Source of the DNA: Parahoeflea halophila
GTDB taxonomy: Bacteria > Pseudomonadota > Alphaproteobacteria > Rhizobiales > Rhizobiaceae
Assembly: GCF_900220985.1 (NCBI RefSeq)
Contig: NZ_OCPC01000001.1
Location: forward strand, 660,836-724,835
Direction: 5' to 3'
Length of the DNA stretch: 64,000 bases
Shown: one piece after another, positions 1 to 64,000 of the stretch
How the letters are laid out: every line of letters starts with the position of its first letter
How positions within the stretch are numbered: position 1 is the stretch's first letter
The notes under the pieces: generated by a model
Databases searched by the model: none
What the model saw: the letters and a program-made list of their open reading frames with translations, nothing else
Told to the model about the DNA's origin: nothing
Translations under genes and position numbers: made by a program

Positions 1-353
1 TCAACATGGCCGACAAGCGGCACATGATCGCCAGTTCACTGTCGCGCGGCGACAAGCGGCGCCTTGAAATGGCAATGTGCCTGGTCCAGGAACCCAGGCT
101 GCTGTTGCTTGACGAACCCACCGCCGGCATGGCGCGTGCCGACACCAACAACACCATCGACCTGCTCAACGAGATCCACGAGAAGCGCGACATCACCATG
201 GTGATCATCGAGCACGACATGCACGTGGTCTTTTCGCTCGCCAAGCGCATCACCGTGCTGGCGCAGGGCACACCGCTGGTCGAGGATACGCCCGAGAACA
301 TCAAGGGCCATCCGAAAGTCAAAGAAGCCTACCTGGGAGAGGCCGCAGCATGA
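1..353 (+). CDS. ABC transporter ATP-binding protein, LivG type (3' part only)
   Basis: C-terminal part of an ATPase that powers a branched-chain amino-acid-type (HAAT) importer; the 5' end lies outside the window and the reading frame is open from base 3. Visible are a signature motif in the variant form LSRGDKRRLE, Walker B LLLLDEP followed by TAGM, the H-loop IIEHDM and a typical LivG tail ending KEAYLGEA. The Walker A half is missing because of the window edge. It overlaps livF by four bases (ATGA), so both belong to one operon whose permease and binding-protein genes should lie upstream. Substrate is unknown; Liv-type transporters also carry aromatic acids, and the neighbouring catabolic operon makes that possible here. 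Confidence 0.9.
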   Translation, partial: NMADKRHMIASSLSRGDKRRLEMAMCLVQEPRLLLLDEPTAGMARADTNNTIDLLNEIHEKRDITMVIIEHDMHVVFSLAKRITVLAQGTPLVEDTPENIKGHPKVKEAYLGEAAA

Positions 354-1123
354 GCCAGATACAATCCGAAACCGGCACTCCGGATTTTACCCGCAACGCC
401 AACCATGCCGCCACGGCCCCCGCCTATCTGTCCGTGCACGACATCCACGCCTATTACGGCGAGAGCTACATCGTCCAGGGCGTCAGTTTCAATGTGCACG
501 AAGGCGAGATCCTGGCTCTGCTCGGCCGCAACGGTGCGGGCAAGACCTCGACCCTGCGCGCCATCGCCCAGATCGGTTCGCCGGCAATGACCAGCGGCGA
601 AGTCTGGCTCGACCACCAGGCGCTGCACCTGATGAGTTCGCACGAGGCGTCCCGCGCCGGGCTATCGCTGGTGCCGGAAGACCGCCGCATCATTCCTGGC
701 CTGACGGTGGAAGAAAACATCGAACTGGCCCAGATTGCACCGCCCATCGGCTGGTCGATCGAACGGATATACGAGCTGTTCCCACGGCTGGGAGAGCGCC
801 GCAAGCAGGAAGGCGTCACGCTTTCTGGCGGCGAACAGCAAATGCTCTCGATTGGCCGGGCCCTGGCCCGCGACATCAAGGTTCTGCTTCTTGATGAGCC
901 CTATGAAGGTCTCGCGCCGGTGATCGTCGATGAGATCGAAAAGACGCTCAACATCATCAAGCAACAGGGTATCACCACGATCCTGGTCGAACAGAATGCG
1001 GTTCGCGCTCTCAAGCTTGCCGACCGCGCCGTAATTCTGGAATCAGGCGGGGTCGTGTATGACGGCACTGCCAGGGAAGTGCTCGAGAACGAGCAGTTGC
1101 GCCACGACTATCTGGCGATCTAG
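350..1123 (+). CDS. livF: ABC transporter ATP-binding protein, LivF type
   Basis: Second ATPase of a Liv/HAAT-type importer, 257 aa. Walker A is GRNGAGKT, the signature is LSGGEQQM, Walker B is VLLLDEP followed by YEGLAP, and the switch region is LVEQN, all typical of LivF. The N-terminus is about 25 residues longer than usual before the ABC domain begins at LSVHDIHAYYG. The start overlaps the livG stop. The gene ends before a strong bidirectional terminator and converges on the minus-strand catabolic operon. Family is secure, substrate is not; uptake of an aromatic or indolic acid would fit the neighbourhood but is inference. Confidence 0.9.
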   Translation: MSQIQSETGTPDFTRNANHAATAPAYLSVHDIHAYYGESYIVQGVSFNVHEGEILALLGRNGAGKTSTLRAIAQIGSPAMTSGEVWLDHQALHLMSSHEASRAGLSLVPEDRRIIPGLTVEENIELAQIAPPIGWSIERIYELFPRLGERRKQEGVTLSGGEQQMLSIGRALARDIKVLLLDEPYEGLAPVIVDEIEKTLNIIKQQGITTILVEQNAVRALKLADRAVILESGGVVYDGTAREVLENEQLRHDYLAI

Positions 1124-1185
1124 CCCAGATGAGCTCGAACCAATCGGATCGAGCCTTGCCGGCACGACATCGTGGAAAGACGATC

Positions 1186-1214
1186 AAATCGCGCCTCCCG
1201 GGGCGCGATTTTCT
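1186..1214. terminator. Bidirectional rho-independent terminator
   Basis: Perfect 10-bp inverted repeat: AAATCGCGCC at 1186-1195 and GGCGCGATTT at 1202-1211 with a 6-base loop. The plus side continues with T-rich sequence and the minus side ends in an A-stem that becomes a T tract. It sits exactly between the convergent livF and SDR genes and can serve both. Confidence 0.85.
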
Positions 1215-1244
1215 CTGCGCAGGAACTGCTGGCAGCGCTGGCAG

Positions 1245-1970
1245 TCAGAGATTGATCATGCCGATGCTGGTGCCACCACAGACATAGAGCGTCTGCCCCG
1301 TGACAAAGCTGCTGGCAGGGTCGCAGAAGAACAAGAATGCGTTGCTGACGTCATCCACCGAGCCGAGACGCCCCACCGGGATCTTGTTGGCGAGCTCGGA
1401 TTCGCGCTCGCTGCCCTTCGGGATGATGCCCCAGAAATTGTCGGTCTGCACCGGGCCCGGCGCCACCACATTGACGGTGATGCCGTGCGGCGCCAATTCC
1501 AGCGCCCAGGTTCGCGCCATGCCGATCATGCCCGCTTTGGTCGCCGAGTAAGCGGTCCGGGTTGGAACACCCAGCGCGGCGCGCGACCCGTTGAACATCA
1601 CCCGGCCGAACCTGCGCGCCTTCATCGCCGGCAAGAACGCCTGCAAGAGCGTCAGTGCGGACCCCAGATGCAGTTGCGAGAGTCCGGTGATGTCCTCTGG
1701 CTTGGCCTCTTCCACCAGATTGGGCCAGATCAGCCCGGCATTGTGGACGAAATGCGTCACCTCATGCTCGTCCGCAATCTGTCGGGCGGCCTGGCTGACC
1801 GCCTCCGCATCGAGCAGATCACATGAGACGCTGATCAGCCGCTCGTGCCCCTGCTCCGGCGCGTTGCGCGACAGGTTGATCACGGTATAGCCGCGCTCGA
1901 TGAGCTTTCTTGCGAGATCGGCGCCGATGCCCTTGGATGCGCCGGTGATGACGGCTGTATGCTGACTCAT
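1245..1970 (-). CDS. Short-chain dehydrogenase/reductase (SDR), last gene of the catabolic operon
   Basis: NAD(P)-dependent oxidoreductase of the classical SDR family, 241 aa. It has an intact TGASKGIG cofactor motif at residues 9-16, an NAG motif (HNAGL) and a catalytic AYSATK segment, ending in the usual GQTLYVCGG. The ATG at 1970 was chosen because GGAG lies just upstream and translation from any earlier codon would run into the cyclase gene. It starts 2 bp after the cyclase stop. In an indole-3-acetate route it could interconvert dioxindole and isatin or reduce a carbonyl intermediate; that is inference from context, since classical SDR substrates cannot be read from sequence. Confidence 0.88.
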   Translation of the reverse strand: MSQHTAVITGASKGIGADLARKLIERGYTVINLSRNAPEQGHERLISVSCDLLDAEAVSQAARQIADEHEVTHFVHNAGLIWPNLVEEAKPEDITGLSQLHLGSALTLLQAFLPAMKARRFGRVMFNGSRAALGVPTRTAYSATKAGMIGMARTWALELAPHGITVNVVAPGPVQTDNFWGIIPKGSERESELANKIPVGRLGSVDDVSNAFLFFCDPASSFVTGQTLYVCGGTSIGMINL

Positions 1971-1972
1971 GT

Positions 1973-2764
1973 TTATTCTCCAGAACCTGTCTTGCCCGGC
2001 ACAAGTGCGAGCACCCTGAGCGGACTCCCGGTCCCGCCCTTGATCTTCAGCGGTGGCGCGATCAGCATCGCCCCCGTTGCCGGCAGCCGGTCGAGATTGC
2101 TCAGGCACTGCAGCCCGAACTTGCCGGCGCCATGCAGCAGGTAATGTGCCGGATAAGGCGGCGTGTAATGCGCCCCCTGCCCCGCATCGGTGCCGACAGT
2201 CTCGGTGCCGAAACCGCGGATATCGCGCGCGAGCAGCATTTCGATTGCGGCCGGTGTCGGCCCGGGCGAGTGCGGTCCGTCATCGGCCATGTTGAGATAC
2301 TCGGCCCCACGGCGCTTCGACCAGTCGGTGCGCATCAGCACCCAGCTATTTGCCGGAATGGGGCCATGTTCCGCTTCCCATGCAGCGATGATCTCTGGCG
2401 TCAGCTCGAAATCATCATCAGATGCCGCCCCTTCCGAGCAATCGATCACCACCACCGGGCCGACAAACATCGCCGGATCGATCTCGTCCACTGCGCCATT
2501 GGCCACATCGCGGCCCGAGACCCAGTGGATCGGCGCGTCGAAATGTGTTCCGGTATGCTCGTTCATCGAGATATTGTGCCATTTCCAGGCCGGGCCACGG
2601 CCGTCATAGGCCGAGACTTCCTCCATCCTGAACCGGGCGCACTGGCCGAATTCCGGCGGCAAGACGATCACCGGGAAATCGGGATCCAGCGTATGGGTGA
2701 GATCAACGACCTCGACCGATCCGTCACCCAGCGCAGCCGCAAGGACTGAAATGGCCTCGCTCAT
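1973..2764 (-). CDS. Cyclase-family metal-dependent hydrolase, isatin hydrolase-like
   Basis: Member of the cyclase family (PF04199), which includes kynurenine formamidase and isatin hydrolase, 263 aa. The metal-binding signature HTGTHFD is at residues 70-76 (H70, H74, D76), followed by APIHW with H80; a late GTDAGQGAHYTPPYPAHY segment carries the other conserved His residues. Isatin hydrolases open the lactam ring of isatin to isatinate with Mn(II). The start overlaps the preceding gene by four bases. Beside a Rieske oxygenase, CoA ligase, aldolase-like proteins and a MarR regulator, an isatin hydrolase of an auxin degradation pathway is the best reading; formamidase activity on another aromatic compound cannot be excluded. 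Confidence 0.8.
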   Translation of the reverse strand: MSEAISVLAAALGDGSVEVVDLTHTLDPDFPVIVLPPEFGQCARFRMEEVSAYDGRGPAWKWHNISMNEHTGTHFDAPIHWVSGRDVANGAVDEIDPAMFVGPVVVIDCSEGAASDDDFELTPEIIAAWEAEHGPIPANSWVLMRTDWSKRRGAEYLNMADDGPHSPGPTPAAIEMLLARDIRGFGTETVGTDAGQGAHYTPPYPAHYLLHGAGKFGLQCLSNLDRLPATGAMLIAPPLKIKGGTGSPLRVLALVPGKTGSGE

Positions 2765-4008
2765 GCCCCGCCTCCCGTCAGTTCCCGTTCCAGCACCTTG
2801 GCATCCTTGCGCCAGCGCTCTTGCAGGTCTTTCGCAACATCACCGCAGAACACATCCTCAAGACCTTCACCAAGCGCCGTGAGCACCGACTTTGCCAGCG
2901 CTTTCGGCGGCACTTTCGGCGGCGGCAGCGGCTGGTGCCACTCATCGTCGGTCGGACCGGTGAAGACATTGATCACCCGAAGCCCGGAGCTGCGGAATTC
3001 GGATCGAAGTGTCTGGCTAATCGACAGCGCCGCCGACTGGCTGGCGGAAAACGCTCCATAATGCGGGTCCGCCGAAAGCGCGTGCACGGAGAGCAGGTTG
3101 ACCAAGGCCACGGCGGAATTGACGCCGTCGGCCGTGCGCGACGCCATGCCCGGACCAAATGCCTGCGCCAGCCGCATCAGCCCCAGCGCATTGGTCTCGA
3201 ATTCCTCGCGCGCAAACACCGTGTCGGCGCCGAGCACGCCACCGGGGCGGACGAAGCGCGCCGTGTTGATGAGAATATCGGTCTTGCCGCCGATCTCGGC
3301 TGCAAGCCGCTGGACCGAGGAGGCATCCGTCACATCAAGCTGCACCACCGAAACCTTGTCGAGTGCGGCTATCGCCTCATGATCGGACCCGCGCCGCCAG
3401 CTTTCGGACTGGCCGACGAAGACATGCGCGGCACCGGCGGCCAGAAGCCCGTCGATCAGCGGCCGCGTCATCGGAGAGCGGATGTCGGTGATCAAGATCC
3501 GACGGTGTTTCGGGTCCGCCGTCAGGCTGCGCAATTGCGGGTCATCCGCCATGTCGGGTGTCCTTTCCACTGGCAGGGCGATCATCGCCCCCTGCCCGGC
3601 CTTGTCGAGCTTGAGATCCATGCGCAACGTGTCGCCACGCCCCACATCGCCATGCAGATGGCAAAGCACGGTCGGGCCGGCGTCCAGGCGCACCAGCCCC
3701 GAGCGCCAGGGCAGCCGCTCGCGGTAATAGGGATCGGGCGAGGCATGGATCCGCGTTTCGGCAATCAGCTTGCCCTGCCTGCCGGTCTCGCGCCACGAAA
3801 GCTTGACCGACAGGCAGGAGGAGCACGCATCCCGCGGCGGATATTGCACCGCCCCGCAATCCTCGCAGTGCTGCAATGAGAATTCACCCCGCGCGGCCGC
3901 CGCCGTCAACCCCAGCGCTGCGCGCGAGCGCATGGCAGGCGGCAGGGTAGGTACGCGCTGACGCAGTTGCGGGTTCTTCTTTTTGGGCGGCAGGAGCTTG
4001 TCCGTCAT
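2761..4008 (-). CDS. DUF35/OB-fold zinc-ribbon protein fused to a degenerate SDR domain
   Basis: Two-domain protein of 415 aa. Residues about 45-150 form a DUF35 acyl-CoA-associated OB-fold with a zinc ribbon (C48-x2-C51, C62-x2-C65) and the usual YYRERLPWRSGLVRLD stretch. Residues about 168-360 resemble an SDR Rossmann domain, but the glycine motif reads TDIRSPM (174-180) rather than TGxxxGxG, and the catalytic Tyr and Lys positions are F320 and Q324, so it is probably not a dehydrogenase. DUF35 proteins partner with Cys-less thiolases such as Ltp2 to form retro-aldolases, and the next gene upstream is such a thiolase. Start chosen at the ATG overlapping that gene's stop (ATGA at 4005-4008). 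Confidence 0.82.
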   Translation of the reverse strand: MTDKLLPPKKKNPQLRQRVPTLPPAMRSRAALGLTAAAARGEFSLQHCEDCGAVQYPPRDACSSCLSVKLSWRETGRQGKLIAETRIHASPDPYYRERLPWRSGLVRLDAGPTVLCHLHGDVGRGDTLRMDLKLDKAGQGAMIALPVERTPDMADDPQLRSLTADPKHRRILITDIRSPMTRPLIDGLLAAGAAHVFVGQSESWRRGSDHEAIAALDKVSVVQLDVTDASSVQRLAAEIGGKTDILINTARFVRPGGVLGADTVFAREEFETNALGLMRLAQAFGPGMASRTADGVNSAVALVNLLSVHALSADPHYGAFSASQSAALSISQTLRSEFRSSGLRVINVFTGPTDDEWHQPLPPPKVPPKALAKSVLTALGEGLEDVFCGDVAKDLQERWRKDAKVLERELTGGGA

Positions 4009-5174
4009 CGCCCCGCCCCCGTAATGATTGCCGCGGACGAACACAGGCCACGGTCATAATTGATCATGCCGAAACCCGAGACCATCGCGGTTTTGGCTTC
4101 GGCGACCTGGGTGCCGGCGGCCTGGCCGGTCACCTGCCGGATCGCCTCGACCAGCCCGAGATAGCCGCCGGCCGCACCCGCCTGCCCGGCTGACAATTGC
4201 CCACCCGAGGTATTGTGCGGAAAATCGCCGTCGATCGTCAGATCCCGGTCGCGCACGAACTGCGGCCCCTCGCCCTTGGCGCAGAAGCCGAGATCCTCGA
4301 ACTGCATCATCGAGATCACCGGGTAGTCATCGTATGTTTCGAGCACATCTATGGCATCGGGTCCGCACTCGGCCATCTCGTAAAGCTCGTCGACATCCAT
4401 CACCCAGCCGCCGCGCAGCTGCACCGGGTCTTCGGGAAATGCGTTGTGCCGCTCGATGGTCGAGGCGATCCGCGCATAGGCGAGACCGCGTCGCTGAGCT
4501 TCATCCTCGCGCATCACCAGAAAGCCTTCCGCTCCGGCGCAGGGCATGACACAGTCAAACAGGCCGAACGGCTCGGAAATAGGGCGGGCGGAGAGATATT
4601 GCTCCAGCGTCAGCGGCGATTTCATAATGGCATTTGGATAATGAAGCGCATTGGCCCGCTGGGCCACGGCGATGCGGCCGAAATCCTCGCGTGTGGCGCC
4701 ATACTCGGCCATATAGGCGTCGGCGATCAGTGCAAAGCTGGCGTTTGGTCCACCCGATCCATAGGGGTAGGAGGCATCCATCGCAAAGCGCGAAAACGAC
4801 GAAAGCAGCTGGCGGAAACTGTCGATCCGGTTGGCGTCACCCGCCACGCAGGCGACCACGTCGACATCGCCTGCCTGCACCGCACGCGCCGCCCGCCTGA
4901 GCGCCACAACACCGCTGGCCCCGCCCATCGGAATGCTGTCGAGCCATCGCGGGCTCAGCCCCAGATGCTGGGTCAGCCCCACCGGCGTGTCGGGAAACAG
5001 CGTGAAGCTCGACACCGAAAACCCGTCCAGCTCGCGCGGTGAAAGGCCAGCTACATCGAGCAGCTGCTTCAGCGCGCGCGCGATCCACCAATGCGCCGTT
5101 TCCTGCGAATAGCGCACATAGGGCACGGAGACGGGAGCCGTCACCACCACGCCCTCATAGCTCTGACGCTTCAC
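4005..5174 (-). CDS. Thiolase-superfamily protein lacking the nucleophilic Cys (Ltp2/SCP-x-like, probable retro-aldolase)
   Basis: 389-aa thiolase-fold protein. The position of the nucleophilic Cys is a glycine (GGASG, residues 84-88), and the late motif NTSGGQLSAGQ (321-331) lacks the catalytic GHP histidine of true thiolases. The YDDYP (281-285) and EDLGFCAKGEG segments resemble steroid side-chain aldolases of the Ltp2 type, which cut beta-hydroxyacyl-CoA esters together with a DUF35 partner. That partner is the next gene, translationally coupled. Proposed role: release of acetyl-CoA from a 3-hydroxy-oxindole-3-acetyl-CoA to give isatin. The family call is strong; the reaction is inferred from residue losses and context. 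Confidence 0.85.
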   Translation of the reverse strand: MKRQSYEGVVVTAPVSVPYVRYSQETAHWWIARALKQLLDVAGLSPRELDGFSVSSFTLFPDTPVGLTQHLGLSPRWLDSIPMGGASGVVALRRAARAVQAGDVDVVACVAGDANRIDSFRQLLSSFSRFAMDASYPYGSGGPNASFALIADAYMAEYGATREDFGRIAVAQRANALHYPNAIMKSPLTLEQYLSARPISEPFGLFDCVMPCAGAEGFLVMREDEAQRRGLAYARIASTIERHNAFPEDPVQLRGGWVMDVDELYEMAECGPDAIDVLETYDDYPVISMMQFEDLGFCAKGEGPQFVRDRDLTIDGDFPHNTSGGQLSAGQAGAAGGYLGLVEAIRQVTGQAAGTQVAEAKTAMVSGFGMINYDRGLCSSAAIITGAGR

Positions 5175-6814
5175 GCGGCTGTCCGCTTCTTCATGGCGCG
5201 CGTATCCACCGTTGCCGGATCCTCGACCAGCCTCTCGGCCAGTTGCTTGAGTTCACGCCGCTGGATTTTCTGCGTGGAGGTCAGCGGCAGCGCTTCGACG
5301 AAGGCAACATAGCCCGGTGCCTTGTAATAGGCGAGCTGTTCAAGGCACCAGCCTACGATCTCGCCCGCCAGTGCCGGCCCCGCATCGCCCTCGACCTTGA
5401 GACACGCAAACACCTCGTCGCCACGCACCGGGTCCGGCACCGCCGCCACCGCTGCGGCCTTGACCGCCGGGTGCCGCATCAGCGCCGATTCCACTTCCAC
5501 GGCCGCAATATTCTCGCCTGACCTCCGAATCACGTTCTTCTTGCGGTCGACGAAGAACATCGAGCCGTCATCCTCGCGCCGGACGATATCGCCGGTGTGA
5601 AACCAGCCATCAGCCCAGGCCTCTGCCGTGGCTTCCCGGTTCTTGAAATAGCCCGAGAAGAAACCGCGTTGTGGCTCTTCTCCCTTGCGCCGGACCAGCA
5701 ATTCACCGGGGCCGTTCCGGCTTTCGGCGCCCTCGGCATCGACAATCATCACGTCGAGTTCGTCGCCAGGCTTGCCGAGGCAACTCTCGCCCACCCGGCG
5801 CGGCAATTGATTGGCGCAAATCACGGCCCCCGCCCCGGTTTCCGTCATCGCCCAGGCCTCGACCAGCGGGAAGCCGAAGCGTTCCTCGAAGCTAGCATGC
5901 AGTTTCGGATCAACGCCTGCGCCAAAACCGAACCGGACCGAATGATCACGGTCTGCAGCGCTTTCGGGTGCTCCCATCAGCATCGATGGCATCACGCCGA
6001 GATAATGCAGGCAGGTGGCGCCGCTCTCCCGCACGCTTTCCCACCAGCTCGACGGATGGAACCGGTCGAGCACGGTCAGGCACCCGCCAACGGCGACCAT
6101 CGCCATGAAGGAATAGGCCATCGCGTTCATGTGAAAGATCGGCAACGGCGTGATCATCCGCTCGCCATCCTCGGAGAGCGCACACAGCCCGCCGGCTTGC
6201 GCATACCAGCGGCCCGCCTCGAGAAAATAGCTGTTGGTCAGGATGCAGCCCTTGGGGTTGCCTGTGGTTCCTGAGGTGTAGAGCAGCGCCGCCTCCAGCG
6301 TCTCGCCCTCGATTGCGCCACCCCTCGTTTCCACCTGCAAGGCAACCGGCCCCGCCGTCCCGGGGTGAGGCACGGGATCTCCCGGTGTGATCACCGGCAC
6401 CGCCAGGCCTGCTTCCTTGGCAGCCGCGGCCAGGCCTTGGCACCGGGGTTCGATCGCAACCATCAGCGACGGCTCGGAGTGTCTAGCCATATAGGTGAGT
6501 TCGGAATGCCGCAAATCCGGATTGACCGGCACCGCCGAAGCGCCGATCCGGTTGAGCGCAAGCAGCCAGACAAAGAACTCAGGCCGGTTTTCAAGCAGAA
6601 GCATCACCCGGAACCCGGCGCCATAGCCACTTTGCTGCAAGGCGGCCGCAAGCTCCGTCACCTGATCCGAGACCTCGCGGTAGCTGGTCTCGCCTGACTG
6701 AATGCCGTAGATGCCGGCGGTCTCGTCCAGGACGTTGAACAATGGACGCTCAGGATAACGACCGGCGGTCGCGGCGAAGGCCTGCCAGATGGTCTGTGTA
6801 CAGGCCTCGATCAT
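5171..6814 (-). CDS. AMP-dependent acyl-CoA synthetase/ligase
   Basis: ANL-superfamily ligase, 547 aa, expected to activate a carboxylic acid to its CoA ester through an acyl-adenylate. The P-loop-like motif YTSGTTGNPKG is followed by the AWAMTETGAG segment, WFHTGDIVRREDDG, and the hinge/C-terminal DRKKNVIRRSGENIAAVEVE with catalytic lysine near the end (STQKIQRRELK). It overlaps the flanking genes by four bases on each side. Because the downstream partners act on a CoA ester, it probably activates the oxygenated aromatic or indolic acid made by the oxygenase. Substrate cannot be assigned from sequence alone. Confidence 0.88.
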   Translation of the reverse strand: MIEACTQTIWQAFAATAGRYPERPLFNVLDETAGIYGIQSGETSYREVSDQVTELAAALQQSGYGAGFRVMLLLENRPEFFVWLLALNRIGASAVPVNPDLRHSELTYMARHSEPSLMVAIEPRCQGLAAAAKEAGLAVPVITPGDPVPHPGTAGPVALQVETRGGAIEGETLEAALLYTSGTTGNPKGCILTNSYFLEAGRWYAQAGGLCALSEDGERMITPLPIFHMNAMAYSFMAMVAVGGCLTVLDRFHPSSWWESVRESGATCLHYLGVMPSMLMGAPESAADRDHSVRFGFGAGVDPKLHASFEERFGFPLVEAWAMTETGAGAVICANQLPRRVGESCLGKPGDELDVMIVDAEGAESRNGPGELLVRRKGEEPQRGFFSGYFKNREATAEAWADGWFHTGDIVRREDDGSMFFVDRKKNVIRRSGENIAAVEVESALMRHPAVKAAAVAAVPDPVRGDEVFACLKVEGDAGPALAGEIVGWCLEQLAYYKAPGYVAFVEALPLTSTQKIQRRELKQLAERLVEDPATVDTRAMKKRTAA

Positions 6815-7290
6815 GGCAGCAGCTGGATGTTGCGGAAGGCGGCGTCACTGTTGAGGATGTCGACCCGCTTGTTGGCAATCCTCAGCTTGCCGTCGACCAG
6901 CGCCAGCTCGTGGCGCGCCGTCAGCGCGAGCAACGTTTGCTCGTCGAGACGGGTTTCGACATAATGCATGAAGGTCGTGGTCACGAAGGTTCCTGCTGCC
7001 TCGTCCATTTCATCGACATAGGGCCGCTGGATGACATGGTGGCAACGGCTTTTGGGCTTTTGCGAAAACGTCCGCGCCCCGTTGAGCCGCTCGACCCGCA
7101 ATTTGAGCATGAACAGGTCTTCATACATCAGCGACGTGACGTTGAGCGGATCCGTCTGCTTGTAATCGAGTGGCATCCAGTAGTGCCCATCCTTGAGCCA
7201 AAGCGCCAGCCACTCGTCGTAGCGGCCCTCGTCGAGCATCCGCACTTCGTCATAGATGAAATCGATCAGCTGTTCTTTCGAAACGCTCAT
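6811..7290 (-). CDS. Aromatic-ring-hydroxylating dioxygenase beta subunit (IadE-like by context)
   Basis: Small subunit of a three-component Rieske oxygenase, 159 aa, with the cone-shaped NTF2-like fold expected from length and motifs (DEGRYDEWLALW, EDLFMLKLRVERL, SRCHHVIQ, HYVETRLDEQ). Beta subunits are structural and have no metal site. The start overlaps the alpha-subunit stop (ATGA) and the stop overlaps the ligase start, giving tight coupling with stoichiometric alpha:beta synthesis. Named IadE-like only because the operon resembles iad auxin loci. Confidence 0.9.
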   Translation of the reverse strand: MSVSKEQLIDFIYDEVRMLDEGRYDEWLALWLKDGHYWMPLDYKQTDPLNVTSLMYEDLFMLKLRVERLNGARTFSQKPKSRCHHVIQRPYVDEMDEAAGTFVTTTFMHYVETRLDEQTLLALTARHELALVDGKLRIANKRVDILNSDAAFRNIQLLP

Positions 7291-8630
7291 TCCGCAGCCT
7301 CCCGCACGTCATCCATGTCCCAGGTCATGAATTTGACCCAGGCATCGAACTGGTTGCGCATCTGCCGCTCGGTGGTGCCGTTCTCGACCGCTTCCTGCGT
7401 GAAATCCTCACCTTCTTCGTAAAGCCGCTGAATGTTGACCCATTCAAGCCCATCCGACTGCAGCCCCTCCTGGGCGCGTTCGTACATTTCCAGGTCGTCA
7501 TGCCCGACAATCGAGGTCGGCGCGTTGATCATCCGGTTGTACATCGCCGTGCGCTGGGTCAGTTCGTCCGGTCCATCGACGAGACGGTAGATATAGCTTT
7601 CCACGATCGTCTTGTCTGCTGCCAGCGGAATAAACACACGCAGCTGCTGGATCGGGCCCTTGATCATGATGTTGGGGAAATAGACCGTGTTGTGACGGTT
7701 TTCGCCGAGAATTTCCTTGGCTTTTTCCTCGCCATAGGCCTCGACCATCTTCTCCATGTAACCCGGAATTGCCGAATAGTTGGAGTGGATGGAATGGTGC
7801 ACGCCGGTGTGGCCATGACCATTGGGCCAGGTCCGGATCCCCATGTTCTCGAAGAACTCGTAAGGGGACATGAAGGGCGCGATGATTTCCATCGCAGCCG
7901 GCAGTGGCGTGCCTTCCGGCATGTCCAGCTCTTCCCAGAGCTTGACGGCGGTTCCGGCGGAACTCTCGTGCGCCACCATCGGGTGGCAGGTATCGGTCTG
8001 GTTCTCGACCAGCATTTTCCAGTTGCAGTGATGCATGTATCTGAGCGGCGGCCCGGCCACTTCCAGCCGTCCCGCGGGGGAGCGGTCGACCATGTTGTCG
8101 ATCGACGACAGCGAGCCTCCGAAAAACTCCTCGAACGAAATCCCTTCTTCGGCCAGGCGGCAGAAAATGAAACCACGATAGTTCCTGACCTCACCCACCG
8201 CGCGCATGCCCTTGCCGTTCTCGGTGTTTTCGAGGCCCGTGTTGGCGTAGCCCTTCTTCAGCGGAATTGCGAGCAGACAGCCATCGGTCTTGAACGACCA
8301 GGCATGGTAGGGGCAGCGGAAGAACTTGCCGGTGTTGCCGGCCCGGTCGATGACGATCTTGGTTCCCTTGTGCGGGCAGCGATTGTGCAGCACATGCACT
8401 TCGCCATCGCTGTGGCGAACCTGGATCACGGGCTGATCGCCGACCTGGGTGGAGAAGTAATCGCCCTTGTTCGGTGTCTGGCTCTCATGGCCGACAAACA
8501 CCCACGCATTGGCGAACAGGTGCTTCATCTCGAGCCGGTAGATTTCCTGGTCCGTATAGACGTCCCGGTGAACTTCGTTGCCGCGATACAAGGCCTTGAT
8601 CGCGGCTGGATTGTCTGCATAGCGTCCCAT
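7287..8630 (-). CDS. Rieske-type aromatic-ring-hydroxylating dioxygenase alpha subunit (IadD-like by context)
   Basis: Catalytic subunit, 447 aa. The Rieske [2Fe-2S] ligands are C85/H87 (RCPHKG) and C106/H109 (CPYHAW). The mononuclear iron site is visible as D213-x2-H216-x4-H221. I start at the ATG at 8630 because GGGGAGG lies 5-11 bases upstream; longer forms would overlap the reductase gene. It receives electrons from the adjacent reductase and pairs with the beta subunit. In iad loci the orthologous pair oxidises indole-3-acetate to 2-oxindole-3-acetate; benzoate-type substrates cannot be ruled out from sequence, so the substrate rests on the surrounding genes. Confidence 0.92.
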   Translation of the reverse strand: MGRYADNPAAIKALYRGNEVHRDVYTDQEIYRLEMKHLFANAWVFVGHESQTPNKGDYFSTQVGDQPVIQVRHSDGEVHVLHNRCPHKGTKIVIDRAGNTGKFFRCPYHAWSFKTDGCLLAIPLKKGYANTGLENTENGKGMRAVGEVRNYRGFIFCRLAEEGISFEEFFGGSLSSIDNMVDRSPAGRLEVAGPPLRYMHHCNWKMLVENQTDTCHPMVAHESSAGTAVKLWEELDMPEGTPLPAAMEIIAPFMSPYEFFENMGIRTWPNGHGHTGVHHSIHSNYSAIPGYMEKMVEAYGEEKAKEILGENRHNTVYFPNIMIKGPIQQLRVFIPLAADKTIVESYIYRLVDGPDELTQRTAMYNRMINAPTSIVGHDDLEMYERAQEGLQSDGLEWVNIQRLYEEGEDFTQEAVENGTTERQMRNQFDAWVKFMTWDMDDVREAAE

Positions 8631-8641
8631 GGCCACCTCCC

Positions 8642-9610
8642 CTAAAGATCGAGTACGAGGCGGGCGGATTTTGCCCTGCTCACGCATATCTGGATCACAT
8701 TACCTTCAGCCTTCTCGCTGTCGCTGAGCACGACATCCCGATGATCCGGAATGCCATCAATGACATCCGTCCGGCAGATGCCGCAATCGCCGCGCAGGCA
8801 ATCATGCATCAGGTCGACACCGCCAGCCTCGAGCACTTCCACGATGGTCTTTCCCGGCGGTATTTCGAAAACCTCGCCGGTGGCATGCACCTCAACTTCG
8901 AAGACCCGATCCCCGGCCAGCTCGGCTGCGGATGTAAACAGTTCGAAATGGATCCGGTCCTGGGTGATGCCGGCCGCTTCCATCGCTGATTTCACAGCAT
9001 CGATCATGCCCTTGGGCCCGCAGACATAGACGTGCTCGTCACTGCCCACCGAGCCGGCAAGCGCTGCGATATCCAGTGCAGTCTCGGGGACATCATCGAA
9101 ATGCATGGTGAGAAAGTCGTTGAAACGTTCACCGAGTTCGTCCCGGTAGGCCATTGCGGCGGCAGTGCGGCAGGCATAGTGAAACCGGAACGGGGTCCCG
9201 GCATCCTGCAGCGCACTTGCCATGCTGATCATCGGCGTGATGCCGATGCCGCCCGCAATCAGCAGCGCGGGCTTGTCCGCGAGAAGCGGAAAATCGTTGT
9301 CGGGGGCTGTAGCCGCGACCTCGTCGCCGGGCTTGAGACCATGCATGAAGCTCGAACCGCCGCTGCTTTTCGCCTCGAGCTGAACCGCGAACCGATAGCT
9401 GACCGGGGCAGCCCCATCCGGTATGGGTTCGAAATCAATCAGCGAGTAGGAGCGTTCGCCGGCCGGCAGCGCGAACTTGACATGGGCGCCGGGCGTGTAA
9501 CTTGCGAGCGTCCCACCATCGCTGCGCACAAATTCCAGTTCGCAAATGGACTGTGTCAGCATGCGTGCCGACGCGACTTTCAATTTGACCGGTTCAACCA
9601 CTGTCTCCAT
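8642..9610 (-). CDS. Oxygenase reductase, phthalate dioxygenase reductase/VanB type (IadC-like by context)
   Basis: Electron-transfer component for the Rieske oxygenase, 322 aa. The N-terminal flavin-binding barrel contains RSYSLIDFEP, the NAD domain contains LIAGGIGITPMISM and YVCGPKGMIDAV, and a plant-type [2Fe-2S] ferredoxin domain is C-terminal (CLRGDCGIC and a distal Cys). This FMN-NAD-2Fe2S order defines the PDR/VanB group and differs from BenC, whose ferredoxin is N-terminal. First gene of an eight-gene operon; its stop is 11 bp before the alpha-subunit start. Oddity: AAAGGAG touches the ATG with no spacer, so initiation at the GTG of codon 4 is possible. Confidence 0.9.
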   Translation of the reverse strand: METVVEPVKLKVASARMLTQSICELEFVRSDGGTLASYTPGAHVKFALPAGERSYSLIDFEPIPDGAAPVSYRFAVQLEAKSSGGSSFMHGLKPGDEVAATAPDNDFPLLADKPALLIAGGIGITPMISMASALQDAGTPFRFHYACRTAAAMAYRDELGERFNDFLTMHFDDVPETALDIAALAGSVGSDEHVYVCGPKGMIDAVKSAMEAAGITQDRIHFELFTSAAELAGDRVFEVEVHATGEVFEIPPGKTIVEVLEAGGVDLMHDCLRGDCGICRTDVIDGIPDHRDVVLSDSEKAEGNVIQICVSRAKSARLVLDL

Positions 9611-9627
9611 CTCCTTTGCCAGGAAAC

Positions 9628-9639
9628 ATGAATTTTCAT
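9628..9639. promoter_or_regulatory. Candidate MarR operator upstream of the oxygenase operon
   Basis: Inverted repeat ATGAA-N2-TTCAT in the 108-bp divergent gap, 18 bp upstream of the reductase start and about 80 bp upstream of marR. AT-rich sequence around it contrasts with the GC-rich genes. A site here could block the minus-strand promoter. It is a pattern-based guess. Confidence 0.4.
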
Positions 9640-9718
9640 ATAAATCTTGTCAAGAGGTTTTTGTTGAAGATACAGTGCCGGAATGCAATGAAAGCGCTCC
9701 GAAACACGCGGATTCCGG

Positions 9719-10189
9719 ATGAACAATTCAGTCGACGCCCCCACCCCCCCCTTCGTTCCCAATTATCTGCTTTATCTGCTGGCGGCTGCCAGCGAAGCAG
9801 CAAGCGAGCGTTTTCATGCGCATGTCCGCAGCAAGGGTCTGCGTGTTCCCGAGTGGCGCGTGATGGCCTGTCTCATCGATACCGATGGCTCAATGGTCAC
9901 CGAACTCGCGCGCTACGCCATGATCGAACAGTCGCGGCTCACCAAAATCATCATCCAGATGGACACCCGGGGCCTCGTCTCCCGCCGCAGCGATCCGAAG
10001 GATGGCCGCCGGGTCCGGGTCTTCCTGACTCCGCAGGGACGCGCACTCGCAGAGGAACTGGTTGCAGACGCAAGGATCGACGAACAGGAGCTGCTCAAGT
10101 CGTTCCAGGGCGGTCAGGGTGATCATATCAAGGACACCTTGCGGGCTCTGATCTGGCACCTCGAATCAGGAGACCTGAAGCAGGGCTGA
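9719..10189 (+). CDS. MarR-family transcriptional regulator (IadR-like by context)
   Basis: 156-aa winged-helix regulator. The DNA-binding region runs from VPEWRVMACL through VTELARYAMIEQSRLTKIIIQMDTRGLVSRRSDPKDGRRVRVFLTPQGR, a textbook MarR HTH-wing. It is divergent from the eight-gene oxygenase operon and lies 126 bp upstream of the TRAP transporter genes. MarR regulators of aromatic catabolism usually repress until the substrate binds; in iad and iac auxin loci the regulator is a MarR protein that binds indole-3-acetate. Location and operon content support that role here, but ligand identity is inferred. Confidence 0.9.
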   Translation: MNNSVDAPTPPFVPNYLLYLLAAASEAASERFHAHVRSKGLRVPEWRVMACLIDTDGSMVTELARYAMIEQSRLTKIIIQMDTRGLVSRRSDPKDGRRVRVFLTPQGRALAEELVADARIDEQELLKSFQGGQGDHIKDTLRALIWHLESGDLKQG

Positions 10190-10235
10190 GCAAAGGCGAA
10201 TGTGCGAAATCCCGAAAAAGATGAATAGGCGACAT

Positions 10236-10264
10236 TGCATGTTTTTATATGATAATGCATGTTT
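10236..10264. promoter_or_regulatory. Candidate operator: paired TGCATGTTT repeats before the TRAP operon
   Basis: Two copies of TGCATGTTT (10236-10244 and 10256-10264), spaced 20 bp start to start, i.e. two helical turns, with AT-rich sequence between. They end 51 bp before the dctP start. Each contains the palindrome TGCATG/ATGCAT. Position suits repression by the adjacent MarR protein. Confidence 0.45.
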
Positions 10265-10315
10265 CTGCTTTCGGGGTCAGGAGTAGCACCTGGCCTCACC
10301 ATTGGGAGGATACGC

Positions 10316-11338
10316 ATGAGAAAGATGAGCACCCTGTTGGCCAGCACGATGCTGGCTGTCGGATTTTCCGCGTCGGCGATGGCCGCCGATATCAACCTGA
10401 CCATTTCGAGCTGGCTGCCGCCTACGCATCCGATCAACACCGAGATGCTGGAGGGCCTCGTTGACATGATGGAAGAGGCTACTGACGGCCAGGTCAGCGG
10501 TGAGATTAAGTTGGGCCTCGCCCCGCCCCCGGCGCAGATGGACTTGATTCTCGACGGCGCTGCCGACATCACAATCATCTTCAACGGCTACCAGCCTGGC
10601 CGCTTCGTCGGCACCAAGCTGATCGAATTGCCGGGCTATGAAGGCAACGCCGAGGCCGCCTCCGTCGCCTACTGGCGGGCGCACGAAAAATACCTGGCCC
10701 AGCTCGACGAGTTCAAGGGCACCAAGGTCATCGCTCTCAACACCCACGGCCCCGGCCAGGTTCACTCCAACAAGCCGGTCGCAAAGCTTGAGGATCTGCA
10801 GGGCCTCAAGACCCGCCTTGGCGGCGGTGTGTCGGCCGATGTCGGTGCCGAACTCGGCCTCGTCGGCATTCAGGTGCCCGCACCCAAGGTCTACGAGACC
10901 CTGTCATCAGGCGCTGCCGATGCCGTGGCGATGAACATGGGCGAGCGCATCAGCTTCAAGCTCAACGAAGTTGCCAAGAACGTCTACGAAATGCCCGGCG
11001 GCTTCTACCGCGGCGCCTTTGCCGTGCTGATGAGCCAGGAAACCTTTGACGCCATGCCCGAAGACGTGAAGTCGGCGCTCGAGGAAAAGGTCTTCGGCGA
11101 ACCCGCATCCCGCATGATGGGCGCAGCCTGGGACGAAAGCGACAACAAGGCGCGCGAAGCCACCATGGCTGCGGGTGACAACAACATCGTCACCGCCAGC
11201 GCCGAGGATCAGGCCAAATTCGCCGAAATGGCGGCCCGCGTCCGGACCAAGGTCCTGGGCGAAATCTCCGACCTCGGCATCGATGCCGACGCAGCGGCGG
11301 AAATGGTCAAATCGACCATGGCATCCTACGGCAAGTGA
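10316..11338 (+). CDS. TRAP transporter substrate-binding protein (DctP family)
   Basis: Periplasmic solute receptor, 340 aa. A Sec signal peptide is clear (MRKM, hydrophobic core, cleavage near SAMA-AD). The mature part has DctP features such as NLTISSWLPPTHPINTEML and the P-KVYETLSSGAADAV stretch. GGGAGG lies 6-11 bases before the chosen ATG. The gene heads a dctPQM-type operon. It should bind an organic acid for Na+-driven import; the co-located MarR regulator and oxygenase operon suggest the ligand is the aromatic or indolic acid those genes degrade. Confidence 0.92.
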   Translation: MRKMSTLLASTMLAVGFSASAMAADINLTISSWLPPTHPINTEMLEGLVDMMEEATDGQVSGEIKLGLAPPPAQMDLILDGAADITIIFNGYQPGRFVGTKLIELPGYEGNAEAASVAYWRAHEKYLAQLDEFKGTKVIALNTHGPGQVHSNKPVAKLEDLQGLKTRLGGGVSADVGAELGLVGIQVPAPKVYETLSSGAADAVAMNMGERISFKLNEVAKNVYEMPGGFYRGAFAVLMSQETFDAMPEDVKSALEEKVFGEPASRMMGAAWDESDNKAREATMAAGDNNIVTASAEDQAKFAEMAARVRTKVLGEISDLGIDADAAAEMVKSTMASYGK

Positions 11339-11397
11339 TATCATTGCGGGGGCACCTCTGTTGTGCCCCCGCACTCCTGCCCCGCAAGGAGCCTTCC

Positions 11398-11904
11398 ATG
11401 AAGTCCATTGCCAAATTGCTGAACCGTTTGGCGGAGCTGCCGATGCTGCTCGCCGCAGCGACCCTGTTCGTCCTCATGGTGCTGACATTTTCCGACGTCA
11501 TCATGCGCTCCACCTTCTCGGCGCCGATTGAGGCCGCCACCGAGCTGACCCGCATTGCCATGGCCGTGATCGTGTTCTCCGCTCTCCCGGTGGTCTCCGG
11601 CCGGGCCAACCACATTGTCGTCGACCTGCTCGATCCGCTGTTTCACCGCCTGCGCATCGAACGTGTGCTTGAAGGCCTGATCACGCTTATCTGCGGTGTC
11701 CTTCTCTACTGGCCCGCCATGCGCTCGTTTGATCTCGCGGCACGCGCCAGAAACTATGGTGACCTGACCGAGTATCTCGCCATTCCGGTGTTCTACATCA
11801 CCTGGTTCATCGCCTTCATGACCCTTGTCACCGCGCTTTCGATGGCGCTGCGCGGACTTGTCATCCTCTTCAAGCCAGACCTGCTCCGAGGCGCAAATGA
11901 TTGA
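11398..11904 (+). CDS. TRAP transporter small permease subunit (DctQ family)
   Basis: 168-aa membrane protein with four predicted transmembrane segments (LLAAATLFVLMVLTF, IAMAVIVFSAL, LITLICGVLLYW, FYITWFIAFMTL). These match DctQ topology. It starts 59 bp after dctP, after an AAGGAG ribosome-binding site, and its end overlaps dctM by 8 bp. DctQ scaffolds the large permease and helps receptor docking. Confidence 0.9.
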   Translation: MKSIAKLLNRLAELPMLLAAATLFVLMVLTFSDVIMRSTFSAPIEAATELTRIAMAVIVFSALPVVSGRANHIVVDLLDPLFHRLRIERVLEGLITLICGVLLYWPAMRSFDLAARARNYGDLTEYLAIPVFYITWFIAFMTLVTALSMALRGLVILFKPDLLRGAND

Positions 11905-13210
11905 ATCCCTGATTGGTTTTGCCGCAGTGCTGCTCCTGGTGCTGCTGCGCATGCCGATTGCCTTTGCCATGGCAATTGTCGGCATGGCCGGCATGACCTA
12001 CGAGACCAATTTCCGCGCCGCGATCTCGCTAGTCTCCCGGCTGATCATCGACACCAGCCAGGATTACGGTCTCTCGGTGGTGCCGCTGTTCATTCTCATG
12101 GGCCTGTTTGTCAACAAGGGCGGCATCAGCCGCGAGCTCTACCAGGTCTCCAATGCCTTTCTCGGCCATTTCCGCGGCGGTCTCGCCATGGCCACCATTG
12201 CCGCCTGCGGTGGCTTTGCTGCCATTTGCGGTTCATCGCTTGCGACCGCCGCCACCATGTCCAAGGTGGTGATGCCGGAGATGCGCAAGCTTGGTTACTC
12301 CGACCAACTTTCGTCCGCCTCGATCGCGGCCGGTGGTACGCTCGGCATCCTGATCCCGCCTTCGGTCATCCTGGTCATTTACGGCCTGCTGACCGAAACC
12401 TCGATCGGCAAGTTGTTCATCGCCGGCATCATCCCGGGCATTCTCGGCATCGTGTTCTATCTGATTGCGGTCCAGATCTCGGTTTTCCGAAACCCCGCCG
12501 CCGGTCCGGCGGGGAGGCGCTTCAGCCTGCTTGAGAAGCTAGAGGCCTTGCGTGGCGTCTGGTCGGTGTTGCTGCTCTTCTTCCTCGTCATCGGCGGGCT
12601 TTACGGCGCGCTCGATGTCTGGCCGCTCAACCTCACCTTCTCGCCCACAGAGGCCGCCGGCATGGGCGCCATGGGCGCCTTTCTGATTGCCCTGTCGCGC
12701 GGCTCTCTGACGTTTGGCGAAACCATCAGTGTTCTCAAGGAAACAGCGATCACCACCGCGCAGCTCTTCAGCGTACTGATCGGCGCCTGGATCTTCTCCA
12801 ACTTCGTCAATTACGCAGGCCTGCCCGAGGCACTCAAGGACATCATCACCACTGCCGAGCTGTCCCCCTGGCTGGTGATGGCAGTGATCATCCTGATCTA
12901 TGTGGCGCTGGGCTGCGTCTTCGAAAGCCTTTCGATGCTGCTTCTGACCGTCCCGATCTTCTTTCCGATTGTCATCGGGCTCGGTTTCGACCCGGTCTGG
13001 TTTGGCATTATTGTCGTCGTGGTGACCGAAATCAGCCTGATCACACCGCCGGTCGGTCTCAACGTCTTCATTCTCAAAAGCGTGGTCGGCGACATTTCCG
13101 TCGGCACCATCTTCAAGGGTGTGACGCCGTTCTGGATGATGGACATCCTCCGGCTGCTGATCCTGTTGCTGTTCCCCTGGCTGGTGCTGTTCCTGCCGTC
13201 GCAGATGTGA
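11897..13210 (+). CDS. TRAP transporter large permease subunit (DctM family)
   Basis: 437-aa polytopic membrane protein that carries out Na+-coupled transport. It shows DctM hallmarks: MPIAFAMAIVGMAG near the N-terminus, GGFAAICGSSLATAATM, SIAAGGTLGILIPPS, and a C-terminal TEISLITPPVGLNVF. The start overlaps dctQ by 8 bp. No terminator is evident after it; the 196 bp to the convergent RND gene hold nothing I recognise. Confidence 0.92.
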   Translation: MIESLIGFAAVLLLVLLRMPIAFAMAIVGMAGMTYETNFRAAISLVSRLIIDTSQDYGLSVVPLFILMGLFVNKGGISRELYQVSNAFLGHFRGGLAMATIAACGGFAAICGSSLATAATMSKVVMPEMRKLGYSDQLSSASIAAGGTLGILIPPSVILVIYGLLTETSIGKLFIAGIIPGILGIVFYLIAVQISVFRNPAAGPAGRRFSLLEKLEALRGVWSVLLLFFLVIGGLYGALDVWPLNLTFSPTEAAGMGAMGAFLIALSRGSLTFGETISVLKETAITTAQLFSVLIGAWIFSNFVNYAGLPEALKDIITTAELSPWLVMAVIILIYVALGCVFESLSMLLLTVPIFFPIVIGLGFDPVWFGIIVVVVTEISLITPPVGLNVFILKSVVGDISVGTIFKGVTPFWMMDILRLLILLLFPWLVLFLPSQM

Positions 13211-13406
13211 CGGCAGGCATTCAGCTACTGGGCGACTGGCGGCAATCCCGCACATTAACCGAACCGCATCAGCGACCTGCGAGACTTTGATGGCGTGGCA
13301 GCCGCAAGACGCGAGCGGTTTCGGGAACAGCCCTTTCGGCACAAGAAACGGTGCTCCGGCCGATCGCCCGCGCTCCTCTTGAACGAAGTGCATGTGCAGA
13401 AACCGG

Positions 13407-16400
13407 CTACTCCGCAGGCTCACCATGAGCGCTGGCAACAGCTGGCTTTTTCCCAAGCCCGACGCGCGCCTTCATACGGTTCCACCAGGCAATCACCTTG
13501 CTGTCCTTCGACCGCGTCACGATCATCAAAAGCGACGGTGTCACCACCAGTGTCAGAATGGTCGAGAACGCCAGCCCGAACACGATGGCGCTTGACAGCG
13601 AAATCCACCATTGGGTCGAGGGCGCGCCATAGGTCGTCTCATGCGCCATCAGCTCGAGATTGACCCCGAAGGCAATCGGCAACACGCCCAGGATCGCCGT
13701 CACCGCGGTCAGCATGACCGGCCGCACACGCTCGCGGCAGGTCTCGAGGATCGCATCGAGCTTGTCCCTGCCCTCGCGCCGCAAATGATCGTAAGTGTCG
13801 ATCAGCACGATGTTGTTGTTCACCACCACGCCGGCAAGCGCGATGATCCCGATCCCGGTCATCACCACGCCAAACGGCTGCCCGGTAATCAGCAGGCCAA
13901 GGAACACACCGATGGTCGACATCACCACCGCCGACAGCACCAGCGCCACGGAGAGGAACCGGTTGAACTGCGCCAGAAGCACGACAAAGATCAGGAACAC
14001 GGCCGCGCCCGCCGCCTTGGACAGGAACTCGCCCGCTGCCTTCTGCTCTTCGTCCTCACCTGCAAGCTTCCAGCGGATCCCCTGATCTTCCAGATTGGCT
14101 TTTTCCAGTTCCGCGACGATGCCCTGGCGCACCGCGTCCGCCTGAATGCCTTCGCTGATACCCGCTTCAACGATGACCGTGCGCACGCCGTCGATACGGG
14201 TCAAGGTGCCGACACTTGGTGCCGCAACACGGGTGACGAAATTCGAGATCGGCACCGAGCCCTGGGCGGTTTCGATACGCAGATCATCCAGTGTCGAAAG
14301 GGTCCGGCGTTCCTCCGGCAACCTGAGGCGAATGTCCACGGCATCGTCCACACCGGCCGGCCGGTAGTCGGTCAGTTTCAGGCCGGTGGTCACCAGCTGC
14401 ACCACCGTGCCCACCGATGACGGACCGATGCCGTAGCGGGCGGCGACAGAGCGGTCGACCCGGATCTCCCAGTCGACACCGGGCGGCGGCAGGCCGTCGG
14501 AAACATCGATCACGTTCGGAGTGGCTTCAAGCTGCGCCGCAACCCTGCGCGCGACCTCGGACAGTCCTGCCGGGTTCGCCGCAGAAAGCTGGATCTGGAT
14601 CGCCTTGCCCGTCGGAGGACCGCCCTGGGGAACCTTGACTTCGATATCGATTCCGGGAAACCCTGTGAGCTCGCGGCGGAAATCCTCGAGGATCTCGCCC
14701 GCCGGTTTGCGCTCGCGCCAATCGACGAATTCATACTGGATGACGCCGACCACATCTTCGGCGACGTTGTTGCCGCCGCCGCTGACATTTCCGACACGGG
14801 TATAGACGCTGGTCAGCCCAGGCCAGCCGATGATCTGCTCCTCGACCATGCGCACCGCATTGTCTTTCTCCTCAAGCGAAAGATTGCCGCGCGCATGCAC
14901 GTAGAGAAGGCCATAATCCGGCTCGACATCGGGGAAAAACTCGACCCCGTTGCCATACTTGCCATAGGCTACCGGCACTACTACCAGCGCGGCCAGCGTC
15001 AGGAACACGACAAGGAACGGATGTCGCACGGCGCGGGCGACAAACTTCATGTAGAGCCCGTCACGGGTTGGTCCGTCCTCGATCATCGGCTTGGCGAACA
15101 AGGCACCAAGGGTCGGAGTAAAGACGAGCGCGTAAAGCAACGATGCCGACAGGGTCGCAATCAGCGTGATCGGCATGAATTTCATGAACTCGCCGACGAC
15201 CCCTGGCCAGAACAACAGCGGCGAAAACGCCGCCACGCGGGTCAGCGTCGCCGCCGTCACTGGCCCGGCCATTCGTTTTGCGGCCAGCGAAAAGGCTTCT
15301 TTCCGTTCCATGCCTTCGCTCATCCGGCGCTCGGCAAATTCGGTAACGATGATGGCGTCATCCACCAGCATGCCCACGGCCAGGATCAGGCTGAACAAGA
15401 CCACGATATTGACCGTAAGCCCTGCCAGCGAGAGAGCCAGGATTCCCATCAGGAACGAGGCCGGGATGGCAAATCCGATCAGCAGGGAGGCACGGCCCGA
15501 CAGGGCGTAGAGGATGACGATGAAGACTAGGATCACGGCCGTGAGAACCGAGTTCTGCAAATCCCCCAGCAACTGCCGGATCGATGTCGATTTATCCTGG
15601 CTGAAGCTGATGATCGCACCTTCAGGCAGCAGGTCCTTGTAAGTGTTCGCGACTTGTTTGACCGCGTCGACGGTCTCGATCAGGTTGGCGCCGACGCGCT
15701 TTGAAACCTCGATCGCAATCGCCGGCTGGCCGTTGAGCCGCGTAATTGTCTCGGCATCCTTGAACGAGGCGCGGATCGAAGCCAGGTCGCGGGCCCGTAC
15801 CACGGCGTTCGAACCGGCGATGATCGGCAGGTTTGCCACGTCCTCGATGGTCTCGATGAGCAGCGGAACCTTGATCGAGTAACGGCCTTCGTCGCCTTCC
15901 AACGCCCCGGCAGCTACCACCGAGTTCGACGCATTGACGCCGGCAATCAGCTGGTCGAGCTGCATACCGTAGGACGACAGCTTCACCGGGTCGATGATGA
16001 CCTCTACAAGATCATCCCGTGCGCCCTGCAGCTTGGCCTCGAGAACGCCGTTGACTTCTTCGAGCCGGTCCCTGAGCTCGCGCGCCGCGGTTGTCAGCGC
16101 CCTCTCCGGCACATCGCCCGCCAGGGTAACCACCAGAACCGGAAACTCGGAGATATTGACCTCGTTGACTGTCGGCTCATCCGCGCCCTGCGGCAGCTCC
16201 GGCTTGGCGTCGGAGACCTTGGTGCGCACATCATCGAGCGCCTTGGCCAGATCGGCACCGGCGTTGAACTCGATCAGCACGTTGCCGCCACCCTGATAGG
16301 CGGTCGAGGTCAGCTTCTTGATACCAGTGATGTTCTGGAGCTTCGTCTCCATCGGACGAAGCAGCAGCCGCTCGGAATCCTCAGGCGAAATACCCTGATA

Positions 16401-16550
16401 ATGCAGGCTGACATAGATCACCGGGATCTGGATGTCGGGCTCCGCTTCCTTCGGAATGGAGATGTAGGCCATCGTCCCGGCGACGACGAGAAACAGCAAA
16501 ACCGCGATGGTCAGCCGCGCATTGCGGATCGCGACGTCGACGAAATTCAT
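13407..16550 (-). CDS. RND-family efflux transporter, inner-membrane pump (AcrB/MdtB superfamily)
   Basis: 1047-aa resistance-nodulation-division pump using the proton gradient to export hydrophobic compounds. The first membrane helix follows the start, a large periplasmic loop precedes the first helix block, and the proton-relay region GMLVDDAIIVTEFAERR carries the paired Asp; a second half repeats the layout (GIIALAGVVVNNNIVLIDTY). The start overlaps the adaptor stop (ATGA). No outer-membrane channel or regulator is adjacent, so it may use a TolC elsewhere. Substrate unknown. Confidence 0.93.
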   Translation of the reverse strand: MNFVDVAIRNARLTIAVLLFLVVAGTMAYISIPKEAEPDIQIPVIYVSLHYQGISPEDSERLLLRPMETKLQNITGIKKLTSTAYQGGGNVLIEFNAGADLAKALDDVRTKVSDAKPELPQGADEPTVNEVNISEFPVLVVTLAGDVPERALTTAARELRDRLEEVNGVLEAKLQGARDDLVEVIIDPVKLSSYGMQLDQLIAGVNASNSVVAAGALEGDEGRYSIKVPLLIETIEDVANLPIIAGSNAVVRARDLASIRASFKDAETITRLNGQPAIAIEVSKRVGANLIETVDAVKQVANTYKDLLPEGAIISFSQDKSTSIRQLLGDLQNSVLTAVILVFIVILYALSGRASLLIGFAIPASFLMGILALSLAGLTVNIVVLFSLILAVGMLVDDAIIVTEFAERRMSEGMERKEAFSLAAKRMAGPVTAATLTRVAAFSPLLFWPGVVGEFMKFMPITLIATLSASLLYALVFTPTLGALFAKPMIEDGPTRDGLYMKFVARAVRHPFLVVFLTLAALVVVPVAYGKYGNGVEFFPDVEPDYGLLYVHARGNLSLEEKDNAVRMVEEQIIGWPGLTSVYTRVGNVSGGGNNVAEDVVGVIQYEFVDWRERKPAGEILEDFRRELTGFPGIDIEVKVPQGGPPTGKAIQIQLSAANPAGLSEVARRVAAQLEATPNVIDVSDGLPPPGVDWEIRVDRSVAARYGIGPSSVGTVVQLVTTGLKLTDYRPAGVDDAVDIRLRLPEERRTLSTLDDLRIETAQGSVPISNFVTRVAAPSVGTLTRIDGVRTVIVEAGISEGIQADAVRQGIVAELEKANLEDQGIRWKLAGEDEEQKAAGEFLSKAAGAAVFLIFVVLLAQFNRFLSVALVLSAVVMSTIGVFLGLLITGQPFGVVMTGIGIIALAGVVVNNNIVLIDTYDHLRREGRDKLDAILETCRERVRPVMLTAVTAILGVLPIAFGVNLELMAHETTYGAPSTQWWISLSSAIVFGLAFSTILTLVVTPSLLMIVTRSKDSKVIAWWNRMKARVGLGKKPAVASAHGEPAE

Positions 16551-17689
16551 CGGGACTGCTCCGGCACTCTGGCTGTCGCGCCGGTGATCAGGTGGGAATC
16601 AGCCGGCACGGCATTGACTGTTTCGCCATCACTGACCAGGTCCTGCCCGGCAACGATGATCTGGGCGTCCTCGGGCACACCGCTCAGGATCAGCCCGTCA
16701 GGCGTGTCGTCAATCAGGTCAATCGGCACGAAACCGACCGTTCCGTCACCTTTTAGAATCCTGAGCCCGAGATTTCCCGAAGGATCCAGCGTGACCACCG
16801 AGCGCGGCAGCCTGACTGCCTGCACGGCCTCGGACTTGACCATGATCTCCGCGGTCATCCCGGCGGGCACCTTGTTGTCGGGGTTGGGGATGGCAACCTC
16901 GATCGGGAAAGTACGTGTTCCGGGCGTCGCCTCCAGACTGACATGCCTGACCGATCCGGAGACGATATCACCACTGATCAGGCGCACATCGGCCTCGCGA
17001 CCGACACTCACATGGGAGATCTCGCGTTCGCTCACCTCGCCAAGCGCCACCACCGGATCAAGCTGCAGCAGAACTGCCACTGCTTCTCCCGAGGGAAGCC
17101 AGCTGCCCTCCTCGACCTTGACCTGATCGATCACGCCGGAGAACGGCGCAACGACCGTCAAACGGTCGATTTCGGCCTGGGCCGCTTCAAGCTGCGAACG
17201 CGCCGAAGCCAGGGCGGAACGGGCATTGTCCATCTGTGTCGTTGGCGAAATGCCGGTCTTGACCAGCCGCTCCACATTGTCGGCTTCCTTCTGACGCTGA
17301 TCCAGCAACGCCCTTGCCGTCTCCAACATGGCCTGCTTCTCGGCGCCGTCGAGCACCAGGACGACATCACCTGCCTGCACCCGTTCGCCCTTTTCCACCT
17401 TCAGCTCACCAAGGATCCCGGCGCTGCGGGTCGCTAGCGTTGTCCGCTTGTCCGGCGCCGTCACGCCTGAAATACGGATAATCCGGTTGTGCTGGATGAA
17501 GTCCGGGGTCGTCACGGCCACGGTGCGCAGCACCTTTTCGGTGGCCGGAGCGGCCTGCTCTGCCTGCCGCTCGTCGCCTGACTCCTGCGCAGCACTGCCG
17601 ATCGACGAAAACTCGCCGGTCAGCACCCAGGCCGCGGAGACGGCCAGCACGACGAAGGCTGCGACGGTATGAAACCTTGGCAATGCCAT
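16547..17689 (-). CDS. RND efflux periplasmic adaptor (membrane fusion protein)
   Basis: 380-aa HlyD/AcrA-type adaptor. An N-terminal membrane anchor or signal (VAAFVVLAVSAAWVL) is followed by the lipoyl half-motif GERVQAGDVVLVLDG, a long coiled-coil hairpin rich in Ala, Gln and Glu (residues about 125-195), the second lipoyl half VVAPFSGVIDQVKVEEGSWLPSG, and beta-barrel domains. I used the ATG at 17689 (GCAGG upstream); a GTG 11 codons earlier is possible. Coupled to the pump gene. The 273 bp upstream to glpR carry its promoter but I see no clear operator. Confidence 0.92.
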   Translation of the reverse strand: MALPRFHTVAAFVVLAVSAAWVLTGEFSSIGSAAQESGDERQAEQAAPATEKVLRTVAVTTPDFIQHNRIIRISGVTAPDKRTTLATRSAGILGELKVEKGERVQAGDVVLVLDGAEKQAMLETARALLDQRQKEADNVERLVKTGISPTTQMDNARSALASARSQLEAAQAEIDRLTVVAPFSGVIDQVKVEEGSWLPSGEAVAVLLQLDPVVALGEVSEREISHVSVGREADVRLISGDIVSGSVRHVSLEATPGTRTFPIEVAIPNPDNKVPAGMTAEIMVKSEAVQAVRLPRSVVTLDPSGNLGLRILKGDGTVGFVPIDLIDDTPDGLILSGVPEDAQIIVAGQDLVSDGETVNAVPADSHLITGATARVPEQSR

Positions 17690-17962
17690 GATGAACCTGC
17701 TCTCGATATAAAAATGGGCCACGGCTCAACTGAATCCATGGCAAAAGTAATGTCCCCGTTCACTGGCGCCTAGCCGCAAACGGATGTCCAGACCGTCGGT
17801 TATATAGTGACAGACTCCTGGTCAAAAAAGGACAGCAGTCAAGAAATCGCCACATGAAAGCCGATGTTTTGCCACAGTGGCATCGCCGCAACAGATAGCA
17901 CACAGCCGACGACTGCAGCATAACTCCCAGGCCACCAAGCAGAAATTGAGCTCCCGATAATA

Positions 17963-18733
17963 TTAGGGAAGCCGCATGGTCTCGATCAATTCGACATCAA
18001 AATCGCGGCAGATTTTGCGCACCCTTTCGTCCGGGCACCGATCGGTGACGAAAGTATCGACCTGCTCAAGATGACCGATGCGCACTGGCGCCGTCCGTTC
18101 GAACTTGGTCGAATCTGCCACAAGGATCACGTGGCGCGCATTGGCGATGATGGCTTGCGCCACCTTCACTTCGCGGAAATCATAGTCAAGCAACGCCCCG
18201 TCCGGATCAATCGCCGAGGTGCCGATGACTGCGTAATCCACCTTGAACTGGCGGATGAAATCCACCGCCGCTTCACCGACGATACCACCGTCGGATGCCC
18301 GCACGACACCACCGGCAATTACCACCTCGAATTGGGTGAAGGGCCGCATCCGGTTGGCAACATTGATGTTGTTGGTGATGATCATCAACGGCCCGTGCCG
18401 CAACAGAGCCTGGCTCACCGCTTCGGTTGTTGTCCCGATATTGATGAACAGGGAGGCATTGTCGCTGATCAGTTTCGCAGCGGCCTCGCCGATGGTCTGT
18501 TTTTCATCTGCAGCAATCTTGCCGCGCTGGGCATATTCCATGTTTTGCGTGCTTGACGGGATCACCGCCCCGCCATGGATGCGCATCAGCAACTGCCGCT
18601 CGCATAAATCGTTGAGATCCTTGCGTATGGTTTGCGGCGTTACGTCAAAATGGGTCGCCAGTTCATCAACAAGAACCCGGCCCTCTGTCTTGGCGAGTTC
18701 GATTATCTCGGAGTGGCGCGGAGCAAGATACAT
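17963..18733 (-). CDS. glpR: DeoR-family transcriptional regulator, probable glycerol-3-phosphate repressor GlpR
   Basis: 256 aa. N-terminal DeoR winged helix (RHSEIIELAKTEGRVLVDELATHFDVTPQTIRKDLNDLCERQLLMRIHGGA) is followed by the DeoRC sugar-phosphate sensor domain with INIGTTTEAVSQAL, ITNNINVANRM and the ADSTKFER segment. Close overall pattern to GlpR of proteobacteria. The glpD-glpK operon is 13 kb away, and similar CGAAA-rich repeats precede glpR and glpD, which supports the assignment. Standing alone between an efflux pump and bicarbonate transporter genes, so the name rests on sequence pattern and shared repeats. Confidence 0.8.
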   Translation of the reverse strand: MYLAPRHSEIIELAKTEGRVLVDELATHFDVTPQTIRKDLNDLCERQLLMRIHGGAVIPSSTQNMEYAQRGKIAADEKQTIGEAAAKLISDNASLFINIGTTTEAVSQALLRHGPLMIITNNINVANRMRPFTQFEVVIAGGVVRASDGGIVGEAAVDFIRQFKVDYAVIGTSAIDPDGALLDYDFREVKVAQAIIANARHVILVADSTKFERTAPVRIGHLEQVDTFVTDRCPDERVRKICRDFDVELIETMRLP

Positions 18734-18775
18734 CTGGATCGTCTTCCGAAGGTTACGGGTTTCGCAACCAGTCTA

Positions 18776-18793
18776 AAACGAAAGAAACGAAAA
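18776..18793. promoter_or_regulatory. Candidate GlpR autoregulatory operator
   Basis: Tandem AAACGAAA units (18776-18783 and 18785-18792) 43-60 bp upstream of the glpR start. DeoR regulators bind short direct or inverted repeats of this kind. AAACGAAAG also occurs upstream of glpD at 34339-34347. Confidence 0.45.
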
Positions 18794-18836
18794 TCACAAT
18801 ACGTATAACTGTTTCGGTAAAGCTTCGCTTTGTTCG

Positions 18837-19148
18837 CTAGAACCGGTCGGGTCGCACCACTTCCACGTTGCTGATCGTAATCACGCCCATTTGCGGGCTG
18901 ACGACGTCGAAGATGTCGGCAAGAACCCGGTCCAGGTCTTCGGGGTCGAGAACCACCAGCACCATCACCATCTGTCCCGCATCACCGACCATCCCTTCGC
19001 GGTCCCATTCCCCCTCGGAACCCGATCCGGACAGCGCCGGAAACACCGTAAAACCCTTCACCCCGGCCTCGGTCAGATGACGCTGAACGCGCTTGAGGAT
19101 AGGCCGTTCGCAAATGATCTGGATCTGCTTTTTCGCAAATGTATGCAT
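18837..19148 (-). CDS. P-II-family protein, SbtB-like
   Basis: 103-aa PII-like signalling protein. Beta-alpha-beta pattern begins KQIQIICERPILKRVQRHLTEAGVKGFTVFPALSG, with a T-loop-like region GSGSEGEWDREG (41-52) and a C-terminal VITISNVEVVRPDRF. It is 14 bp downstream of the SbtA-type transporter gene. SbtB proteins trimerise, bind adenine nucleotides and gate the SbtA bicarbonate transporter. It lacks the uridylylation-loop sequence of GlnB/GlnK, so nitrogen signalling is less likely. Confidence 0.8.
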   Translation of the reverse strand: MHTFAKKQIQIICERPILKRVQRHLTEAGVKGFTVFPALSGSGSEGEWDREGMVGDAGQMVMVLVVLDPEDLDRVLADIFDVVSPQMGVITISNVEVVRPDRF

Positions 19149-19162
19149 GATGATCTCCTCGA

Positions 19163-20158
19163 TTAGCCCGACGCCGTCTGCGCCAATGCAATATAGGCGG
19201 GAATGCCGATGGTCAGATTCATCGGGAAGGTAATGCCGAGCGACAGCGTCAGATAGATCGAGGGCCGCGCTTCGGGAAGTGCAAGTCGCAGGGCCGCGGG
19301 CACCGCAATGTAGGATGCGGAAGCGCCGAGAACCATCAACAGCGCCACACCACCGGTCGAAAGCCCGATGGCAAGTCCTGCAGCAAGCGCGAAAACGGCG
19401 CCGATATAGGGCATGACCAGGCCGAACAGCACCAGCCCCGGGCTCATGTGCTTCCATCCCGACCGGATACCGCGCCCAGCAACGGCGCCCATGTCGAGCA
19501 GAAACAGGCACAAGACCCCCTTGAACGGATCGACTATGAAGGGCGCAATATCGGCAAGCCCTTTCGGTCCGGCCAGGAATCCGATCACGAAGGAACCGAC
19601 AAGCACCACGACCGAGGAATTGAGCATGACTTCGGTCATGAGCCCTTCCTGACGCCCGCCGGACTTCGCGGCAGCTTCAGAGGCAGGCCTGCCTTTATGG
19701 GCCAGATAGAGCGCAACCAGGATGGCGGGCGTCTCCATCACCGCTGCGACGGCGACCAGGTAACCTTCAAAACCAAGACCGGCCACCCGCAGGGCCTCGC
19801 TCCCGGCGACAAAGGTGACAATCGAGATCGAGCCGTAATGCGCAGCAACCGCAGCACGGTCGACCCTTTCCAGCCGTGCCATCACCGTCAGCAGACCAAA
19901 AGCTACGAGCGGAATAAGGGCCGAAAGCACCATCCCTGCGAGCAGCGCCATAACGATGTCGATCCCGAGCCCATGTTCGGCGACCGCAACCCCGCCCTTG
20001 AAGCCGATTGCCAGCATCAGGTAGATCGACAGGGTCTTGGCCACCGCCTCCGGCAGCGTCAGCTGTGCACCGGCGAGAGTGCCCATGAAACCAAGTGCGA
20101 AAAACAGCACCGCTGGTGACAGCAGGTTTGCGCTTGCCAGCGCCAGAATGTCTTGCAT
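19163..20158 (-). CDS. Sodium-dependent bicarbonate transporter family permease (SbtA, DUF897)
   Basis: 331-aa membrane protein with about ten hydrophobic segments in two inverted halves. The family hallmark AAHYGSISIVTFVAG is present, with LMLAIGFKGG near the first half and LLDMGAVAGRG and VLGASASYIAVPAALRLALPEA in the second. The central cytosolic linker is short. Together with the SbtB-like gene it forms an SbtAB operon; in cyanobacteria such pairs import bicarbonate. Here it may supply carboxylases or balance CO2, or transport another anion. Confidence 0.85.
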   Translation of the reverse strand: MQDILALASANLLSPAVLFFALGFMGTLAGAQLTLPEAVAKTLSIYLMLAIGFKGGVAVAEHGLGIDIVMALLAGMVLSALIPLVAFGLLTVMARLERVDRAAVAAHYGSISIVTFVAGSEALRVAGLGFEGYLVAVAAVMETPAILVALYLAHKGRPASEAAAKSGGRQEGLMTEVMLNSSVVVLVGSFVIGFLAGPKGLADIAPFIVDPFKGVLCLFLLDMGAVAGRGIRSGWKHMSPGLVLFGLVMPYIGAVFALAAGLAIGLSTGGVALLMVLGASASYIAVPAALRLALPEARPSIYLTLSLGITFPMNLTIGIPAYIALAQTASG

Positions 20159-20256
20159 GAAATGCCTAGCCCCTTGCCCAACGAATTTCGGTCAAATGTA
20201 GGACGCATAGCCATCCTGCGCCAGTCGATGCGGCTGAGAATTTTGGCGGAAACGCG

Positions 20257-21174
20257 TCAGCTTTGCGACGAGCGCCGCCGCAGGATTTCGGCAAAGAACA
20301 GGGCCGCGTCATGCGGCCGGTCGGCCTCGCGCGTGATCAGGCCGACTGCACCCATGGTCGAGCCTGTATCGATCGGCAACTCGACGAACTCTTCCGATGC
20401 CAGTTCCGCGGCCACCACCCCGCGCGAAATGATCCAGATCGCATCGGTTGATCGCAGAAAGGCGCGGCCGAAACTGTCCGACACTGTCTCCACTGCCTTG
20501 ACCGGCGGCGCCATGCCCTGCTCCAGCATCAGCCGTTCGACAAAGGGATGGATGATCGACCCGGCCGGAGGAACGAGGACCGGATGGCGCGAAAGAATAT
20601 CTGCCGCCACCTGCCTCTGCCTCGACAGTGGATGATTGTTGTGAACAATGAACGCCACCCGGTCGCGGTAGAGCGGCTCAAAACGCAGGCTCGCCATGTT
20701 CTCGGGCGCCGGCATCCGCCCCATCACCAGGTCGAGATCGCCCTTGCGCAGCTGGTCGAGCAACACCCGGTTTTCGCCGGTCGTGACCCTGAGTGGGCTT
20801 TTCAGCCCTGAATCCAGAAAATCCGCCACGGCACCCGGCATGATGGTGGCGGACACCGTCGGCAGCGCACCGATGCGCACCGGCGGACCAGTCACGGTGG
20901 CGACATTCGCCAATGCCGCGATGCCACCGCGCACGGCAGCCAGCCCCGAGCCGGCATGGGAAAGGAAGACCTCGCCCTGATGCGACAGCCTGATGCCCCG
21001 GCCATCACGCTCGACCAGCGCCGCACCGACGATCTGCTCGAGTTCGCGGATCGTCCGTGTCACCGCCGGCTGGGTCAGCGACAAGGTGATCGCCGCGCGG
21101 CCGACGCTTTTCTGACGCGCCACTTCGACAAAGGCTTCGAGATGCCGGATCTTGATACGCCGTGATATATCCAT
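20257..21174 (-). CDS. pcaQ: LysR-family regulator of the pca genes, PcaQ
   Basis: 305 aa. N-terminal LysR HTH (KIRHLEAFVEVARQKSVGRAAITLSLTQPAVTRTIRELEQIVGAALVERDGRGIRLSHQGE) and a periplasmic-binding-protein-like effector domain. Divergent from pcaC with a 77-bp gap, the standard rhizobial arrangement. PcaQ activates pca genes with beta-carboxy-cis,cis-muconate or gamma-carboxymuconolactone as coinducer. Position and LysR type make the name reasonably safe. Confidence 0.9.
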   Translation of the reverse strand: MDISRRIKIRHLEAFVEVARQKSVGRAAITLSLTQPAVTRTIRELEQIVGAALVERDGRGIRLSHQGEVFLSHAGSGLAAVRGGIAALANVATVTGPPVRIGALPTVSATIMPGAVADFLDSGLKSPLRVTTGENRVLLDQLRKGDLDLVMGRMPAPENMASLRFEPLYRDRVAFIVHNNHPLSRQRQVAADILSRHPVLVPPAGSIIHPFVERLMLEQGMAPPVKAVETVSDSFGRAFLRSTDAIWIISRGVVAAELASEEFVELPIDTGSTMGAVGLITREADRPHDAALFFAEILRRRSSQS

Positions 21175-21179
21175 ATCAA

Positions 21180-21193
21180 TTATGTGATCATAA
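21180..21193. promoter_or_regulatory. Candidate PcaQ-binding site (LysR T-N11-A type)
   Basis: Inverted repeat TTATG-N4-CATAA in the pcaQ-pcaC gap, 6 bp upstream of the pcaQ start and about 59 bp from pcaC. It fits the LysR T-N11-A box; the rhizobial PcaQ motif has a similar inverted-repeat-N4 layout but different outer bases. Confidence 0.45.
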
Positions 21194-21251
21194 CTGCACT
21201 AAAAAATCATTATTCATTTCCATTTCAATATGCAAAGTGAAGACTGACGCA

Positions 21252-21662
21252 ATGAGGGAGGTTTTCGGGGTGGAAGCTAAATCCAAAGGCGAGCAGACCC
21301 GCCGTTCGGTTCTGGGTGACGCCCATGTGGACCGGGCGATTGCGGCCAGAACCCCCTTTGACGAACCTTTCCAGGAACTGATCACCGCAAGCGCCTGGGA
21401 GGGTCTCTGGTCTCGCCCGAACTGGAGCAAGCGCGACCGCTCGATCGTCACCATCGCGCTCCTCGCCGCCCTCGGCCACGAAGAGGAAATCGCCATGCAT
21501 GTCCGCGCTACGGCCAATACCGGCGCCACCGAAGATGATATTCGCGAGGCGCTCATGCATGTTGCAATCTATGCCGGTGTACCCGCCGCCAACACCGCGT
21601 TTCGCATTGCCAAGCGAACCCTGGCCGAAATGAATGCCGCCGAGGGAGGGGCGAAGGAATGA
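21252..21662 (+). CDS. pcaC: 4-carboxymuconolactone decarboxylase
   Basis: 136 aa AhpD-fold enzyme that decarboxylates gamma-carboxymuconolactone to beta-ketoadipate enol-lactone. [36 protein letters not shown], and [40 protein letters not shown] are characteristic of PcaC. The ATG at 21252 gives the usual length. It overlaps pcaH by four bases and heads the operon. The expected next-step enzyme PcaD is not encoded nearby. Confidence 0.95.
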
Positions 21663-22399
21663 AGAACAGCAAACCAACTGCTACCAGTTACTTCACCAGA
21701 GACCGCGCCTGGCACCCGAAGGCCTATGCGCCGGGCTACAAGTCCTCGGTTTTGCGCGCGCCGACGCGGCCGCTGATCGCGATCGGCAACTCGCTTTCCG
21801 AAACCACCGGCCCTGCCTTCGGCGATGACATTATCGGCCCGCTCGACAATGACCTGACACTCAATTTCGCCCGGCCGGGTGAAAGCGCCATCGGCGAACG
21901 CATCCTGGTTCACGGCCGGGTGCTCGATGAACGTGGCCAGCCGGTTCCCAAGGTGCTGCTGGAATTCTGGCAGGCCAATGCCGGCGGCCGCTACCGGCAC
22001 AAGAAGGATGGCTATCTCGCGCCGCTCGATCCGAACTTTGGCGGCTGCGGCCGAACCCTCACCGGCGACGACGGAAGTTACGCCTTCCGTACCATCCGTC
22101 CCGGCCCCTATCCCTGGCCGAACGGCCCCAATGACTGGCGCCCCGCCCACATCCACATCTCGGTTTTCGGTCAGGCCTTCGCCCAGCGCCTGATTACCCA
22201 GATGTATTTCGAGGGAGATCCGCTGATCCCGATCTGCCCGATTGTCCGCACCATCGCCGATCCGGCCGCCATCGAGCAACTCACCGCACGCCTCGACATG
22301 AACAGCTCCGCACCGATGGATGCGCTGGCCTACCGCTTCGACATCATCTTGCGCGGCAGCCGCTCGACCCTGTTCGAGAACCGGCCGGAGGGCAACTGA
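21659..22399 (+). CDS. pcaH: Protocatechuate 3,4-dioxygenase beta subunit
   Basis: 246 aa; carries the non-heme Fe(III) centre that cleaves protocatechuate ortho to the hydroxyls, giving 3-carboxy-cis,cis-muconate. Ligands are visible with the family spacing: Y112, Y151, H164 and H166 ([23 protein letters not shown]). It overlaps pcaC and is followed 1 bp later by pcaG, forming the alpha-beta enzyme. Confidence 0.97.
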
Positions 22400-22400
22400 C

Positions 22401-23027
22401 ATGACCAACACTCCCAATGCACCGCTTTATCCGTTCAGGGAATCGCCGTCACAAACTGCCGGTCCCTACGTCCATATTGGCCTCACACCGAACGCCTGCG
22501 GCATTATCGGCGTCTATGGTGAAGACCTTGGCACAGCCATGGTTACCGACGCCACCAAAGGCGAGCGCATTACCCTCGAGCTCAGGGTGTTCGATGGCGG
22601 CGGCGCAGCGCTGAAGGACGTGCTAGTGGAAATCTGGCAGGCAGACGCCCAGGGCCTCTACAACAGCCCTGCGGAAAGGCGCGGCAATGCCGACCTGACC
22701 TTCACCGGCTGGGGACGCAGGGCCGCGGATTTAGAGACCGGCGTGCTCCGGTTTGAAACCATCAAGCCCGGCCCGATTCCCTTTCCCGATGGCCGCATGC
22801 AGGCGCCGCACATCAATGTCTGGATCGTCGCCCGTGGCATCAATCTCGGCCTCAACACGCGGATCTATTTCCGCGATGAAGCCGAGGCAAATGCCGATGA
22901 CCCGGTGCTGGCCAGGATCGAACATAGCGACCGTATCGAAACCTTGCTGGCCAAGGGTGCTGGCGGCAACTACAGCCTCGACATCCATCTGCAGGGCCCG
23001 CGGGAAACCGTCTTCTTCGACATCTGA
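22401..23027 (+). CDS. pcaG: Protocatechuate 3,4-dioxygenase alpha subunit
   Basis: 208 aa, sharing the dioxygenase fold (SPSQTAGPYVHIGLTP, LKDVLVEIWQADAQGLYNSP, IKPGPIPFPDGRMQAPHINVWIVARG, LNTRIYF) without the full iron-ligand set, as normal for PcaG. Start at the ATG directly after pcaH. Works as the partner of PcaH. Confidence 0.97.
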   Translation: MTNTPNAPLYPFRESPSQTAGPYVHIGLTPNACGIIGVYGEDLGTAMVTDATKGERITLELRVFDGGGAALKDVLVEIWQADAQGLYNSPAERRGNADLTFTGWGRRAADLETGVLRFETIKPGPIPFPDGRMQAPHINVWIVARGINLGLNTRIYFRDEAEANADDPVLARIEHSDRIETLLAKGAGGNYSLDIHLQGPRETVFFDI

Positions 23028-23041
23028 GAGAGAAATCGATC

Positions 23042-23896
23042 ATGGCGCAATTCATGACGTTGCCCGAGGCGGTAGCGCAGAACCTGAAATCCGGGGACAC
23101 CGCCGCATTTGAAGGTTTTACCCACCTTATCCCGCATGCCAGTGCGCACGAGGCGATCCGGCAGGGCGTCAAGGATCTGACGCTGGTGCGCATGACGCCG
23201 GACGTCATCTACGACCAGCTGATTGGCGTTGGCGCCGTGCGCAAGCTGATCTTCTCCTATGCTGGCAACCCCGGTGTCGGGCTGCTGCGGCGGGTCCGAG
23301 ATTCGGTGGAAAACGGCTGGCCGCACCGCATCGAGATCGAAGAGCATTCCCACGCCGCCATGGCCAATGCCTATGAGGCCGGCGCCGCCGGCCTGCCCTT
23401 TGCCGTCTTCCGCGGTTACAAGGGTGCGGGTCTGCCGGGCGTCAACAAGAACATCCGCGCAGTCACCTGCCCCTTCACCGGCGAGGAACTGGCTGCGGTT
23501 CCGGCGATCCGCCCCGACGTCAGCTTCATCCATGCGCAGAAAGCCGATCGCAACGGCAATGTGCTGGTCGAAGGCATTGTCGGCGTGCAAAAGGAAGCGG
23601 TTTTGGCAGCCAGACGCTCGGTCGTCACTGTCGAGGAAATCGTCGACGATCTCGACGCCCATCCCAACAGCTGTGTTCTGCCCGGCTGGGCGGTGACCGC
23701 CATCAGCCTCGTTCCCGGCGGCGCCCACCCCTCCTATGCCCACGGCTATTATCCCCGCGACAATGCGAGTTACATCGCCTGGGACAAGATCGCGGCAGAT
23801 CGCGACACCTTCCTTGCCTGGATGAAGGACAATGTTCTCGATGCCAGGCCGGAAGATTTCGCCGACCGGGTCAAACATTTGAGGAGCGCGGCATGA
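23042..23896 (+). CDS. pcaI: 3-oxoadipate CoA-transferase subunit A
   Basis: 284 aa, class I CoA-transferase alpha subunit. With PcaJ it moves CoA from succinyl-CoA to beta-ketoadipate. Early SGDTAAFEGFTHLIPHASAHEAIRQG and central GYKGAGLPG, HAQKADRNGNVLVEG are family features. GAGAGA precedes the ATG, and the stop overlaps the pcaJ start. Having pcaIJ inside the pca operon differs from rhizobia that keep them under PcaR elsewhere. Confidence 0.93.
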   Translation: MAQFMTLPEAVAQNLKSGDTAAFEGFTHLIPHASAHEAIRQGVKDLTLVRMTPDVIYDQLIGVGAVRKLIFSYAGNPGVGLLRRVRDSVENGWPHRIEIEEHSHAAMANAYEAGAAGLPFAVFRGYKGAGLPGVNKNIRAVTCPFTGEELAAVPAIRPDVSFIHAQKADRNGNVLVEGIVGVQKEAVLAARRSVVTVEEIVDDLDAHPNSCVLPGWAVTAISLVPGGAHPSYAHGYYPRDNASYIAWDKIAADRDTFLAWMKDNVLDARPEDFADRVKHLRSAA

Positions 23897-24687
23897 GCGA
23901 CAATGGTTTCACCTCCAATGAAATGATGACCATTGCGGCCTCCCGCGCCCTGAAAAGCGCCGATGTCTGCTTTGTCGGCATCGGCGCACCCTCGGCAGCC
24001 TGCAACATTGCGCGCCTGACCCATGCGCCGGACATTACCCTGATCTATGAAAGCGGCACCATCGGCACGGCGCCCAATGTCCTGCCGCTGTCGATCGGCG
24101 ACGGCGAATTGTGCGACACAGCCGTCACCACCGTCTCCGTGCCGGAGATGTTTCGCTACTGGCTGCAGGGCGGACGCGTCACCATCGGCTTTCTCGGGGC
24201 GGCCCAGATCGACCGCTTCGGCAACATCAACACGACCGTCATCGGCGACTATGACGCGCCGAAAACCCGCCTGCCCGGCGGCGGCGGCGCACCGGAGATT
24301 GCGTCATCCTGCGGCGAGATCTTCATCACGCTGAAGCAGTCGAGGCGCTCCATGGTCGACAAGATCGACTTCTTCACGAGTTTTGGCCATGGCGAAGGTG
24401 GCGATCACCGCGAGCGCCTGGGGATTACCACCAAGGGCCCCACTTTGATGGTTACAGACCTTGCGGTCTGGAAGCCCGATCCGGTAACACGTGAATTCAC
24501 CGTGGTCTCAATGCATCCCGGCGTCACGCGCGAAATGGTCCAGGCCGAATGCGGCTGGACCGTGCGCTTCGCCGATCAGCTTGAAGAGACCCCGGCTCCG
24601 ACAGAGACCGAGCTGAAAACGCTGCGCGATCTCAATGCCCGCACCAAAGCCGCCCACTCCGGCGGCAAATCTGGAGAAGCTGCCTGA
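23893..24687 (+). CDS. pcaJ: 3-oxoadipate CoA-transferase subunit B
   Basis: 264 aa beta subunit; the catalytic glutamate is probably in LIYESGTIG, followed by LPLSIGDGELCDTA. The region QIDRFGNINTTVIGDYDAPKTRLPGGGGAPEIASSC is diagnostic for the family. Overlaps pcaI and abuts pcaF (its stop shares a base with the pcaF start). Confidence 0.93.
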   Translation: MSDNGFTSNEMMTIAASRALKSADVCFVGIGAPSAACNIARLTHAPDITLIYESGTIGTAPNVLPLSIGDGELCDTAVTTVSVPEMFRYWLQGGRVTIGFLGAAQIDRFGNINTTVIGDYDAPKTRLPGGGGAPEIASSCGEIFITLKQSRRSMVDKIDFFTSFGHGEGGDHRERLGITTKGPTLMVTDLAVWKPDPVTREFTVVSMHPGVTREMVQAECGWTVRFADQLEETPAPTETELKTLRDLNARTKAAHSGGKSGEAA

Positions 24688-25892
24688 TGGCCGACGCATT
24701 TATCTGTGACTATGTCCGCACCCCGATAGGCCGTTTCGGCGGCGCCCTTTCCAGTGTCCGCGCCGATGATCTGGCTGCGGTTCCGCTCAGGGCACTCAAG
24801 GAGCGAAATACATCTGTCGATTGGGACGTGATCGAGGATGTCTATTTCGGCTGCGCCAACCAGGCCGGTGAAGACAACCGCAACGTCGCCCGCATGGCCA
24901 CCCTGCTCGCTGGCCTTCCGGTCTCGGTGCCGGGCACCACGCTCAACCGCCTGTGCGGTTCAGGCATGGACGCTGTTCTGTCCGCCTCCCGCATCATCAA
25001 GTCCGGTGAAGCCGAGCTGATCATCGCCGGTGGCGTCGAAAGCATGTCACGTGCCCCTTTCGTCATGCCCAAGGCTGACACCGCCTTCTCGCGCAATGCC
25101 GAAATCTATGACACCACCATCGGCTGGCGTTTCGTCAACCCGGCACTGAAGGCCCAGTACGGGGTCGATTCCATGCCGGAGACCGGCGAGAATGTTGCCG
25201 AGGAGTTCAATATCAGCCGCGAGGACCAGGACGCCTTTGCCCTGCGCAGCCAGACCCGCGCCGGCAAGGCCCAGGCCTCTGGCCGTTTTGCCAGGGAGAT
25301 CGTCGCGGTCAACATCCCGCAGCGCAAGGGCGATCCTGTCGTGGTCGACACCGATGAGCATCCGCGCCCGCAAACCACAATCGAGCAGCTGGCCAAGCTC
25401 AAGGCTCCGTTCCGCGCAGGCGGCAGCGTCACCGCCGGCAACGCCTCTGGCGTCAATGACGGTGCTGCAGCGCTTATCATCGCCAGCGAGGCCGCCGCCA
25501 AAAAGCACGGCCTCACCCCGATCGCCCGCATTCTCGGTGGTGCGACCGCCGGTGTCGATCCCCGCATCATGGGCATCGGCCCGGCGCCTGCGACCCGTAA
25601 GCTCTGTGCACAGCTTGGGCTCAAGCCATCCGACTTCGGCGTGATCGAACTCAACGAAGCCTTCGCGAGCCAGGGCATCGCCGTTCTGCGCGAGCTCGGC
25701 CTGCAGGAAGATGCCGATCACATCAACCCCAATGGCGGCGCCATCGCGCTCGGTCATCCGCTTGGCATGTCCGGTGCACGCATCACCGGCACGGCCGCGC
25801 TTGAACTGGCTGTTCGCAATGAAAAACTTGCGCTTGCCACCATGTGCATCGGCGTCGGCCAGGGCATCGCCATCGCGCTCGAGCGGGTCTGA
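24687..25892 (+). CDS. pcaF: 3-oxoadipyl-CoA thiolase
   Basis: 401-aa degradative thiolase cutting beta-ketoadipyl-CoA to succinyl-CoA and acetyl-CoA. All catalytic groups are present: C90 (LNRLCGSGMDAV), the NPNGGAIALGHPLGMSGAR histidine motif and the C-terminal MCIGVGQGIA cysteine. This contrasts with the Cys-less homologue at 4005-5174. Last step of the pathway. Confidence 0.95.
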   Translation: MADAFICDYVRTPIGRFGGALSSVRADDLAAVPLRALKERNTSVDWDVIEDVYFGCANQAGEDNRNVARMATLLAGLPVSVPGTTLNRLCGSGMDAVLSASRIIKSGEAELIIAGGVESMSRAPFVMPKADTAFSRNAEIYDTTIGWRFVNPALKAQYGVDSMPETGENVAEEFNISREDQDAFALRSQTRAGKAQASGRFAREIVAVNIPQRKGDPVVVDTDEHPRPQTTIEQLAKLKAPFRAGGSVTAGNASGVNDGAAALIIASEAAAKKHGLTPIARILGGATAGVDPRIMGIGPAPATRKLCAQLGLKPSDFGVIELNEAFASQGIAVLRELGLQEDADHINPNGGAIALGHPLGMSGARITGTAALELAVRNEKLALATMCIGVGQGIAIALERV

Positions 25893-25893
25893 A

Positions 25894-28130
<2,237 letters not shown>

Positions 28131-28149
28131 AGCCGATTTTCAAACGTTT

Positions 28150-28167
28150 GTTCAGCTTGCGTTCAGC
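28150..28167. promoter_or_regulatory. Paired GTTCAGC direct repeat upstream of an L,D-transpeptidase gene
   Basis: GTTCAGC at 28150-28156 and 28161-28167, spaced 11 bp (one helical turn), 54 bp before the start at 28221. Such repeats usually bind a response regulator dimer; identity unknown. Directly before it is the palindrome CAAACGTTTG. Confidence 0.4.
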
Positions 28168-28220
28168 AGACTCTGGCAATGGTATCTCCATCATTGTCGC
28201 TTTAGCCGCAGGTTGAGCCT

Positions 28221-29591
28221 ATGCACATGAAAACCACCTTCCGTCTCCGCCACACGGCGGCCCTTCTGGCTGCTCTGTTGATCACCGCCACGCCGGTTTC
28301 CAGCGTTACGGCTCTTGCCGATCAATATCGCGGCCAGCGCATGGTTATTGTCGATACCAATGGCCAGCTGATGCGCGAGATCCCCGAAGCCGGATCGGTG
28401 CGCATTGTCGTGGACAACCGGGGGCGCCGCCTCCTTCTTGACAACTGGGACCAGGTCATCGGTCTCGAAATTCCAGCCTGGCAATATCAGGGCCAAAGCA
28501 GCATCATCGAGCCCGGCGAAGGGCCCATGATGGATCCATACGGGTTTCCGGAAGCTCCGCCGCCGCCACGTCAGCAGGTGTCGCGCGACCCCTTCTCCGA
28601 AGCCCCCCGGGCACGCATCGAGCGTCGTGATCTCAATCCGACCACCGGCACCGTGCCAACGCGCCCGAAAATCATAGAGGTGCCGGCCGCAGAGGAACCG
28701 GCAGCGCCCAAACAGCAGGCGCAACCTGCTGTGAAAACACCAATGCTGACAAAGGCGCAAGTAACAGCACTACAGGTCTATCTTGACCGCAACGGCATGT
28801 CTCCGGGCGTGATCGACGGGCGCATGGGCTCGAACGTAAACAAGGCGCTGGATGCCTGGTACGAGGCGACGGGCGAGCGGATTGATCCTGCTGACACCGA
28901 TCTGATCCTCGCCCGCCTGGCAGCCGATGGCGGCCTCGCCTTCTCCACCTATACCATCACCGCGGAAGACGCCGCTGGCCCGTTCGTCGCCTCGATCCCA
29001 GCTGATTACGCTGAAAAGGCGAAGCTCGAGCGCATGTCCTACACTTCCACACTGGAGATGCTGGCGGAACGCTTTCACATGGATGAGGCCTATCTGAAGG
29101 AACTCAATCCGGAGGCCGATTTCAGCCTGCCCGGAGTACAGATCAAGGTCGTGGCGACCGGTAGGGAAAAGAGCGGGAAAGTTGCCCGCATCGTTGCCGA
29201 CAAGGGCAAGAAACAGGTTCGCGCCTATGACGCTGCCGGCAAGCTGCTCGCCGCCTACCCGGCCACCATCGGCTCGACCGACACCCCGTCTCCCTCGGGC
29301 GAGGTTACCATCGAGCGCATCGCGCCCAATCCCGGGTACACCTACAATCCCAAGATCAACTTCAAGCAGGGCAACAACGACAAGATCCTGCAGGTCCCGC
29401 CCGGGCCGAACGGTCCCGTCGGCAGCATGTGGATGGCGCTTTCCAAGCCGACCTACGGCATTCACGGAACGCCAGAGCCGTCTACCATCGGCAAGACCCA
29501 GAGCTACGGCTGCGTGCGACTGACCAATTGGGACGCCGGGGAACTGGCCGCCATGGTGAAACCGGGTGTCACGGTGAGCTTCATCGAGTAA
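28221..29591 (+). CDS. L,D-transpeptidase (YkuD) with peptidoglycan-binding-like region
   Basis: 456-aa exported enzyme forming 3-3 peptidoglycan cross-links or attaching lipoproteins. Signal peptide at the N-terminus; Pro- and Ala-rich linker around 110-175; a PG-binding-like helix unit (TKAQVTALQVYLDRNGMSPGVIDGRMG); a LysM-like stretch (TLEMLAERFHMDEAYLKELNP); YkuD domain with HGTPEPSTIGKTQSYGCVRL, nucleophile C431. Two start codons six bases apart are possible. Single gene with a GTTCAGC repeat upstream. Confidence 0.9.
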   Translation: MHMKTTFRLRHTAALLAALLITATPVSSVTALADQYRGQRMVIVDTNGQLMREIPEAGSVRIVVDNRGRRLLLDNWDQVIGLEIPAWQYQGQSSIIEPGEGPMMDPYGFPEAPPPPRQQVSRDPFSEAPRARIERRDLNPTTGTVPTRPKIIEVPAAEEPAAPKQQAQPAVKTPMLTKAQVTALQVYLDRNGMSPGVIDGRMGSNVNKALDAWYEATGERIDPADTDLILARLAADGGLAFSTYTITAEDAAGPFVASIPADYAEKAKLERMSYTSTLEMLAERFHMDEAYLKELNPEADFSLPGVQIKVVATGREKSGKVARIVADKGKKQVRAYDAAGKLLAAYPATIGSTDTPSPSGEVTIERIAPNPGYTYNPKINFKQGNNDKILQVPPGPNGPVGSMWMALSKPTYGIHGTPEPSTIGKTQSYGCVRLTNWDAGELAAMVKPGVTVSFIE

Positions 29592-29714
29592 AAGCCTATA
29601 TACGCGAAGACTTGTTGGTCTGGACAAGCAGCCGACTGGAAAGCGCGGCTGTTTAAGTTTGCCCCGGTGACCTCGAAATTTGCGTCTACAGCGCCGGCCT
29701 GACCGGTGTCCGTC

Positions 29715-30086
29715 TCACCGGTGCTGGTCGACCAGGATCGGGTTTCCGTCAGGGTCCTTGATCAAGAAACTGCCCGGCCCAGTGGCCGTCTCGTCGGCTT
29801 CGGCCTCAAAAGCAATGCCGTTGCTCTTGAGCTGTTTCTGCAATTCCCGCACGTCGGTGAACTGCTCGAGCGGTGTCGCGCTCTCGCTCCACCCCGGATT
29901 GAAGGTCAGCATGTTCTTCTCAAACATGCCCTGGAACAAGCCGATGACACAGCCGCCATTGTGCAGAATCTGCCATCCCTGTTCCGCATCGCCGCCAAAC
30001 ACCGTGAAGCCCAGTTTCTCGTAAAAGGCCCGGGACGCGGCCAGATCCTTGACCGCCAGGCTGAGTGAAAACGCACCAAGTTGCAT
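29715..30086 (-). CDS. VOC-superfamily (glyoxalase/bleomycin resistance-like) protein
   Basis: 123 aa single VOC module pair ([26 protein letters not shown] and [16 protein letters not shown]). Likely a small metal-dependent lyase, isomerase or binding protein; substrate unknown. The ATG at 30086 follows AGGAG at a 7-base spacing, better than an upstream TTG. Stands alone. Confidence 0.85.
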
Positions 30087-30206
30087 TGCATTGCTCCTCT
30101 CGAACAACCGAGAACCGCATACTATCCTATCTTGATAACGGAGCCAGAGGCTTGGAATTCAGTGTCCGCCGAGAGCTTCAGTGCCATCCTCCGCCTGGGG
30201 AGGCGA

Positions 30207-31100
30207 TCATTCGGTGTGCGCCTCGACAAAGGATCGGATCAGTCCGGCAACCGCTTCCGGTTTCTGGTGACAGATCCAGTGATCCGCTCCGGCAACATGG
30301 CGCACGGTTAGATCCCCGGCATACTCCTCCAGACCTTCAATGCAGACCGGCAGCAAGGCCGTGTCACCGTCGCCCCAGATCAGCAGATGCGGACACCGCA
30401 CCTGCAGCCTGTCCCTGGAAAGCGCGGGAACATCTCTCAGAGGCACACCGGGTTCGGCGACCTTGAGCGGCGAAGCCCGGTACCAGTTGATCATGCCGCG
30501 CAGCCGGCCCGGACGGGACCATTCCGCCTTGTAGAGCTTTTGCCGCTCCGGCGTCATCCACCCGAGATCCATTTTCGCCGAGAACAGCTTCAGCAGCCCG
30601 TCAAAATCATTTGCCGCCAGCTTCTCTTCCGAGCCTTCAAAACGAAGATAGAGAATATATTGCGAGGCACTGGTCTGCTCGCCTCCGGCAGCGAGCTCCC
30701 GCTGGAACGGAGCCGGATGCACCCCGTTAATGATGACCAGTCGCGAAACATGCTGCGGCTGGAACATCGCCAGACCATAGGCTACGGCCGCACCCCAGTC
30801 GTGGCCAACCACCGTCACCGGCCCGCCAAGATGATCAATCAGCGCCACCATGTCGCCGACCAGCTCGCGCAAGCTGTAGGCTTCGACTTCGGCCGGTGCC
30901 CAGCTCCGGCCAAATCCGCGCTGATCAGGCGCAATGCAACGGAAGCGATCAGCCAGTCTTTCCGCCACCTCGGTCCATGCCCCGCTATATTCCGGAAAAC
31001 CGTGCAGGAACAGCAGCACCGGCGCATCGGAACGGCCCCATTCGAGGTAGTGGAACGAATGACCGTTCAGCTCGACGGTGTGGTGCGTTGCCTTCGCCAT
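30207..31100 (-). CDS. Alpha/beta hydrolase, epoxide hydrolase-like
   Basis: 297 aa. Oxyanion segment FLHGFPEYSGAW, a GFGRS motif, and the nucleophile elbow GHDWGAA (Asp rather than Ser) match epoxide hydrolases and haloalkane dehalogenases; the catalytic His is near the end (GADHWICHQKPE). Start at 31100 after GGGGAGGGG. The Asp nucleophile argues against it being the missing enol-lactonase PcaD. Single gene. Confidence 0.88.
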   Translation of the reverse strand: MAKATHHTVELNGHSFHYLEWGRSDAPVLLFLHGFPEYSGAWTEVAERLADRFRCIAPDQRGFGRSWAPAEVEAYSLRELVGDMVALIDHLGGPVTVVGHDWGAAVAYGLAMFQPQHVSRLVIINGVHPAPFQRELAAGGEQTSASQYILYLRFEGSEEKLAANDFDGLLKLFSAKMDLGWMTPERQKLYKAEWSRPGRLRGMINWYRASPLKVAEPGVPLRDVPALSRDRLQVRCPHLLIWGDGDTALLPVCIEGLEEYAGDLTVRHVAGADHWICHQKPEAVAGLIRSFVEAHTE

Positions 31101-31201
31101 CAAGCCCCTCCCCAGAGCCATGCGCGGATGATCTACCTCAGCAGCGTCGGATCATTTGTCCTCTCTGCAAGGCGTATCCTGCACCAGTGCCGGCCGGTTG
31201 C

Positions 31202-32689
31202 CTAGCTCAGCGTCCGCCGCACCGCATCGCGCCAGCCCTTGAGCTTGGCGTCGCGGGTCTCAGCGTCCATCTTGGGTTTGAACTCGGTGTCGAGCGCCCA
31301 GGCCTTGGCGAAATCTTTCTGCTTCGGCCAGACCCCGGCGCGCTGCCCGGCAAGCCACGCCGCGCCCAGAGCCGTGGTTTCGAGGATCGTCGGACGGTCC
31401 ACCGGGGCGTCGAGAATGTCGGCCAGCCGCTGCATGGTCCAGTCCGAGGCGACCATGCCGCCGTCGACGCGCAGGACCGTATCGGCGCCCGAACCCTTCC
31501 AGTCCTTGTGCATCGCTTCAAGCAGATCGCGCGTCTGGTAGCAGACCGCCTCCAGTGCCGCGCGGGCAAATTCCGCAGGACCGGTGTTGCGGGTCATGCC
31601 GTAGATCGCAGCGCGCGCGTCCGCATCCCAATGCGGTGCGCCAAGGCCGGTGAACGCAGGCACCAGATAGACATCCTGGGTCGGGTCGGCTTCCGCTGCC
31701 AGATCGCCCGATTGCTCGGCCTTCTTGATCACCTTGATGCCATCGCGCAACCACTGCACCGCAGCCCCCGCAATGAAGATCGAGCCTTCCAGAGCATAGG
31801 TGACCTTGCCGTCCATCCGGTAGGCAACAGTGGTCAACAGCCGGTTTTCCGATCGCACCATGTCCTCGCCGGTGTTGAGCAGCGCGAAACAGCCGGTGCC
31901 ATAGGTTGATTTCAGCATGCCCGGTTCGAAACAGGCCTGGCCGATGGTTGCTGCCTGCTGGTCTCCGGCAACGCCCAGGATCGGGATTTCCGCGCCGAAC
32001 AGGCTTTTGTCGGTGATGCCGAAATCGGCCGCGCAATCCTTGACCTCCGGCAGCATTTCCGCCGGGATCTCGAGGATCTGCAAAAGTTCCGCGTCCCACT
32101 CCTGGGTGCCAATGTTGAACATCAGCGTCCGCGAGGCATTGGTCGCGTCGGTGACAAACGACTTGCCGCCGGTCAGCCGCCAGATCAGGAAACTGTCCAC
32201 CGTGCCAAAGCACAATTCACCGCGCTCAGCCCTTGCTCGCGCACCCTCCACATCCGACAGCATCCACGATAACTTGGTGCCGGAAAAATAGGGGTCGAGC
32301 AGCAGCCCGGTCTTGGCTGTAAACGTCTCTTCCAGATCCTGATGCTTGAGCTTGTCGCAATAGGAGGACGTGCGCCGGTCTTGCCAGACGATCGCGTTGT
32401 GGACCGGCTTGCCGCTCTCGCGCTCCCACACCACCACGGTCTCGCGCTGGTTAGTGATGCCGATGCCGGAAATCGCCGAAGCCTCGACACCAGCATCCTT
32501 CAGCGCCTGCTTGACTGACCAGACCACTGTTTCCCAGATTTCCTCCGGATCGTGCTCGACCCAGCCGGACTGCGGATAGAACTGCGTGAATTCCTTTTGG
32601 CCGACGCCGGCAATCCGCATATCACCGTCAAAAACGATGGCGCGGCTCGAAGTAGTGCCCTGGTCGATCGCGAGAATATATCCACTCAT
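31202..32689 (-). CDS. glpK: Glycerol kinase
   Basis: 495 aa FGGY-family kinase making sn-glycerol 3-phosphate. The start [39 protein letters not shown] and [21 protein letters not shown] are near-universal in GlpK, and the length is normal. It lies 73 bp downstream of glpD in the same direction. No glpF facilitator is present in the window. Confidence 0.96.
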
Positions 32690-32762
32690 GCTGTCCTCCA
32701 ATTCCGCTGCCATATGACCCGGATTCGCTGCTAGCGAAAACCCCCTCGGTGTCGTCTCGCAG

Positions 32763-34268
32763 TCAGGCTGCGCGGGCGTCTGCCATGTAGGTTTCAAGGG
32801 CTGAAACCTGCGCCGCGTCGAGACGAAGCCCGCGCTTGGTGCGCCGCCAGATCACGTCCGCCGCTTCCCTCGCCCATTCATGTGAAATCAGGTAATCAAC
32901 TTCCAGCGCATGGAGGCCGTAACCGAAGTTCTGCCCCAAATCCTCCAGGCTTGCGGCATTGCCCAGCAGCTTCCACGCGCAGGTGCCATATTGGCGGACA
33001 TAGCGGCGGGTCAGCTGCGGGTCGAGGAACGGATAATCCGATTGTAGCCGGGCCACCTGGCTGTCATACCCGTCGGGTGGGAAATCGCCTCCCGGCAGCG
33101 CGGCCCGGTGGGTCCACGGCGCGGATTTCTTGCCAAGGCGGTCCTCGATAAGCTCCAGCATTGATTCCGCCAGCTTGCGCGCAGTTGTGATCTTGCCACC
33201 GAAGATGTTGATCAGCGGCGCGCCGTCGGCCGGATCCGGCTTGAGCACGTAGTCGCGTGTCGCTTCCTGGGCCTCCGATGCGCCGTCGTCATAGAGCGGA
33301 CGGACGCCAGAATAGGTCCAGACGATGCTGTCGCGCTCGACTGGCTTAGCGAAGTATTCGCTTGCCGCCGCGCACAGATAGTCGATCTCGCCATCGGTGA
33401 TGACAACGTCCTTCGGATCGCCCGTGTAATCCTGATCCGTGGTCCCGATCAGGGTGAAGTCCTCTTCATAGGGAAGCGCGAAGATGATCCGGCCGTCTCC
33501 GTTCTGAAAAATATAGGCACGATCATGGTCATGCAGTTTCGGCACCACGATATGGCTGCCCTGCACCAGCCGCACATTGCGCGCGTCATTGCGTCCGACA
33601 ACGCCTGTCAGGATCCGGTCAACCCAGGGCCCGCCGGCATTGACGATCAGCCGCGCCTTTACCGTTTCGCTGGCCCTCGTCATCCGGTCCTTGATGCTGA
33701 CCTCCCAGATGCCGTCCTTGCGTTCGGCCGAGACCACCTCGGTCCGGGTTCTGATTTCGGCACCGCGGTCCGCCGCATCACGGGCATTGAGAACCACCAG
33801 CCTGGCATCATTGACCCAGCAGTCGGAATACTCGAAACCTTTCGAAAACAGCGGTTTGAGCGGCTTTCCCACCGGCGATGTCTTCAGATCTACCGTCGTG
33901 GTGCCGGGCAGCAGCTTGCGCTTGCCGATATGATCGTAGAGGAACAGGCCGAGCCGGAGCAGCCATGCCGGTCGCATGTCCTTGTGATGCGGCAGCACGA
34001 ATCTCATCGGCCAGATAATGTGTGGCGCGTTCGACAACAGCACTTCGCGTTCACTCAGCGCTTCGCGCACCAGCCGGAACTCATAATATTCAAGATAGCG
34101 GAAGCCGCCGTGAATGAGCTTGGATGACCAGGACGAAGTTCCAGAGGCCAGGTCGTTCATCTCTGCCAGGAACACCGAATAGCCCCGGCCGATGGCGTCA
34201 CGGGCAATGCCACATCCGTTGATGCCGCCGCCAATGACGAAAACATCGTAGACTTTGTCTTGTGCCAT
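32763..34268 (-). CDS. glpD: Glycerol-3-phosphate dehydrogenase (respiratory, FAD)
   Basis: 501 aa membrane-associated flavoprotein oxidising glycerol 3-phosphate to dihydroxyacetone phosphate and passing electrons to quinone. FAD motif [19 protein letters not shown] at the N-terminus, [21 protein letters not shown] and [15 protein letters not shown] are diagnostic. First gene of a glpD-glpK operon. Repeats resembling those before glpR lie upstream. Confidence 0.96.
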
Positions 34269-34307
34269 TGACCTCTCCGCTCATGCAACAAGCTGTGTTT
34301 TTTGTAA

Positions 34308-34356
34308 TTCGAAACAATAGCGAATGTCAAAAGAAAACAAACGAAAGTGAAACAAT
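34308..34356. promoter_or_regulatory. Candidate GlpR operator region upstream of glpD
   Basis: GAAACAAT occurs at 34311-34318 and 34349-34356, and AAACGAAAG at 34339-34347, about 40-90 bp upstream of the glpD start. The AAACGAAA unit also precedes glpR. DeoR-type sites commonly consist of such repeated half-sites. Confidence 0.45.
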
Positions 34357-34379
34357 CGCTCGCATCCGTACACAGGCTT

Positions 34380-35336
34380 TCAGACGATCGCCTCGGTTAT
34401 CAGCAGCCACAGCCCCGTTGTGGCTGCCGCCAGCGCCGTCCCCAGCGTCATGGAGGTCGATGCCAGCCGCTGCCCGGTGCCCAGGCGAGTGGCGATCAGC
34501 CAGCTGTTCACACCGGCAGGCAGGGATGCCGCTGCCACAACGACCTTGGCCTGAAGCTCCGGCAGGCCAAGCAGCAGCGCCATGCCCAGCGCCACCGCCG
34601 GCATCAGCATCAGCTTCAACGTCACCAGCGAAACCGCCTGCGGCACCTGCCCGCGAATGCCGTAGCCGCGCAACGAGACCCCCATTGCAAACAGGGCCAC
34701 AGGCCCGGCCACCCCGCCAAGGCTTCCGATAACCCGGTTCGCAACCTGCGGAATCTCGAGCCCCGACACGCGCACGAGAGAACCGCAGAGAATGCCGATG
34801 ATGAGCGGATTGGAGAAAAGCTGGCGTAGAAAACCCGTCAGCAACTCAACCTTCGTCTTGCTTTTGGTGCTGGCGCCGTCGCGCTTGAGCGCCCATTCGA
34901 ACAGGATTACCGATGCCGCCATCATGATCGCCAGATGCACCGAGACCAGCTGCGACAGGACCGCCAGGCCGTCCTCGCCATACACTCCAGTTATGAAAGG
35001 AAGCCCCAACAGCACCAGATTGGAGAATGCCGCCGTCACCCCGGCTACGACTCCTGACCTTGCATCGCGCCCGAAGCCCGCGCGTATGATGAAATGCGCC
35101 GATGCCCACGTCACCAGCACAGATGTAAAGTAAGCCGCCCACAGGCTCCATGGCGCACCATGATCAAAACTCGCCGTGGCGATGATGCGGAACAGCAGCA
35201 ACGGGACGGCGATGGTGAAGACGAAATCCGACAGCCCGTCGCCCGTGGCAGGCTTGAGCACCTTGAAGGCTGCCGCGCTATAGCCAATGGCAATCAGTGT
35301 GAAGACAACAAGGATGGTTTCGGCAAAGGGAGGCAT
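34380..35336 (-). CDS. AEC-family transporter (auxin efflux carrier superfamily, PF03547)
   Basis: 318 aa, about ten transmembrane segments in two halves (FAETILVVFTLIAIGYSAAAFKVL, FTIAVPLLLFRII, SNLVLLGLPFITGVYGE, then NPLIIGILCGSLVRVSG and LPAGVNSWLIATRLG). Bacterial members mainly move small carboxylates such as malate or malonate; the family name does not imply auxin transport. Two possible starts 21 bp apart; both have weak ribosome sites. The downstream edge faces the glpD promoter. Confidence 0.85.
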   Translation of the reverse strand: MPPFAETILVVFTLIAIGYSAAAFKVLKPATGDGLSDFVFTIAVPLLLFRIIATASFDHGAPWSLWAAYFTSVLVTWASAHFIIRAGFGRDARSGVVAGVTAAFSNLVLLGLPFITGVYGEDGLAVLSQLVSVHLAIMMAASVILFEWALKRDGASTKSKTKVELLTGFLRQLFSNPLIIGILCGSLVRVSGLEIPQVANRVIGSLGGVAGPVALFAMGVSLRGYGIRGQVPQAVSLVTLKLMLMPAVALGMALLLGLPELQAKVVVAAASLPAGVNSWLIATRLGTGQRLASTSMTLGTALAAATTGLWLLITEAIV

Positions 35337-35451
35337 TGCAGGAGACTCGGGGCACATGGCGGGACCCTGTTCATAGACTTTGCAGGCGGGCTCGCAAAGC
35401 GCCGGGCTTTATTTAGACGGACGCGGGGATTGGTGCGAGCGGCGTCGGAAG

Positions 35452-35607
35452 CCCCTCCCCAACGCCTCCCCACAAGGGGTTGGGCCAGCGCGTGCGGTTC
35501 GCTCCCGTTCCAGACAGGGGAGTCCTCCGTATTCGATAGAGCCAGAATACGGAGACAGGCGCGGCGGGGTAAGCCCCTCCTCCTTGTGGGGAGGGGTTGG
35601 GGAGGGG
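35452..35607. repeat. Large palindromic intergenic element
   Basis: Outer arms of 26 bases, 35452-35477 and 35582-35607, are inverted copies with one mismatch; inside is a second perfect 10-bp inverted repeat, CTCCGTATTC at 35525-35534 and GAATACGGAG at 35545-35554. The whole element (156 bp) lies between the AEC permease promoter and an aminotransferase gene. It resembles rhizobial RIME/palindromic repeats or a small MITE, but no coding capacity or target duplication is evident. The rest of the 411-bp gap shows nothing else. Confidence 0.75.
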
Positions 35608-35747
35608 CATTTATTGGCGTTGAGTACGCGGTTGTTTAAGTGCGATGCCGCTTTCGCCCCTGCCCAGCACCATCCAGAACCTTATCCCCGCTTGAAGCCC
35701 TTCCCCATTGCCGCTAGGGAATTCGAGCCATTTATCGAGGACCTCCC

Positions 35748-36860
35748 ATGCCCGCCTTTCCGCATTTTACCGCTCTCGCCCGATCGCTGCCGCCGACCGT
35801 GCCGTTTGTCGGTCCGGAAACCCAGGAGCGCACCCGCGGTGCTGAGTTCAACGCCCGGCTGGGCGCCAATGAGAACGGGTTCGGCCCGGCCCCGTCCGTT
35901 ATCGAGACGATCACGCGAAAGGCGCAGCTCTGCTGGCGCTACGCCGATCCGGAAAACCATGATCTGAGGATCGCGCTGGGGAAGTATCTTGGCCTGGCGC
36001 CGGAGCGGGTCGTTGTCGGCGAAGGCATCGACGGGCTTCTGGGGCTGATTGTGCGGCTGATCGTCGAACCCGGCACCCCGGTCGTCACCTCCCTCGGCGC
36101 CTATCCGACCTTCAACTTCCATGTCGCGGGTTTCGGCGGAAGGCTGGTCGCTGTCCCTTACCGCGATGACCACGAGGACCTTGATGCGCTGCTCGACATC
36201 GTCCGCCGCGAGAATGCGCCGCTGGTTTATCTCTCCAATCCCGACAACCCGATGGGCACCTGGCACTCGGGCGATGCCGTGACCGCCTTCGCCCGCGCCT
36301 TGCCCGAAACCACCATGCTTGTCCTAGACGAAGCCTATGGTGAAACCGCGCCGGCCTCCGCCCTGCCCGCAATAGCTGCACTTGCCGACATGCCAAACGT
36401 GCTGCGCTTCCGCACCTTCTCCAAGGCCTACGGGCTGGCCGGCCAGCGGGTCGGCTATGTCTTTGGCGACGAGGACAGCGTGGCGATGTTTCACCGGGTA
36501 CGCAACCATTTCGGGGTCAACCGGCTGGGCCAGGCGGCTGCGCTGGCCGCACTTAGGGACCGGGACTGGCTCTCCCATGTGCTGGCAGAAGTCTCATCGT
36601 CCCGTGACCGGATCGCGGCAATCGCAAACGGCCATGGCTTCAAGCCGATTGCTTCGGCAACCAATTTCGTCACCGTCGATTGTGGCCGCGATGCCACTTA
36701 CGCAAAGGCAATCCTTGACGGGCTGATTAGCCGCGGCGTCTTCATCCGTATGCCGGGCGTGGCGCCGCTGAACCGCTGCATCCGCATTTCTACCGGTCCG
36801 GCGCCCGAAATCGCGCTTTTCGAAGCCGCTCTGGCCGAAATCGTTGAGAAACAGGGCTGA
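35748..36860 (+). CDS. PLP-dependent aminotransferase, histidinol-phosphate aminotransferase-like
   Basis: 370 aa fold-type I aminotransferase, class I/II. Substrate-arm ARLGANENGFGPAPSV, the PLP-phosphate region VVVGEGIDGLLGLIVRLI, NPDNPMGT, the Asp site VLDEAYGE, and the lysine motif RTFSKAYGLAGQRVGY are visible. Close to HisC in motif layout, but no his genes are nearby, so it may act on another amino acid. Single gene after a palindromic element. Confidence 0.88.
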   Translation: MPAFPHFTALARSLPPTVPFVGPETQERTRGAEFNARLGANENGFGPAPSVIETITRKAQLCWRYADPENHDLRIALGKYLGLAPERVVVGEGIDGLLGLIVRLIVEPGTPVVTSLGAYPTFNFHVAGFGGRLVAVPYRDDHEDLDALLDIVRRENAPLVYLSNPDNPMGTWHSGDAVTAFARALPETTMLVLDEAYGETAPASALPAIAALADMPNVLRFRTFSKAYGLAGQRVGYVFGDEDSVAMFHRVRNHFGVNRLGQAAALAALRDRDWLSHVLAEVSSSRDRIAAIANGHGFKPIASATNFVTVDCGRDATYAKAILDGLISRGVFIRMPGVAPLNRCIRISTGPAPEIALFEAALAEIVEKQG

Positions 36861-36880
36861 ATTAGATCCAGCGATATCAG

Positions 36881-36920
36881 ACAAAAGGCCGCGAAAGACC
36901 AATCCTGGTCAATCGCGGCC
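36881..36920 (-). terminator. Rho-independent terminator (minus strand)
   Basis: Inverted repeat GGCCGCGA (36887-36894) and TCGCGGCC (36913-36920), with an inner GACC/GGTC pair. Read on the minus strand it ends in CCTTTTGT, a standard terminator tail; on the plus strand no T tract follows. It ends a transcript coming from 37013 or the SEL1 gene. Confidence 0.75.
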
Positions 36921-36925
36921 TAGCT

Positions 36926-37013
36926 GAGAGCCTCTCCGTGTTGTCCGGATTTTTGGCTCCCACCTCGTTCCCCTCGAGGTAAAATTCTGAGAACGGCGCT
37001 CGGAGACTGCCTC
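36926..37013 (-). ncRNA. Possible structured RNA or 3' UTR element of unknown family
   Basis: Non-coding stretch with a long base-paired design: closing stem TCTCCG (36933-36938) with CGGAGA (37001-37006), extended by GAG/CTC pairs to 36926 and 37013; inner ATTTT (36949-36953) with AAAAT (36981-36985); apical ACCTCG (36962-36967) with CGAGGT (36975-36980). It is followed on the minus strand by a terminator, so an sRNA or a structured 3' UTR of the SEL1 gene is plausible. I could not match it to a known family. Confidence 0.45.
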
Positions 37014-37071
37014 CTTGGACACCCCGCTACAGAAGCGCCTGGCCGGCGTTTTGCCGGGACGAAAGTCCGGT

Positions 37072-37338
37072 TCAATGCATGGTCATCCATTCGCGTGCAG
37101 CGCGCAGCGCGGCGGCGAGGTCGGCCTTGGTCATGCTTTCGGCCAGTTCCGCCCGCAATGTTGCCGCCCGGTCAGAGCCCTTGATCGCGGCAATGTTGAG
37201 CCACTTGTGGGCCGCGACATAATCAATTTCGCATTCGCGTCCAGTGGCATACATCAGACCCATTTCGCAGAAAACGTCTGCCTTGGCTTCGCCGCCGATG
37301 GTTGCCTGATCGTGATCATGAATTTCGTAACGTGCCAT
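37072..37338 (-). CDS. Small SEL1-like repeat protein
   Basis: 88 aa. A single SEL1/TPR-like unit is seen in EMGLMYATGRECEIDYVAAHKWLNIAAIKGSDRAATLRAELAESM. No signal peptide, so cytoplasmic. SEL1 repeats mediate protein contacts; function unknown. GGGAC upstream of the ATG is a fair ribosome site. The transcript probably extends into the structured element and terminator at 36881-37013. Confidence 0.75.
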   Translation of the reverse strand: MARYEIHDHDQATIGGEAKADVFCEMGLMYATGRECEIDYVAAHKWLNIAAIKGSDRAATLRAELAESMTKADLAAALRAAREWMTMH

Positions 37339-37804
37339 TTTCTTAGTCCCTGTAAAAAAGTTTGCTTTCGTCGTCCCTGTCAGCTCCTGAGAAGCCGTTT
37401 TTTTCTTGTGTTCGTCCGGTTGGTCCGGGCGCTGTCTTGTTGGATTGAAGTGTGCCGTTATCGATTAAAAAGCGCGTTAAATTGCATGCTTAACTGGAGA
37501 CGAACAAAGTCCAAAGGCTTGGTAAACTTGGGATTTTGTTAAACATCCAAGCCGTTGCATTTTGGCAGAAGAGACTCAAATCGGCTGTTTCGGCCACTTG
37601 TGGAAAGTTACGAACGGCTAACCAAGGATACATCGCATTTTCTGGAAAACTCATCGAAGCCGCGAAAAACGCAGGCGCTTGAGCTTCCCGCGGTGCCCAT
37701 AAATCGGCATTCAAGCCCCTCAGAAATGGCAGTTTACCTTTACGTAAAGTCGAGTTAAGTAAGAAGCGCGCATGAGGATGCGCTCATATCCTGGGAGGAA
37801 CAAC
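37339..37804. other. 466-bp intergenic region
   Basis: Divergent gap between the SEL1 gene and the DUF2147 gene. AT content is higher than in the genes. It contains the 12-bp palindrome at 37738-37749 and the ribosome site GGGAGGAA at 37792-37799. Short open frames on both strands lack starts with ribosome sites and coding character; I see no gene. Confidence 0.6.
37738..37749. promoter_or_regulatory. Perfect palindrome CTTTACGTAAAG upstream of DUF2147 gene
   Basis: 12-bp perfect palindrome 55 bp before the start codon at 37805, in a position suitable for an operator. The TTTACGTAAA core is a common dimeric-regulator site; the regulator is unknown. Confidence 0.4.
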
Positions 37805-38143
37805 ATGATCCGTAAACTGATTACCGCCGGCGCACTTGTTGCTGCCATGGCAACTCCGGCTCTGGCCGACCCTATCGAGGGCAACTGGAAGACCAAGAGC
37901 GGTGAGACCGCGGCGATCTCAAGCTGCGGTGGTTCCTACTGCGTAACTCTGAAAACCGGCAAACATAGCGGCAAACGCATCGGCAAGATGACGGGCAGCA
38001 ACGGAAGCTACTCCGGCACCATCACGGATCCCTCAAACGACAAGACCTACAAGGGATCCGCGTCGATTTCGGGCAAGACCATGAAGATGAAGGGCTGCGT
38101 GCTGGCGGTGTTGTGCCGCTCGGAGAACTGGTCGAAACTGTAA
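37805..38143 (+). CDS. DUF2147-like secreted protein
   Basis: 112 aa. Signal peptide (MIRKLITAGALVAAMATPALA, cut before DPIEGNW). Mature part begins PIEGNWKT and contains a repeated-strand pattern ending in GKTMKMKGCVLAVLCRSENW with four Cys in total (SSCGGSYC and GCVLAVLC), as in DUF2147 family proteins. The ATG at 37805 follows GGGAGGAA. Periplasmic; function unknown. A terminator follows. Confidence 0.85.
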   Translation: MIRKLITAGALVAAMATPALADPIEGNWKTKSGETAAISSCGGSYCVTLKTGKHSGKRIGKMTGSNGSYSGTITDPSNDKTYKGSASISGKTMKMKGCVLAVLCRSENWSKL

Positions 38144-38169
38144 TCCAGGCAGAAAACCACAGACTGACA

Positions 38170-38203
38170 GGCCCGCCCAGGTCATCTGGTGCGGGCCATT
38201 TTT
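38170..38203 (+). terminator. Rho-independent terminator after the DUF2147 gene
   Basis: GGCCCGCCCAG (38170-38180) pairs with CTGG and GCGGGCC (38186-38197, one bulged T), 5-base loop, followed by ATTTTTAT. Lies 26 bp after the stop and before the convergent GST gene. Confidence 0.85.
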
Positions 38204-38210
38204 ATGGCAC

Positions 38211-38912
38211 CTACCGTGCCTTCTGGCCGAACAGAACCTTTTGCGCATCCTTGTCTCCCGCCAGGTTCTTGCGGTGCTCGATTCCTACGTTGCACCCCTT
38301 CTCCACCGCCGGGCGGGCCATCAGAGTTTCGAACCAGCGCTTGAGCCTGGGGAATTCGTCGAGATTCTGTCCCTGGTTCTCGTAGCGCCGAACCCAGCCG
38401 ATCGCCGCCATATCGGCAATCGAGTAATCGCCAGCCAGAAAATCCCGGTCGGCCAGCCGCCGGTTCATCACACCATAAAGCCGGTTGACCTCATTGGTGT
38501 AGCGCTCGATCGCGTAGGGCACCTTTTCGGTCGCATATCGCCGGAAATGGTGCGCCTGCCCCGCCATTGGCCCCAGCCCACCCATCTGCCAGAACAGCCA
38601 TTGGTCGACCTCCGTGCGCGCGCGCTCTTCCGTCGGATAGAAGCGGCTGAACTTGCGGCCGAGATACTGCAGGATGGCGCCCGATTCAAAAACCGAGATC
38701 GGCTCATCATCAGGCCCCTCGGGATCGACAATGGCCGGCATCCTGTTGTTGGGTGCAATCGCCAGAAAGGAGGGTTCGAACTGCTCGCCCTTGCCGATAT
38801 TGACGTATCGGACCTCGTAGGGAACGTCCAGTTCCTCCATCATTATGGTGATTTTCCAGCCATTGGGTGTAGGCCAGTAATAAAGCTCGATGGGTTGGGT
38901 TTGGGTGGTCAT
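38211..38912 (-). CDS. Glutathione S-transferase, YfcG/YghU-like
   Basis: 233 aa. Thioredoxin-like N-terminal domain (LYYWPTPNGWKITIMMEELDVPYEVRYVNIGKGEQF, NNRMPAIVDPEG, VFESGAILQYLGRK) and an all-helical C-terminal domain (DFLAGDYSIADMAAIGWVRRY). Matches the Nu class with disulfide-bond reductase activity on glutathione. Start at 38912 after AAGGAACG. Single gene, convergent with the DUF2147 gene. Confidence 0.88.
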   Translation of the reverse strand: MTTQTQPIELYYWPTPNGWKITIMMEELDVPYEVRYVNIGKGEQFEPSFLAIAPNNRMPAIVDPEGPDDEPISVFESGAILQYLGRKFSRFYPTEERARTEVDQWLFWQMGGLGPMAGQAHHFRRYATEKVPYAIERYTNEVNRLYGVMNRRLADRDFLAGDYSIADMAAIGWVRRYENQGQNLDEFPRLKRWFETLMARPAVEKGCNVGIEHRKNLAGDKDAQKVLFGQKAR

Positions 38913-39115
38913 CACCGTTCCTTCTCTTCCAATCAGCAACACTTAGGAATGATCACCCGCATCTGGCAATACCCGCGCCGGCGGCTCGGCTCGCGCTCTT
39001 GCCGTGGCACAGCCACATCTCCGGTTAATCTCCTTGAACGCCAGATGAACGACCATCTCAGCTAAGGTTCAGCCGCAGCGTGCGAATGTTTCCTCACAGA
39101 CAGGGAACACGACAC

Positions 39116-39286
39116 ATGAGCACCATTGCACGCCGCTTCACCATCATCTGCCTGATCTTCATGATCTTCGCCTTGCTGATGGCCGCAGCTGTCGCCAATG
39201 GCGGACGTCGCAACAACTCATGGCACAAGGGCGCAATCGATCCTTGCTTGTTCCAGCCAGACCTCAATTGCGCAGCATCGCGCTGA
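39116..39286 (+). CDS. Small hypothetical membrane protein
   Basis: 56 aa. One hydrophobic helix (FTIICLIFMIFALLMAAAVA), then a polar tail with two Cys. CAGGGAA precedes the ATG by about 9 bases. No family recognised. It is followed 25 bp later by another small ORF, which supports a real transcript, but a gene this short needs evidence of expression. Confidence 0.45.
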   Translation: MSTIARRFTIICLIFMIFALLMAAAVANGGRRNNSWHKGAIDPCLFQPDLNCAASR

Positions 39287-39310
39287 CACCGACACGTAAG
39301 GATCGAGCAT

Positions 39311-39484
39311 ATGCGTACCAACATTCGAAACACTGTGACCACCCTGCTGCGGATGACTGCGCTGGTGAGTTTCCTGGTCGGCCCGGTCGGCGCCTTCGCC
39401 TACGCCCAGACAGGCGACAAGGGTCCGGGTCTTTCCGGCGCTGGTTACGTGCTCTATGTCAGCCTCCAGCGCAACAGCAAGTGA
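39311..39484 (+). CDS. Small hypothetical exported protein
   Basis: 57 aa, read by hand: starts MRTNIRNTVTTLL, hydrophobic segment up to GPVGAFAYAQ, then a short Gly-rich tail ending QRNSK. Looks like a signal peptide with a small secreted or anchored product. AAGGA lies about 10 bases before the ATG. No homology recognised; paired with the small gene just upstream. Confidence 0.45.
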   Translation: MRTNIRNTVTTLLRMTALVSFLVGPVGAFAYAQTGDKGPGLSGAGYVLYVSLQRNSK

Positions 39485-39603
39485 TCCGGATGGCTCGCCC
39501 CGCCCGGCAACGGGCGCAGCTGGCCGCCCGCCTTAGCTGCGCTGAAAGTGCTTTCGGCATCGCGCGTCTTTTCCTTGACGTGGATTGTCGTCTATAACGA
39601 TGC

Positions 39604-41103
39604 ATGGACCAGAGAATCCCTTCCCACACCGTCAATGGCTTCGTTTCACCGCCCCCCATCGAACCGCAGGAATTTTCCGACGCGGCGAGTGCGGTTGCGG
39701 CCCTCGAAGCCATTTATGATCGCAATACCCGCTTTCTGTGCGAGGCCTTTCAGGACCTTGCGACATCGAGACCGGCAGGACGCTATCGCGCCTTCTATCC
39801 GCAGATAAGCTTCGAAACGACATCCTTCGGCATGGTCGATTCCCGCCTGTCTTACGGACACGTCGTCTCGCCTGGCCGCTATGCGGCAACCATCACCCGA
39901 CCGGCGCTGTTCCGCGCCTATCTGACAACCCAGTTCGAACTGCTGCTGCGCAATCACGGCACACCCCTGACGATTTCGGAATCGGACACGCCGATTCCGC
40001 TGCATTTCGCCTTTGGCGAAGGCGCCTATGTGGAAGCGGCCGTCGCCGAGAAACTCGACATACCGCTGCGCGACCTGTTCGATACACCCGATCTCGCCAC
40101 CACCGATGACGAGATCGTCAACGGGCTGTACGAACCTGGTCCCGGCGAATCGCTTCCGCTGGCCCCCTTCAAGGCTCAGAGGATCGATTACTCGCTGGCA
40201 AGGCTGTCGCATTACACCGCCACGGCCCCCGACCATTTCCAGAATTTCGTGCTGTTCACCAACTACCAGTTCTACATCGACGAGTTCTGCGCCTATGCGC
40301 GCTCGCTGATGGCTGAAGGCGACAGCGAATATGATTTCTTCGTCGAGCCCGGCAATCTGATCACCCCCTCCGGCCATGGCAGCCCGACCGAAGGGGTTGC
40401 CCCGCCGCGCCTGCCGCAGATGCCGGCCTACCACCTCAAGCGGAAAGACCATTGCGGCATCACCATGGTCAATATCGGCGTCGGGCCATCCAATGCCAAG
40501 ACCATCACCGACCATGTCGCCGTCCTGCGGCCGCATGCCTGGCTGATGCTCGGCCACTGTGCGGGCTTGCGCAACAGCCAGGCGCTTGGGGACTATGTCT
40601 TGGCCCACGCCTATGTTCGCGAGGACCATGTGCTTGACGACGACCTTCCGGCCTGGGTGCCGATCCCGGCGCTGGCCGAGGTTCAGGTCGCCGTTCAGGA
40701 CGCTGTCGCCGAAGTCACCGGTCTCGAGGGCTATGATCTCAAGCGCATTATGCGCACAGGCACGGTGGCCACCATCGACAACCGCAACTGGGAACTCAGG
40801 GACCAGCGCGGCCCGGTGCAGCGCCTGTCGCAGTCACGCGCCATCGCGCTCGACATGGAATCGGCCACGATCGCCGCCAACGGGTTTCGCTTCCGGGTTC
40901 CCTACGGCACGCTGCTGTGCGTGTCAGACAAGCCGCTGCATGGCGAGCTGAAGCTGCCTGGCATGGCCTCGGCCTTCTACAAGACCCAGGTCAACCAGCA
41001 CCTGCAGATCGGCCTGCGGGCGATGCAGAAACTCGCCGCCATGCCGCCCGAGCGGCTGCATTCACGAAAACTCAGAAGCTTCTTCGAGACGGCGTTTCAG
41101 TAA
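39604..41103 (+). CDS. amn: AMP nucleosidase
   Basis: 499 aa enzyme that hydrolyses AMP to adenine and ribose 5-phosphate, balancing adenylate pools. N-terminal AMP-nucleosidase-specific domain (SYGHVVSPGRYAATITRPALFRAYLTTQ) precedes a nucleoside-phosphorylase-like core with VNIGVGPSNAKTITDHVAVLRPHAWLMLGHCAGLRNSQ and ALDMESATIAANGFRFRVPYGTLLCVSDKPLHGELKLPGMA. Length and motifs are typical. Followed by a terminator. Confidence 0.95.
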   Translation: MDQRIPSHTVNGFVSPPPIEPQEFSDAASAVAALEAIYDRNTRFLCEAFQDLATSRPAGRYRAFYPQISFETTSFGMVDSRLSYGHVVSPGRYAATITRPALFRAYLTTQFELLLRNHGTPLTISESDTPIPLHFAFGEGAYVEAAVAEKLDIPLRDLFDTPDLATTDDEIVNGLYEPGPGESLPLAPFKAQRIDYSLARLSHYTATAPDHFQNFVLFTNYQFYIDEFCAYARSLMAEGDSEYDFFVEPGNLITPSGHGSPTEGVAPPRLPQMPAYHLKRKDHCGITMVNIGVGPSNAKTITDHVAVLRPHAWLMLGHCAGLRNSQALGDYVLAHAYVREDHVLDDDLPAWVPIPALAEVQVAVQDAVAEVTGLEGYDLKRIMRTGTVATIDNRNWELRDQRGPVQRLSQSRAIALDMESATIAANGFRFRVPYGTLLCVSDKPLHGELKLPGMASAFYKTQVNQHLQIGLRAMQKLAAMPPERLHSRKLRSFFETAFQ

Positions 41104-41111
41104 CAGCAAAA

Positions 41112-41143
41112 AAAGGGCGGGGTCCAAGGATTCCGCCTTTCTT
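41112..41143 (+). terminator. Rho-independent terminator after amn
   Basis: AAAGGGCGG (41112-41120) pairs with CCGCCTTT (41133-41140) with one bulged G; GTCC/GGAT extend inside. Followed by CTTC. Starts 8 bp after the amn stop. Confidence 0.65.
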
Positions 41144-41307
41144 CAAGGAAGTCGGATTTCTCGCTAACGGCTCGAACGGGCGGCATGCAGACATCCGTTG
41201 CAGATTGAACGAACGTCAGAAGTGCGGACTAAAGCGCCAATTCGCTGCGCCTGCGCGAACGAGGGATTTCTCGAAGCCTGCCTAAGTGCGGCAGGCCTCG
41301 AAAGACG

Positions 41308-41886
41308 CTATTTGCGTCCCACAGACAGTTCTGCCCTTACCGCTTCATCTTCGTCTAGAAAGGCTTCTTCTGTCGATGCTCCAACGGCGTCGAAGTAGCG
41401 GCTCAAAAAACTTCGAAAGGACGCCGCCAATGCAATGTCTGCAATGTTCAGGTCGCTGAACCCGACGGACCGGAGGCGCTCGATATCCTGCTCGGTAATC
41501 GTTGACGCGTCGCGTGTGATTTTCTCAGCATAAGCGAGCATTTGGACCTGTCGCTCGGTCAAGCCGGCATTGCGGAAGTCACGGTATGCTGCAAGCGCCG
41601 TATCGCGCCCGATCATTCCCGACAACATCTTGAAATGCGTGTGAGAACAATAGCTTGACGGCACCGATCGTGCCGCGATGAACGAAATGAGCCGAAAATC
41701 GACAAGGTCCAGCGAAAATCCGTCCCTGATCTGGTGCAGGAGTGCTTCGACCGGGATAATGATGTCAGGTCGTGCAGACCAGCATTGGGTCGCCTCCATG
41801 ACGCGCCCCATCGACGCAATCTCTGCTTCATAAAGCGCCGCAATGTCGCCGGTCGCTTCGTTTGGTTCGATTGTCTTAATGTACAT
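41308..41886 (-). CDS. AhpD-like / carboxymuconolactone decarboxylase-family protein, single-Cys variant
   Basis: 192 aa helical protein of the uncharacterised peroxidase-related AhpD group. Start MYIKTIEPNEATGDIAALYEAEI and the TERQVQMLAYAEKITRDASTITEQDIERLRSVGFSDLNIADIAL segment are typical. The motif that normally reads CxxC-x-x-(x)H is SSYCSHTH, so the first Cys is Ser and only the second remains, which argues against classic peroxidase chemistry. The ATG at 41886 gives the family start; a longer in-frame N-terminus exists. Confidence 0.82.
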   Translation of the reverse strand: MYIKTIEPNEATGDIAALYEAEIASMGRVMEATQCWSARPDIIIPVEALLHQIRDGFSLDLVDFRLISFIAARSVPSSYCSHTHFKMLSGMIGRDTALAAYRDFRNAGLTERQVQMLAYAEKITRDASTITEQDIERLRSVGFSDLNIADIALAASFRSFLSRYFDAVGASTEEAFLDEDEAVRAELSVGRK

Positions 41887-42264
41887 GGCCAGTTCCCAAC
41901 AACCGTGCTCGAAAAAGCGTACGCCAACCTGGGCCATCTGGCAATTCTGGAAAGAGCTCGTCGTATTGCTCGATAGGCACCCGGTTCGCCAAAAGAACGT
42001 CTCTTGCGAATTAGCCACATCGGCGCATGTGGTTATACCATGCGGACGATTGGCTCCTTAAAAGCATCGTCAGAAGTGCTCGCTGCTGCCCTTCGGTGCA
42101 GACGGGATGAATAACTGTTGTGGCCTGAAGTGACAGTCGGCGATAAAGACCGACTGTCTCGAGAGGGTTCGTAGCAAACCAAAACCGCCTGCAGACAAAC
42201 GCTTGCTCAAAGTCCGCACCGCAAAGCTGCAATTTCAGGCAAAGCTCAGCGGCGCGGCAACAAA
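41887..42264. other. 378-bp intergenic region
   Basis: Gap between the AhpD-like gene and the 3' end of the ETF-ubiquinone oxidoreductase gene, both on the minus strand, so it holds the AhpD-like promoter. I see no gene, strong hairpin or repeat in it. Confidence 0.5.
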
Positions 42265-43929
42265 TTACATGTTGGTATAGACCGGCCCTTCGCCGCCCTG
42301 CGGCGGGACCCAGTTGATGTTCTGGTTCGGGTCCTTGATGTCGCAGGTCTTGCAGTGGACGCAGTTCTGCGCGTTGATCACGAAGGTCGGCACGCCGTCG
42401 GTTTCCACCCATTCATACACGCCTGCGGGGCAGTAGCGATTGGATGGCCCGCCATAGACATCCAGTTCCGAAATCTTCTGCAACTCCGGATCCTTCAGCT
42501 GCAGGTGAATAGGCTGGTCTTCCTCGTGGTTGGTGTTGGACAGGAACACCGAGGACAGCTTGTCGAAAGTCAGCACGCCGTCAGGCTTCGGATACTCGAT
42601 CTTCTTGTGCTTTGCCGCCGGCTCAAGGGCTGCGTAATCCGGCTTGCCGTGCCCCATCGTGCCGAAAGGCGACATGCCGAACAGCGTGTTGAGCCACATG
42701 TCAAGGCCGCCCACTGTCACACCAAGGATCGTGCCGAGCTTCGACCACAAAGGTTTGACGTTGCGAACCTTCTTCAGGTCCTTGCCGATCTCGGATGTGC
42801 GCCAGGCTTCGTCATAGCCATCCAATGTGTCCTGTGCGCGGCCCGCTGCAATGGCTTCCGCGGCATGTTCAGCCGCCATCATGCCCGACAGCACCGCATT
42901 GTGCGATCCCTTGATGCGGGCGACATTGACGAAACCGGCCGAACAGCCGATCAGCGCACCGCCCGGGAAGGTTAGCTTCGGCACCGACTGCCAGCCACCT
43001 TCGGAGATGGCACGGGCGCCATAGCCCAGCCGCTTGCCGCCTTCGAACACCGGCGCAATGGACGGGTGGGTCTTGAAGCGCTGGAATTCCTCGAATGGCG
43101 ACAGCCAGGGGTTCTTGTAGTTGAGATGAAGCACGAAGCCGACCGCCACCTGGTTGTCTTCAAGGTGATACAGAAACGATCCGCCGCCGGTCTTCGTGTC
43201 GAGTGGCCAGCCAAACGAGTGCTGCACCAGACCTGGCTTGTGATGCTCCGGCTTGACCTGCCAGAGCTCCTTCAGGCCGATGCCGTATTTTTGCGGCTCC
43301 CGGTCTTCATCAAGTTTGTATTTCGAGATCAGCCGCTTGGCCAGCGAACCGCGCACACCCTCGCCTATCAGCACGTATTTGCCCAGAAGCGCCATGCCGC
43401 GTGCGTAATTCGGGCCCGGTTCGCCGTTGCGCTCGACACCCATGTCGCCGGTGGCCACTCCGATCACTGCGCCTTCGTCGTTGGTCAGCACCTCGTCAGC
43501 CGCAAAGCCCGGATAGACCTCGACGCCCAGTTCTTCGGCGCGTGCGGCCAGCCACTTGGTCACATTGGAAAGCGAGACGATGAAATTGCCGTGATTGTTC
43601 ATCAGCGGCGGCATCATGAAGTTCGGCAAGCGGATCGAGCCCGCCGGGCCGAGCACCAGGAAGTGGTCCGCCTTGACCGGTGTCTTGAACGGATGATCGG
43701 GATCGTCGCGCCAGTCGGGAATGAGTTTGTCGATCCCGATGGGGTCCACGACCGCGCCCGAGAGAATATGCGCGCCAACTTCGCCGCCCTTCTCCAGAAC
43801 GACGACCGTCAGCTCGGGATTCACCTGCTTGAGCCGGATCGCCGCTGACAGCCCGGCAGGGCCTGCGCCGACGATCACCACATCAAATTCCATGCTCTCG
43901 CGCTCTGGAAGCTCATTCACATCAGTCAT
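42265..43929 (-). CDS. Electron transfer flavoprotein-ubiquinone oxidoreductase
   Basis: 554 aa membrane-peripheral flavoprotein moving electrons from ETF to ubiquinone during fatty-acid and branched-chain amino-acid oxidation. FAD motif VVIVGAGPAGLSAAIRLKQ at the N-terminus; quinone/FAD stretch LIGEGVRGSLAKRLISKY; C-terminal [4Fe-4S] site with RYCPAGVYEW, NAQNCVHCKTCDIKDPNQNINWV (four Cys). Full length. Triple ACGT array upstream. Confidence 0.96.
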   Translation of the reverse strand: MTDVNELPERESMEFDVVIVGAGPAGLSAAIRLKQVNPELTVVVLEKGGEVGAHILSGAVVDPIGIDKLIPDWRDDPDHPFKTPVKADHFLVLGPAGSIRLPNFMMPPLMNNHGNFIVSLSNVTKWLAARAEELGVEVYPGFAADEVLTNDEGAVIGVATGDMGVERNGEPGPNYARGMALLGKYVLIGEGVRGSLAKRLISKYKLDEDREPQKYGIGLKELWQVKPEHHKPGLVQHSFGWPLDTKTGGGSFLYHLEDNQVAVGFVLHLNYKNPWLSPFEEFQRFKTHPSIAPVFEGGKRLGYGARAISEGGWQSVPKLTFPGGALIGCSAGFVNVARIKGSHNAVLSGMMAAEHAAEAIAAGRAQDTLDGYDEAWRTSEIGKDLKKVRNVKPLWSKLGTILGVTVGGLDMWLNTLFGMSPFGTMGHGKPDYAALEPAAKHKKIEYPKPDGVLTFDKLSSVFLSNTNHEEDQPIHLQLKDPELQKISELDVYGGPSNRYCPAGVYEWVETDGVPTFVINAQNCVHCKTCDIKDPNQNINWVPPQGGEGPVYTNM

Positions 43930-44286
43930 CGGACGTCCTCACCTCTTCGACCCCACACTGCCGCGAGACGGCAGACGCTCAGGATCACTCCATATCTGGT
44001 CCGGCGGCAGTGCGGTAAGCTGGACAACCGTCCATGCTCCCTCTCTACCCCGGCTGACCTTGCGGCCTGTCCACCCTGTTTGGCAAATGACGCGCACGAA
44101 GTCGAGACGGGATGCAACAGGATTTGCATTGTCTCCTAGCAAAACCTGACGTGAACGTAAACGTCAATCGACTGCGGCATTCGCTCGCGCTGAACTGCGG
44201 GTCATTCAGCTCATGGCGTAAGAATCCGCAGGAAGACGCCAGGTCGCCTGGCGCAGGCAGCTGACACGCCTGGCTTGTCTGCCTGG
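43930..44286. other. 357-bp intergenic region upstream of the ETF-QO gene
   Basis: Between the ETF-QO start and the PAS gene stop. Contains the ACGT array at 44147-44166; otherwise no gene or strong structure recognised. Confidence 0.5.
44147..44166. promoter_or_regulatory. Triple ACGT array, possible LiuR-type operator
   Basis: TGACGTGAACGTAAACGTCA: three ACGT cores every 6 bp inside an inverted TGACGT/ACGTCA frame, 218 bp upstream of the ETF-QO start. MerR-family LiuR sites in proteobacteria have ACGT cores at this spacing and control branched-chain amino-acid degradation and ETF genes. The long distance to the gene is unusual. Confidence 0.45.
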
Positions 44287-44994
44287 TCAGGCCATTCGAG
44301 CAAACATTGGCTGCATGTTGAGCACGAGCACGGCACCGGCAATCACCCTGTCAGGCCCCATCAGCGGCGTCATGCGGCAATTGACTTCGAAGAGCCGGCC
44401 ATGCGCATCGGGGGTCTCGTAGGAGTAGTTTATCCGAGCACCGCCGAAACATTGGTCGATCCGTGGCTTGGCCCGCGTCTGAAACCGCTTCTGGTCTATT
44501 ACGTCGAGCATGTGCTTGCCGATAAAGTCCGATGGCTGCTTGTTGTGGAACTCGGCATTGCGGCGGTTGCAATAGATATACCGGTAATCAAGCCCGATGA
44601 CCGCCACCCTTTCCGGTATGGAATCCAGAACAAGTTCCTGCAAGCACGGATCGTAGCCGTCCGTAACCGGGATCTGTTCCAGCGCGGCGGAGACCGGCCT
44701 TTGCCCGCCATTTGCGCCCAGATACCGCATGAACAGGGTCGACATCATGGTGGTGTAGCGCTTGACACTGAAATCGTCTTCGCAATTGTTCATCGCAAGG
44801 CGATTGAAGAAGCCGATTTGGGCCATGATCTCGCTGTGGCTGACCGCTTGAAAGTCGAAGATGCGTCGGGTCAAGGGCTGAAGCTGCGCATCAATACGAT
44901 CAACCTCACATTCGTCGCCACGACGCACTGCGAAAAGCAATTCATCACTAAGGTGGTCAAATTTTCTGATCAGATCAGATAACATATAGCCCAT
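44287..44994 (-). CDS. PAS domain protein of unknown output
   Basis: 235 aa. N-terminal half is helical with no recognised domain; residues about 110-228 form a PAS sensor fold (LQELVLDSIPERVAVIGLDYRYIYCNRRNAEFHN, FIGKHMLDVI, YETPDAHGRLFEVNCRMTPLMG). No kinase, GGDEF, EAL or DNA-binding part, so it may act through partners. GGGGAA lies about 9 bases upstream of the start. Confidence 0.8.
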   Translation of the reverse strand: MGYMLSDLIRKFDHLSDELLFAVRRGDECEVDRIDAQLQPLTRRIFDFQAVSHSEIMAQIGFFNRLAMNNCEDDFSVKRYTTMMSTLFMRYLGANGGQRPVSAALEQIPVTDGYDPCLQELVLDSIPERVAVIGLDYRYIYCNRRNAEFHNKQPSDFIGKHMLDVIDQKRFQTRAKPRIDQCFGGARINYSYETPDAHGRLFEVNCRMTPLMGPDRVIAGAVLVLNMQPMFARMA

Positions 44995-45452
44995 TATTAT
45001 TGTTCCCCGGCTACTTTAGTGGAACCTGTATAGAGACAATTTCATGTTTTCTGCAAGTCGATCGGGACGTTGTCTTCAGCCCTCCTGGACTTGATCGCAG
45101 GCAGGAATTACCGCTGTTGAAGCAACGACTACTGAAATAATTTCTGTCCACAACAAAAATACTGATCGCAGGAAAACTTAAAGCATTGTTTTTAAGTCGA
45201 AAAATGCCAAGCCACAAGCAGGCAGAAGTACGCCGGTGAACACTTGGGAAAGTCATAGCCAGCGCGATTTGACCTGCTGCACGCCACAACCGGTGTCAAG
45301 CAAAAGATCAAATGTCGGATATCATTGGCAGCGCGCGGGCGTCGGGTAAGGCAACCATTGCCAGCCGGACGTGAATCACTGTGAGCAGCAGCTGCCACTC
45401 TTGGGCCGGTTGAAGCCGGTGAACGACATGGAATTGGACATACAACAACGGC
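44995..45452. other. 458-bp intergenic region
   Basis: Between the PAS gene start and the fnr remnant. AT-richer than its surroundings. The 10-mer TGATCGCAGG occurs twice (45092-45101 and 45163-45172), 71 bp apart. No believable gene; open frames lack ribosome sites. It may hold the eroded promoter and neighbours of the fnr remnant. Confidence 0.5.
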
Positions 45453-45743
45453 CTATTGTGAGGCTCTTTCAGCCAACCGCGTCAGGTTTGGAACCTCGTC
45501 CTGACGGTGGTTGCTGATCAGGATCATGTCGTCCTGTCGCAACCGGGTCATCCGGCGGCTGACGGTTTCAATCGTCAGCCCAGGAAAATCCGCAATATCC
45601 GCGCACATCAGCGGAAGGTCGAATCGGATCGCCCATCTCGCCTCGCGCTTTTCCGGATTGGATGGGGAATCGACAACCAGGTGGTAATCTTGTGCTGGTT
45701 GATGATGCCGGTCATCAAACCCTCTTGCGCGCAACGGCGACAC
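45453..45743 (-). pseudogene. Remnant of an FNR/FixK-family regulator (DNA-binding domain only)
   Basis: The open frame encodes 96 aa; its C-terminal half (RFDLPLMCADIADFPGLTIE, then TVSRRMTRLRQDDMI) aligns by pattern with the winged helix of CRP/FNR regulators, which normally read LP-x-(N)-DIADYLGLTIETVSR. The cNMP-like sensor domain with Fe-S cysteines is absent upstream, and a Pro sits inside the HTH (DFPGLT instead of DYLGLT). Intact members are usually about 230-250 aa. It lies divergently next to hemN, where fnrN/fnrL is often found, so this is probably a decayed fnrN. Confidence 0.75.
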
Positions 45744-45819
45744 AACCTGCGCCCCCTCGCTTCACCGTCGAGGCCATCTTTGGCGCTCACGCACGATCGC
45801 GATGAAAGATCAGCGCGAT

Positions 45820-45833
45820 TTGATCAAAGTCAA
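45820..45833. promoter_or_regulatory. FNR/FixK-type box upstream of hemN
   Basis: TTGAT-N4-GTCAA, nine of ten consensus bases of the anaerobox TTGAT-N4-ATCAA. Its centre is about 60 bp upstream of the hemN ATG, a fitting position for activation under low oxygen. The adjacent regulator is a remnant, so another FNR/FixK protein must be acting. Confidence 0.75.
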
Positions 45834-45886
45834 GGCGCACGCGCTCCGGGCGCGCAATCTGAAGGCTGACACCAAAGAGGCAGAAT

Positions 45887-47236
45887 ATGCAGAAAGATTT
45901 TGTCCAGAAGCACGGCGGCCCCGCGCCACGCTACACCAGCTACCCGACCGCGCCGCATTTCCATCCCGGAATAGACGGCAATGTATATGCGCGGTGGCTC
46001 GGACAGTTGACGCAGGAACAGACGCTGTCGCTTTACATCCACATTCCCTGGTGTGACCGGCTGTGCTGGTTTTGCGGCTGCAACACCAAGCAGACCCGCA
46101 GATACGAACCCTTGAAAACCTACCTCACGGCGCTCGAAAACGAGATGGAAACGATCTCCGGCCTGATCGATCCGGGCTGCCGGGTCACCGCCCTGCACCT
46201 GGGCGGCGGATCGCCCACCATGTTGCAGCCCGACGACATGCTTGCGCTGAACGCCATGCTGCGTAGCCGTTTCAGCTTTGATGCCGATACGGAAATCAGC
46301 GTTGAAATGGATCCCAACGATCTCACGGCAGACAAATATGATGCCTTGGCCGAAATCGGCATGTCCCGCGCCTCGATCGGCGTGCAGGATTTCGCTGAAG
46401 CCGTACAGAAGGCAATCAACCGCGAACAGACCTTTGAGCAGACCCGTGATGTGGTCGAGCAGGTTCGCGCCCGCGGTGTCCGCTCCGTCAATTGCGATGT
46501 GCTCTACGGTTTGCCGCACCAGACCCGGCAGTCGGTTGAACGCACCATCAGCCAGGTTCTGTCACTTGACCCGGACCGCATCGCCCTGTTCGGCTACGCT
46601 CACGTCCCCTGGATGAAAACCCATCAGAAGATGATCGACGAAACGGCGCTGCCCGATCTCACGGAGCGATTCGCGCAAATGAACCGGGCCGCCTCAGCGC
46701 TGACATCTGCGGGCTACACCGCCATCGGCATTGATCACTTTGCCCTGCCCGGTGACAGCCTGGCAATTGCGGCCGCTTCAGGCGCCATGCGGCGCAATTT
46801 CCAGGGCTACACAAGTGATACCGCCGACGCCCTGATTGGCATCGGTGCATCCTCCATTGGCCAATTGCCGCAGGGTTATGTCCAGAACCAGCCATCGACG
46901 GGCGAATACCAGCGCCGCGCCAACCAAGGTGAGTTGCCCGTCGTGCGCGGCTTCGAGCTTTCGACCGAAGACCGCATCCGCGCCCGTATCATCGAGTTCC
47001 TGATGTGCGACTTCGCGTTTTCCTTCGCCACCATCCGGCATGAATTCGGCGCAGATGCGGAGCACATGCTTGACGAGGCCGAATATCTCGCAAGCTGCGA
47101 CACGGACGGAATGGTCGAGCTTATTGGTGGTCTTTTTCAGATCACTGCGAAAGGCCGCCCCTTCGTCCGCTCGGTGGCTTCGGCATTCGATGGCTATTTC
47201 GGCACCGGCGTTGCGCGTCATTCGCTTGCAGTCTGA
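45887..47236 (+). CDS. hemN: Oxygen-independent coproporphyrinogen III dehydrogenase
   Basis: 449 aa radical-SAM enzyme of haem synthesis under low oxygen. Start MQKDFVQKHGGPAPRYTSYPTAPHF is typical. The cluster motif is C56-x3-C60-x2-C63 (WCDRLCWFCGC). EISVEMDPNDLT, RASIGVQDF and GYAHVPWMKTHQKMI follow in HemN order, with the HemN C-terminal domain. Preceded by an FNR-type box. Confidence 0.96.
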   Translation: MQKDFVQKHGGPAPRYTSYPTAPHFHPGIDGNVYARWLGQLTQEQTLSLYIHIPWCDRLCWFCGCNTKQTRRYEPLKTYLTALENEMETISGLIDPGCRVTALHLGGGSPTMLQPDDMLALNAMLRSRFSFDADTEISVEMDPNDLTADKYDALAEIGMSRASIGVQDFAEAVQKAINREQTFEQTRDVVEQVRARGVRSVNCDVLYGLPHQTRQSVERTISQVLSLDPDRIALFGYAHVPWMKTHQKMIDETALPDLTERFAQMNRAASALTSAGYTAIGIDHFALPGDSLAIAAASGAMRRNFQGYTSDTADALIGIGASSIGQLPQGYVQNQPSTGEYQRRANQGELPVVRGFELSTEDRIRARIIEFLMCDFAFSFATIRHEFGADAEHMLDEAEYLASCDTDGMVELIGGLFQITAKGRPFVRSVASAFDGYFGTGVARHSLAV

Positions 47237-47362
47237 TACCGTCGCTCCCATTTGGCATGGTGCACAAGTTTGGCCAGAAGGAGCTAGACAAAGAAGCCAT
47301 TGGCTTTTGCGCCGGATTTTTCTATAGCTGCGGCCAAACCATTATCCAATGAGGAACTGAGC

Positions 47363-47641
47363 GTGACCGCAACATTCGACAAGGTCGCCGACATCATCGC
47401 TGAGACCAGCGAGATTGACCGCGATACCATCACCCCCGAGAGCCACACCATCGACGATCTGGGCATCGACAGCCTTGATTTTCTCGATATTGTTTTTGCG
47501 GTCGACAAGGAATTCGGCATCAAGATCCCGCTCGAGCAGTGGACACAGGAAGTCAACGACGGCAAAGCCTCGACCGAAGAGTACTTCGTGCTGGGCAATC
47601 TTTGCGCCAAGATCGACGAGCTGAGGGCCGCAAAGGCCTGA
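47363..47641 (+). CDS. acpXL: Acyl carrier protein for very-long-chain fatty acids (AcpXL)
   Basis: 92 aa, carrying the 27-hydroxyoctacosanoate-type chain that is transferred to lipid A. Begins [20 protein letters not shown] after the GTG start; the phosphopantetheine Ser is in GIDSLDF (Ser37). I chose the GTG at 47363 since AGGA is 8 bases upstream and the length equals known AcpXL. Distinct from ordinary AcpP in its longer C-terminus. First gene of the lipid A chain-building operon. Confidence 0.96.
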
Positions 47642-47665
47642 CGCCAAGGCCCAGCGGAGCACCTC

Positions 47666-48151
47666 ATGCAGCTTGAATACTTCCAGATGATCGACCGCAT
47701 CGAGGCGCTTGACCTTGACGCGGCTACACTGGTCGCAAGCTCGACAGTCCCCCTTTCCAGCACCGTGTTCGAGGGGCATTTTCCTGGCATGCCGTTGGTC
47801 CCCGGGGTCTTGCTGATCGAAACCATGGCTCAGGCCAGCGGATTTCTGATCCTGGCCAAGACCGGGTTTGCGGCAATGCCGTTCCTGATGTCGGTTGACG
47901 GTGCCAAGATGCGTGATTTCGTCAAGCCCGATACCGCGCTGGAAATCTCGGCCACCCTCGAGCATGAAGGCTCCGGCTACGCCGTGACCAGGGCAAAGAT
48001 AACCAGCGGCGGCAAGAAGGTGGCGGACAGCCAGCTCAAGTTCAGAACCGTGGCTTTCGATCAGGTTCCGCTGGCCGATATCGTACGAAGCCGAGCCGGG
48101 GATGTGGGCCTGTTGAACGCCATGGCGAAATTTGCAGGAGACCGGCAATGA
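47666..48151 (+). CDS. fabZXL: 3-hydroxyacyl-ACP dehydratase of the VLCFA cluster (FabZ family)
   Basis: 161 aa hot-dog fold dehydratase. Active-site motif GHFPGMPLVPGVLLIETMAQ (His and Glu both present). Dedicated to building the very long lipid A chain on AcpXL. Starts 24 bp after acpXL and overlaps the next gene by four bases. Confidence 0.93.
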   Translation: MQLEYFQMIDRIEALDLDAATLVASSTVPLSSTVFEGHFPGMPLVPGVLLIETMAQASGFLILAKTGFAAMPFLMSVDGAKMRDFVKPDTALEISATLEHEGSGYAVTRAKITSGGKKVADSQLKFRTVAFDQVPLADIVRSRAGDVGLLNAMAKFAGDRQ

Positions 48152-49353
48152 CTCACACACGCCATCAGGTGGTGGTGACCGGCATAGGTCTGGTGACGTC
48201 GCTTGGCGTTGGCCATGAGGCCCATCGCGATCAGTTGATGTCCGGCACGGCGCCGTCCCGGGTGGTCGACAGCACAAGCTTCGCCCCCTACACCATCCAT
48301 CCACTGCCGGAAATCGACTGGTCGGCCCAGATTCCCCGTCGCGGCGATCAGCGTCAGATGGAAAACTGGCAGCGGCTGGGCGTCTATGCGGCCGGCCTCG
48401 CCCTCGACGACGCCGGCCTCAAAGGCGATCTCGAAGCCTGCGCCTCGATGGACATGATCGTTTCGGCCGGTGGCGGCGAACGCGACATCAATGTCGATAC
48501 GCTGATCGTCGAGGAAAGCCGCAAGCGCAACGATCGCGAACAGCTGCTCAATGAGAAGCTCACCACCGAACTGCGTCCGACCCTGTTTCTTGCACAATTG
48601 TCCAATTTGCTCGCTGGCAACATTTCCATCGTTCACAAGGTCACCGGCTCCTCGCGCACCCTGATGGGCGAGGAAGGCGCGGGCATCTCGGCTGTCGAAA
48701 CCGGATTCGCCAGGATAGCTGCCGGCCAGTCCACCCATTGCCTCGTCGGCGGAGCCTTCGTCTCCGAGCGGGTCGACATGCTTATGGTGATGGAAGCCAT
48801 TCAGGGGCTGGGCAAAGATGCCGACGCGCCGTTCTGGTCCGCCGATGGCAGCGCGAACGGCATGAATCTCGGCACCGCAGGCGCTTTCCTGGTGCTCGAA
48901 TCGCTGGAGCATGCACAGGCTCGTGGCGCTCATGTCTACGCCCGCCTCGACGCGGTGCTCGGCGACCGCGGCTCGCGCGAAGCAGACCGGCTGGAACAAC
49001 GGCTGACCCGGCTGGCCGACGACACCGGTGCCTCCGGCGGCGGCGTAGACACCGTCGTGTTCACCGGCGCCACTGGCTATCCCGAGCTCAGCGCACGCGA
49101 GCGAACCTTCCTGCAGTCCCGCTTTCCAAATGCACCGCGGCGTACGCTCGGCGCGCTCTTCGGCCATTCGCTGGAAGCCCATTTCCCCACTGGGGTGGCT
49201 TTGGCCTGCCTGGCTCTCGACGATGACGCACCGGTCAGCCCGTTTGCCGCTGGTGAAGACGCTGTTACATCTGCTGCCGCCAACACGGCGATCGTGACCG
49301 CAATTGGCCATGTTCGCGGTGAAGGCATTGCCCGTCTGACGAGGATGCCATGA
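48148..49353 (+). CDS. fabF2XL: Ketosynthase-like protein lacking catalytic residues (FabF2XL, chain-length-factor-like)
   Basis: 401 aa of the KAS family. The nucleophile segment reads VTGSSRTLMGEEGAG (165-179), without Cys, and the NAHGTSTP histidine motif is replaced by VFTGATGYPE; GHSLEA partly retains the second His motif. This matches a KS-beta/chain-length-factor partner rather than an active synthase. Coupled by overlaps to fabZXL and fabF1XL, it probably forms a heterodimer with the next protein that sets the very long chain length. Confidence 0.9.
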   Translation: MTHTRHQVVVTGIGLVTSLGVGHEAHRDQLMSGTAPSRVVDSTSFAPYTIHPLPEIDWSAQIPRRGDQRQMENWQRLGVYAAGLALDDAGLKGDLEACASMDMIVSAGGGERDINVDTLIVEESRKRNDREQLLNEKLTTELRPTLFLAQLSNLLAGNISIVHKVTGSSRTLMGEEGAGISAVETGFARIAAGQSTHCLVGGAFVSERVDMLMVMEAIQGLGKDADAPFWSADGSANGMNLGTAGAFLVLESLEHAQARGAHVYARLDAVLGDRGSREADRLEQRLTRLADDTGASGGGVDTVVFTGATGYPELSARERTFLQSRFPNAPRRTLGALFGHSLEAHFPTGVALACLALDDDAPVSPFAAGEDAVTSAAANTAIVTAIGHVRGEGIARLTRMP

Positions 49354-50636
49354 GCAAAGCCGCCTATACAGACCATCTCGGCCGTCCGCTGGTTGCCGTC
49401 ACCGGCATGGGCGTTGTCTCGTCCCTCGGCCAGGGCGTGGCCGACAACTGGTCAGCCCTGACCTCCGGCAAGTCCGGCATTCACCCGATCACCCGGTTTC
49501 CCTCCGACGGCCTGTCGACCCGGATTTGTGGCATGGTCGATTTCATCGACATTCCTGCGCCCAATGCCGTCGAGCGCTCTTTTGCCTTTGCCCGTGAAAC
49601 CACTGTCGAGGCTCTGGCCCAGGCCGGCATTACCGGTGAATTCGGCGGTCCGCTTTTCCTCGCGGCCCCTCCCATCGAACCCGAGTGGAATGCCCGCTTC
49701 GATCTTGGCGACCGGGTCAAGCCCGAGCAGATGACCGGCAACGCCTATGAGCAGTTCCTCGCCGTCCTGCGCGACAAGGCCGATCCCGCTTTCCATGAAG
49801 CCGTGCTGTTTGGCTCCATCTCGGAGCGGCTGGCGGACCTGTTCGGAACCCGTGGCCTTCCCGTCACCCTGTCGACCGCCTGCGCCTCCGGCGCCACTGC
49901 CATTCAGCTCGGCGTCGAGGCCATTCGCCAGGGCCGCACCGAGCGCGCCCTGAGTGTCGCCACCGACGGATCCGTCAGCGCCGAAGCGTTGATCCGGTTC
50001 TCCCTGCTGTCGGCGCTTTCGACGAACAACGACCCGCCGGAAAAGGCCTCGCGCCCCTTCACCAAGGATCGTGACGGCTTCGTCATTGCCGAAGGCTCGG
50101 CGACTCTGGTGCTCGAATCGCTCGAGGCCGCGGTGACCCGTGGCGCCAAGGTTCTGGGCATCATCAGCGGCTGCGGCGAGAAGGCCGACGATTTTCACCG
50201 CACCCGCTCCTCACCTAGTGGTGCGCCGGCAATCGCCACCATCAACGCGGCGCTGGACGACGCAGGGCTGTCGATCGATCAGATCGGCTATGTGAACGCA
50301 CATGGCACCTCGACGCCGGAAAACGACAAGATGGAATACCTGGCCCTGTCGACCGTGTTTGGCGACCGGATGGCCGACATTCCGGTTTCATCGAACAAAT
50401 CCATGATTGGCCACACGCTGACCGCAGCCGGCGCGATCGAAGCCGTGTTTTCCCTGCTCACGATCAGCAACGGCACCCTGCCGCCGACCATCAATTATGA
50501 CAATCCGGACCCGGCCATTCCGCTCGATGTGGTCCCCAACGTCAAGCGCGATGCAACGGTCACACACGTTCTTTCCAACTCATTTGGGTTTGGCGGACAG
50601 AACGCATGCCTTGTCATGTCGGCTGATCCCGCTTAA
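49350..50636 (+). CDS. fabF1XL: 3-oxoacyl-ACP synthase of the VLCFA cluster (FabF1XL)
   Basis: 428 aa KAS II-type enzyme with the full triad: C178 (LSTACASGATA), His in VNAHGTSTPENDKMEYLAL and His in SNKSMIGHTLTAAGAIEA. Elongates acyl chains on AcpXL. Overlaps fabF2XL by four bases. A 162-bp gap follows before the alcohol dehydrogenase gene, holding nothing obvious. Confidence 0.94.
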   Translation: MSKAAYTDHLGRPLVAVTGMGVVSSLGQGVADNWSALTSGKSGIHPITRFPSDGLSTRICGMVDFIDIPAPNAVERSFAFARETTVEALAQAGITGEFGGPLFLAAPPIEPEWNARFDLGDRVKPEQMTGNAYEQFLAVLRDKADPAFHEAVLFGSISERLADLFGTRGLPVTLSTACASGATAIQLGVEAIRQGRTERALSVATDGSVSAEALIRFSLLSALSTNNDPPEKASRPFTKDRDGFVIAEGSATLVLESLEAAVTRGAKVLGIISGCGEKADDFHRTRSSPSGAPAIATINAALDDAGLSIDQIGYVNAHGTSTPENDKMEYLALSTVFGDRMADIPVSSNKSMIGHTLTAAGAIEAVFSLLTISNGTLPPTINYDNPDPAIPLDVVPNVKRDATVTHVLSNSFGFGGQNACLVMSADPA

Positions 50637-50798
50637 GTCATCCCCGCTCCGGCGAATGCGCCGGAGCCAATTTGAACACGCATCCAGCTCAAGCGTGAAC
50701 GCGCAAACACGATGTTCACCGGGTGCCCGGCACACAGGCAATCCTGCAGAGACACTGGCGGCTGGCTGAGCCCCGCCAAGCGGCGAAGGACAAATTTC

Positions 50799-51827
50799 AT
50801 GCGAGCTCTCCAACTCATCGAAGACCGCAAGCTTGAAACAGTTGATTTGCCGCCACCACCACCACCGGGCATCGGCGAAGTCACGGTTTCGATCAAGGCT
50901 GTGGCCCTCAATCACATCGATGTCTGGGGCTGGCGCGGCATGGCATTCGCCAAACGCAAGATGCCGCTGGTCATCGGCGCGGAAGCTTCAGGCGTGGTCG
51001 ATGCGATCGGTCACGGCGTGGCCGGCCTGGTACCCGGTCAGCTGGTCTCGATCTACGGCGCCCGCACCTGCGGCCTGTGCCGCCCCTGCCGTGAAGGCCG
51101 CGACAATCTGTGTGAACATGTCGGCGGTGTGCACGGATTTCATCTGGATGGCTTTGCCCAGGAACAGGTCAATCTGCCGGCCCGGCTGCTGGTGCCTGCA
51201 CCGCCCGGGGTGACGGCCGTCGGCGCAGCCGTGGCGCCTGTGACTTTCGGAACGGTCGAACACATGCTGTTCGACAACGCCAGGCTCGAGCCGGGCGAAA
51301 CCATCCTCATCCACGCCGGCGGCTCTGGTATCGGCTCTGCCGCCATCCAGCTTGCCAAGAAAATCGGCTGCACCGTCATCACCACAGTTGGCTCGGACGC
51401 CAAGATCGAGCCCGCCAGGGCGCTGGGCGCCGATCACGTCATCAACTACCGGGAGGACCGGTTCGAGGGCGTGGTGCGCAAGATTACAAAGAAACGCGGT
51501 GTCGATGTGGTGTTCGAACATGTCGGCGCCGACACCTGGGCCGGCTCCATGTTGTCGCTCAGGCGCGGCGGTCGCCTGGTCACCTGCGGCTCGACCTCCG
51601 GGGTCTCGACCCAGATAAACCTGATGATGCTGTTCCAGCAGCAGCTCAAGCTGCTCGGCTCCTTCGGCTGCCGCATGGAAAACATGGCCGACGCAATGCA
51701 GAAGATGGCCGCGGGCCATGTTCAGCCGGTGATCGACACCGAAGTCGGCTTTGACGGCATCGATACGGCGCTGGCGCGAATGGAAGGCCGCGACGTGTTT
51801 GGCAAGATCATCCTGCGGATGGATTGA
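50799..51827 (+). CDS. Zinc-binding alcohol dehydrogenase/quinone reductase-like reductase of the VLCFA cluster
   Basis: 342 aa MDR-family protein. Catalytic-domain features include IKAVALNHIDVWGWRG and the structural zinc cysteines (CGLCRPCREGRDNLC); the Rossmann domain has IHAGGSGIGSAAIQLAKKIG. Sits at the position of adh2XL/fabXL in rhizobial acpXL-lpxXL clusters, where it is thought to act as the enoyl reductase. Start at 50799 after AAGGA. Confidence 0.9.
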   Translation: MRALQLIEDRKLETVDLPPPPPPGIGEVTVSIKAVALNHIDVWGWRGMAFAKRKMPLVIGAEASGVVDAIGHGVAGLVPGQLVSIYGARTCGLCRPCREGRDNLCEHVGGVHGFHLDGFAQEQVNLPARLLVPAPPGVTAVGAAVAPVTFGTVEHMLFDNARLEPGETILIHAGGSGIGSAAIQLAKKIGCTVITTVGSDAKIEPARALGADHVINYREDRFEGVVRKITKKRGVDVVFEHVGADTWAGSMLSLRRGGRLVTCGSTSGVSTQINLMMLFQQQLKLLGSFGCRMENMADAMQKMAAGHVQPVIDTEVGFDGIDTALARMEGRDVFGKIILRMD

Positions 51828-51840
51828 GGCCGGCACCGTC

Positions 51841-52785
51841 ATGGCAAGCTCAACCCGCATGGTGCTGACGCGCATCGTCATAGCCTTGAGACGCGTCCGC
51901 GACTGGGTCACTGCCACGGCAATCTTCACGCTGCTGCGGCTGATCGCGCTGTTTCCGGCCGATAAGGCCATAGGCTTTGTTGATGCGATGGCGCGGCGAA
52001 TCGGGCCGATGACCAAGCGTCACCGGCTGGCGCTGAGGAACCTTGAGCGCGCCTACCCCGAAAAGACGAGGGCCGAGCACGAAACCATCGCGCGTGACAT
52101 GTGGGGCAACATGGCGCGGCTGGCGGCGGAATATGTCTTCCTCGACAAGCTTTTCGATTTCGACCCCGATGCCAGCGAGCCCGGCCGGATCGAGGTCGGA
52201 GGCTCCGAAATTTTCCTCAAGTTGCGCGACAGCAACAAGCCCTTCATCGTCTTTACCGCCCACACCGGCAATTTCGAATTGCTGCCGATTGCCGCTGCCA
52301 CTTACGGACTGGACGTGATGGCGCTGTTCCGGCCGCCCAACAATCCCTATGTTGCTGAAAAGGTGCTGGCCGCCCGCCGCACATCGATGGGACATCTGGT
52401 CCCCTCACGCGCCGGTGCCGCCTTCACACTGGCGCGGAGGCTCGAGGCCGGCGGCGGTGTTGGCGTGCTCGTCGATCAAAAGTTCCACAAGGGCGCGGAA
52501 ACTTCGTTTTTCGGCCTCACGGTTCACACCAACCCGCTCCTGGCCAAGCTGGTTCGCCAGTATGACTGCGAGGTCTACCCGGCGCGATCGATCCGTCTGC
52601 CCGGCGGCCGTCACCGTCTGGAGGTTGAACCGCCCATCACCATTCCGCGCAAGCCTGACGGCAGTGTCGACATCACCGCCACAGCACAGTTGCTCAACGA
52701 CAAGGTGGAAAGCTGGGTGCGCGAATATCCCGGCCAGTGGCAGTGGTTCCATGACCGCTGGGAAATCAAGCATCTGGTGAAATAG
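51841..52785 (+). CDS. lpxXL: Lipid A very-long-chain acyltransferase LpxXL
   Basis: 314 aa LpxL-family late acyltransferase, transferring the C28-type hydroxy acid from AcpXL to lipid A on the inner membrane. The HX4E catalytic motif is H141-TGNF-E146, with an N-terminal membrane anchor (FTLLRLIALFPADKAIGF) and VGVLVDQKFHKGAETSFFG. Last gene of the cluster, 13 bp after the dehydrogenase; a hairpin follows. Confidence 0.95.
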   Translation: MASSTRMVLTRIVIALRRVRDWVTATAIFTLLRLIALFPADKAIGFVDAMARRIGPMTKRHRLALRNLERAYPEKTRAEHETIARDMWGNMARLAAEYVFLDKLFDFDPDASEPGRIEVGGSEIFLKLRDSNKPFIVFTAHTGNFELLPIAAATYGLDVMALFRPPNNPYVAEKVLAARRTSMGHLVPSRAGAAFTLARRLEAGGGVGVLVDQKFHKGAETSFFGLTVHTNPLLAKLVRQYDCEVYPARSIRLPGGRHRLEVEPPITIPRKPDGSVDITATAQLLNDKVESWVREYPGQWQWFHDRWEIKHLVK

Positions 52786-52786
52786 A

Positions 52787-52811
52787 AAGGCCCGGCAACG
52801 AGCCGGACCTT
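52787..52811 (+). terminator. Probable terminator after lpxXL
   Basis: AAGGCCCGGC (52787-52796) pairs with GCCGGACCTT (52802-52811), one mismatch, 5-base loop, 2 bp after the stop. No clear T run follows. A second perfect stem (CGGCAGC/GCTGCCG, 52828-52844) precedes the minus-strand gene end. Confidence 0.5.
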
Positions 52812-52853
52812 GTGCATTCGTGATCGGCGGCAGCCTTGCTGCCGTAGAACCCT

Positions 52854-53285
52854 TCAGTGCTTGATCACTATCCTGGTGTTCTTGTTGCCGGTTTTCTGCA
52901 CCAGCGCGAAGAACTTGGCGGCATTCTCCGGCGCCAAGCGGACGCAACCATGCGAGGCCACGCGGCCGAGGCGCTTCGTGTCATAGGTAGCGTGCACTGC
53001 ATAGCCGCGGTGATAGAACACGGCATAAGGCATTGGCGCATTGTTGTATTTGCGCGACCTGTGGTGACGCGACAGCCATTTCGCCGTGTAACTCCCGGTC
53101 GGTGTCGAGTACCCCTTGCGTCCGGTTGACACCGGCCATTTGTATTTCACCTTGCCATTGTGAGTTACCACCATGGTCTGCGATGAAATATCGACCTTGG
53201 CGATGAGTTTTGCCGCGAAGGCTGTTGCCGACGAGAACGGAACGAGTGAGAGGGCAAAAAGCCCTGCTACGATCAGATTTCGCAT
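52854..53285 (-). CDS. Small L,D-transpeptidase (YkuD)
   Basis: 143 aa. Signal peptide (MRNLIVAGLFALSLVPFSSATAFA) and a compact YkuD domain with HATYDTKRLGRVASHGCVRL; the Cys is C114. This stand-alone type cross-links peptidoglycan or anchors outer-membrane proteins in rhizobia. GGGGAAA lies upstream of the ATG at 53285. Converges on the lpxXL operon. Confidence 0.92.
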   Translation of the reverse strand: MRNLIVAGLFALSLVPFSSATAFAAKLIAKVDISSQTMVVTHNGKVKYKWPVSTGRKGYSTPTGSYTAKWLSRHHRSRKYNNAPMPYAVFYHRGYAVHATYDTKRLGRVASHGCVRLAPENAAKFFALVQKTGNKNTRIVIKH

Positions 53286-53416
53286 GATTGTTTCCCCATT
53301 TGCCCTTCTTTTGGCTTTACTAGCCGGGAACCAATCTAAACAGATGAAATATCGAGTTAAAGTTAAATCGCAATATAGAATGCGACACATCACCCTAATG
53401 AATTGATACTATTGAT

Positions 53417-54388
53417 TCAATACGACACAAGAATCCCCGCCGTGGCCAGCAAAGCCAGACAGTCCAGAGCCCGCCGGTAGATTGTGAGCGCTTCCTCGAT
53501 ATGCCGCGCGCCTGCCTTTCCAGAGCCCGATGCATTCAGGCTGGCCTCCATCACCACCTCGCCGTGATAACGCCGCGGACCGGCCAGCGCCAAGTCCAGT
53601 GCCCCGGCCATTGCCGCCTCTGGCCACCCGGCATTCGGAGAGCGATGCAAACCTGAATCCCGCAACGCAGTTCCTGCAGCCCGCCGCATTGCGTCCTTGC
53701 CCTTGACCAGAGCCGCTCCGGCAGCAATCAGCATGGCCGACAGCCGTGCTGCCGGCCAGTTGGCCAGGTCATCGAGCTTTGCCGCCGCGCGCCCGAAATC
53801 GGTGTAGCGCTCATTGAGATGTCCGATCATCGAATCCGCGGTGTTGAGCATCTTGTAGGCCAGCAGACCCGGCAGCCCGAAAACCGCATACCACAGAGCT
53901 GGCGCGACGATGCCGTCGGAAAAATTCTCCGCCAGACTTTCGATCGACGCCCGGCACACTGCTGACTGATCCAGCGCCTCCGGGTCGCGCCCGACAATCA
54001 TCGACACTGCCTTGCGCCCGCCTTCCAGCCCGTTTTCGCGCAAGCCGGTTGCGACCGCCAAGACGTGGTCAGCCAGACTTTTCTGCGCCAGGAAGACAGC
54101 CACTACTGCAATCTCGAGTACTGTGCCAACCACGCCCAACCCCGCAAACAAGCGCGCAAGGGCCCAGCCGCAGAGTGCTGCGGCCAGCAGAAGGCCTGCA
54201 ACGGCGATCTTTCCCTTTCTGCGGCGGGTGGAACCGGCATCGGCCGGCTTGTTCAATCGCTTTTCGGCAAAGCTGATAACATGTCCGAAAAGCACCACCG
54301 GGTGGCTGAACCGGCGCCACAGCCAGTCTGGATCCCCGACAACGCGGTCCACAACCAGGGCAGCCAGCAGAACCGCCAGATGATCCAT
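53417..54388 (-). CDS. cobD: Adenosylcobinamide-phosphate synthase (CobD/CbiB)
   Basis: 323 aa polytopic membrane protein that joins the aminopropanol arm to adenosylcobyric acid. Begins with DRVVGDPDWLWRRFSHPVVLFGHVI, contains ASIESLAENFSDGIVAPALWYAVFGLPGLLAYKMLNTADSM and GRAAAKLDDLANWPAARLSA. Follows cobC with a one-base overlap; last gene of a cobA-cobB-cobC-cobD unit. Confidence 0.95.
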   Translation of the reverse strand: MDHLAVLLAALVVDRVVGDPDWLWRRFSHPVVLFGHVISFAEKRLNKPADAGSTRRRKGKIAVAGLLLAAALCGWALARLFAGLGVVGTVLEIAVVAVFLAQKSLADHVLAVATGLRENGLEGGRKAVSMIVGRDPEALDQSAVCRASIESLAENFSDGIVAPALWYAVFGLPGLLAYKMLNTADSMIGHLNERYTDFGRAAAKLDDLANWPAARLSAMLIAAGAALVKGKDAMRRAAGTALRDSGLHRSPNAGWPEAAMAGALDLALAGPRRYHGEVVMEASLNASGSGKAGARHIEEALTIYRRALDCLALLATAGILVSY

Positions 54389-55407
54389 CAGGATGGCTGG
54401 CTCACAAGCCGCAAGGTTTCGCGGAGCCTGACTGCCGAAAGTTCATCCGGAACCAGACCGATCCGGATAAATGACGGGCTGTGGTCGAAGCTGCGTACCA
54501 GGATCTTGTGGCTGGCGAGTTGGTCGGCCACAGTTGCACCATCCCCCACCTTGCAGCAGAAAAACAGCTCGCTTTCACCCACGATCGACACCCGCGCCAT
54601 GCTCAACGCCGAGCGCGTCATCGCATGCGCCTTCTCGATCTTGTTGCGCAACTCGTTGACCAGATCACGACGGGAGAACGCATGCTCCGCCACTGCCAGC
54701 GCTGGACCGGATACCGCCCATGGCCCAAGCCGGTCTTTGAGGATGCTGGCCAGCCGCGGTTCCGCAAAGACAAAGCCCAGTCGCAACCCCGCCAGCCCGA
54801 AGAATTTTCCGAACGAGCGCATGACAACGAGATTGGGCTCCATTCCGGCTGCCCCGGCCATCGACAGGTCCTGCCGCATGTCGGCAAATGCCTCGTCGAC
54901 GACGACCAGCCGGTGGCGCTGCGCCCGGACAAAGCCAAAGATGTCATCGCGCGGCGTCTCCCGCCCATCCGGATTGTTCGGGTTTGCCAGCACCGCCACG
55001 CCGGCCCGCGTTCCGGCCGCCGCCTCGAGCGTGGCGACCGGGTCAATCGCCACATCCATGCGCTGATAGGCCCGCTGGTACTCGCCATAGGTCGGCGAGA
55101 CAATTGCCACCTCCGACGCGTTGGGCGTCAGGTAGGGCAGCAACTGGATGGCCGACTGGGTGCCCGGCACCGCGACCGGCACCACCGATCCGCCATAATG
55201 CCGCTTCGCCAGCTCGCAAACCCTTTGCACCTCGCTCTGCTCGGGAAGCCTGCGCCAGATACTCGCCGGAAACTCCGGCAGCGGCAGGGTGAAGGGGCTG
55301 ATCCCTGTCGACAGGTCGAGCCATTCCGAGGCATTCCCGCCATGACGCGCGATGGCCTCGGAAAGCGCGCCGCCATGGGCAATCGGAGCATTTGCCTGAT
55401 GGGTCAT
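54388..55407 (-). CDS. cobC: Threonine-phosphate decarboxylase-like protein CobC
   Basis: 339 aa PLP-dependent, fold type I. PLP lysine in MRSFGKFFGLAGLRLGF and ANPNNPDGR; N-terminal HGGALSEAIARHGGNASEWLDLSTGISPF is typical of CobC/CobD decarboxylases that make the (R)-1-aminopropan-2-ol phosphate arm. Starts 4 bp after cobB. Confidence 0.92.
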   Translation of the reverse strand: MTHQANAPIAHGGALSEAIARHGGNASEWLDLSTGISPFTLPLPEFPASIWRRLPEQSEVQRVCELAKRHYGGSVVPVAVPGTQSAIQLLPYLTPNASEVAIVSPTYGEYQRAYQRMDVAIDPVATLEAAAGTRAGVAVLANPNNPDGRETPRDDIFGFVRAQRHRLVVVDEAFADMRQDLSMAGAAGMEPNLVVMRSFGKFFGLAGLRLGFVFAEPRLASILKDRLGPWAVSGPALAVAEHAFSRRDLVNELRNKIEKAHAMTRSALSMARVSIVGESELFFCCKVGDGATVADQLASHKILVRSFDHSPSFIRIGLVPDELSAVRLRETLRLVSQPS

Positions 55408-55411
55408 AGTT

Positions 55412-56713
55412 CTAGTCTATCCGGTCAATCACATGCATGAAGGAGCCTGAAACGTTGCCGCGCCGCAGCCCGGCGCTGCCCTGATCCGCGCCCAGCGCAT
55501 CGCGCGCGTTGAACAGGTGCCCGTCCGCTGCCCCTTCCGAGACAACGCGGGCATAGTGGAACTCGTGCGCTGACAGCTCCATATCCCAGAAGAACTCCGG
55601 TGTCGGCGTCAGCCGCCGATAGCCCAGGTGTCGCTTGGGATCGGCAAAACTGGTGACAAGCGGCAACGCGCCGAGCATCTCGTGGCGCGCGCCCTGGGCG
55701 TCGATCAGCCCTTCCCCGAGCGCCATGTAGCCGCCGCACTCGCCATACACCGGGATGCCACGGTCAATCGCCGCCTTCATGCCGGCCTTGAACTGACTGG
55801 CTGCGGCCAGGCTGCCTGCATGAAGTTCGGGATAGCCTCCTGGCAGGATCACCGCATCGCAATCCGCCGCCGGGGCTTCATCAGCGAGCGGAGAGAAGAA
55901 CGACAGCTCCGCACCGCGGCGCTGCCAGCCCAGCAACATGTGCTCGTAGAAAAAGGCGAAGGCCACATCGCGTGCCACGGCGATTTTCTGGCCGGGCGGC
56001 GACAGCCGCGGAATATTGGCCGGCGCCGGGTTGGTGGCGGCACGCTTCGCCTGCTTGAGCAGCATATCCAGATCGATCCGGCTTTCCATCAGGTCAGCCG
56101 CGTCGTCGATCAGTTGAGCGAGCTTTTCGTTTTCACCGGCCTGCACAAGGCCGAGATGCCGCTGCGGCAACACCAGCTTGTCGTTTTGCGGAAGCGATCC
56201 GAGCACGTCCACGCGGGCCTTCTCAAGCGCCTGGCGCAACATGCCGTCATGCCGCGTACTTGCGACATGGTTGAGAATGACTGCCGGCACCAGCACATCG
56301 GGATGGAAATTTGCAAATCCCCGCGCCAGCGCCGCCACGGAATGCGACATGCCGGTGCAGTCGATCACCAGGATCACCGGCAACCCCAAAAGGCCTGCCA
56401 GGTCGCCGGCTGAACCGGAACCGTCCGCTGCTCCGTCGAACAGCCCCATCATCGCCTCGATGAACAGCATCCGCCCGCCTTGCGCTTGCAACGAGGCATT
56501 GGCGAGCAGCAGGTCGCTGCGCATCGCCCAGGGATCGTAGTTCAGGCAGGTCTGGCCGCTGGCTGCTGCATGGAACGCCGGGTCGATGTAGTCCGGTCCC
56601 GCCTTCCCCGGCGCCAGCGCCACGCCCCGGCGCTTGAGCGCGCGGAGCAAACCGAGTGTTATAGTCGTCTTGCCGGACCCCGACCGGGGCGCTGCAATCA
56701 TAAGACCTGTCAT
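55412..56713 (-). CDS. cobB: Hydrogenobyrinate/cobyrinate a,c-diamide synthase
   Basis: 433 aa ATP-dependent amidase with an N-terminal P-loop (AAPRSGSGKTTITLGLLRALKRRG), and a class I glutamine amidotransferase domain with the Cys in VYGECGGYMALGEG. Amidates the a and c acetates using glutamine. Overlaps cobA by four bases. Confidence 0.95.
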   Translation of the reverse strand: MTGLMIAAPRSGSGKTTITLGLLRALKRRGVALAPGKAGPDYIDPAFHAAASGQTCLNYDPWAMRSDLLLANASLQAQGGRMLFIEAMMGLFDGAADGSGSAGDLAGLLGLPVILVIDCTGMSHSVAALARGFANFHPDVLVPAVILNHVASTRHDGMLRQALEKARVDVLGSLPQNDKLVLPQRHLGLVQAGENEKLAQLIDDAADLMESRIDLDMLLKQAKRAATNPAPANIPRLSPPGQKIAVARDVAFAFFYEHMLLGWQRRGAELSFFSPLADEAPAADCDAVILPGGYPELHAGSLAAASQFKAGMKAAIDRGIPVYGECGGYMALGEGLIDAQGARHEMLGALPLVTSFADPKRHLGYRRLTPTPEFFWDMELSAHEFHYARVVSEGAADGHLFNARDALGADQGSAGLRRGNVSGSFMHVIDRID

Positions 56714-57555
56714 GCACTGTCTTTCTGCGCATTCGCGCGATTTCCGAGAGGATCTGCGGTCAACACCCTGCCGGCTGCTGCCCCCATCCAGTCCAGGGCC
56801 GGGCGAAGCCGCACCACCTGCCCGACCACGACAATGGCCGGAGGCTGCAACCCGGATGACGCCACATCCTGCGCGGCCCTTGAAAGCGTGGTCTCCAGCA
56901 CGTGCTGCGATTGTGTCGATGCATCGGTAACAAATGCCATCGGCTCATCCGCATCGCGGCCGGCCGCCATCAGACTCGAGGTGATCGCCGAGATGTGTTT
57001 CATCGCCATGTACATGATGATGACCTGGCTGCCGCGTGCCACGCCATCCCAGTCGATGCGGTCCGGCACGACGCCGGATGAATCATACCCGGTCAGGAAT
57101 GTCACGGTATGGTTGGTGTCGCGATGCGTTGCCGGAATTCCGGCATAGGCCAGCCCGCCGATTCCCGCAGTGATTCCCGGCACCACCCGGAACGGAACCT
57201 TGTGTTCGACCAGCGTCAGCGCTTCCTCGCCGCCACGGCCGAAGACAAACGGATCTCCGCCCTTGAGTCGGAGCACGCGCTTGCCTTCACGCGCCAGCTC
57301 CACCAGCCTCAGCGAGATATCGCGCTGTTTGGCCGACGGCTTGCCGCCACGTTTGCCGGCATACTCAAGCGCTGCACCGGTTCGCGCGAGCTTGAGGCAA
57401 TCAGCATTGACCAGCGCGTCATGCACGATGACATCGGCTTGCGAAAGCGCGTTTGCGGCGTGCAGCGTCAACAGCCCGGGATCACCCGGACCGGCACCAA
57501 CCAGCCAGACTTCACCCGGTCTCATCTGCGGCAGATCTCGTTGCCAGTCAGCCAT
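56710..57555 (-). CDS. cobA: Uroporphyrinogen-III C-methyltransferase
   Basis: 281 aa SAM-dependent enzyme making precorrin-2, the entry to corrinoid and sirohaem synthesis. VWLVGAGPGDPGLLTLHAANAL, RLKGGDPFVFGRGGEEALTL and VVPGITAGIGGLAYAGIPATHRD are the standard motifs. The start at 57555 leaves a 108-bp divergent gap to cbiD in which I see no cobalamin riboswitch. Confidence 0.95.
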   Translation of the reverse strand: MADWQRDLPQMRPGEVWLVGAGPGDPGLLTLHAANALSQADVIVHDALVNADCLKLARTGAALEYAGKRGGKPSAKQRDISLRLVELAREGKRVLRLKGGDPFVFGRGGEEALTLVEHKVPFRVVPGITAGIGGLAYAGIPATHRDTNHTVTFLTGYDSSGVVPDRIDWDGVARGSQVIIMYMAMKHISAITSSLMAAGRDADEPMAFVTDASTQSQHVLETTLSRAAQDVASSGLQPPAIVVVGQVVRLRPALDWMGAAAGRVLTADPLGNRANAQKDSA

Positions 57556-57663
57556 GCTATTCCGTTCACGCGAGCAGGGGATTCCTGCACAACACCATGG
57601 GTTACACCCGTACCAATCACATTCTATAACGGCAACAGGCAAGACACGACAGAGAACTGCGAC

Positions 57664-58773
57664 ATGGCCACGGGCGAAAACGAAATCCGGGTGGAAAAAC
57701 CCGCCACGGCCCTGCGCCGCGGCTGGACCACCGGCGCCTGCGCGACTGCCGCAACCCGGGCTGCGTTGACCGCACTGCTCACCGGCGAATTTCCAGACCC
57801 GGTCCAAATCACGCTGCCCAAGGGCGAGACCCCGAGCTTCGCCCTTGCCCGCGAAACCCTTGCGAAAGACCGTGCCATGGCGGGCATCGTCAAGGATGCC
57901 GGCGACGACCCGGACGTCACCCACGGCGCGCTGGTCATGGCCCGCGTGCGGCGCCTGCCGGATGGTGCCGGCATCGTCTTCAAGGCGGGCGCGGGTGTCG
58001 GCACCGTCACCAAGGCCGGGCTGCCGGTCCCGCCGGGTGAAGCCGCCATCAACCCGGTTCCGCGCCGGATGATGATCGAAGTCGTCACAGACTTGTGTGC
58101 GGCGCACGCCATCGCACCCGACATCGGGATCGAGATCGCCATCGAGAACGGCGCCGAGTTGGCGCTCAGGACCTGGAACCCGCGGCTCGGTATCATCGGC
58201 GGCCTTTCGGTGCTCGGCACCACCGGGGTGGTCCACCCCTATTCCTGCGCCGCCTGGATCCACTCGATCCACCGCGGCATCGATGTCGCCCGTGCCGAAG
58301 GTCTGCCGCACGTGCTCGGCGCCACCGGTTCCACTTCGGAGAAGACCGCGCAAGGTATTTACGGCTTGCCGGACATCGCCTGCCTCGACATGGGCGATTT
58401 CGCCGGAGGGCTGCTCAAATACCTCCGCGTCCACCCGGTTCCGCGGCTGACCATCGCAGGCGGATTTGCCAAGCTGACCAAGCTCGCGCAGGGCGCGCTC
58501 GACCTGCATTCCGGCCGCAGCCAGGTCGACATGACATGGCTCGCAGCACAGGTCGAAGCGCTGGGGGCAACGGCCGAGATGAAGCAACGGATTCTAAGTG
58601 CCAACACCGCGCTGGAAGTGCTTGAATTGACTCAGGATCGCGATTTTGACCTGCCGATGAAGATCGCTGGACAGGCGCGCGCCGTGGCCCTTGAGACCCT
58701 GCGTGGCGCGCCGGTCGACGTCGATGTGATGGTCACCGATCGTGCCGGAAAGCTGCTCGCCCATGCCCGGTAA
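57664..58773 (+). CDS. cbiD: Cobalt-precorrin-5B C1-methyltransferase CbiD
   Basis: 369 aa. RRGWTTGACATAATRAALTALL near the N-terminus and LGTTGVVHPYSCAAWIHSIHRGIDVARAEGL are CbiD hallmarks. The enzyme belongs to the anaerobic route, but many alphaproteobacteria carry it in place of CobF. Starts at the ATG in the 108-bp gap and overlaps cobK by 11 bp. Confidence 0.94.
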   Translation: MATGENEIRVEKPATALRRGWTTGACATAATRAALTALLTGEFPDPVQITLPKGETPSFALARETLAKDRAMAGIVKDAGDDPDVTHGALVMARVRRLPDGAGIVFKAGAGVGTVTKAGLPVPPGEAAINPVPRRMMIEVVTDLCAAHAIAPDIGIEIAIENGAELALRTWNPRLGIIGGLSVLGTTGVVHPYSCAAWIHSIHRGIDVARAEGLPHVLGATGSTSEKTAQGIYGLPDIACLDMGDFAGGLLKYLRVHPVPRLTIAGGFAKLTKLAQGALDLHSGRSQVDMTWLAAQVEALGATAEMKQRILSANTALEVLELTQDRDFDLPMKIAGQARAVALETLRGAPVDVDVMVTDRAGKLLAHAR

Positions 58774-59461
58774 TGCCGTGCCGCCAGAAACCATCCTCAT
58801 CCTTGGCGGAACCCGCGAGGCCGCGGATCTGGCCACGGATCTCGTTGCAGCCAATCCCAGAGCCCGGATCATCACCTCGCTGGCAGGCCGCACAAGGGAA
58901 CCGGCTCCGCTGGCGGGCGAGGTCCGCACCGGCGGCTTCGGCGGCGTTGACGGCCTGGTGCATTACTTGCATGAAACCGGAGTAACCCGTCTGATCGACG
59001 CCACCCACCCCTTCGCCCGCCAGATCAGCGCCAACGCTGTCAAGGCGGCAAGGCTGGCCGGTGTCCCCTTGGATATCCGAACCCGCAAGCCATGGGAGAG
59101 GCAGCCGGGCGACAGCTGGATCGAAGTCGAAACGCTTGAAGCCGCTCGTGACGCCATCCCACCCCGCGCCCGCGTGCTGCTCACGCTCGGCTCTCAGCAC
59201 ATCGGCCTGTTCGCCAACCGCGAAGACGTCCATTTCGTCGTCCGCATGATCGACCCTCCCGAGACAATTCTTGCGCTGCCGGACCATGCCCTGGTGCTTG
59301 GCCGCCCGGCAGACACCGCAGCGGCGGAAACCATGTTGCTGATCGCCCATCGGATCACCCACATCGTCTGCCGCAACTCAGGCGGCCAGGCCGCCTACGC
59401 CAAGATCGAGGCCGCGCGGCAGCTGGGCTTGCCGGTGATCATGGTTGGAAGAAAGGATTGA
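58763..59461 (+). CDS. cobK: Precorrin-6A/cobalt-precorrin-6A reductase
   Basis: 232 aa NADPH-dependent reductase of the corrin ring. ILILGGTREAADLATDL at the N-terminus and DATHPFARQISANAVKAARLAGVPLDIRTRKPW are typical; GGQAAYAKIEAARQLGLPVIMV ends it. The start lies inside the end of cbiD, so the two are coupled. Confidence 0.94.
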   Translation: MPGNAVPPETILILGGTREAADLATDLVAANPRARIITSLAGRTREPAPLAGEVRTGGFGGVDGLVHYLHETGVTRLIDATHPFARQISANAVKAARLAGVPLDIRTRKPWERQPGDSWIEVETLEAARDAIPPRARVLLTLGSQHIGLFANREDVHFVVRMIDPPETILALPDHALVLGRPADTAAAETMLLIAHRITHIVCRNSGGQAAYAKIEAARQLGLPVIMVGRKD

Positions 59462-59537
59462 AGCGACGATCGCAATGAAGCGCTTGCCTGAAGTTTGAAT
59501 GTGCTGACAGAATGGAAGCAAATCGGGAGAGACACCC

Positions 59538-59888
59538 ATGGGCCGTGAGACTGTCAATTCCATCTGCGCGACATTACCCGGCGCGGAAGTCTCCGACCCG
59601 TGGGGTGGGGGCCACGATGCCTGGAAGATCGGCGGCAAGATGTTCGCCTCCATCGGGGCGGTGACGCAGGGCGTCTCCGTGAAGACTGACAGTGTGGAAA
59701 CTGCAACCATGCTCATCGAAATGGGCGTCGGGACCAAGGCGCCGTATTTTCATCGTTCCTGGGTGCAGCTTGACTGGGACATGGAGCCGGATGAATTGCG
59801 CCAGCGGCTGACCCAATCCTACCGACTGGTCCGCTCGGCCTTGCCGAAGAAGACCCAGGCCGGGCTGCCGGAATTCTCCGAAGACTGA
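59538..59888 (+). CDS. MmcQ/YjbR family protein
   Basis: 116 aa. MmcQ/YjbR fold pattern: SICATLPGAEVSDPWGGGHDAWKIGGKMFASIGA and a C-terminal YHRSW/LVRSALPKKTQA. The family has a CyaY-like fold and is linked to nucleic-acid binding, without a clear role. GGGAG lies before the ATG. Positioned between cob genes, facing cobM with 3 bp between stops; link to cobalamin is doubtful. Confidence 0.85.
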   Translation: MGRETVNSICATLPGAEVSDPWGGGHDAWKIGGKMFASIGAVTQGVSVKTDSVETATMLIEMGVGTKAPYFHRSWVQLDWDMEPDELRQRLTQSYRLVRSALPKKTQAGLPEFSED

Positions 59889-59891
59889 GCG

Positions 59892-60674
59892 TCAGACCAG
59901 CTTCGCCTTGTTCTTTTTCCCGGCATTCCTGAGCACATGCGAGTACTCGGCATTGTAAAGATCGCTGTCGCGGAAATTGTTCTCGCCGAACACCTTGCCG
60001 ACCAGAATGAGCGCCGTACGGGTGATCTTGTGCTTGCGCACCTCTTCTTTCATCCCTTCCAGCGTGGTGCGGATGAAGAGCTCGTCCGGCCAGGTGGCGC
60101 GGTAGGCGATGACTACCGGGCAATCGGCGCCGTAATAGGGCTCCAGCGAGCGGCGAACGTAATCTAGATTGCGGATCGACAGATGGATCGCCAGCGTCGC
60201 CCGCGATTGGCCTAGAATCTCCAGCTGTTCGAATTCCGGCATTGACGACGCCTTCATGCCGGTACGGGTGATGATCACCGTTTGGGCGATTTCCGGCAGC
60301 GTCAGCTCGGTGGCAAGTTTCGCAGCGGCACCGGCAAAGGCCGGCACGCCCGGCACCACTTCGTAGTCGATCCCGAGCGCATCGAGCCTGCGCATCTGTT
60401 CGGCCACCGCGCCATAGATTGCCGGGTCGCCCGAATGCACCCGCGCCACGTCCTGCCCGGCCTCATGCGCCGCCTTCATGTCGGCAATGATCTCGTCGAG
60501 ATGCATCGGCGCCGTGTCCTTGACCAGCGCATTTTCCGGCGCCGCATGCACGATCTCTTCCGGCACCAGAGATCCTGCATAGAGGCACACCGGGCAGCGC
60601 TCGATCAGCTTCAGCCCCCGCACGGTGATAAGGTCCGGCGCGCCCGGACCGGCGCCGATGAAATAGACGGTCAT
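59892..60674 (-). CDS. cobM: Precorrin-4 C11-methyltransferase
   Basis: 260 aa SAM-dependent methyltransferase. TVYFIGAGPGAPDLITVRGLKLIERCPVCLYAGSLVPEEIVH and ARVHSGDPAIYGAVAEQMRRL are diagnostic. The start overlaps the upstream gene by four bases, so cobI, cobJ and cobM are one coupled unit, together with cobL. Confidence 0.95.
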   Translation of the reverse strand: MTVYFIGAGPGAPDLITVRGLKLIERCPVCLYAGSLVPEEIVHAAPENALVKDTAPMHLDEIIADMKAAHEAGQDVARVHSGDPAIYGAVAEQMRRLDALGIDYEVVPGVPAFAGAAAKLATELTLPEIAQTVIITRTGMKASSMPEFEQLEILGQSRATLAIHLSIRNLDYVRRSLEPYYGADCPVVIAYRATWPDELFIRTTLEGMKEEVRKHKITRTALILVGKVFGENNFRDSDLYNAEYSHVLRNAGKKNKAKLV

Positions 60675-62530
60675 GCTGCGTCTCCTGAAATCTGCGCACC
60701 GGTATCGGTCATTGCCGTGCCTTCCTTCCGCGCATAACCGCGCGGTGTGTAGACCCAGGTCTTGCCGTCGCCGGTCGTCACAATGGAAGAATTGGAGGAA
60801 CCGACCACAACAACGGTCAGCATGTCGACATCGTCGGCTTTGAGCGCGCCGAGCGGCACGATGCGGATCAGCTCGCCCTCGCGGCCCAGATTGGTGGCAA
60901 GGATCACCGGCGTCGAAGCCGGGCGATGTTCGAGCAGCTTGTCGCGGGCCCAGGCCAGCTGTGTCCGGCGCTTCTTCGACACCGGGTTGTAGAATGCGAT
61001 GACGAAATCGCCCTCGCCCGCCGCCGTCACCCGGCGCTTGATATCTTCCCACGGCGTCAACAGATCCGACAGCGAGATGGTGCAGAAATCATGCCCCAGC
61101 GGAGCCCCGGCGCGTGCGGCCGCAGCCTGCAGCGCCGAGATACCCGGCGAGACCGCGATCTCGATCCGCCGCGCCGCCGCCGTCAGCCCTTCCGGCCCGT
61201 CAGCCTTGTCGAGCAGTTCGAACACCAGCGTCGCCATCGCATAGATGCCGGCGTCCCCCGAACAGACCAGCGCCACAGACTTGCCTTCAGCCGCCAGTTC
61301 CATGGCATGGCGCACCCGCGCCTCTTCCTTGCCGAGGTCGAAATCATGTCGCGTCTTGCCTTTGGCCAGTGGTCCGAGCAGATCGAGATAGAGCGAATAG
61401 CCCACCAGATCGGTCGAAGCAGAAACCATCTGCGACACTTCCGGAGAGCGCCAGCCGTCCGATCCCGGCCCGATGCCAACCACCATCAGCCTGCCCCGCG
61501 CCCTGCCCGGCAGGTTGGCATTTGAGAAAGGCTCCGTTGCCTGGGCGATGGCGCAGGTTGCCCGCTTGCTCTTGCGCTTCTCGGCTACCAACTCGCCCGC
61601 TGCGCCGACTGCTGCAAGTGCCGCCCCTTCGGCCACACCATGGCAGCCAACTTCGGCAAAGACGATGTCGGACGGGTTCTTGAGACGCGGTGTTTCGGCC
61701 TCCAGCGTTGCCGCATCGAAGAACCGCGCAGGACAACCAAAATGGTGCGCCACATGATGCACCGCAGCCTCGTCCGCTTTCACGTCAATCGAGGCTACCA
61801 GCCCGACTGACGCGGGCGTGAGCCCGGCTTCGGCCAGGCTCTCCAGTGCCAGCGCCAGCACTTCCTCGCAGCCCGCACCGCGCTCGCAGCCGATGCCCAG
61901 AACAAGGTTCTTCGGGCGATAGAGCAAACCGCCCGCGGGTGTCGCGTCCGCACAGTTGGAGACCATAAGCGGTATCTGGCCATCTGCGAAAAGCGGGAGT
62001 GCGCTTTCACCCAGCCAGTCCGCCTCGCCTTCAAGCCGCGTCGAAGCACCTGCCACCAGGTCTGCCATCACCTGCTTGGCGTCAGCGGGATTGGCGAGCA
62101 CCCAGCCTTCCGGCGGCTGATCCAGCGCGATCCCGAATCTGAGATCGCCGGCTGTGGTAATAGCGGCAAAGCCTTCGATGGCAGCAGCGATGTCCCGCGC
62201 CAGATCATTGGCCCCGTGATGACCACCCAGCAGCGGAACCACGGCCGAACCATCTTCCGCGACTGACAGGACCGGCGGCTCGTTGAGCTTGTCCTGAAGC
62301 TGCGGCGCCAGCAGGCGGATCACCGCGCCCGACGCCGTCAGTGCCACGATCGGCCGCCCGGTATTGAACAACACACCCAAATGTTTACCTGTGTCCGTAA
62401 AGGTTGCGTCAACGGTTTGGGTGATACGCCGGGACAGTCCATGCACTTCGCCACCGATGGCTTCGGCAATACGCCGGGCCATCGGCAAGGCGGCTTCCGA
62501 CAGGATGACGATAGCGGGAGATGTGGTCAT
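60671..62530 (-). CDS. cobJ: CbiG-CobJ fusion: cobalamin biosynthesis protein and precorrin-3B C17-methyltransferase
   Basis: 619 aa. The N-terminal half (about 1-340) is CbiG-like, with FNTGRPIVALTASGAVIRLLAPQLQDK and GIGCERGAGCEEVLALALESL; the C-terminal half (about 345-600) is CobJ, with RLMVVGIGPGSDGWRSPEVSQ, VALVCSGDAGIYAMA and ISLSDLLTPWEDIKRRV. CbiG opens the delta-lactone in the anaerobic route; CobJ methylates C17 with ring contraction. Such fusions are known in alphaproteobacteria. Overlaps cobI and cobM. Confidence 0.93.
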   Translation of the reverse strand: MTTSPAIVILSEAALPMARRIAEAIGGEVHGLSRRITQTVDATFTDTGKHLGVLFNTGRPIVALTASGAVIRLLAPQLQDKLNEPPVLSVAEDGSAVVPLLGGHHGANDLARDIAAAIEGFAAITTAGDLRFGIALDQPPEGWVLANPADAKQVMADLVAGASTRLEGEADWLGESALPLFADGQIPLMVSNCADATPAGGLLYRPKNLVLGIGCERGAGCEEVLALALESLAEAGLTPASVGLVASIDVKADEAAVHHVAHHFGCPARFFDAATLEAETPRLKNPSDIVFAEVGCHGVAEGAALAAVGAAGELVAEKRKSKRATCAIAQATEPFSNANLPGRARGRLMVVGIGPGSDGWRSPEVSQMVSASTDLVGYSLYLDLLGPLAKGKTRHDFDLGKEEARVRHAMELAAEGKSVALVCSGDAGIYAMATLVFELLDKADGPEGLTAAARRIEIAVSPGISALQAAAARAGAPLGHDFCTISLSDLLTPWEDIKRRVTAAGEGDFVIAFYNPVSKKRRTQLAWARDKLLEHRPASTPVILATNLGREGELIRIVPLGALKADDVDMLTVVVVGSSNSSIVTTGDGKTWVYTPRGYARKEGTAMTDTGAQISGDAA

Positions 62531-63255
62531 GTTTTGCTCCCGGGCAACGATTGGATCCAGTCCTCGCCGCCCTTGTAGATCAGGATCATGGAAAAATACG
62601 GGGCGGTTTCTTCCGCCACCTCGGCAAGCGGCATCAGCCGCTCGGTGCCAAGCGACACCCGTTCTGCATAAACTGCATGAGGTAGCAGATTCATCTTCGC
62701 AATCAGCGCACGCAAACGCTTGAAATGCCTGCCGATTTTAATGATTGCTAATGCATCTGCGGCGTTGAATCGTTTTGTGAGCTCATCATCACAAAGCGGA
62801 CCTGGCACGACGCTGAGCACATCGTTGCGTGCAGCCAGCGGACGCCCGGCCGCGCTCGCCGCCGCCATCATCGACGACACCCCCGGAACCACCTCGGTGG
62901 GATAATCCGCTGCCAGCCGCTCAAACACATACATGAACGATCCGTAGAAGAAGGGATCGCCTTCGCACAGCACCGCCACGTCGCGGCCTGCATCCAGATG
63001 CGCAGCGATTTCGGTTGACGCCTTGTCATAGACATCGCGCGCAGGAAATCTCTCGGTCCGCATCGGCACGACGATCGGCACCTCGATCTGCCCGTCAGTC
63101 AGATGGGGCGCCGCAATCGAGCGCGCAAAGCTCGGCCCCGTGTCCGGAGCCGGCCAGGCGATCACCGTCACCCGCTGCAGGATCCGGTGCGCCTTCAGCG
63201 TGATGAGCTCCGGGTCGCCCGGACCAAGCCCGAGCCCGTAGAGTGTTCCGCTCAT
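62527..63255 (-). CDS. cobI: Precorrin-2 C20-methyltransferase
   Basis: 242 aa SAM methyltransferase. LYGLGLGPGDPELITLKAHRIL, AVLCEGDPFFYGSFMYVFERL and VVPGVSSMMAAASAAGRPLAARNDVLSVVPG are family motifs. Coupled by ATGA overlaps on both sides. Confidence 0.95.
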   Translation of the reverse strand: MSGTLYGLGLGPGDPELITLKAHRILQRVTVIAWPAPDTGPSFARSIAAPHLTDGQIEVPIVVPMRTERFPARDVYDKASTEIAAHLDAGRDVAVLCEGDPFFYGSFMYVFERLAADYPTEVVPGVSSMMAAASAAGRPLAARNDVLSVVPGPLCDDELTKRFNAADALAIIKIGRHFKRLRALIAKMNLLPHAVYAERVSLGTERLMPLAEVAEETAPYFSMILIYKGGEDWIQSLPGSKT

Positions 63256-64000
63256 CGATCCAGACCCTTTGTCACCGACCAGATCGTCACCGGCATCATT
63301 GGCTTCCAGCCAAGATAGCGGCCGACCGGTTCGGCACGGCTCACCTGCATGCGGATCAGGTCTCCGCCATGCACCGATTGCAACGCGAACAGACGTGCCT
63401 CGCCTTCCACCGTCACGGCATTCGCAGCCATCCGGCCGTGCGGCCTTAACGCCTCCCAGCAGGTCTCGAACACGCCCTCATTGGAAATCCCGCCGCCGAT
63501 GAAAACCGCATCCGGCGCCTTGAGATCGGCAAGCGCATCCGGCGCGGTTCCGGCAACGATATCGAGACCTGGCGCGCCGAGAGTCATCGCATTGTGTGCC
63601 GCCATCGTCCGGCGCGCCTCGCTAGCTTCAATGGCAATGGCCCGGGCTCCGCGCGCAGCCCGAATCCATTCGATCCCGATCGAGCCGCAGCCCGCACCGA
63701 CATCCCACAGCAGGCCACCGGGCACCGGCCCGAGCCGCGCCAGCGTCACCGCTCGCACCTCTCGCTTGGTCAGTTGCCCGTCATGCTCGAAAGCGTCATC
63801 CGGCAGCCCGGGGACCGATGGCAGCAGCACCGCTCCCGGCTGCGCCTCGCAGGCAATCGCCAGCGTGTTGAAATCGGCAAGAGGAGGTTTTTCGGCGGCA
63901 ATCCTGTCAGCCCGCATCACCCGCAGGCGTTCGTCCGGCCCGCCCATATGCTCAAGCACATGCATTTCCGAGCGGCCATAGCCGCGGGCGCTCAGGATCT
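63252..64000 (-). CDS. cobL: Precorrin-6Y C5,15-methyltransferase (decarboxylating), 3' part
   Basis: About 248 residues visible, 5' end beyond the window; the frame is open to base 64000, reading ILSARGYGRSEMHVLEHMGG. The visible part holds the end of the C5-methyltransferase (CbiE) domain and the whole C-terminal CbiT-like domain with the SAM motif LWDVGAGCGSIGIEWIR and TVEGEARLFALQSVHGG. Overlaps cobI by four bases. Confidence 0.93.
   Translation of the reverse strand, partial: ILSARGYGRSEMHVLEHMGGPDERLRVMRADRIAAEKPPLADFNTLAIACEAQPGAVLLPSVPGLPDDAFEHDGQLTKREVRAVTLARLGPVPGGLLWDVGAGCGSIGIEWIRAARGARAIAIEASEARRTMAAHNAMTLGAPGLDIVAGTAPDALADLKAPDAVFIGGGISNEGVFETCWEALRPHGRMAANAVTVEGEARLFALQSVHGGDLIRMQVSRAEPVGRYLGWKPMMPVTIWSVTKGLDR

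Follow-up and report, generated by a model that had tools for sequence, protein, structure and literature searches.

The locus analysed here raises the question of how the side chain of indole-3-acetate (IAA) is removed, and what part is played in it by the thiolase-fold protein IadG and its DUF35 partner IadH. The accessible text of a 2025 preprint on Variovorax (PMC12633357) assigned iadF-I genetically, annotated IadG as ketothiolase and IadH as alcohol dehydrogenase, and had the side chain lost "reductively"; in that text, the side-chain step was assigned from annotation only. According to the same source, root growth is shaped by bacteria that remove auxin, and this capacity is being built into root bacteria by engineering. 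If IadG-IadH were a retro-aldolase, the carbon balance would be acetyl-CoA plus isatin with no reductant needed, the annotation of many loci would change, and the DUF35 aldolases would gain a new active-site type. We consider it probable that the locus is an iad-type IAA catabolic regulon in which IadG and IadH carry out such a retro-aldol step.

The iad-type locus lies at positions 1245-13210 of the window (the whole 64,000-nucleotide stretch, from the genome of a marine Hoeflea bacterium, that was analysed) and consists of iadC-J on the minus strand and, diverging from them on the plus strand, iadR and the genes of a TRAP importer (DctPQM). All genes named in the original prediction were found by open reading frames and Pfam/NCBIfam searches. 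The locus contains iadC (8642-9610, NAD-binding/Fer2 (2Fe-2S) reductase), iadD (7287-8630, ring-hydroxylating Rieske oxygenase alpha subunit), iadE (6811-7290, beta subunit, PF00866) and iadF (5171-6814, AMP-forming acyl-CoA ligase). The longest open reading frames probably start too early for several genes, and the likelier starts, inferred from homologues, are 1970 for iadJ, 4008 for iadH and 8630 for iadD (longest frame from 8687). With the starts chosen by us, 4-bp overlaps were present at five of the seven junctions among the eight catabolic genes. For comparison, we used the best 80 of 594 confirmed IadG loci, picked by similarity to the IadG of the window, and counted neighbour genes matching with at least 35% identity and at least 60% coverage. 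Among the 58 of these 80 loci that were fully flanked, iadH and iadI were each found in 58, iadF in 56, iadD and iadJ in 54 each, iadE in 53, iadC in 49, iadR in 44 and DctP in 30. The full C-J set was present in 47 of the 58, and 45 of these 47 were collinear on one strand. The grouping of these genes is not chance, and the locus itself is another member of a known, widespread kind.

The assignment to the IAA pathway was examined with IadD, IadI and IadR, whose closest solved homologues were Variovorax IadD, isatin hydrolase A and an IAA-binding Ruegeria pomeroyi MarR protein, in line with the iad type that had been predicted; benzoate or other non-indole enzymes were not the closest for any of the three. 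Over 436 aa, IadD was 58% identical to its Variovorax counterpart (9o71), and its score of 590 bits, compared with 134 bits for the next solved structure, phenylpropionate dioxygenase, ruled out a benzoate or phenylpropionate oxygenase for IadDE. IadI (1973-2764, minus strand, cyclase family PF04199) was 80% identical to Labrenzia aggregata isatin hydrolase A (LaIHA, 5nnb) over 252 aa (483 bits), with no notable difference seen. The signature motifs of isatin hydrolases are described in the literature, as is a Km of LaIHA for isatin of 16 uM; IadI contains HTGTHFDAPIH for HxG[T/A]HxDxPxH, WKW for the WxW pocket and GLQC for the GLQC/GLAS motif. IadR (9719-10189, plus strand, MarR regulator) was 58% (57.9%) identical to R. 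pomeroyi MarR 3cdh over 140 aa, and five of the seven MarR_73 contact positions were identical, including all three contacts to the IAA carboxylate (Ser29, His33 and Arg47). This R. pomeroyi relative binds IAA with a KD of 0.237 uM, and R. pomeroyi degrades IAA. In Variovorax, according to the accessible text of PMC12633357, deletion of iadC-J genes lowers anthranilate. It could be argued that the true substrate is a different bicyclic or aryl acid, handled by the same chemistry, with IAA at most a side substrate, since growth of this strain on IAA is a prediction from genes and IadG-like modules without IadDE occur (loci L050, L095 and L096). But IadD, IadI and IadR match their IAA-pathway counterparts at 58-80%, and the R. 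pomeroyi strain with the tight IAA binder is an IAA degrader, so we regard this reading as very improbable.

The gene content agrees with that of known iad loci. The Variovorax paradoxus CL14/CL014 locus (PMC9613470; accessible text of PMC12633357) shares the C-J set and the MarR regulator with the window, and in a genome with an IadD 94% identical to CL14 IadD, the C-I order and the DUF35-SDR type of IadH are the same; however, the CL14/CL014 importer uses the ABC binding protein IadK2 instead of a TRAP system, and the locus of the window is without adjacent iadAB. The R. pomeroyi iad-like locus (L097) has TRAP genes, iadR and iadC-J arranged as in the window and proteins that are 51-79% identical, but, unlike in the window, iadAB-like genes and TRAP genes lie about 1 kb apart there.

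A palindromic site upstream of iadC was also present upstream of the TRAP genes, both in the window and in relatives. The two proposed IadR operators are TTTATATGAAAATTCATGTTTC (9623-9644, minus strand, upstream of iadC) and TTTATATGATAATGCATGTTTC (10244-10265, plus strand, upstream of the TRAP genes). The pattern was found in 45 of 51 iadC-iadR gaps, whereas 0.03 were expected. Because the strict pattern matched only 6 of 48 TRAP upstream regions, a matrix was used for these. It was applied to the 25 loci whose TrapP identity reached 60% or more, three duplicate loci having been dropped, and every one of the 25 regions exceeded the null's 99th percentile. With the matrix, no site was found in the Variovorax-like locus, and no operator was found at the Liv-type ABC genes at the left edge of the window. 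Elsewhere in the genome, a third site resembling the operator (contig 7, 8.5 kb) was taken as chance or unrelated. Thus, the single regulon, which the original prediction had simply asserted, is now backed by a predicted site shared by iadC and the TRAP genes. IadR would repress iadCDEFGHIJ and the divergent TRAP unit from one palindromic site each and would be released by IAA binding, as R. pomeroyi and Variovorax IadR suggest. The TRAP system, with DctP (10316-11338, PF03480, substrate-binding protein, start inferred), DctQ (11398-11904, PF04290) and DctM (11897-13210, PF06808), all on the plus strand, is proposed as IAA importer on the basis of co-regulation alone. The predicted operator could help to find genes under IAA control in marine Alphaproteobacteria.

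For the steps before side-chain removal, roles were transferred by homology from Variovorax (accessible text of PMC12633357): IadCDE would oxygenate IAA, and IadJ (1245-1970, minus strand), an SDR dehydrogenase with TGxxxGIG, Ser and YxxxK intact, would convert the hydrated oxygenation product to dioxindole-3-acetate. The first product reported in that text differs from 2-oxindole-3-acetate, so the latter, suggested earlier as a marker, would be a poor one. IadF would then form the CoA ester of dioxindole-3-acetate.

IadG (4005-5174, minus strand) has a thiolase fold, and in Pfam Thiolase_C_1 alone was detected. The alignments for motif counts contained proteins from 107 loci with at least 90% coverage and with identical proteins dropped, and near-duplicates within species and paralogous loci stay in these rows. 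The position of the thiolase nucleophile was Gly in 92 of 94 IadG rows (Gly85 in the window) and Ser in 2, and Cys was found in none. The YDDY motif (281-284) was present in 94/94 rows, with the catalytic Tyr matched by Tyr281. By sequence, the best solved relative was CtSal (166.7 bits), compared with 113.7 bits for the BbsB thiolase, and Foldseek E-values of the IadG model against PDB ranked Sal best and then Ltp2, both retro-aldolases; in this model, loop 326-329 and two other loops were of low confidence. In the tree, from which locus L019 is absent by the coverage/duplicate filter, 7 thiolase-side rows were split from 41 others at 100/100, and IadG fell inside a 30-row YDD(Y/F) clade (99/99) adjoining CtSal (87/96). 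The steroid side-chain aldolases Sal-Shy and Ltp2-ChsH2 share with IadG-IadH the thiolase fold, the missing nucleophilic Cys, the YDxx Tyr and a DUF35 partner, but differ in the motif (YDCY in Sal, or YDHF), in the fusion partner of DUF35 (a MaoC domain in Shy) and in the substrate, which is a steroid side chain for Sal/Ltp2 and presumably an indole for IadG-IadH. This partner adjoins IadG: iadH and iadG overlap by 4 bp, and IadH accompanied IadG in 58/58 of the fully flanked loci from the best 80 of 594. The comparison supports the view that IadG works like Sal and Ltp2, probably as a separate subgroup outside both characterised clades.

The annotation of the preprint can be weighed against these data. 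On that view, IadH would be an alcohol dehydrogenase that acts with IadF and with IadG, a true ketothiolase, to remove the side chain reductively and give dioxindole. The TM-score of the IadG model to benzoylsuccinyl-CoA thiolase (0.84-0.86) equals that to Sal (0.85), so there is no separation here, and the accessible text of PMC12633357 reports C8H7NO2 building up in the iadI mutant, which at face value fits reduction. However, the nucleophilic Cys is missing from all 94 IadG rows, for which reason an active ketothiolase was dropped as the main reading. Also, dioxindole-3-acetyl-CoA would be beta-hydroxy and not beta-keto, and thus would offer no ketone for thiolysis. The dehydrogenase half depends on IadH (2761-4008, minus strand), in which zf-ChsH2 (36-67) and OB (72-130, OB_ChsH2) domains are followed by an SDR-like part (about 165-411). 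The DUF35 domain of the original prediction was therefore present, but the gene turned out to be a fusion to an SDR-like domain of catalytically degenerate appearance. The zinc cysteines were kept in 85/85 rows, whereas in the SDR-like part the first Gly of the cofactor loop was kept in 0/85, Lys in 1/85 and Tyr in 7/85; for comparison, Tyr and Lys of IadJ were each kept in 76/77 rows. IadH of the window has TDIRSPMT in place of the TGxxxGxG loop and FSASQ in place of YxxxK, and does not qualify as a classical SDR. In 12 further rows (one gene counted twice), the first Gly was kept in none, Lys in 8, Tyr in 3 and both in 2, and it is mostly betaproteobacterial IadH rows that keep Lys or Tyr. 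With the loop Gly lost throughout and Tyr and Lys mostly lost, the SDR-like part is unlikely to be a working classical dehydrogenase, and the ketothiolase/dehydrogenase reading is quite improbable.

A variant is that the SDR-like domain is active by non-classical chemistry, with isatin from the retro-aldol step reduced to dioxindole within the complex before hydrolysis. The SDR fold is retained in the IadH model (pLDDT 86.8), whose best match, 5u4s, was solved with NADP and likewise lacks the Tyr in the alignment, and such activity would account for C8H7NO2. But the SDR residues are lost, IadI groups with isatin hydrolases, fitting isatin over dioxindole, and at locus L013 an IadG relative (66%) stands next to a stand-alone zf-ChsH2 protein of 131 aa without an SDR part. 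We think this variant unlikely; the SDR-like part is more likely a scaffold or substrate-holding domain.

Retro-aldol cleavage by IadG-IadH, as originally proposed, is thus supported, though not proven, by the kinship of IadG to Sal and Ltp2, the absent nucleophile and the DUF35 partner, and the product pair is likely isatin and acetyl-CoA. In the proposed mechanism, IadG would be held by the DUF35 domain of IadH, and Tyr281 would accept the proton of the 3-hydroxyl. Asp283 stands at the position of Sal Cys304, both Sal Gln positions were matched, and at the place of the Ltp2 catalytic Tyr344 no Tyr was found in the IadG alignment, so the known catalytic acids of both enzymes are missing from IadG. 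In Sal, replacement of Cys304 by Ala, Ser or His was not tolerated. Asp283 may be the acid that protonates the enolate, and a Tyr-Asp catalytic pair is our guess. The YDDY motif is shared by relatives that lie outside iad loci, and therefore it leaves the substrate unfixed. IadI would then hydrolyse isatin to isatinate, by homology to the assayed enzyme, and the dioxindole of Variovorax iadI mutants would be isatin reduced by other cell enzymes. We give an even chance to the fuller picture, in which IadG-IadH would add a third catalytic type to the thiolase-fold retro-aldolases (Tyr-Asp, compared with Tyr-Cys in Sal and Tyr-Tyr in Ltp2) and convert dioxindole-3-acetyl-CoA directly to isatin and acetyl-CoA, the iad pathway would proceed without reduction, the dioxindole of the mutants would be a shunt product, the pseudo-SDR half would hold either the aldolase or what it produces, and the YDDY clade at large would consist of retro-aldolases acting on other substrates.

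The route, originally described as complete to isatin, is covered by predicted genes up to isatinate but not beyond it. The genes iadAB, which were used as exclusive iad markers (PMC9613470), are not in the locus of the window, but we still filed it as iad-like because iadAB is a sorting marker outside the nine-gene set that is sufficient in Variovorax, where, according to the accessible text of PMC12633357, a segment without iadAB yields anthranilate. The IorAB-like IadAB proteins are a candidate for the conversion of isatinate to anthranilate, and homologues of them lie about 207 kb away from the locus. Among the 18 Hoeflea genomes searched, 17 had IorAB-like genes and 9 had iadG. By a crude pick of open reading frames, iadA-like genes were found near iad genes in at least 28 of 98 loci and iadB-like genes in at least 22 of 98.

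ORF calling with Pfam and NCBIfam searches recovered the genes named in the original prediction, all within window positions 1245-13210. On the minus strand, iadC (reductase) is first in transcription order and is followed by iadD and iadE (Rieske oxygenase), iadF (CoA ligase), iadG (thiolase fold), iadH (DUF35 fused to an SDR-like domain), iadI (cyclase family) and iadJ (SDR), with 4-bp overlaps at five of the seven gene junctions; the plus strand carries iadR (MarR) and then the DctP, DctQ and DctM genes. The DUF35 domain expected here was present, but Pfam and alignment placed it in a fusion with an SDR-like domain and not in a stand-alone gene.

By sequence, the locus is an iad locus, as had been proposed: IadD, IadI and IadR are each closest to IAA-pathway or isatin counterparts, and the gene set recurs in relatives. 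A PDB sequence search with IadD gave 590 bits (9o71) and 585 bits (7yls) for Variovorax IadD (58% identity over 436 aa), against 134 bits for the next enzyme. IadI shares 80% identity with isatin hydrolase A of L. aggregata, an enzyme that has been assayed, and carries the WxW, HTGTHFDAPxH and GLQC motifs, which form the isatin hydrolase signature (PMC6117287). The nearest PDB match of IadR was the R. pomeroyi MarR 3cdh, whose reported KD for IAA is 0.237 uM (PMC9613470). Five of the seven contact residues of MarR_73, the Variovorax IadR, are identical in our IadR, including all three carboxylate contacts; the other two positions are Tyr and Tyr here and Tyr and Leu in R. pomeroyi. Among the best 80 of 594 IadG loci, 58 had full flanks, and iadC-J was collinear in 45 of these. 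In a Variovorax-like genome (IadD 94% identical to CL14 IadD) the order of C, D, E, F, G, H and I is as in the window, and iadG was present in all eight checked genomes with iadD.

In Variovorax, according to a preprint (PMC12633357), less anthranilate is formed after each deletion of iadCDE, F, G, H, I or J, C10H9NO4 results when F, G, H or I is missing, and C8H7NO2 appears additionally when iadI is missing. The same preprint describes IadDE as a monooxygenase in action and IadJ as a dehydrogenase yielding dioxindole-3-acetate, and the names it gives are "ketothiolase" for IadG and "alcohol dehydrogenase" for IadH, with the side chain lost by reductive removal; its main text contains no word starting with "retro" or "DUF35". 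Dioxindole-3-acetyl-CoA would be a thioester bearing a tertiary hydroxyl in the beta position, for which thiolysis of the beta-ketoacyl-CoA type should be impossible, and retro-aldol cleavage would give isatin and acetyl-CoA. In searches of openly accessible literature, no statement of this mechanism was seen among the papers listed on retro-aldol chemistry with auxin or isatin or on iadF-I, and no paper combined DUF35 with thiolase and auxin.

The predicted retro-aldol route to isatin gains support from homology, as IadG appears Sal-like and lacks the nucleophilic Cys. Gly85 occupies the Cys position of thiolases; of 94 rows, 92 have Gly there and the other two Ser. The motif YDDY was found in 94/94 rows, where the thiolases of our tree have HDxF or HDAA; it was also found in 13/13 IadG rows of a second set, one being the window's and two the same gene. 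The top PDB sequence match (166.7 bits) was 9myr, the steroid side-chain retro-aldolase CtSal (PMC12329534), followed by 4u4e (153), the retro-aldolase Ltp2 (126), a Pyrococcus thiolase (119) and the benzoylsuccinyl-CoA thiolase BbsB (114 bits). By E-value, the top Foldseek match to the AlphaFold model of IadG (pLDDT 84) was Sal and the next two were Ltp2, but the TM-score to BbsB was as good as that to Sal, so fold alone is no arbiter. A 48-row tree separated 41 rows without Cys from 7 rows with 100/100 support, the latter comprising six rows with Cys, both PDB thiolases included on that side, and one long-branched row without. IadG fell within a 30-row YDD(Y/F) clade (99/99) that adjoined CtSal and one relative at 87/96, below the firm-support mark. 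Sal requires Tyr302 and Cys304, and the Ltp2 residues are Tyr294 and Tyr344 (PMC12329534). IadG keeps the Tyr and both Sal Gln residues and has Asp at the place of Sal's Cys; this Asp may be the acid.

The zinc cysteines of IadH were kept in 85/85 rows. Of the TGxxxGxG glycines, the first was lost in every row (Asp in 82), 2 rows retained the second and 16 the third, and the catalytic Lys and Tyr remained in 1 and 7 rows, whereas IadJ of the same set had Tyr and Lys each in 76/77 rows and the loop glycines in 77/77. Twelve further IadH rows, mostly betaproteobacterial, had all lost the first Gly, but 8 of them retained Lys, 3 Tyr and 2 the pair; in the Variovorax-like row the motif is FSASK. 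Decay is thus general in the loop and uneven in the catalytic pair. The predicted model retains the SDR fold (TM-score 0.89-0.90 to 5u4s, by target), and it may still bind a cofactor, as 5u4s, the nearest fold, was solved with NADP. At one other locus (L013), an IadG relative (66%) adjoins a 131-aa protein that is zf-ChsH2 alone by Pfam; some kilobases off, the opposite strand encodes a cyclase whose isatin hydrolase motif is of the GLAS form. This aldolase partner has no SDR part, so reduction by IadH is unnecessary in principle; judging from this one locus, the dioxindole of the iadI mutant could be isatin reduced elsewhere. Most listed rows of public plasmid annotation call IadH an "SDR family" oxidoreductase, a label that masks both the DUF35 domain and the degenerate state of the active site.

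The single regulon also found support, with a shared putative site upstream of iadC and of the TRAP genes, here and in relatives. A 22-nt site before iadC (9623-9644) is repeated before the TRAP genes (10244-10265) with 20/22 identity, the best likeness among 300 resampled pairs being 17/22, and a pattern built from both matched only these two in the window. YATGA-N4-TCATR occurred in 45 of 51 iadC-iadR gaps (three loci duplicate others) against 0.03 expected, and in 6/48 upstream of TRAP. A matrix trained on 41 iadC-iadR sites gave scores that exceeded the 99th percentile for resampled sequence at 25/25 loci with a close TrapP (DctP) gene, and the host genome held three sites in total, two being those in the window. 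The MarR_73 site is 24 bp and lies between iadR and iadA (PMC9613470). The matrix found no site in the Variovorax-like locus, and sites in several other beta- and alphaproteobacterial loci.

The route called complete would run through IadI, the probable isatin hydrolase, as far as isatinate, but no enzyme for isatinate to anthranilate is encoded within the locus. IadAB-like 2-oxoacid oxidoreductases lie near iad genes in many loci, yet are general in Hoeflea. Three other loci (L050, L095, L096) have iadF-G-H-I modules without iadDE within 19 kb, where the side-chain module is apparently coupled to different entry enzymes. Two more (L107 and L091, from Marinicaulis and an alphaproteobacterial MAG) have iadA-B-MarR-F-G-H as one run, followed in L107 by I-J-D-E, and their IadD is only 45-47% identical to the window's. 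An IadG sister family (37-44%) with YDDY and no IadH match, at L018, L019 and L020, is perhaps a retro-aldolase for a different substrate; its neighbours look like genes for an ABC importer and a CoA-transferase-like protein.

We infer that IAA is the TRAP substrate. A Liv-type ABC importer operon (host contig G000:C2:656715-660836 and window 6-1123), with a Peripla_BP_6 binding protein, permease-like genes and two ATPases, converges on iadJ, and the site search found no IadR-like site there. Like this Peripla_BP_6 protein, Variovorax IadK2 is an ABC-type binding protein, reported for aromatic acids (PMC10374108). An AcrB-type RND transporter gene (PF00873) lies at 13407-16550, immediately past the TRAP genes.
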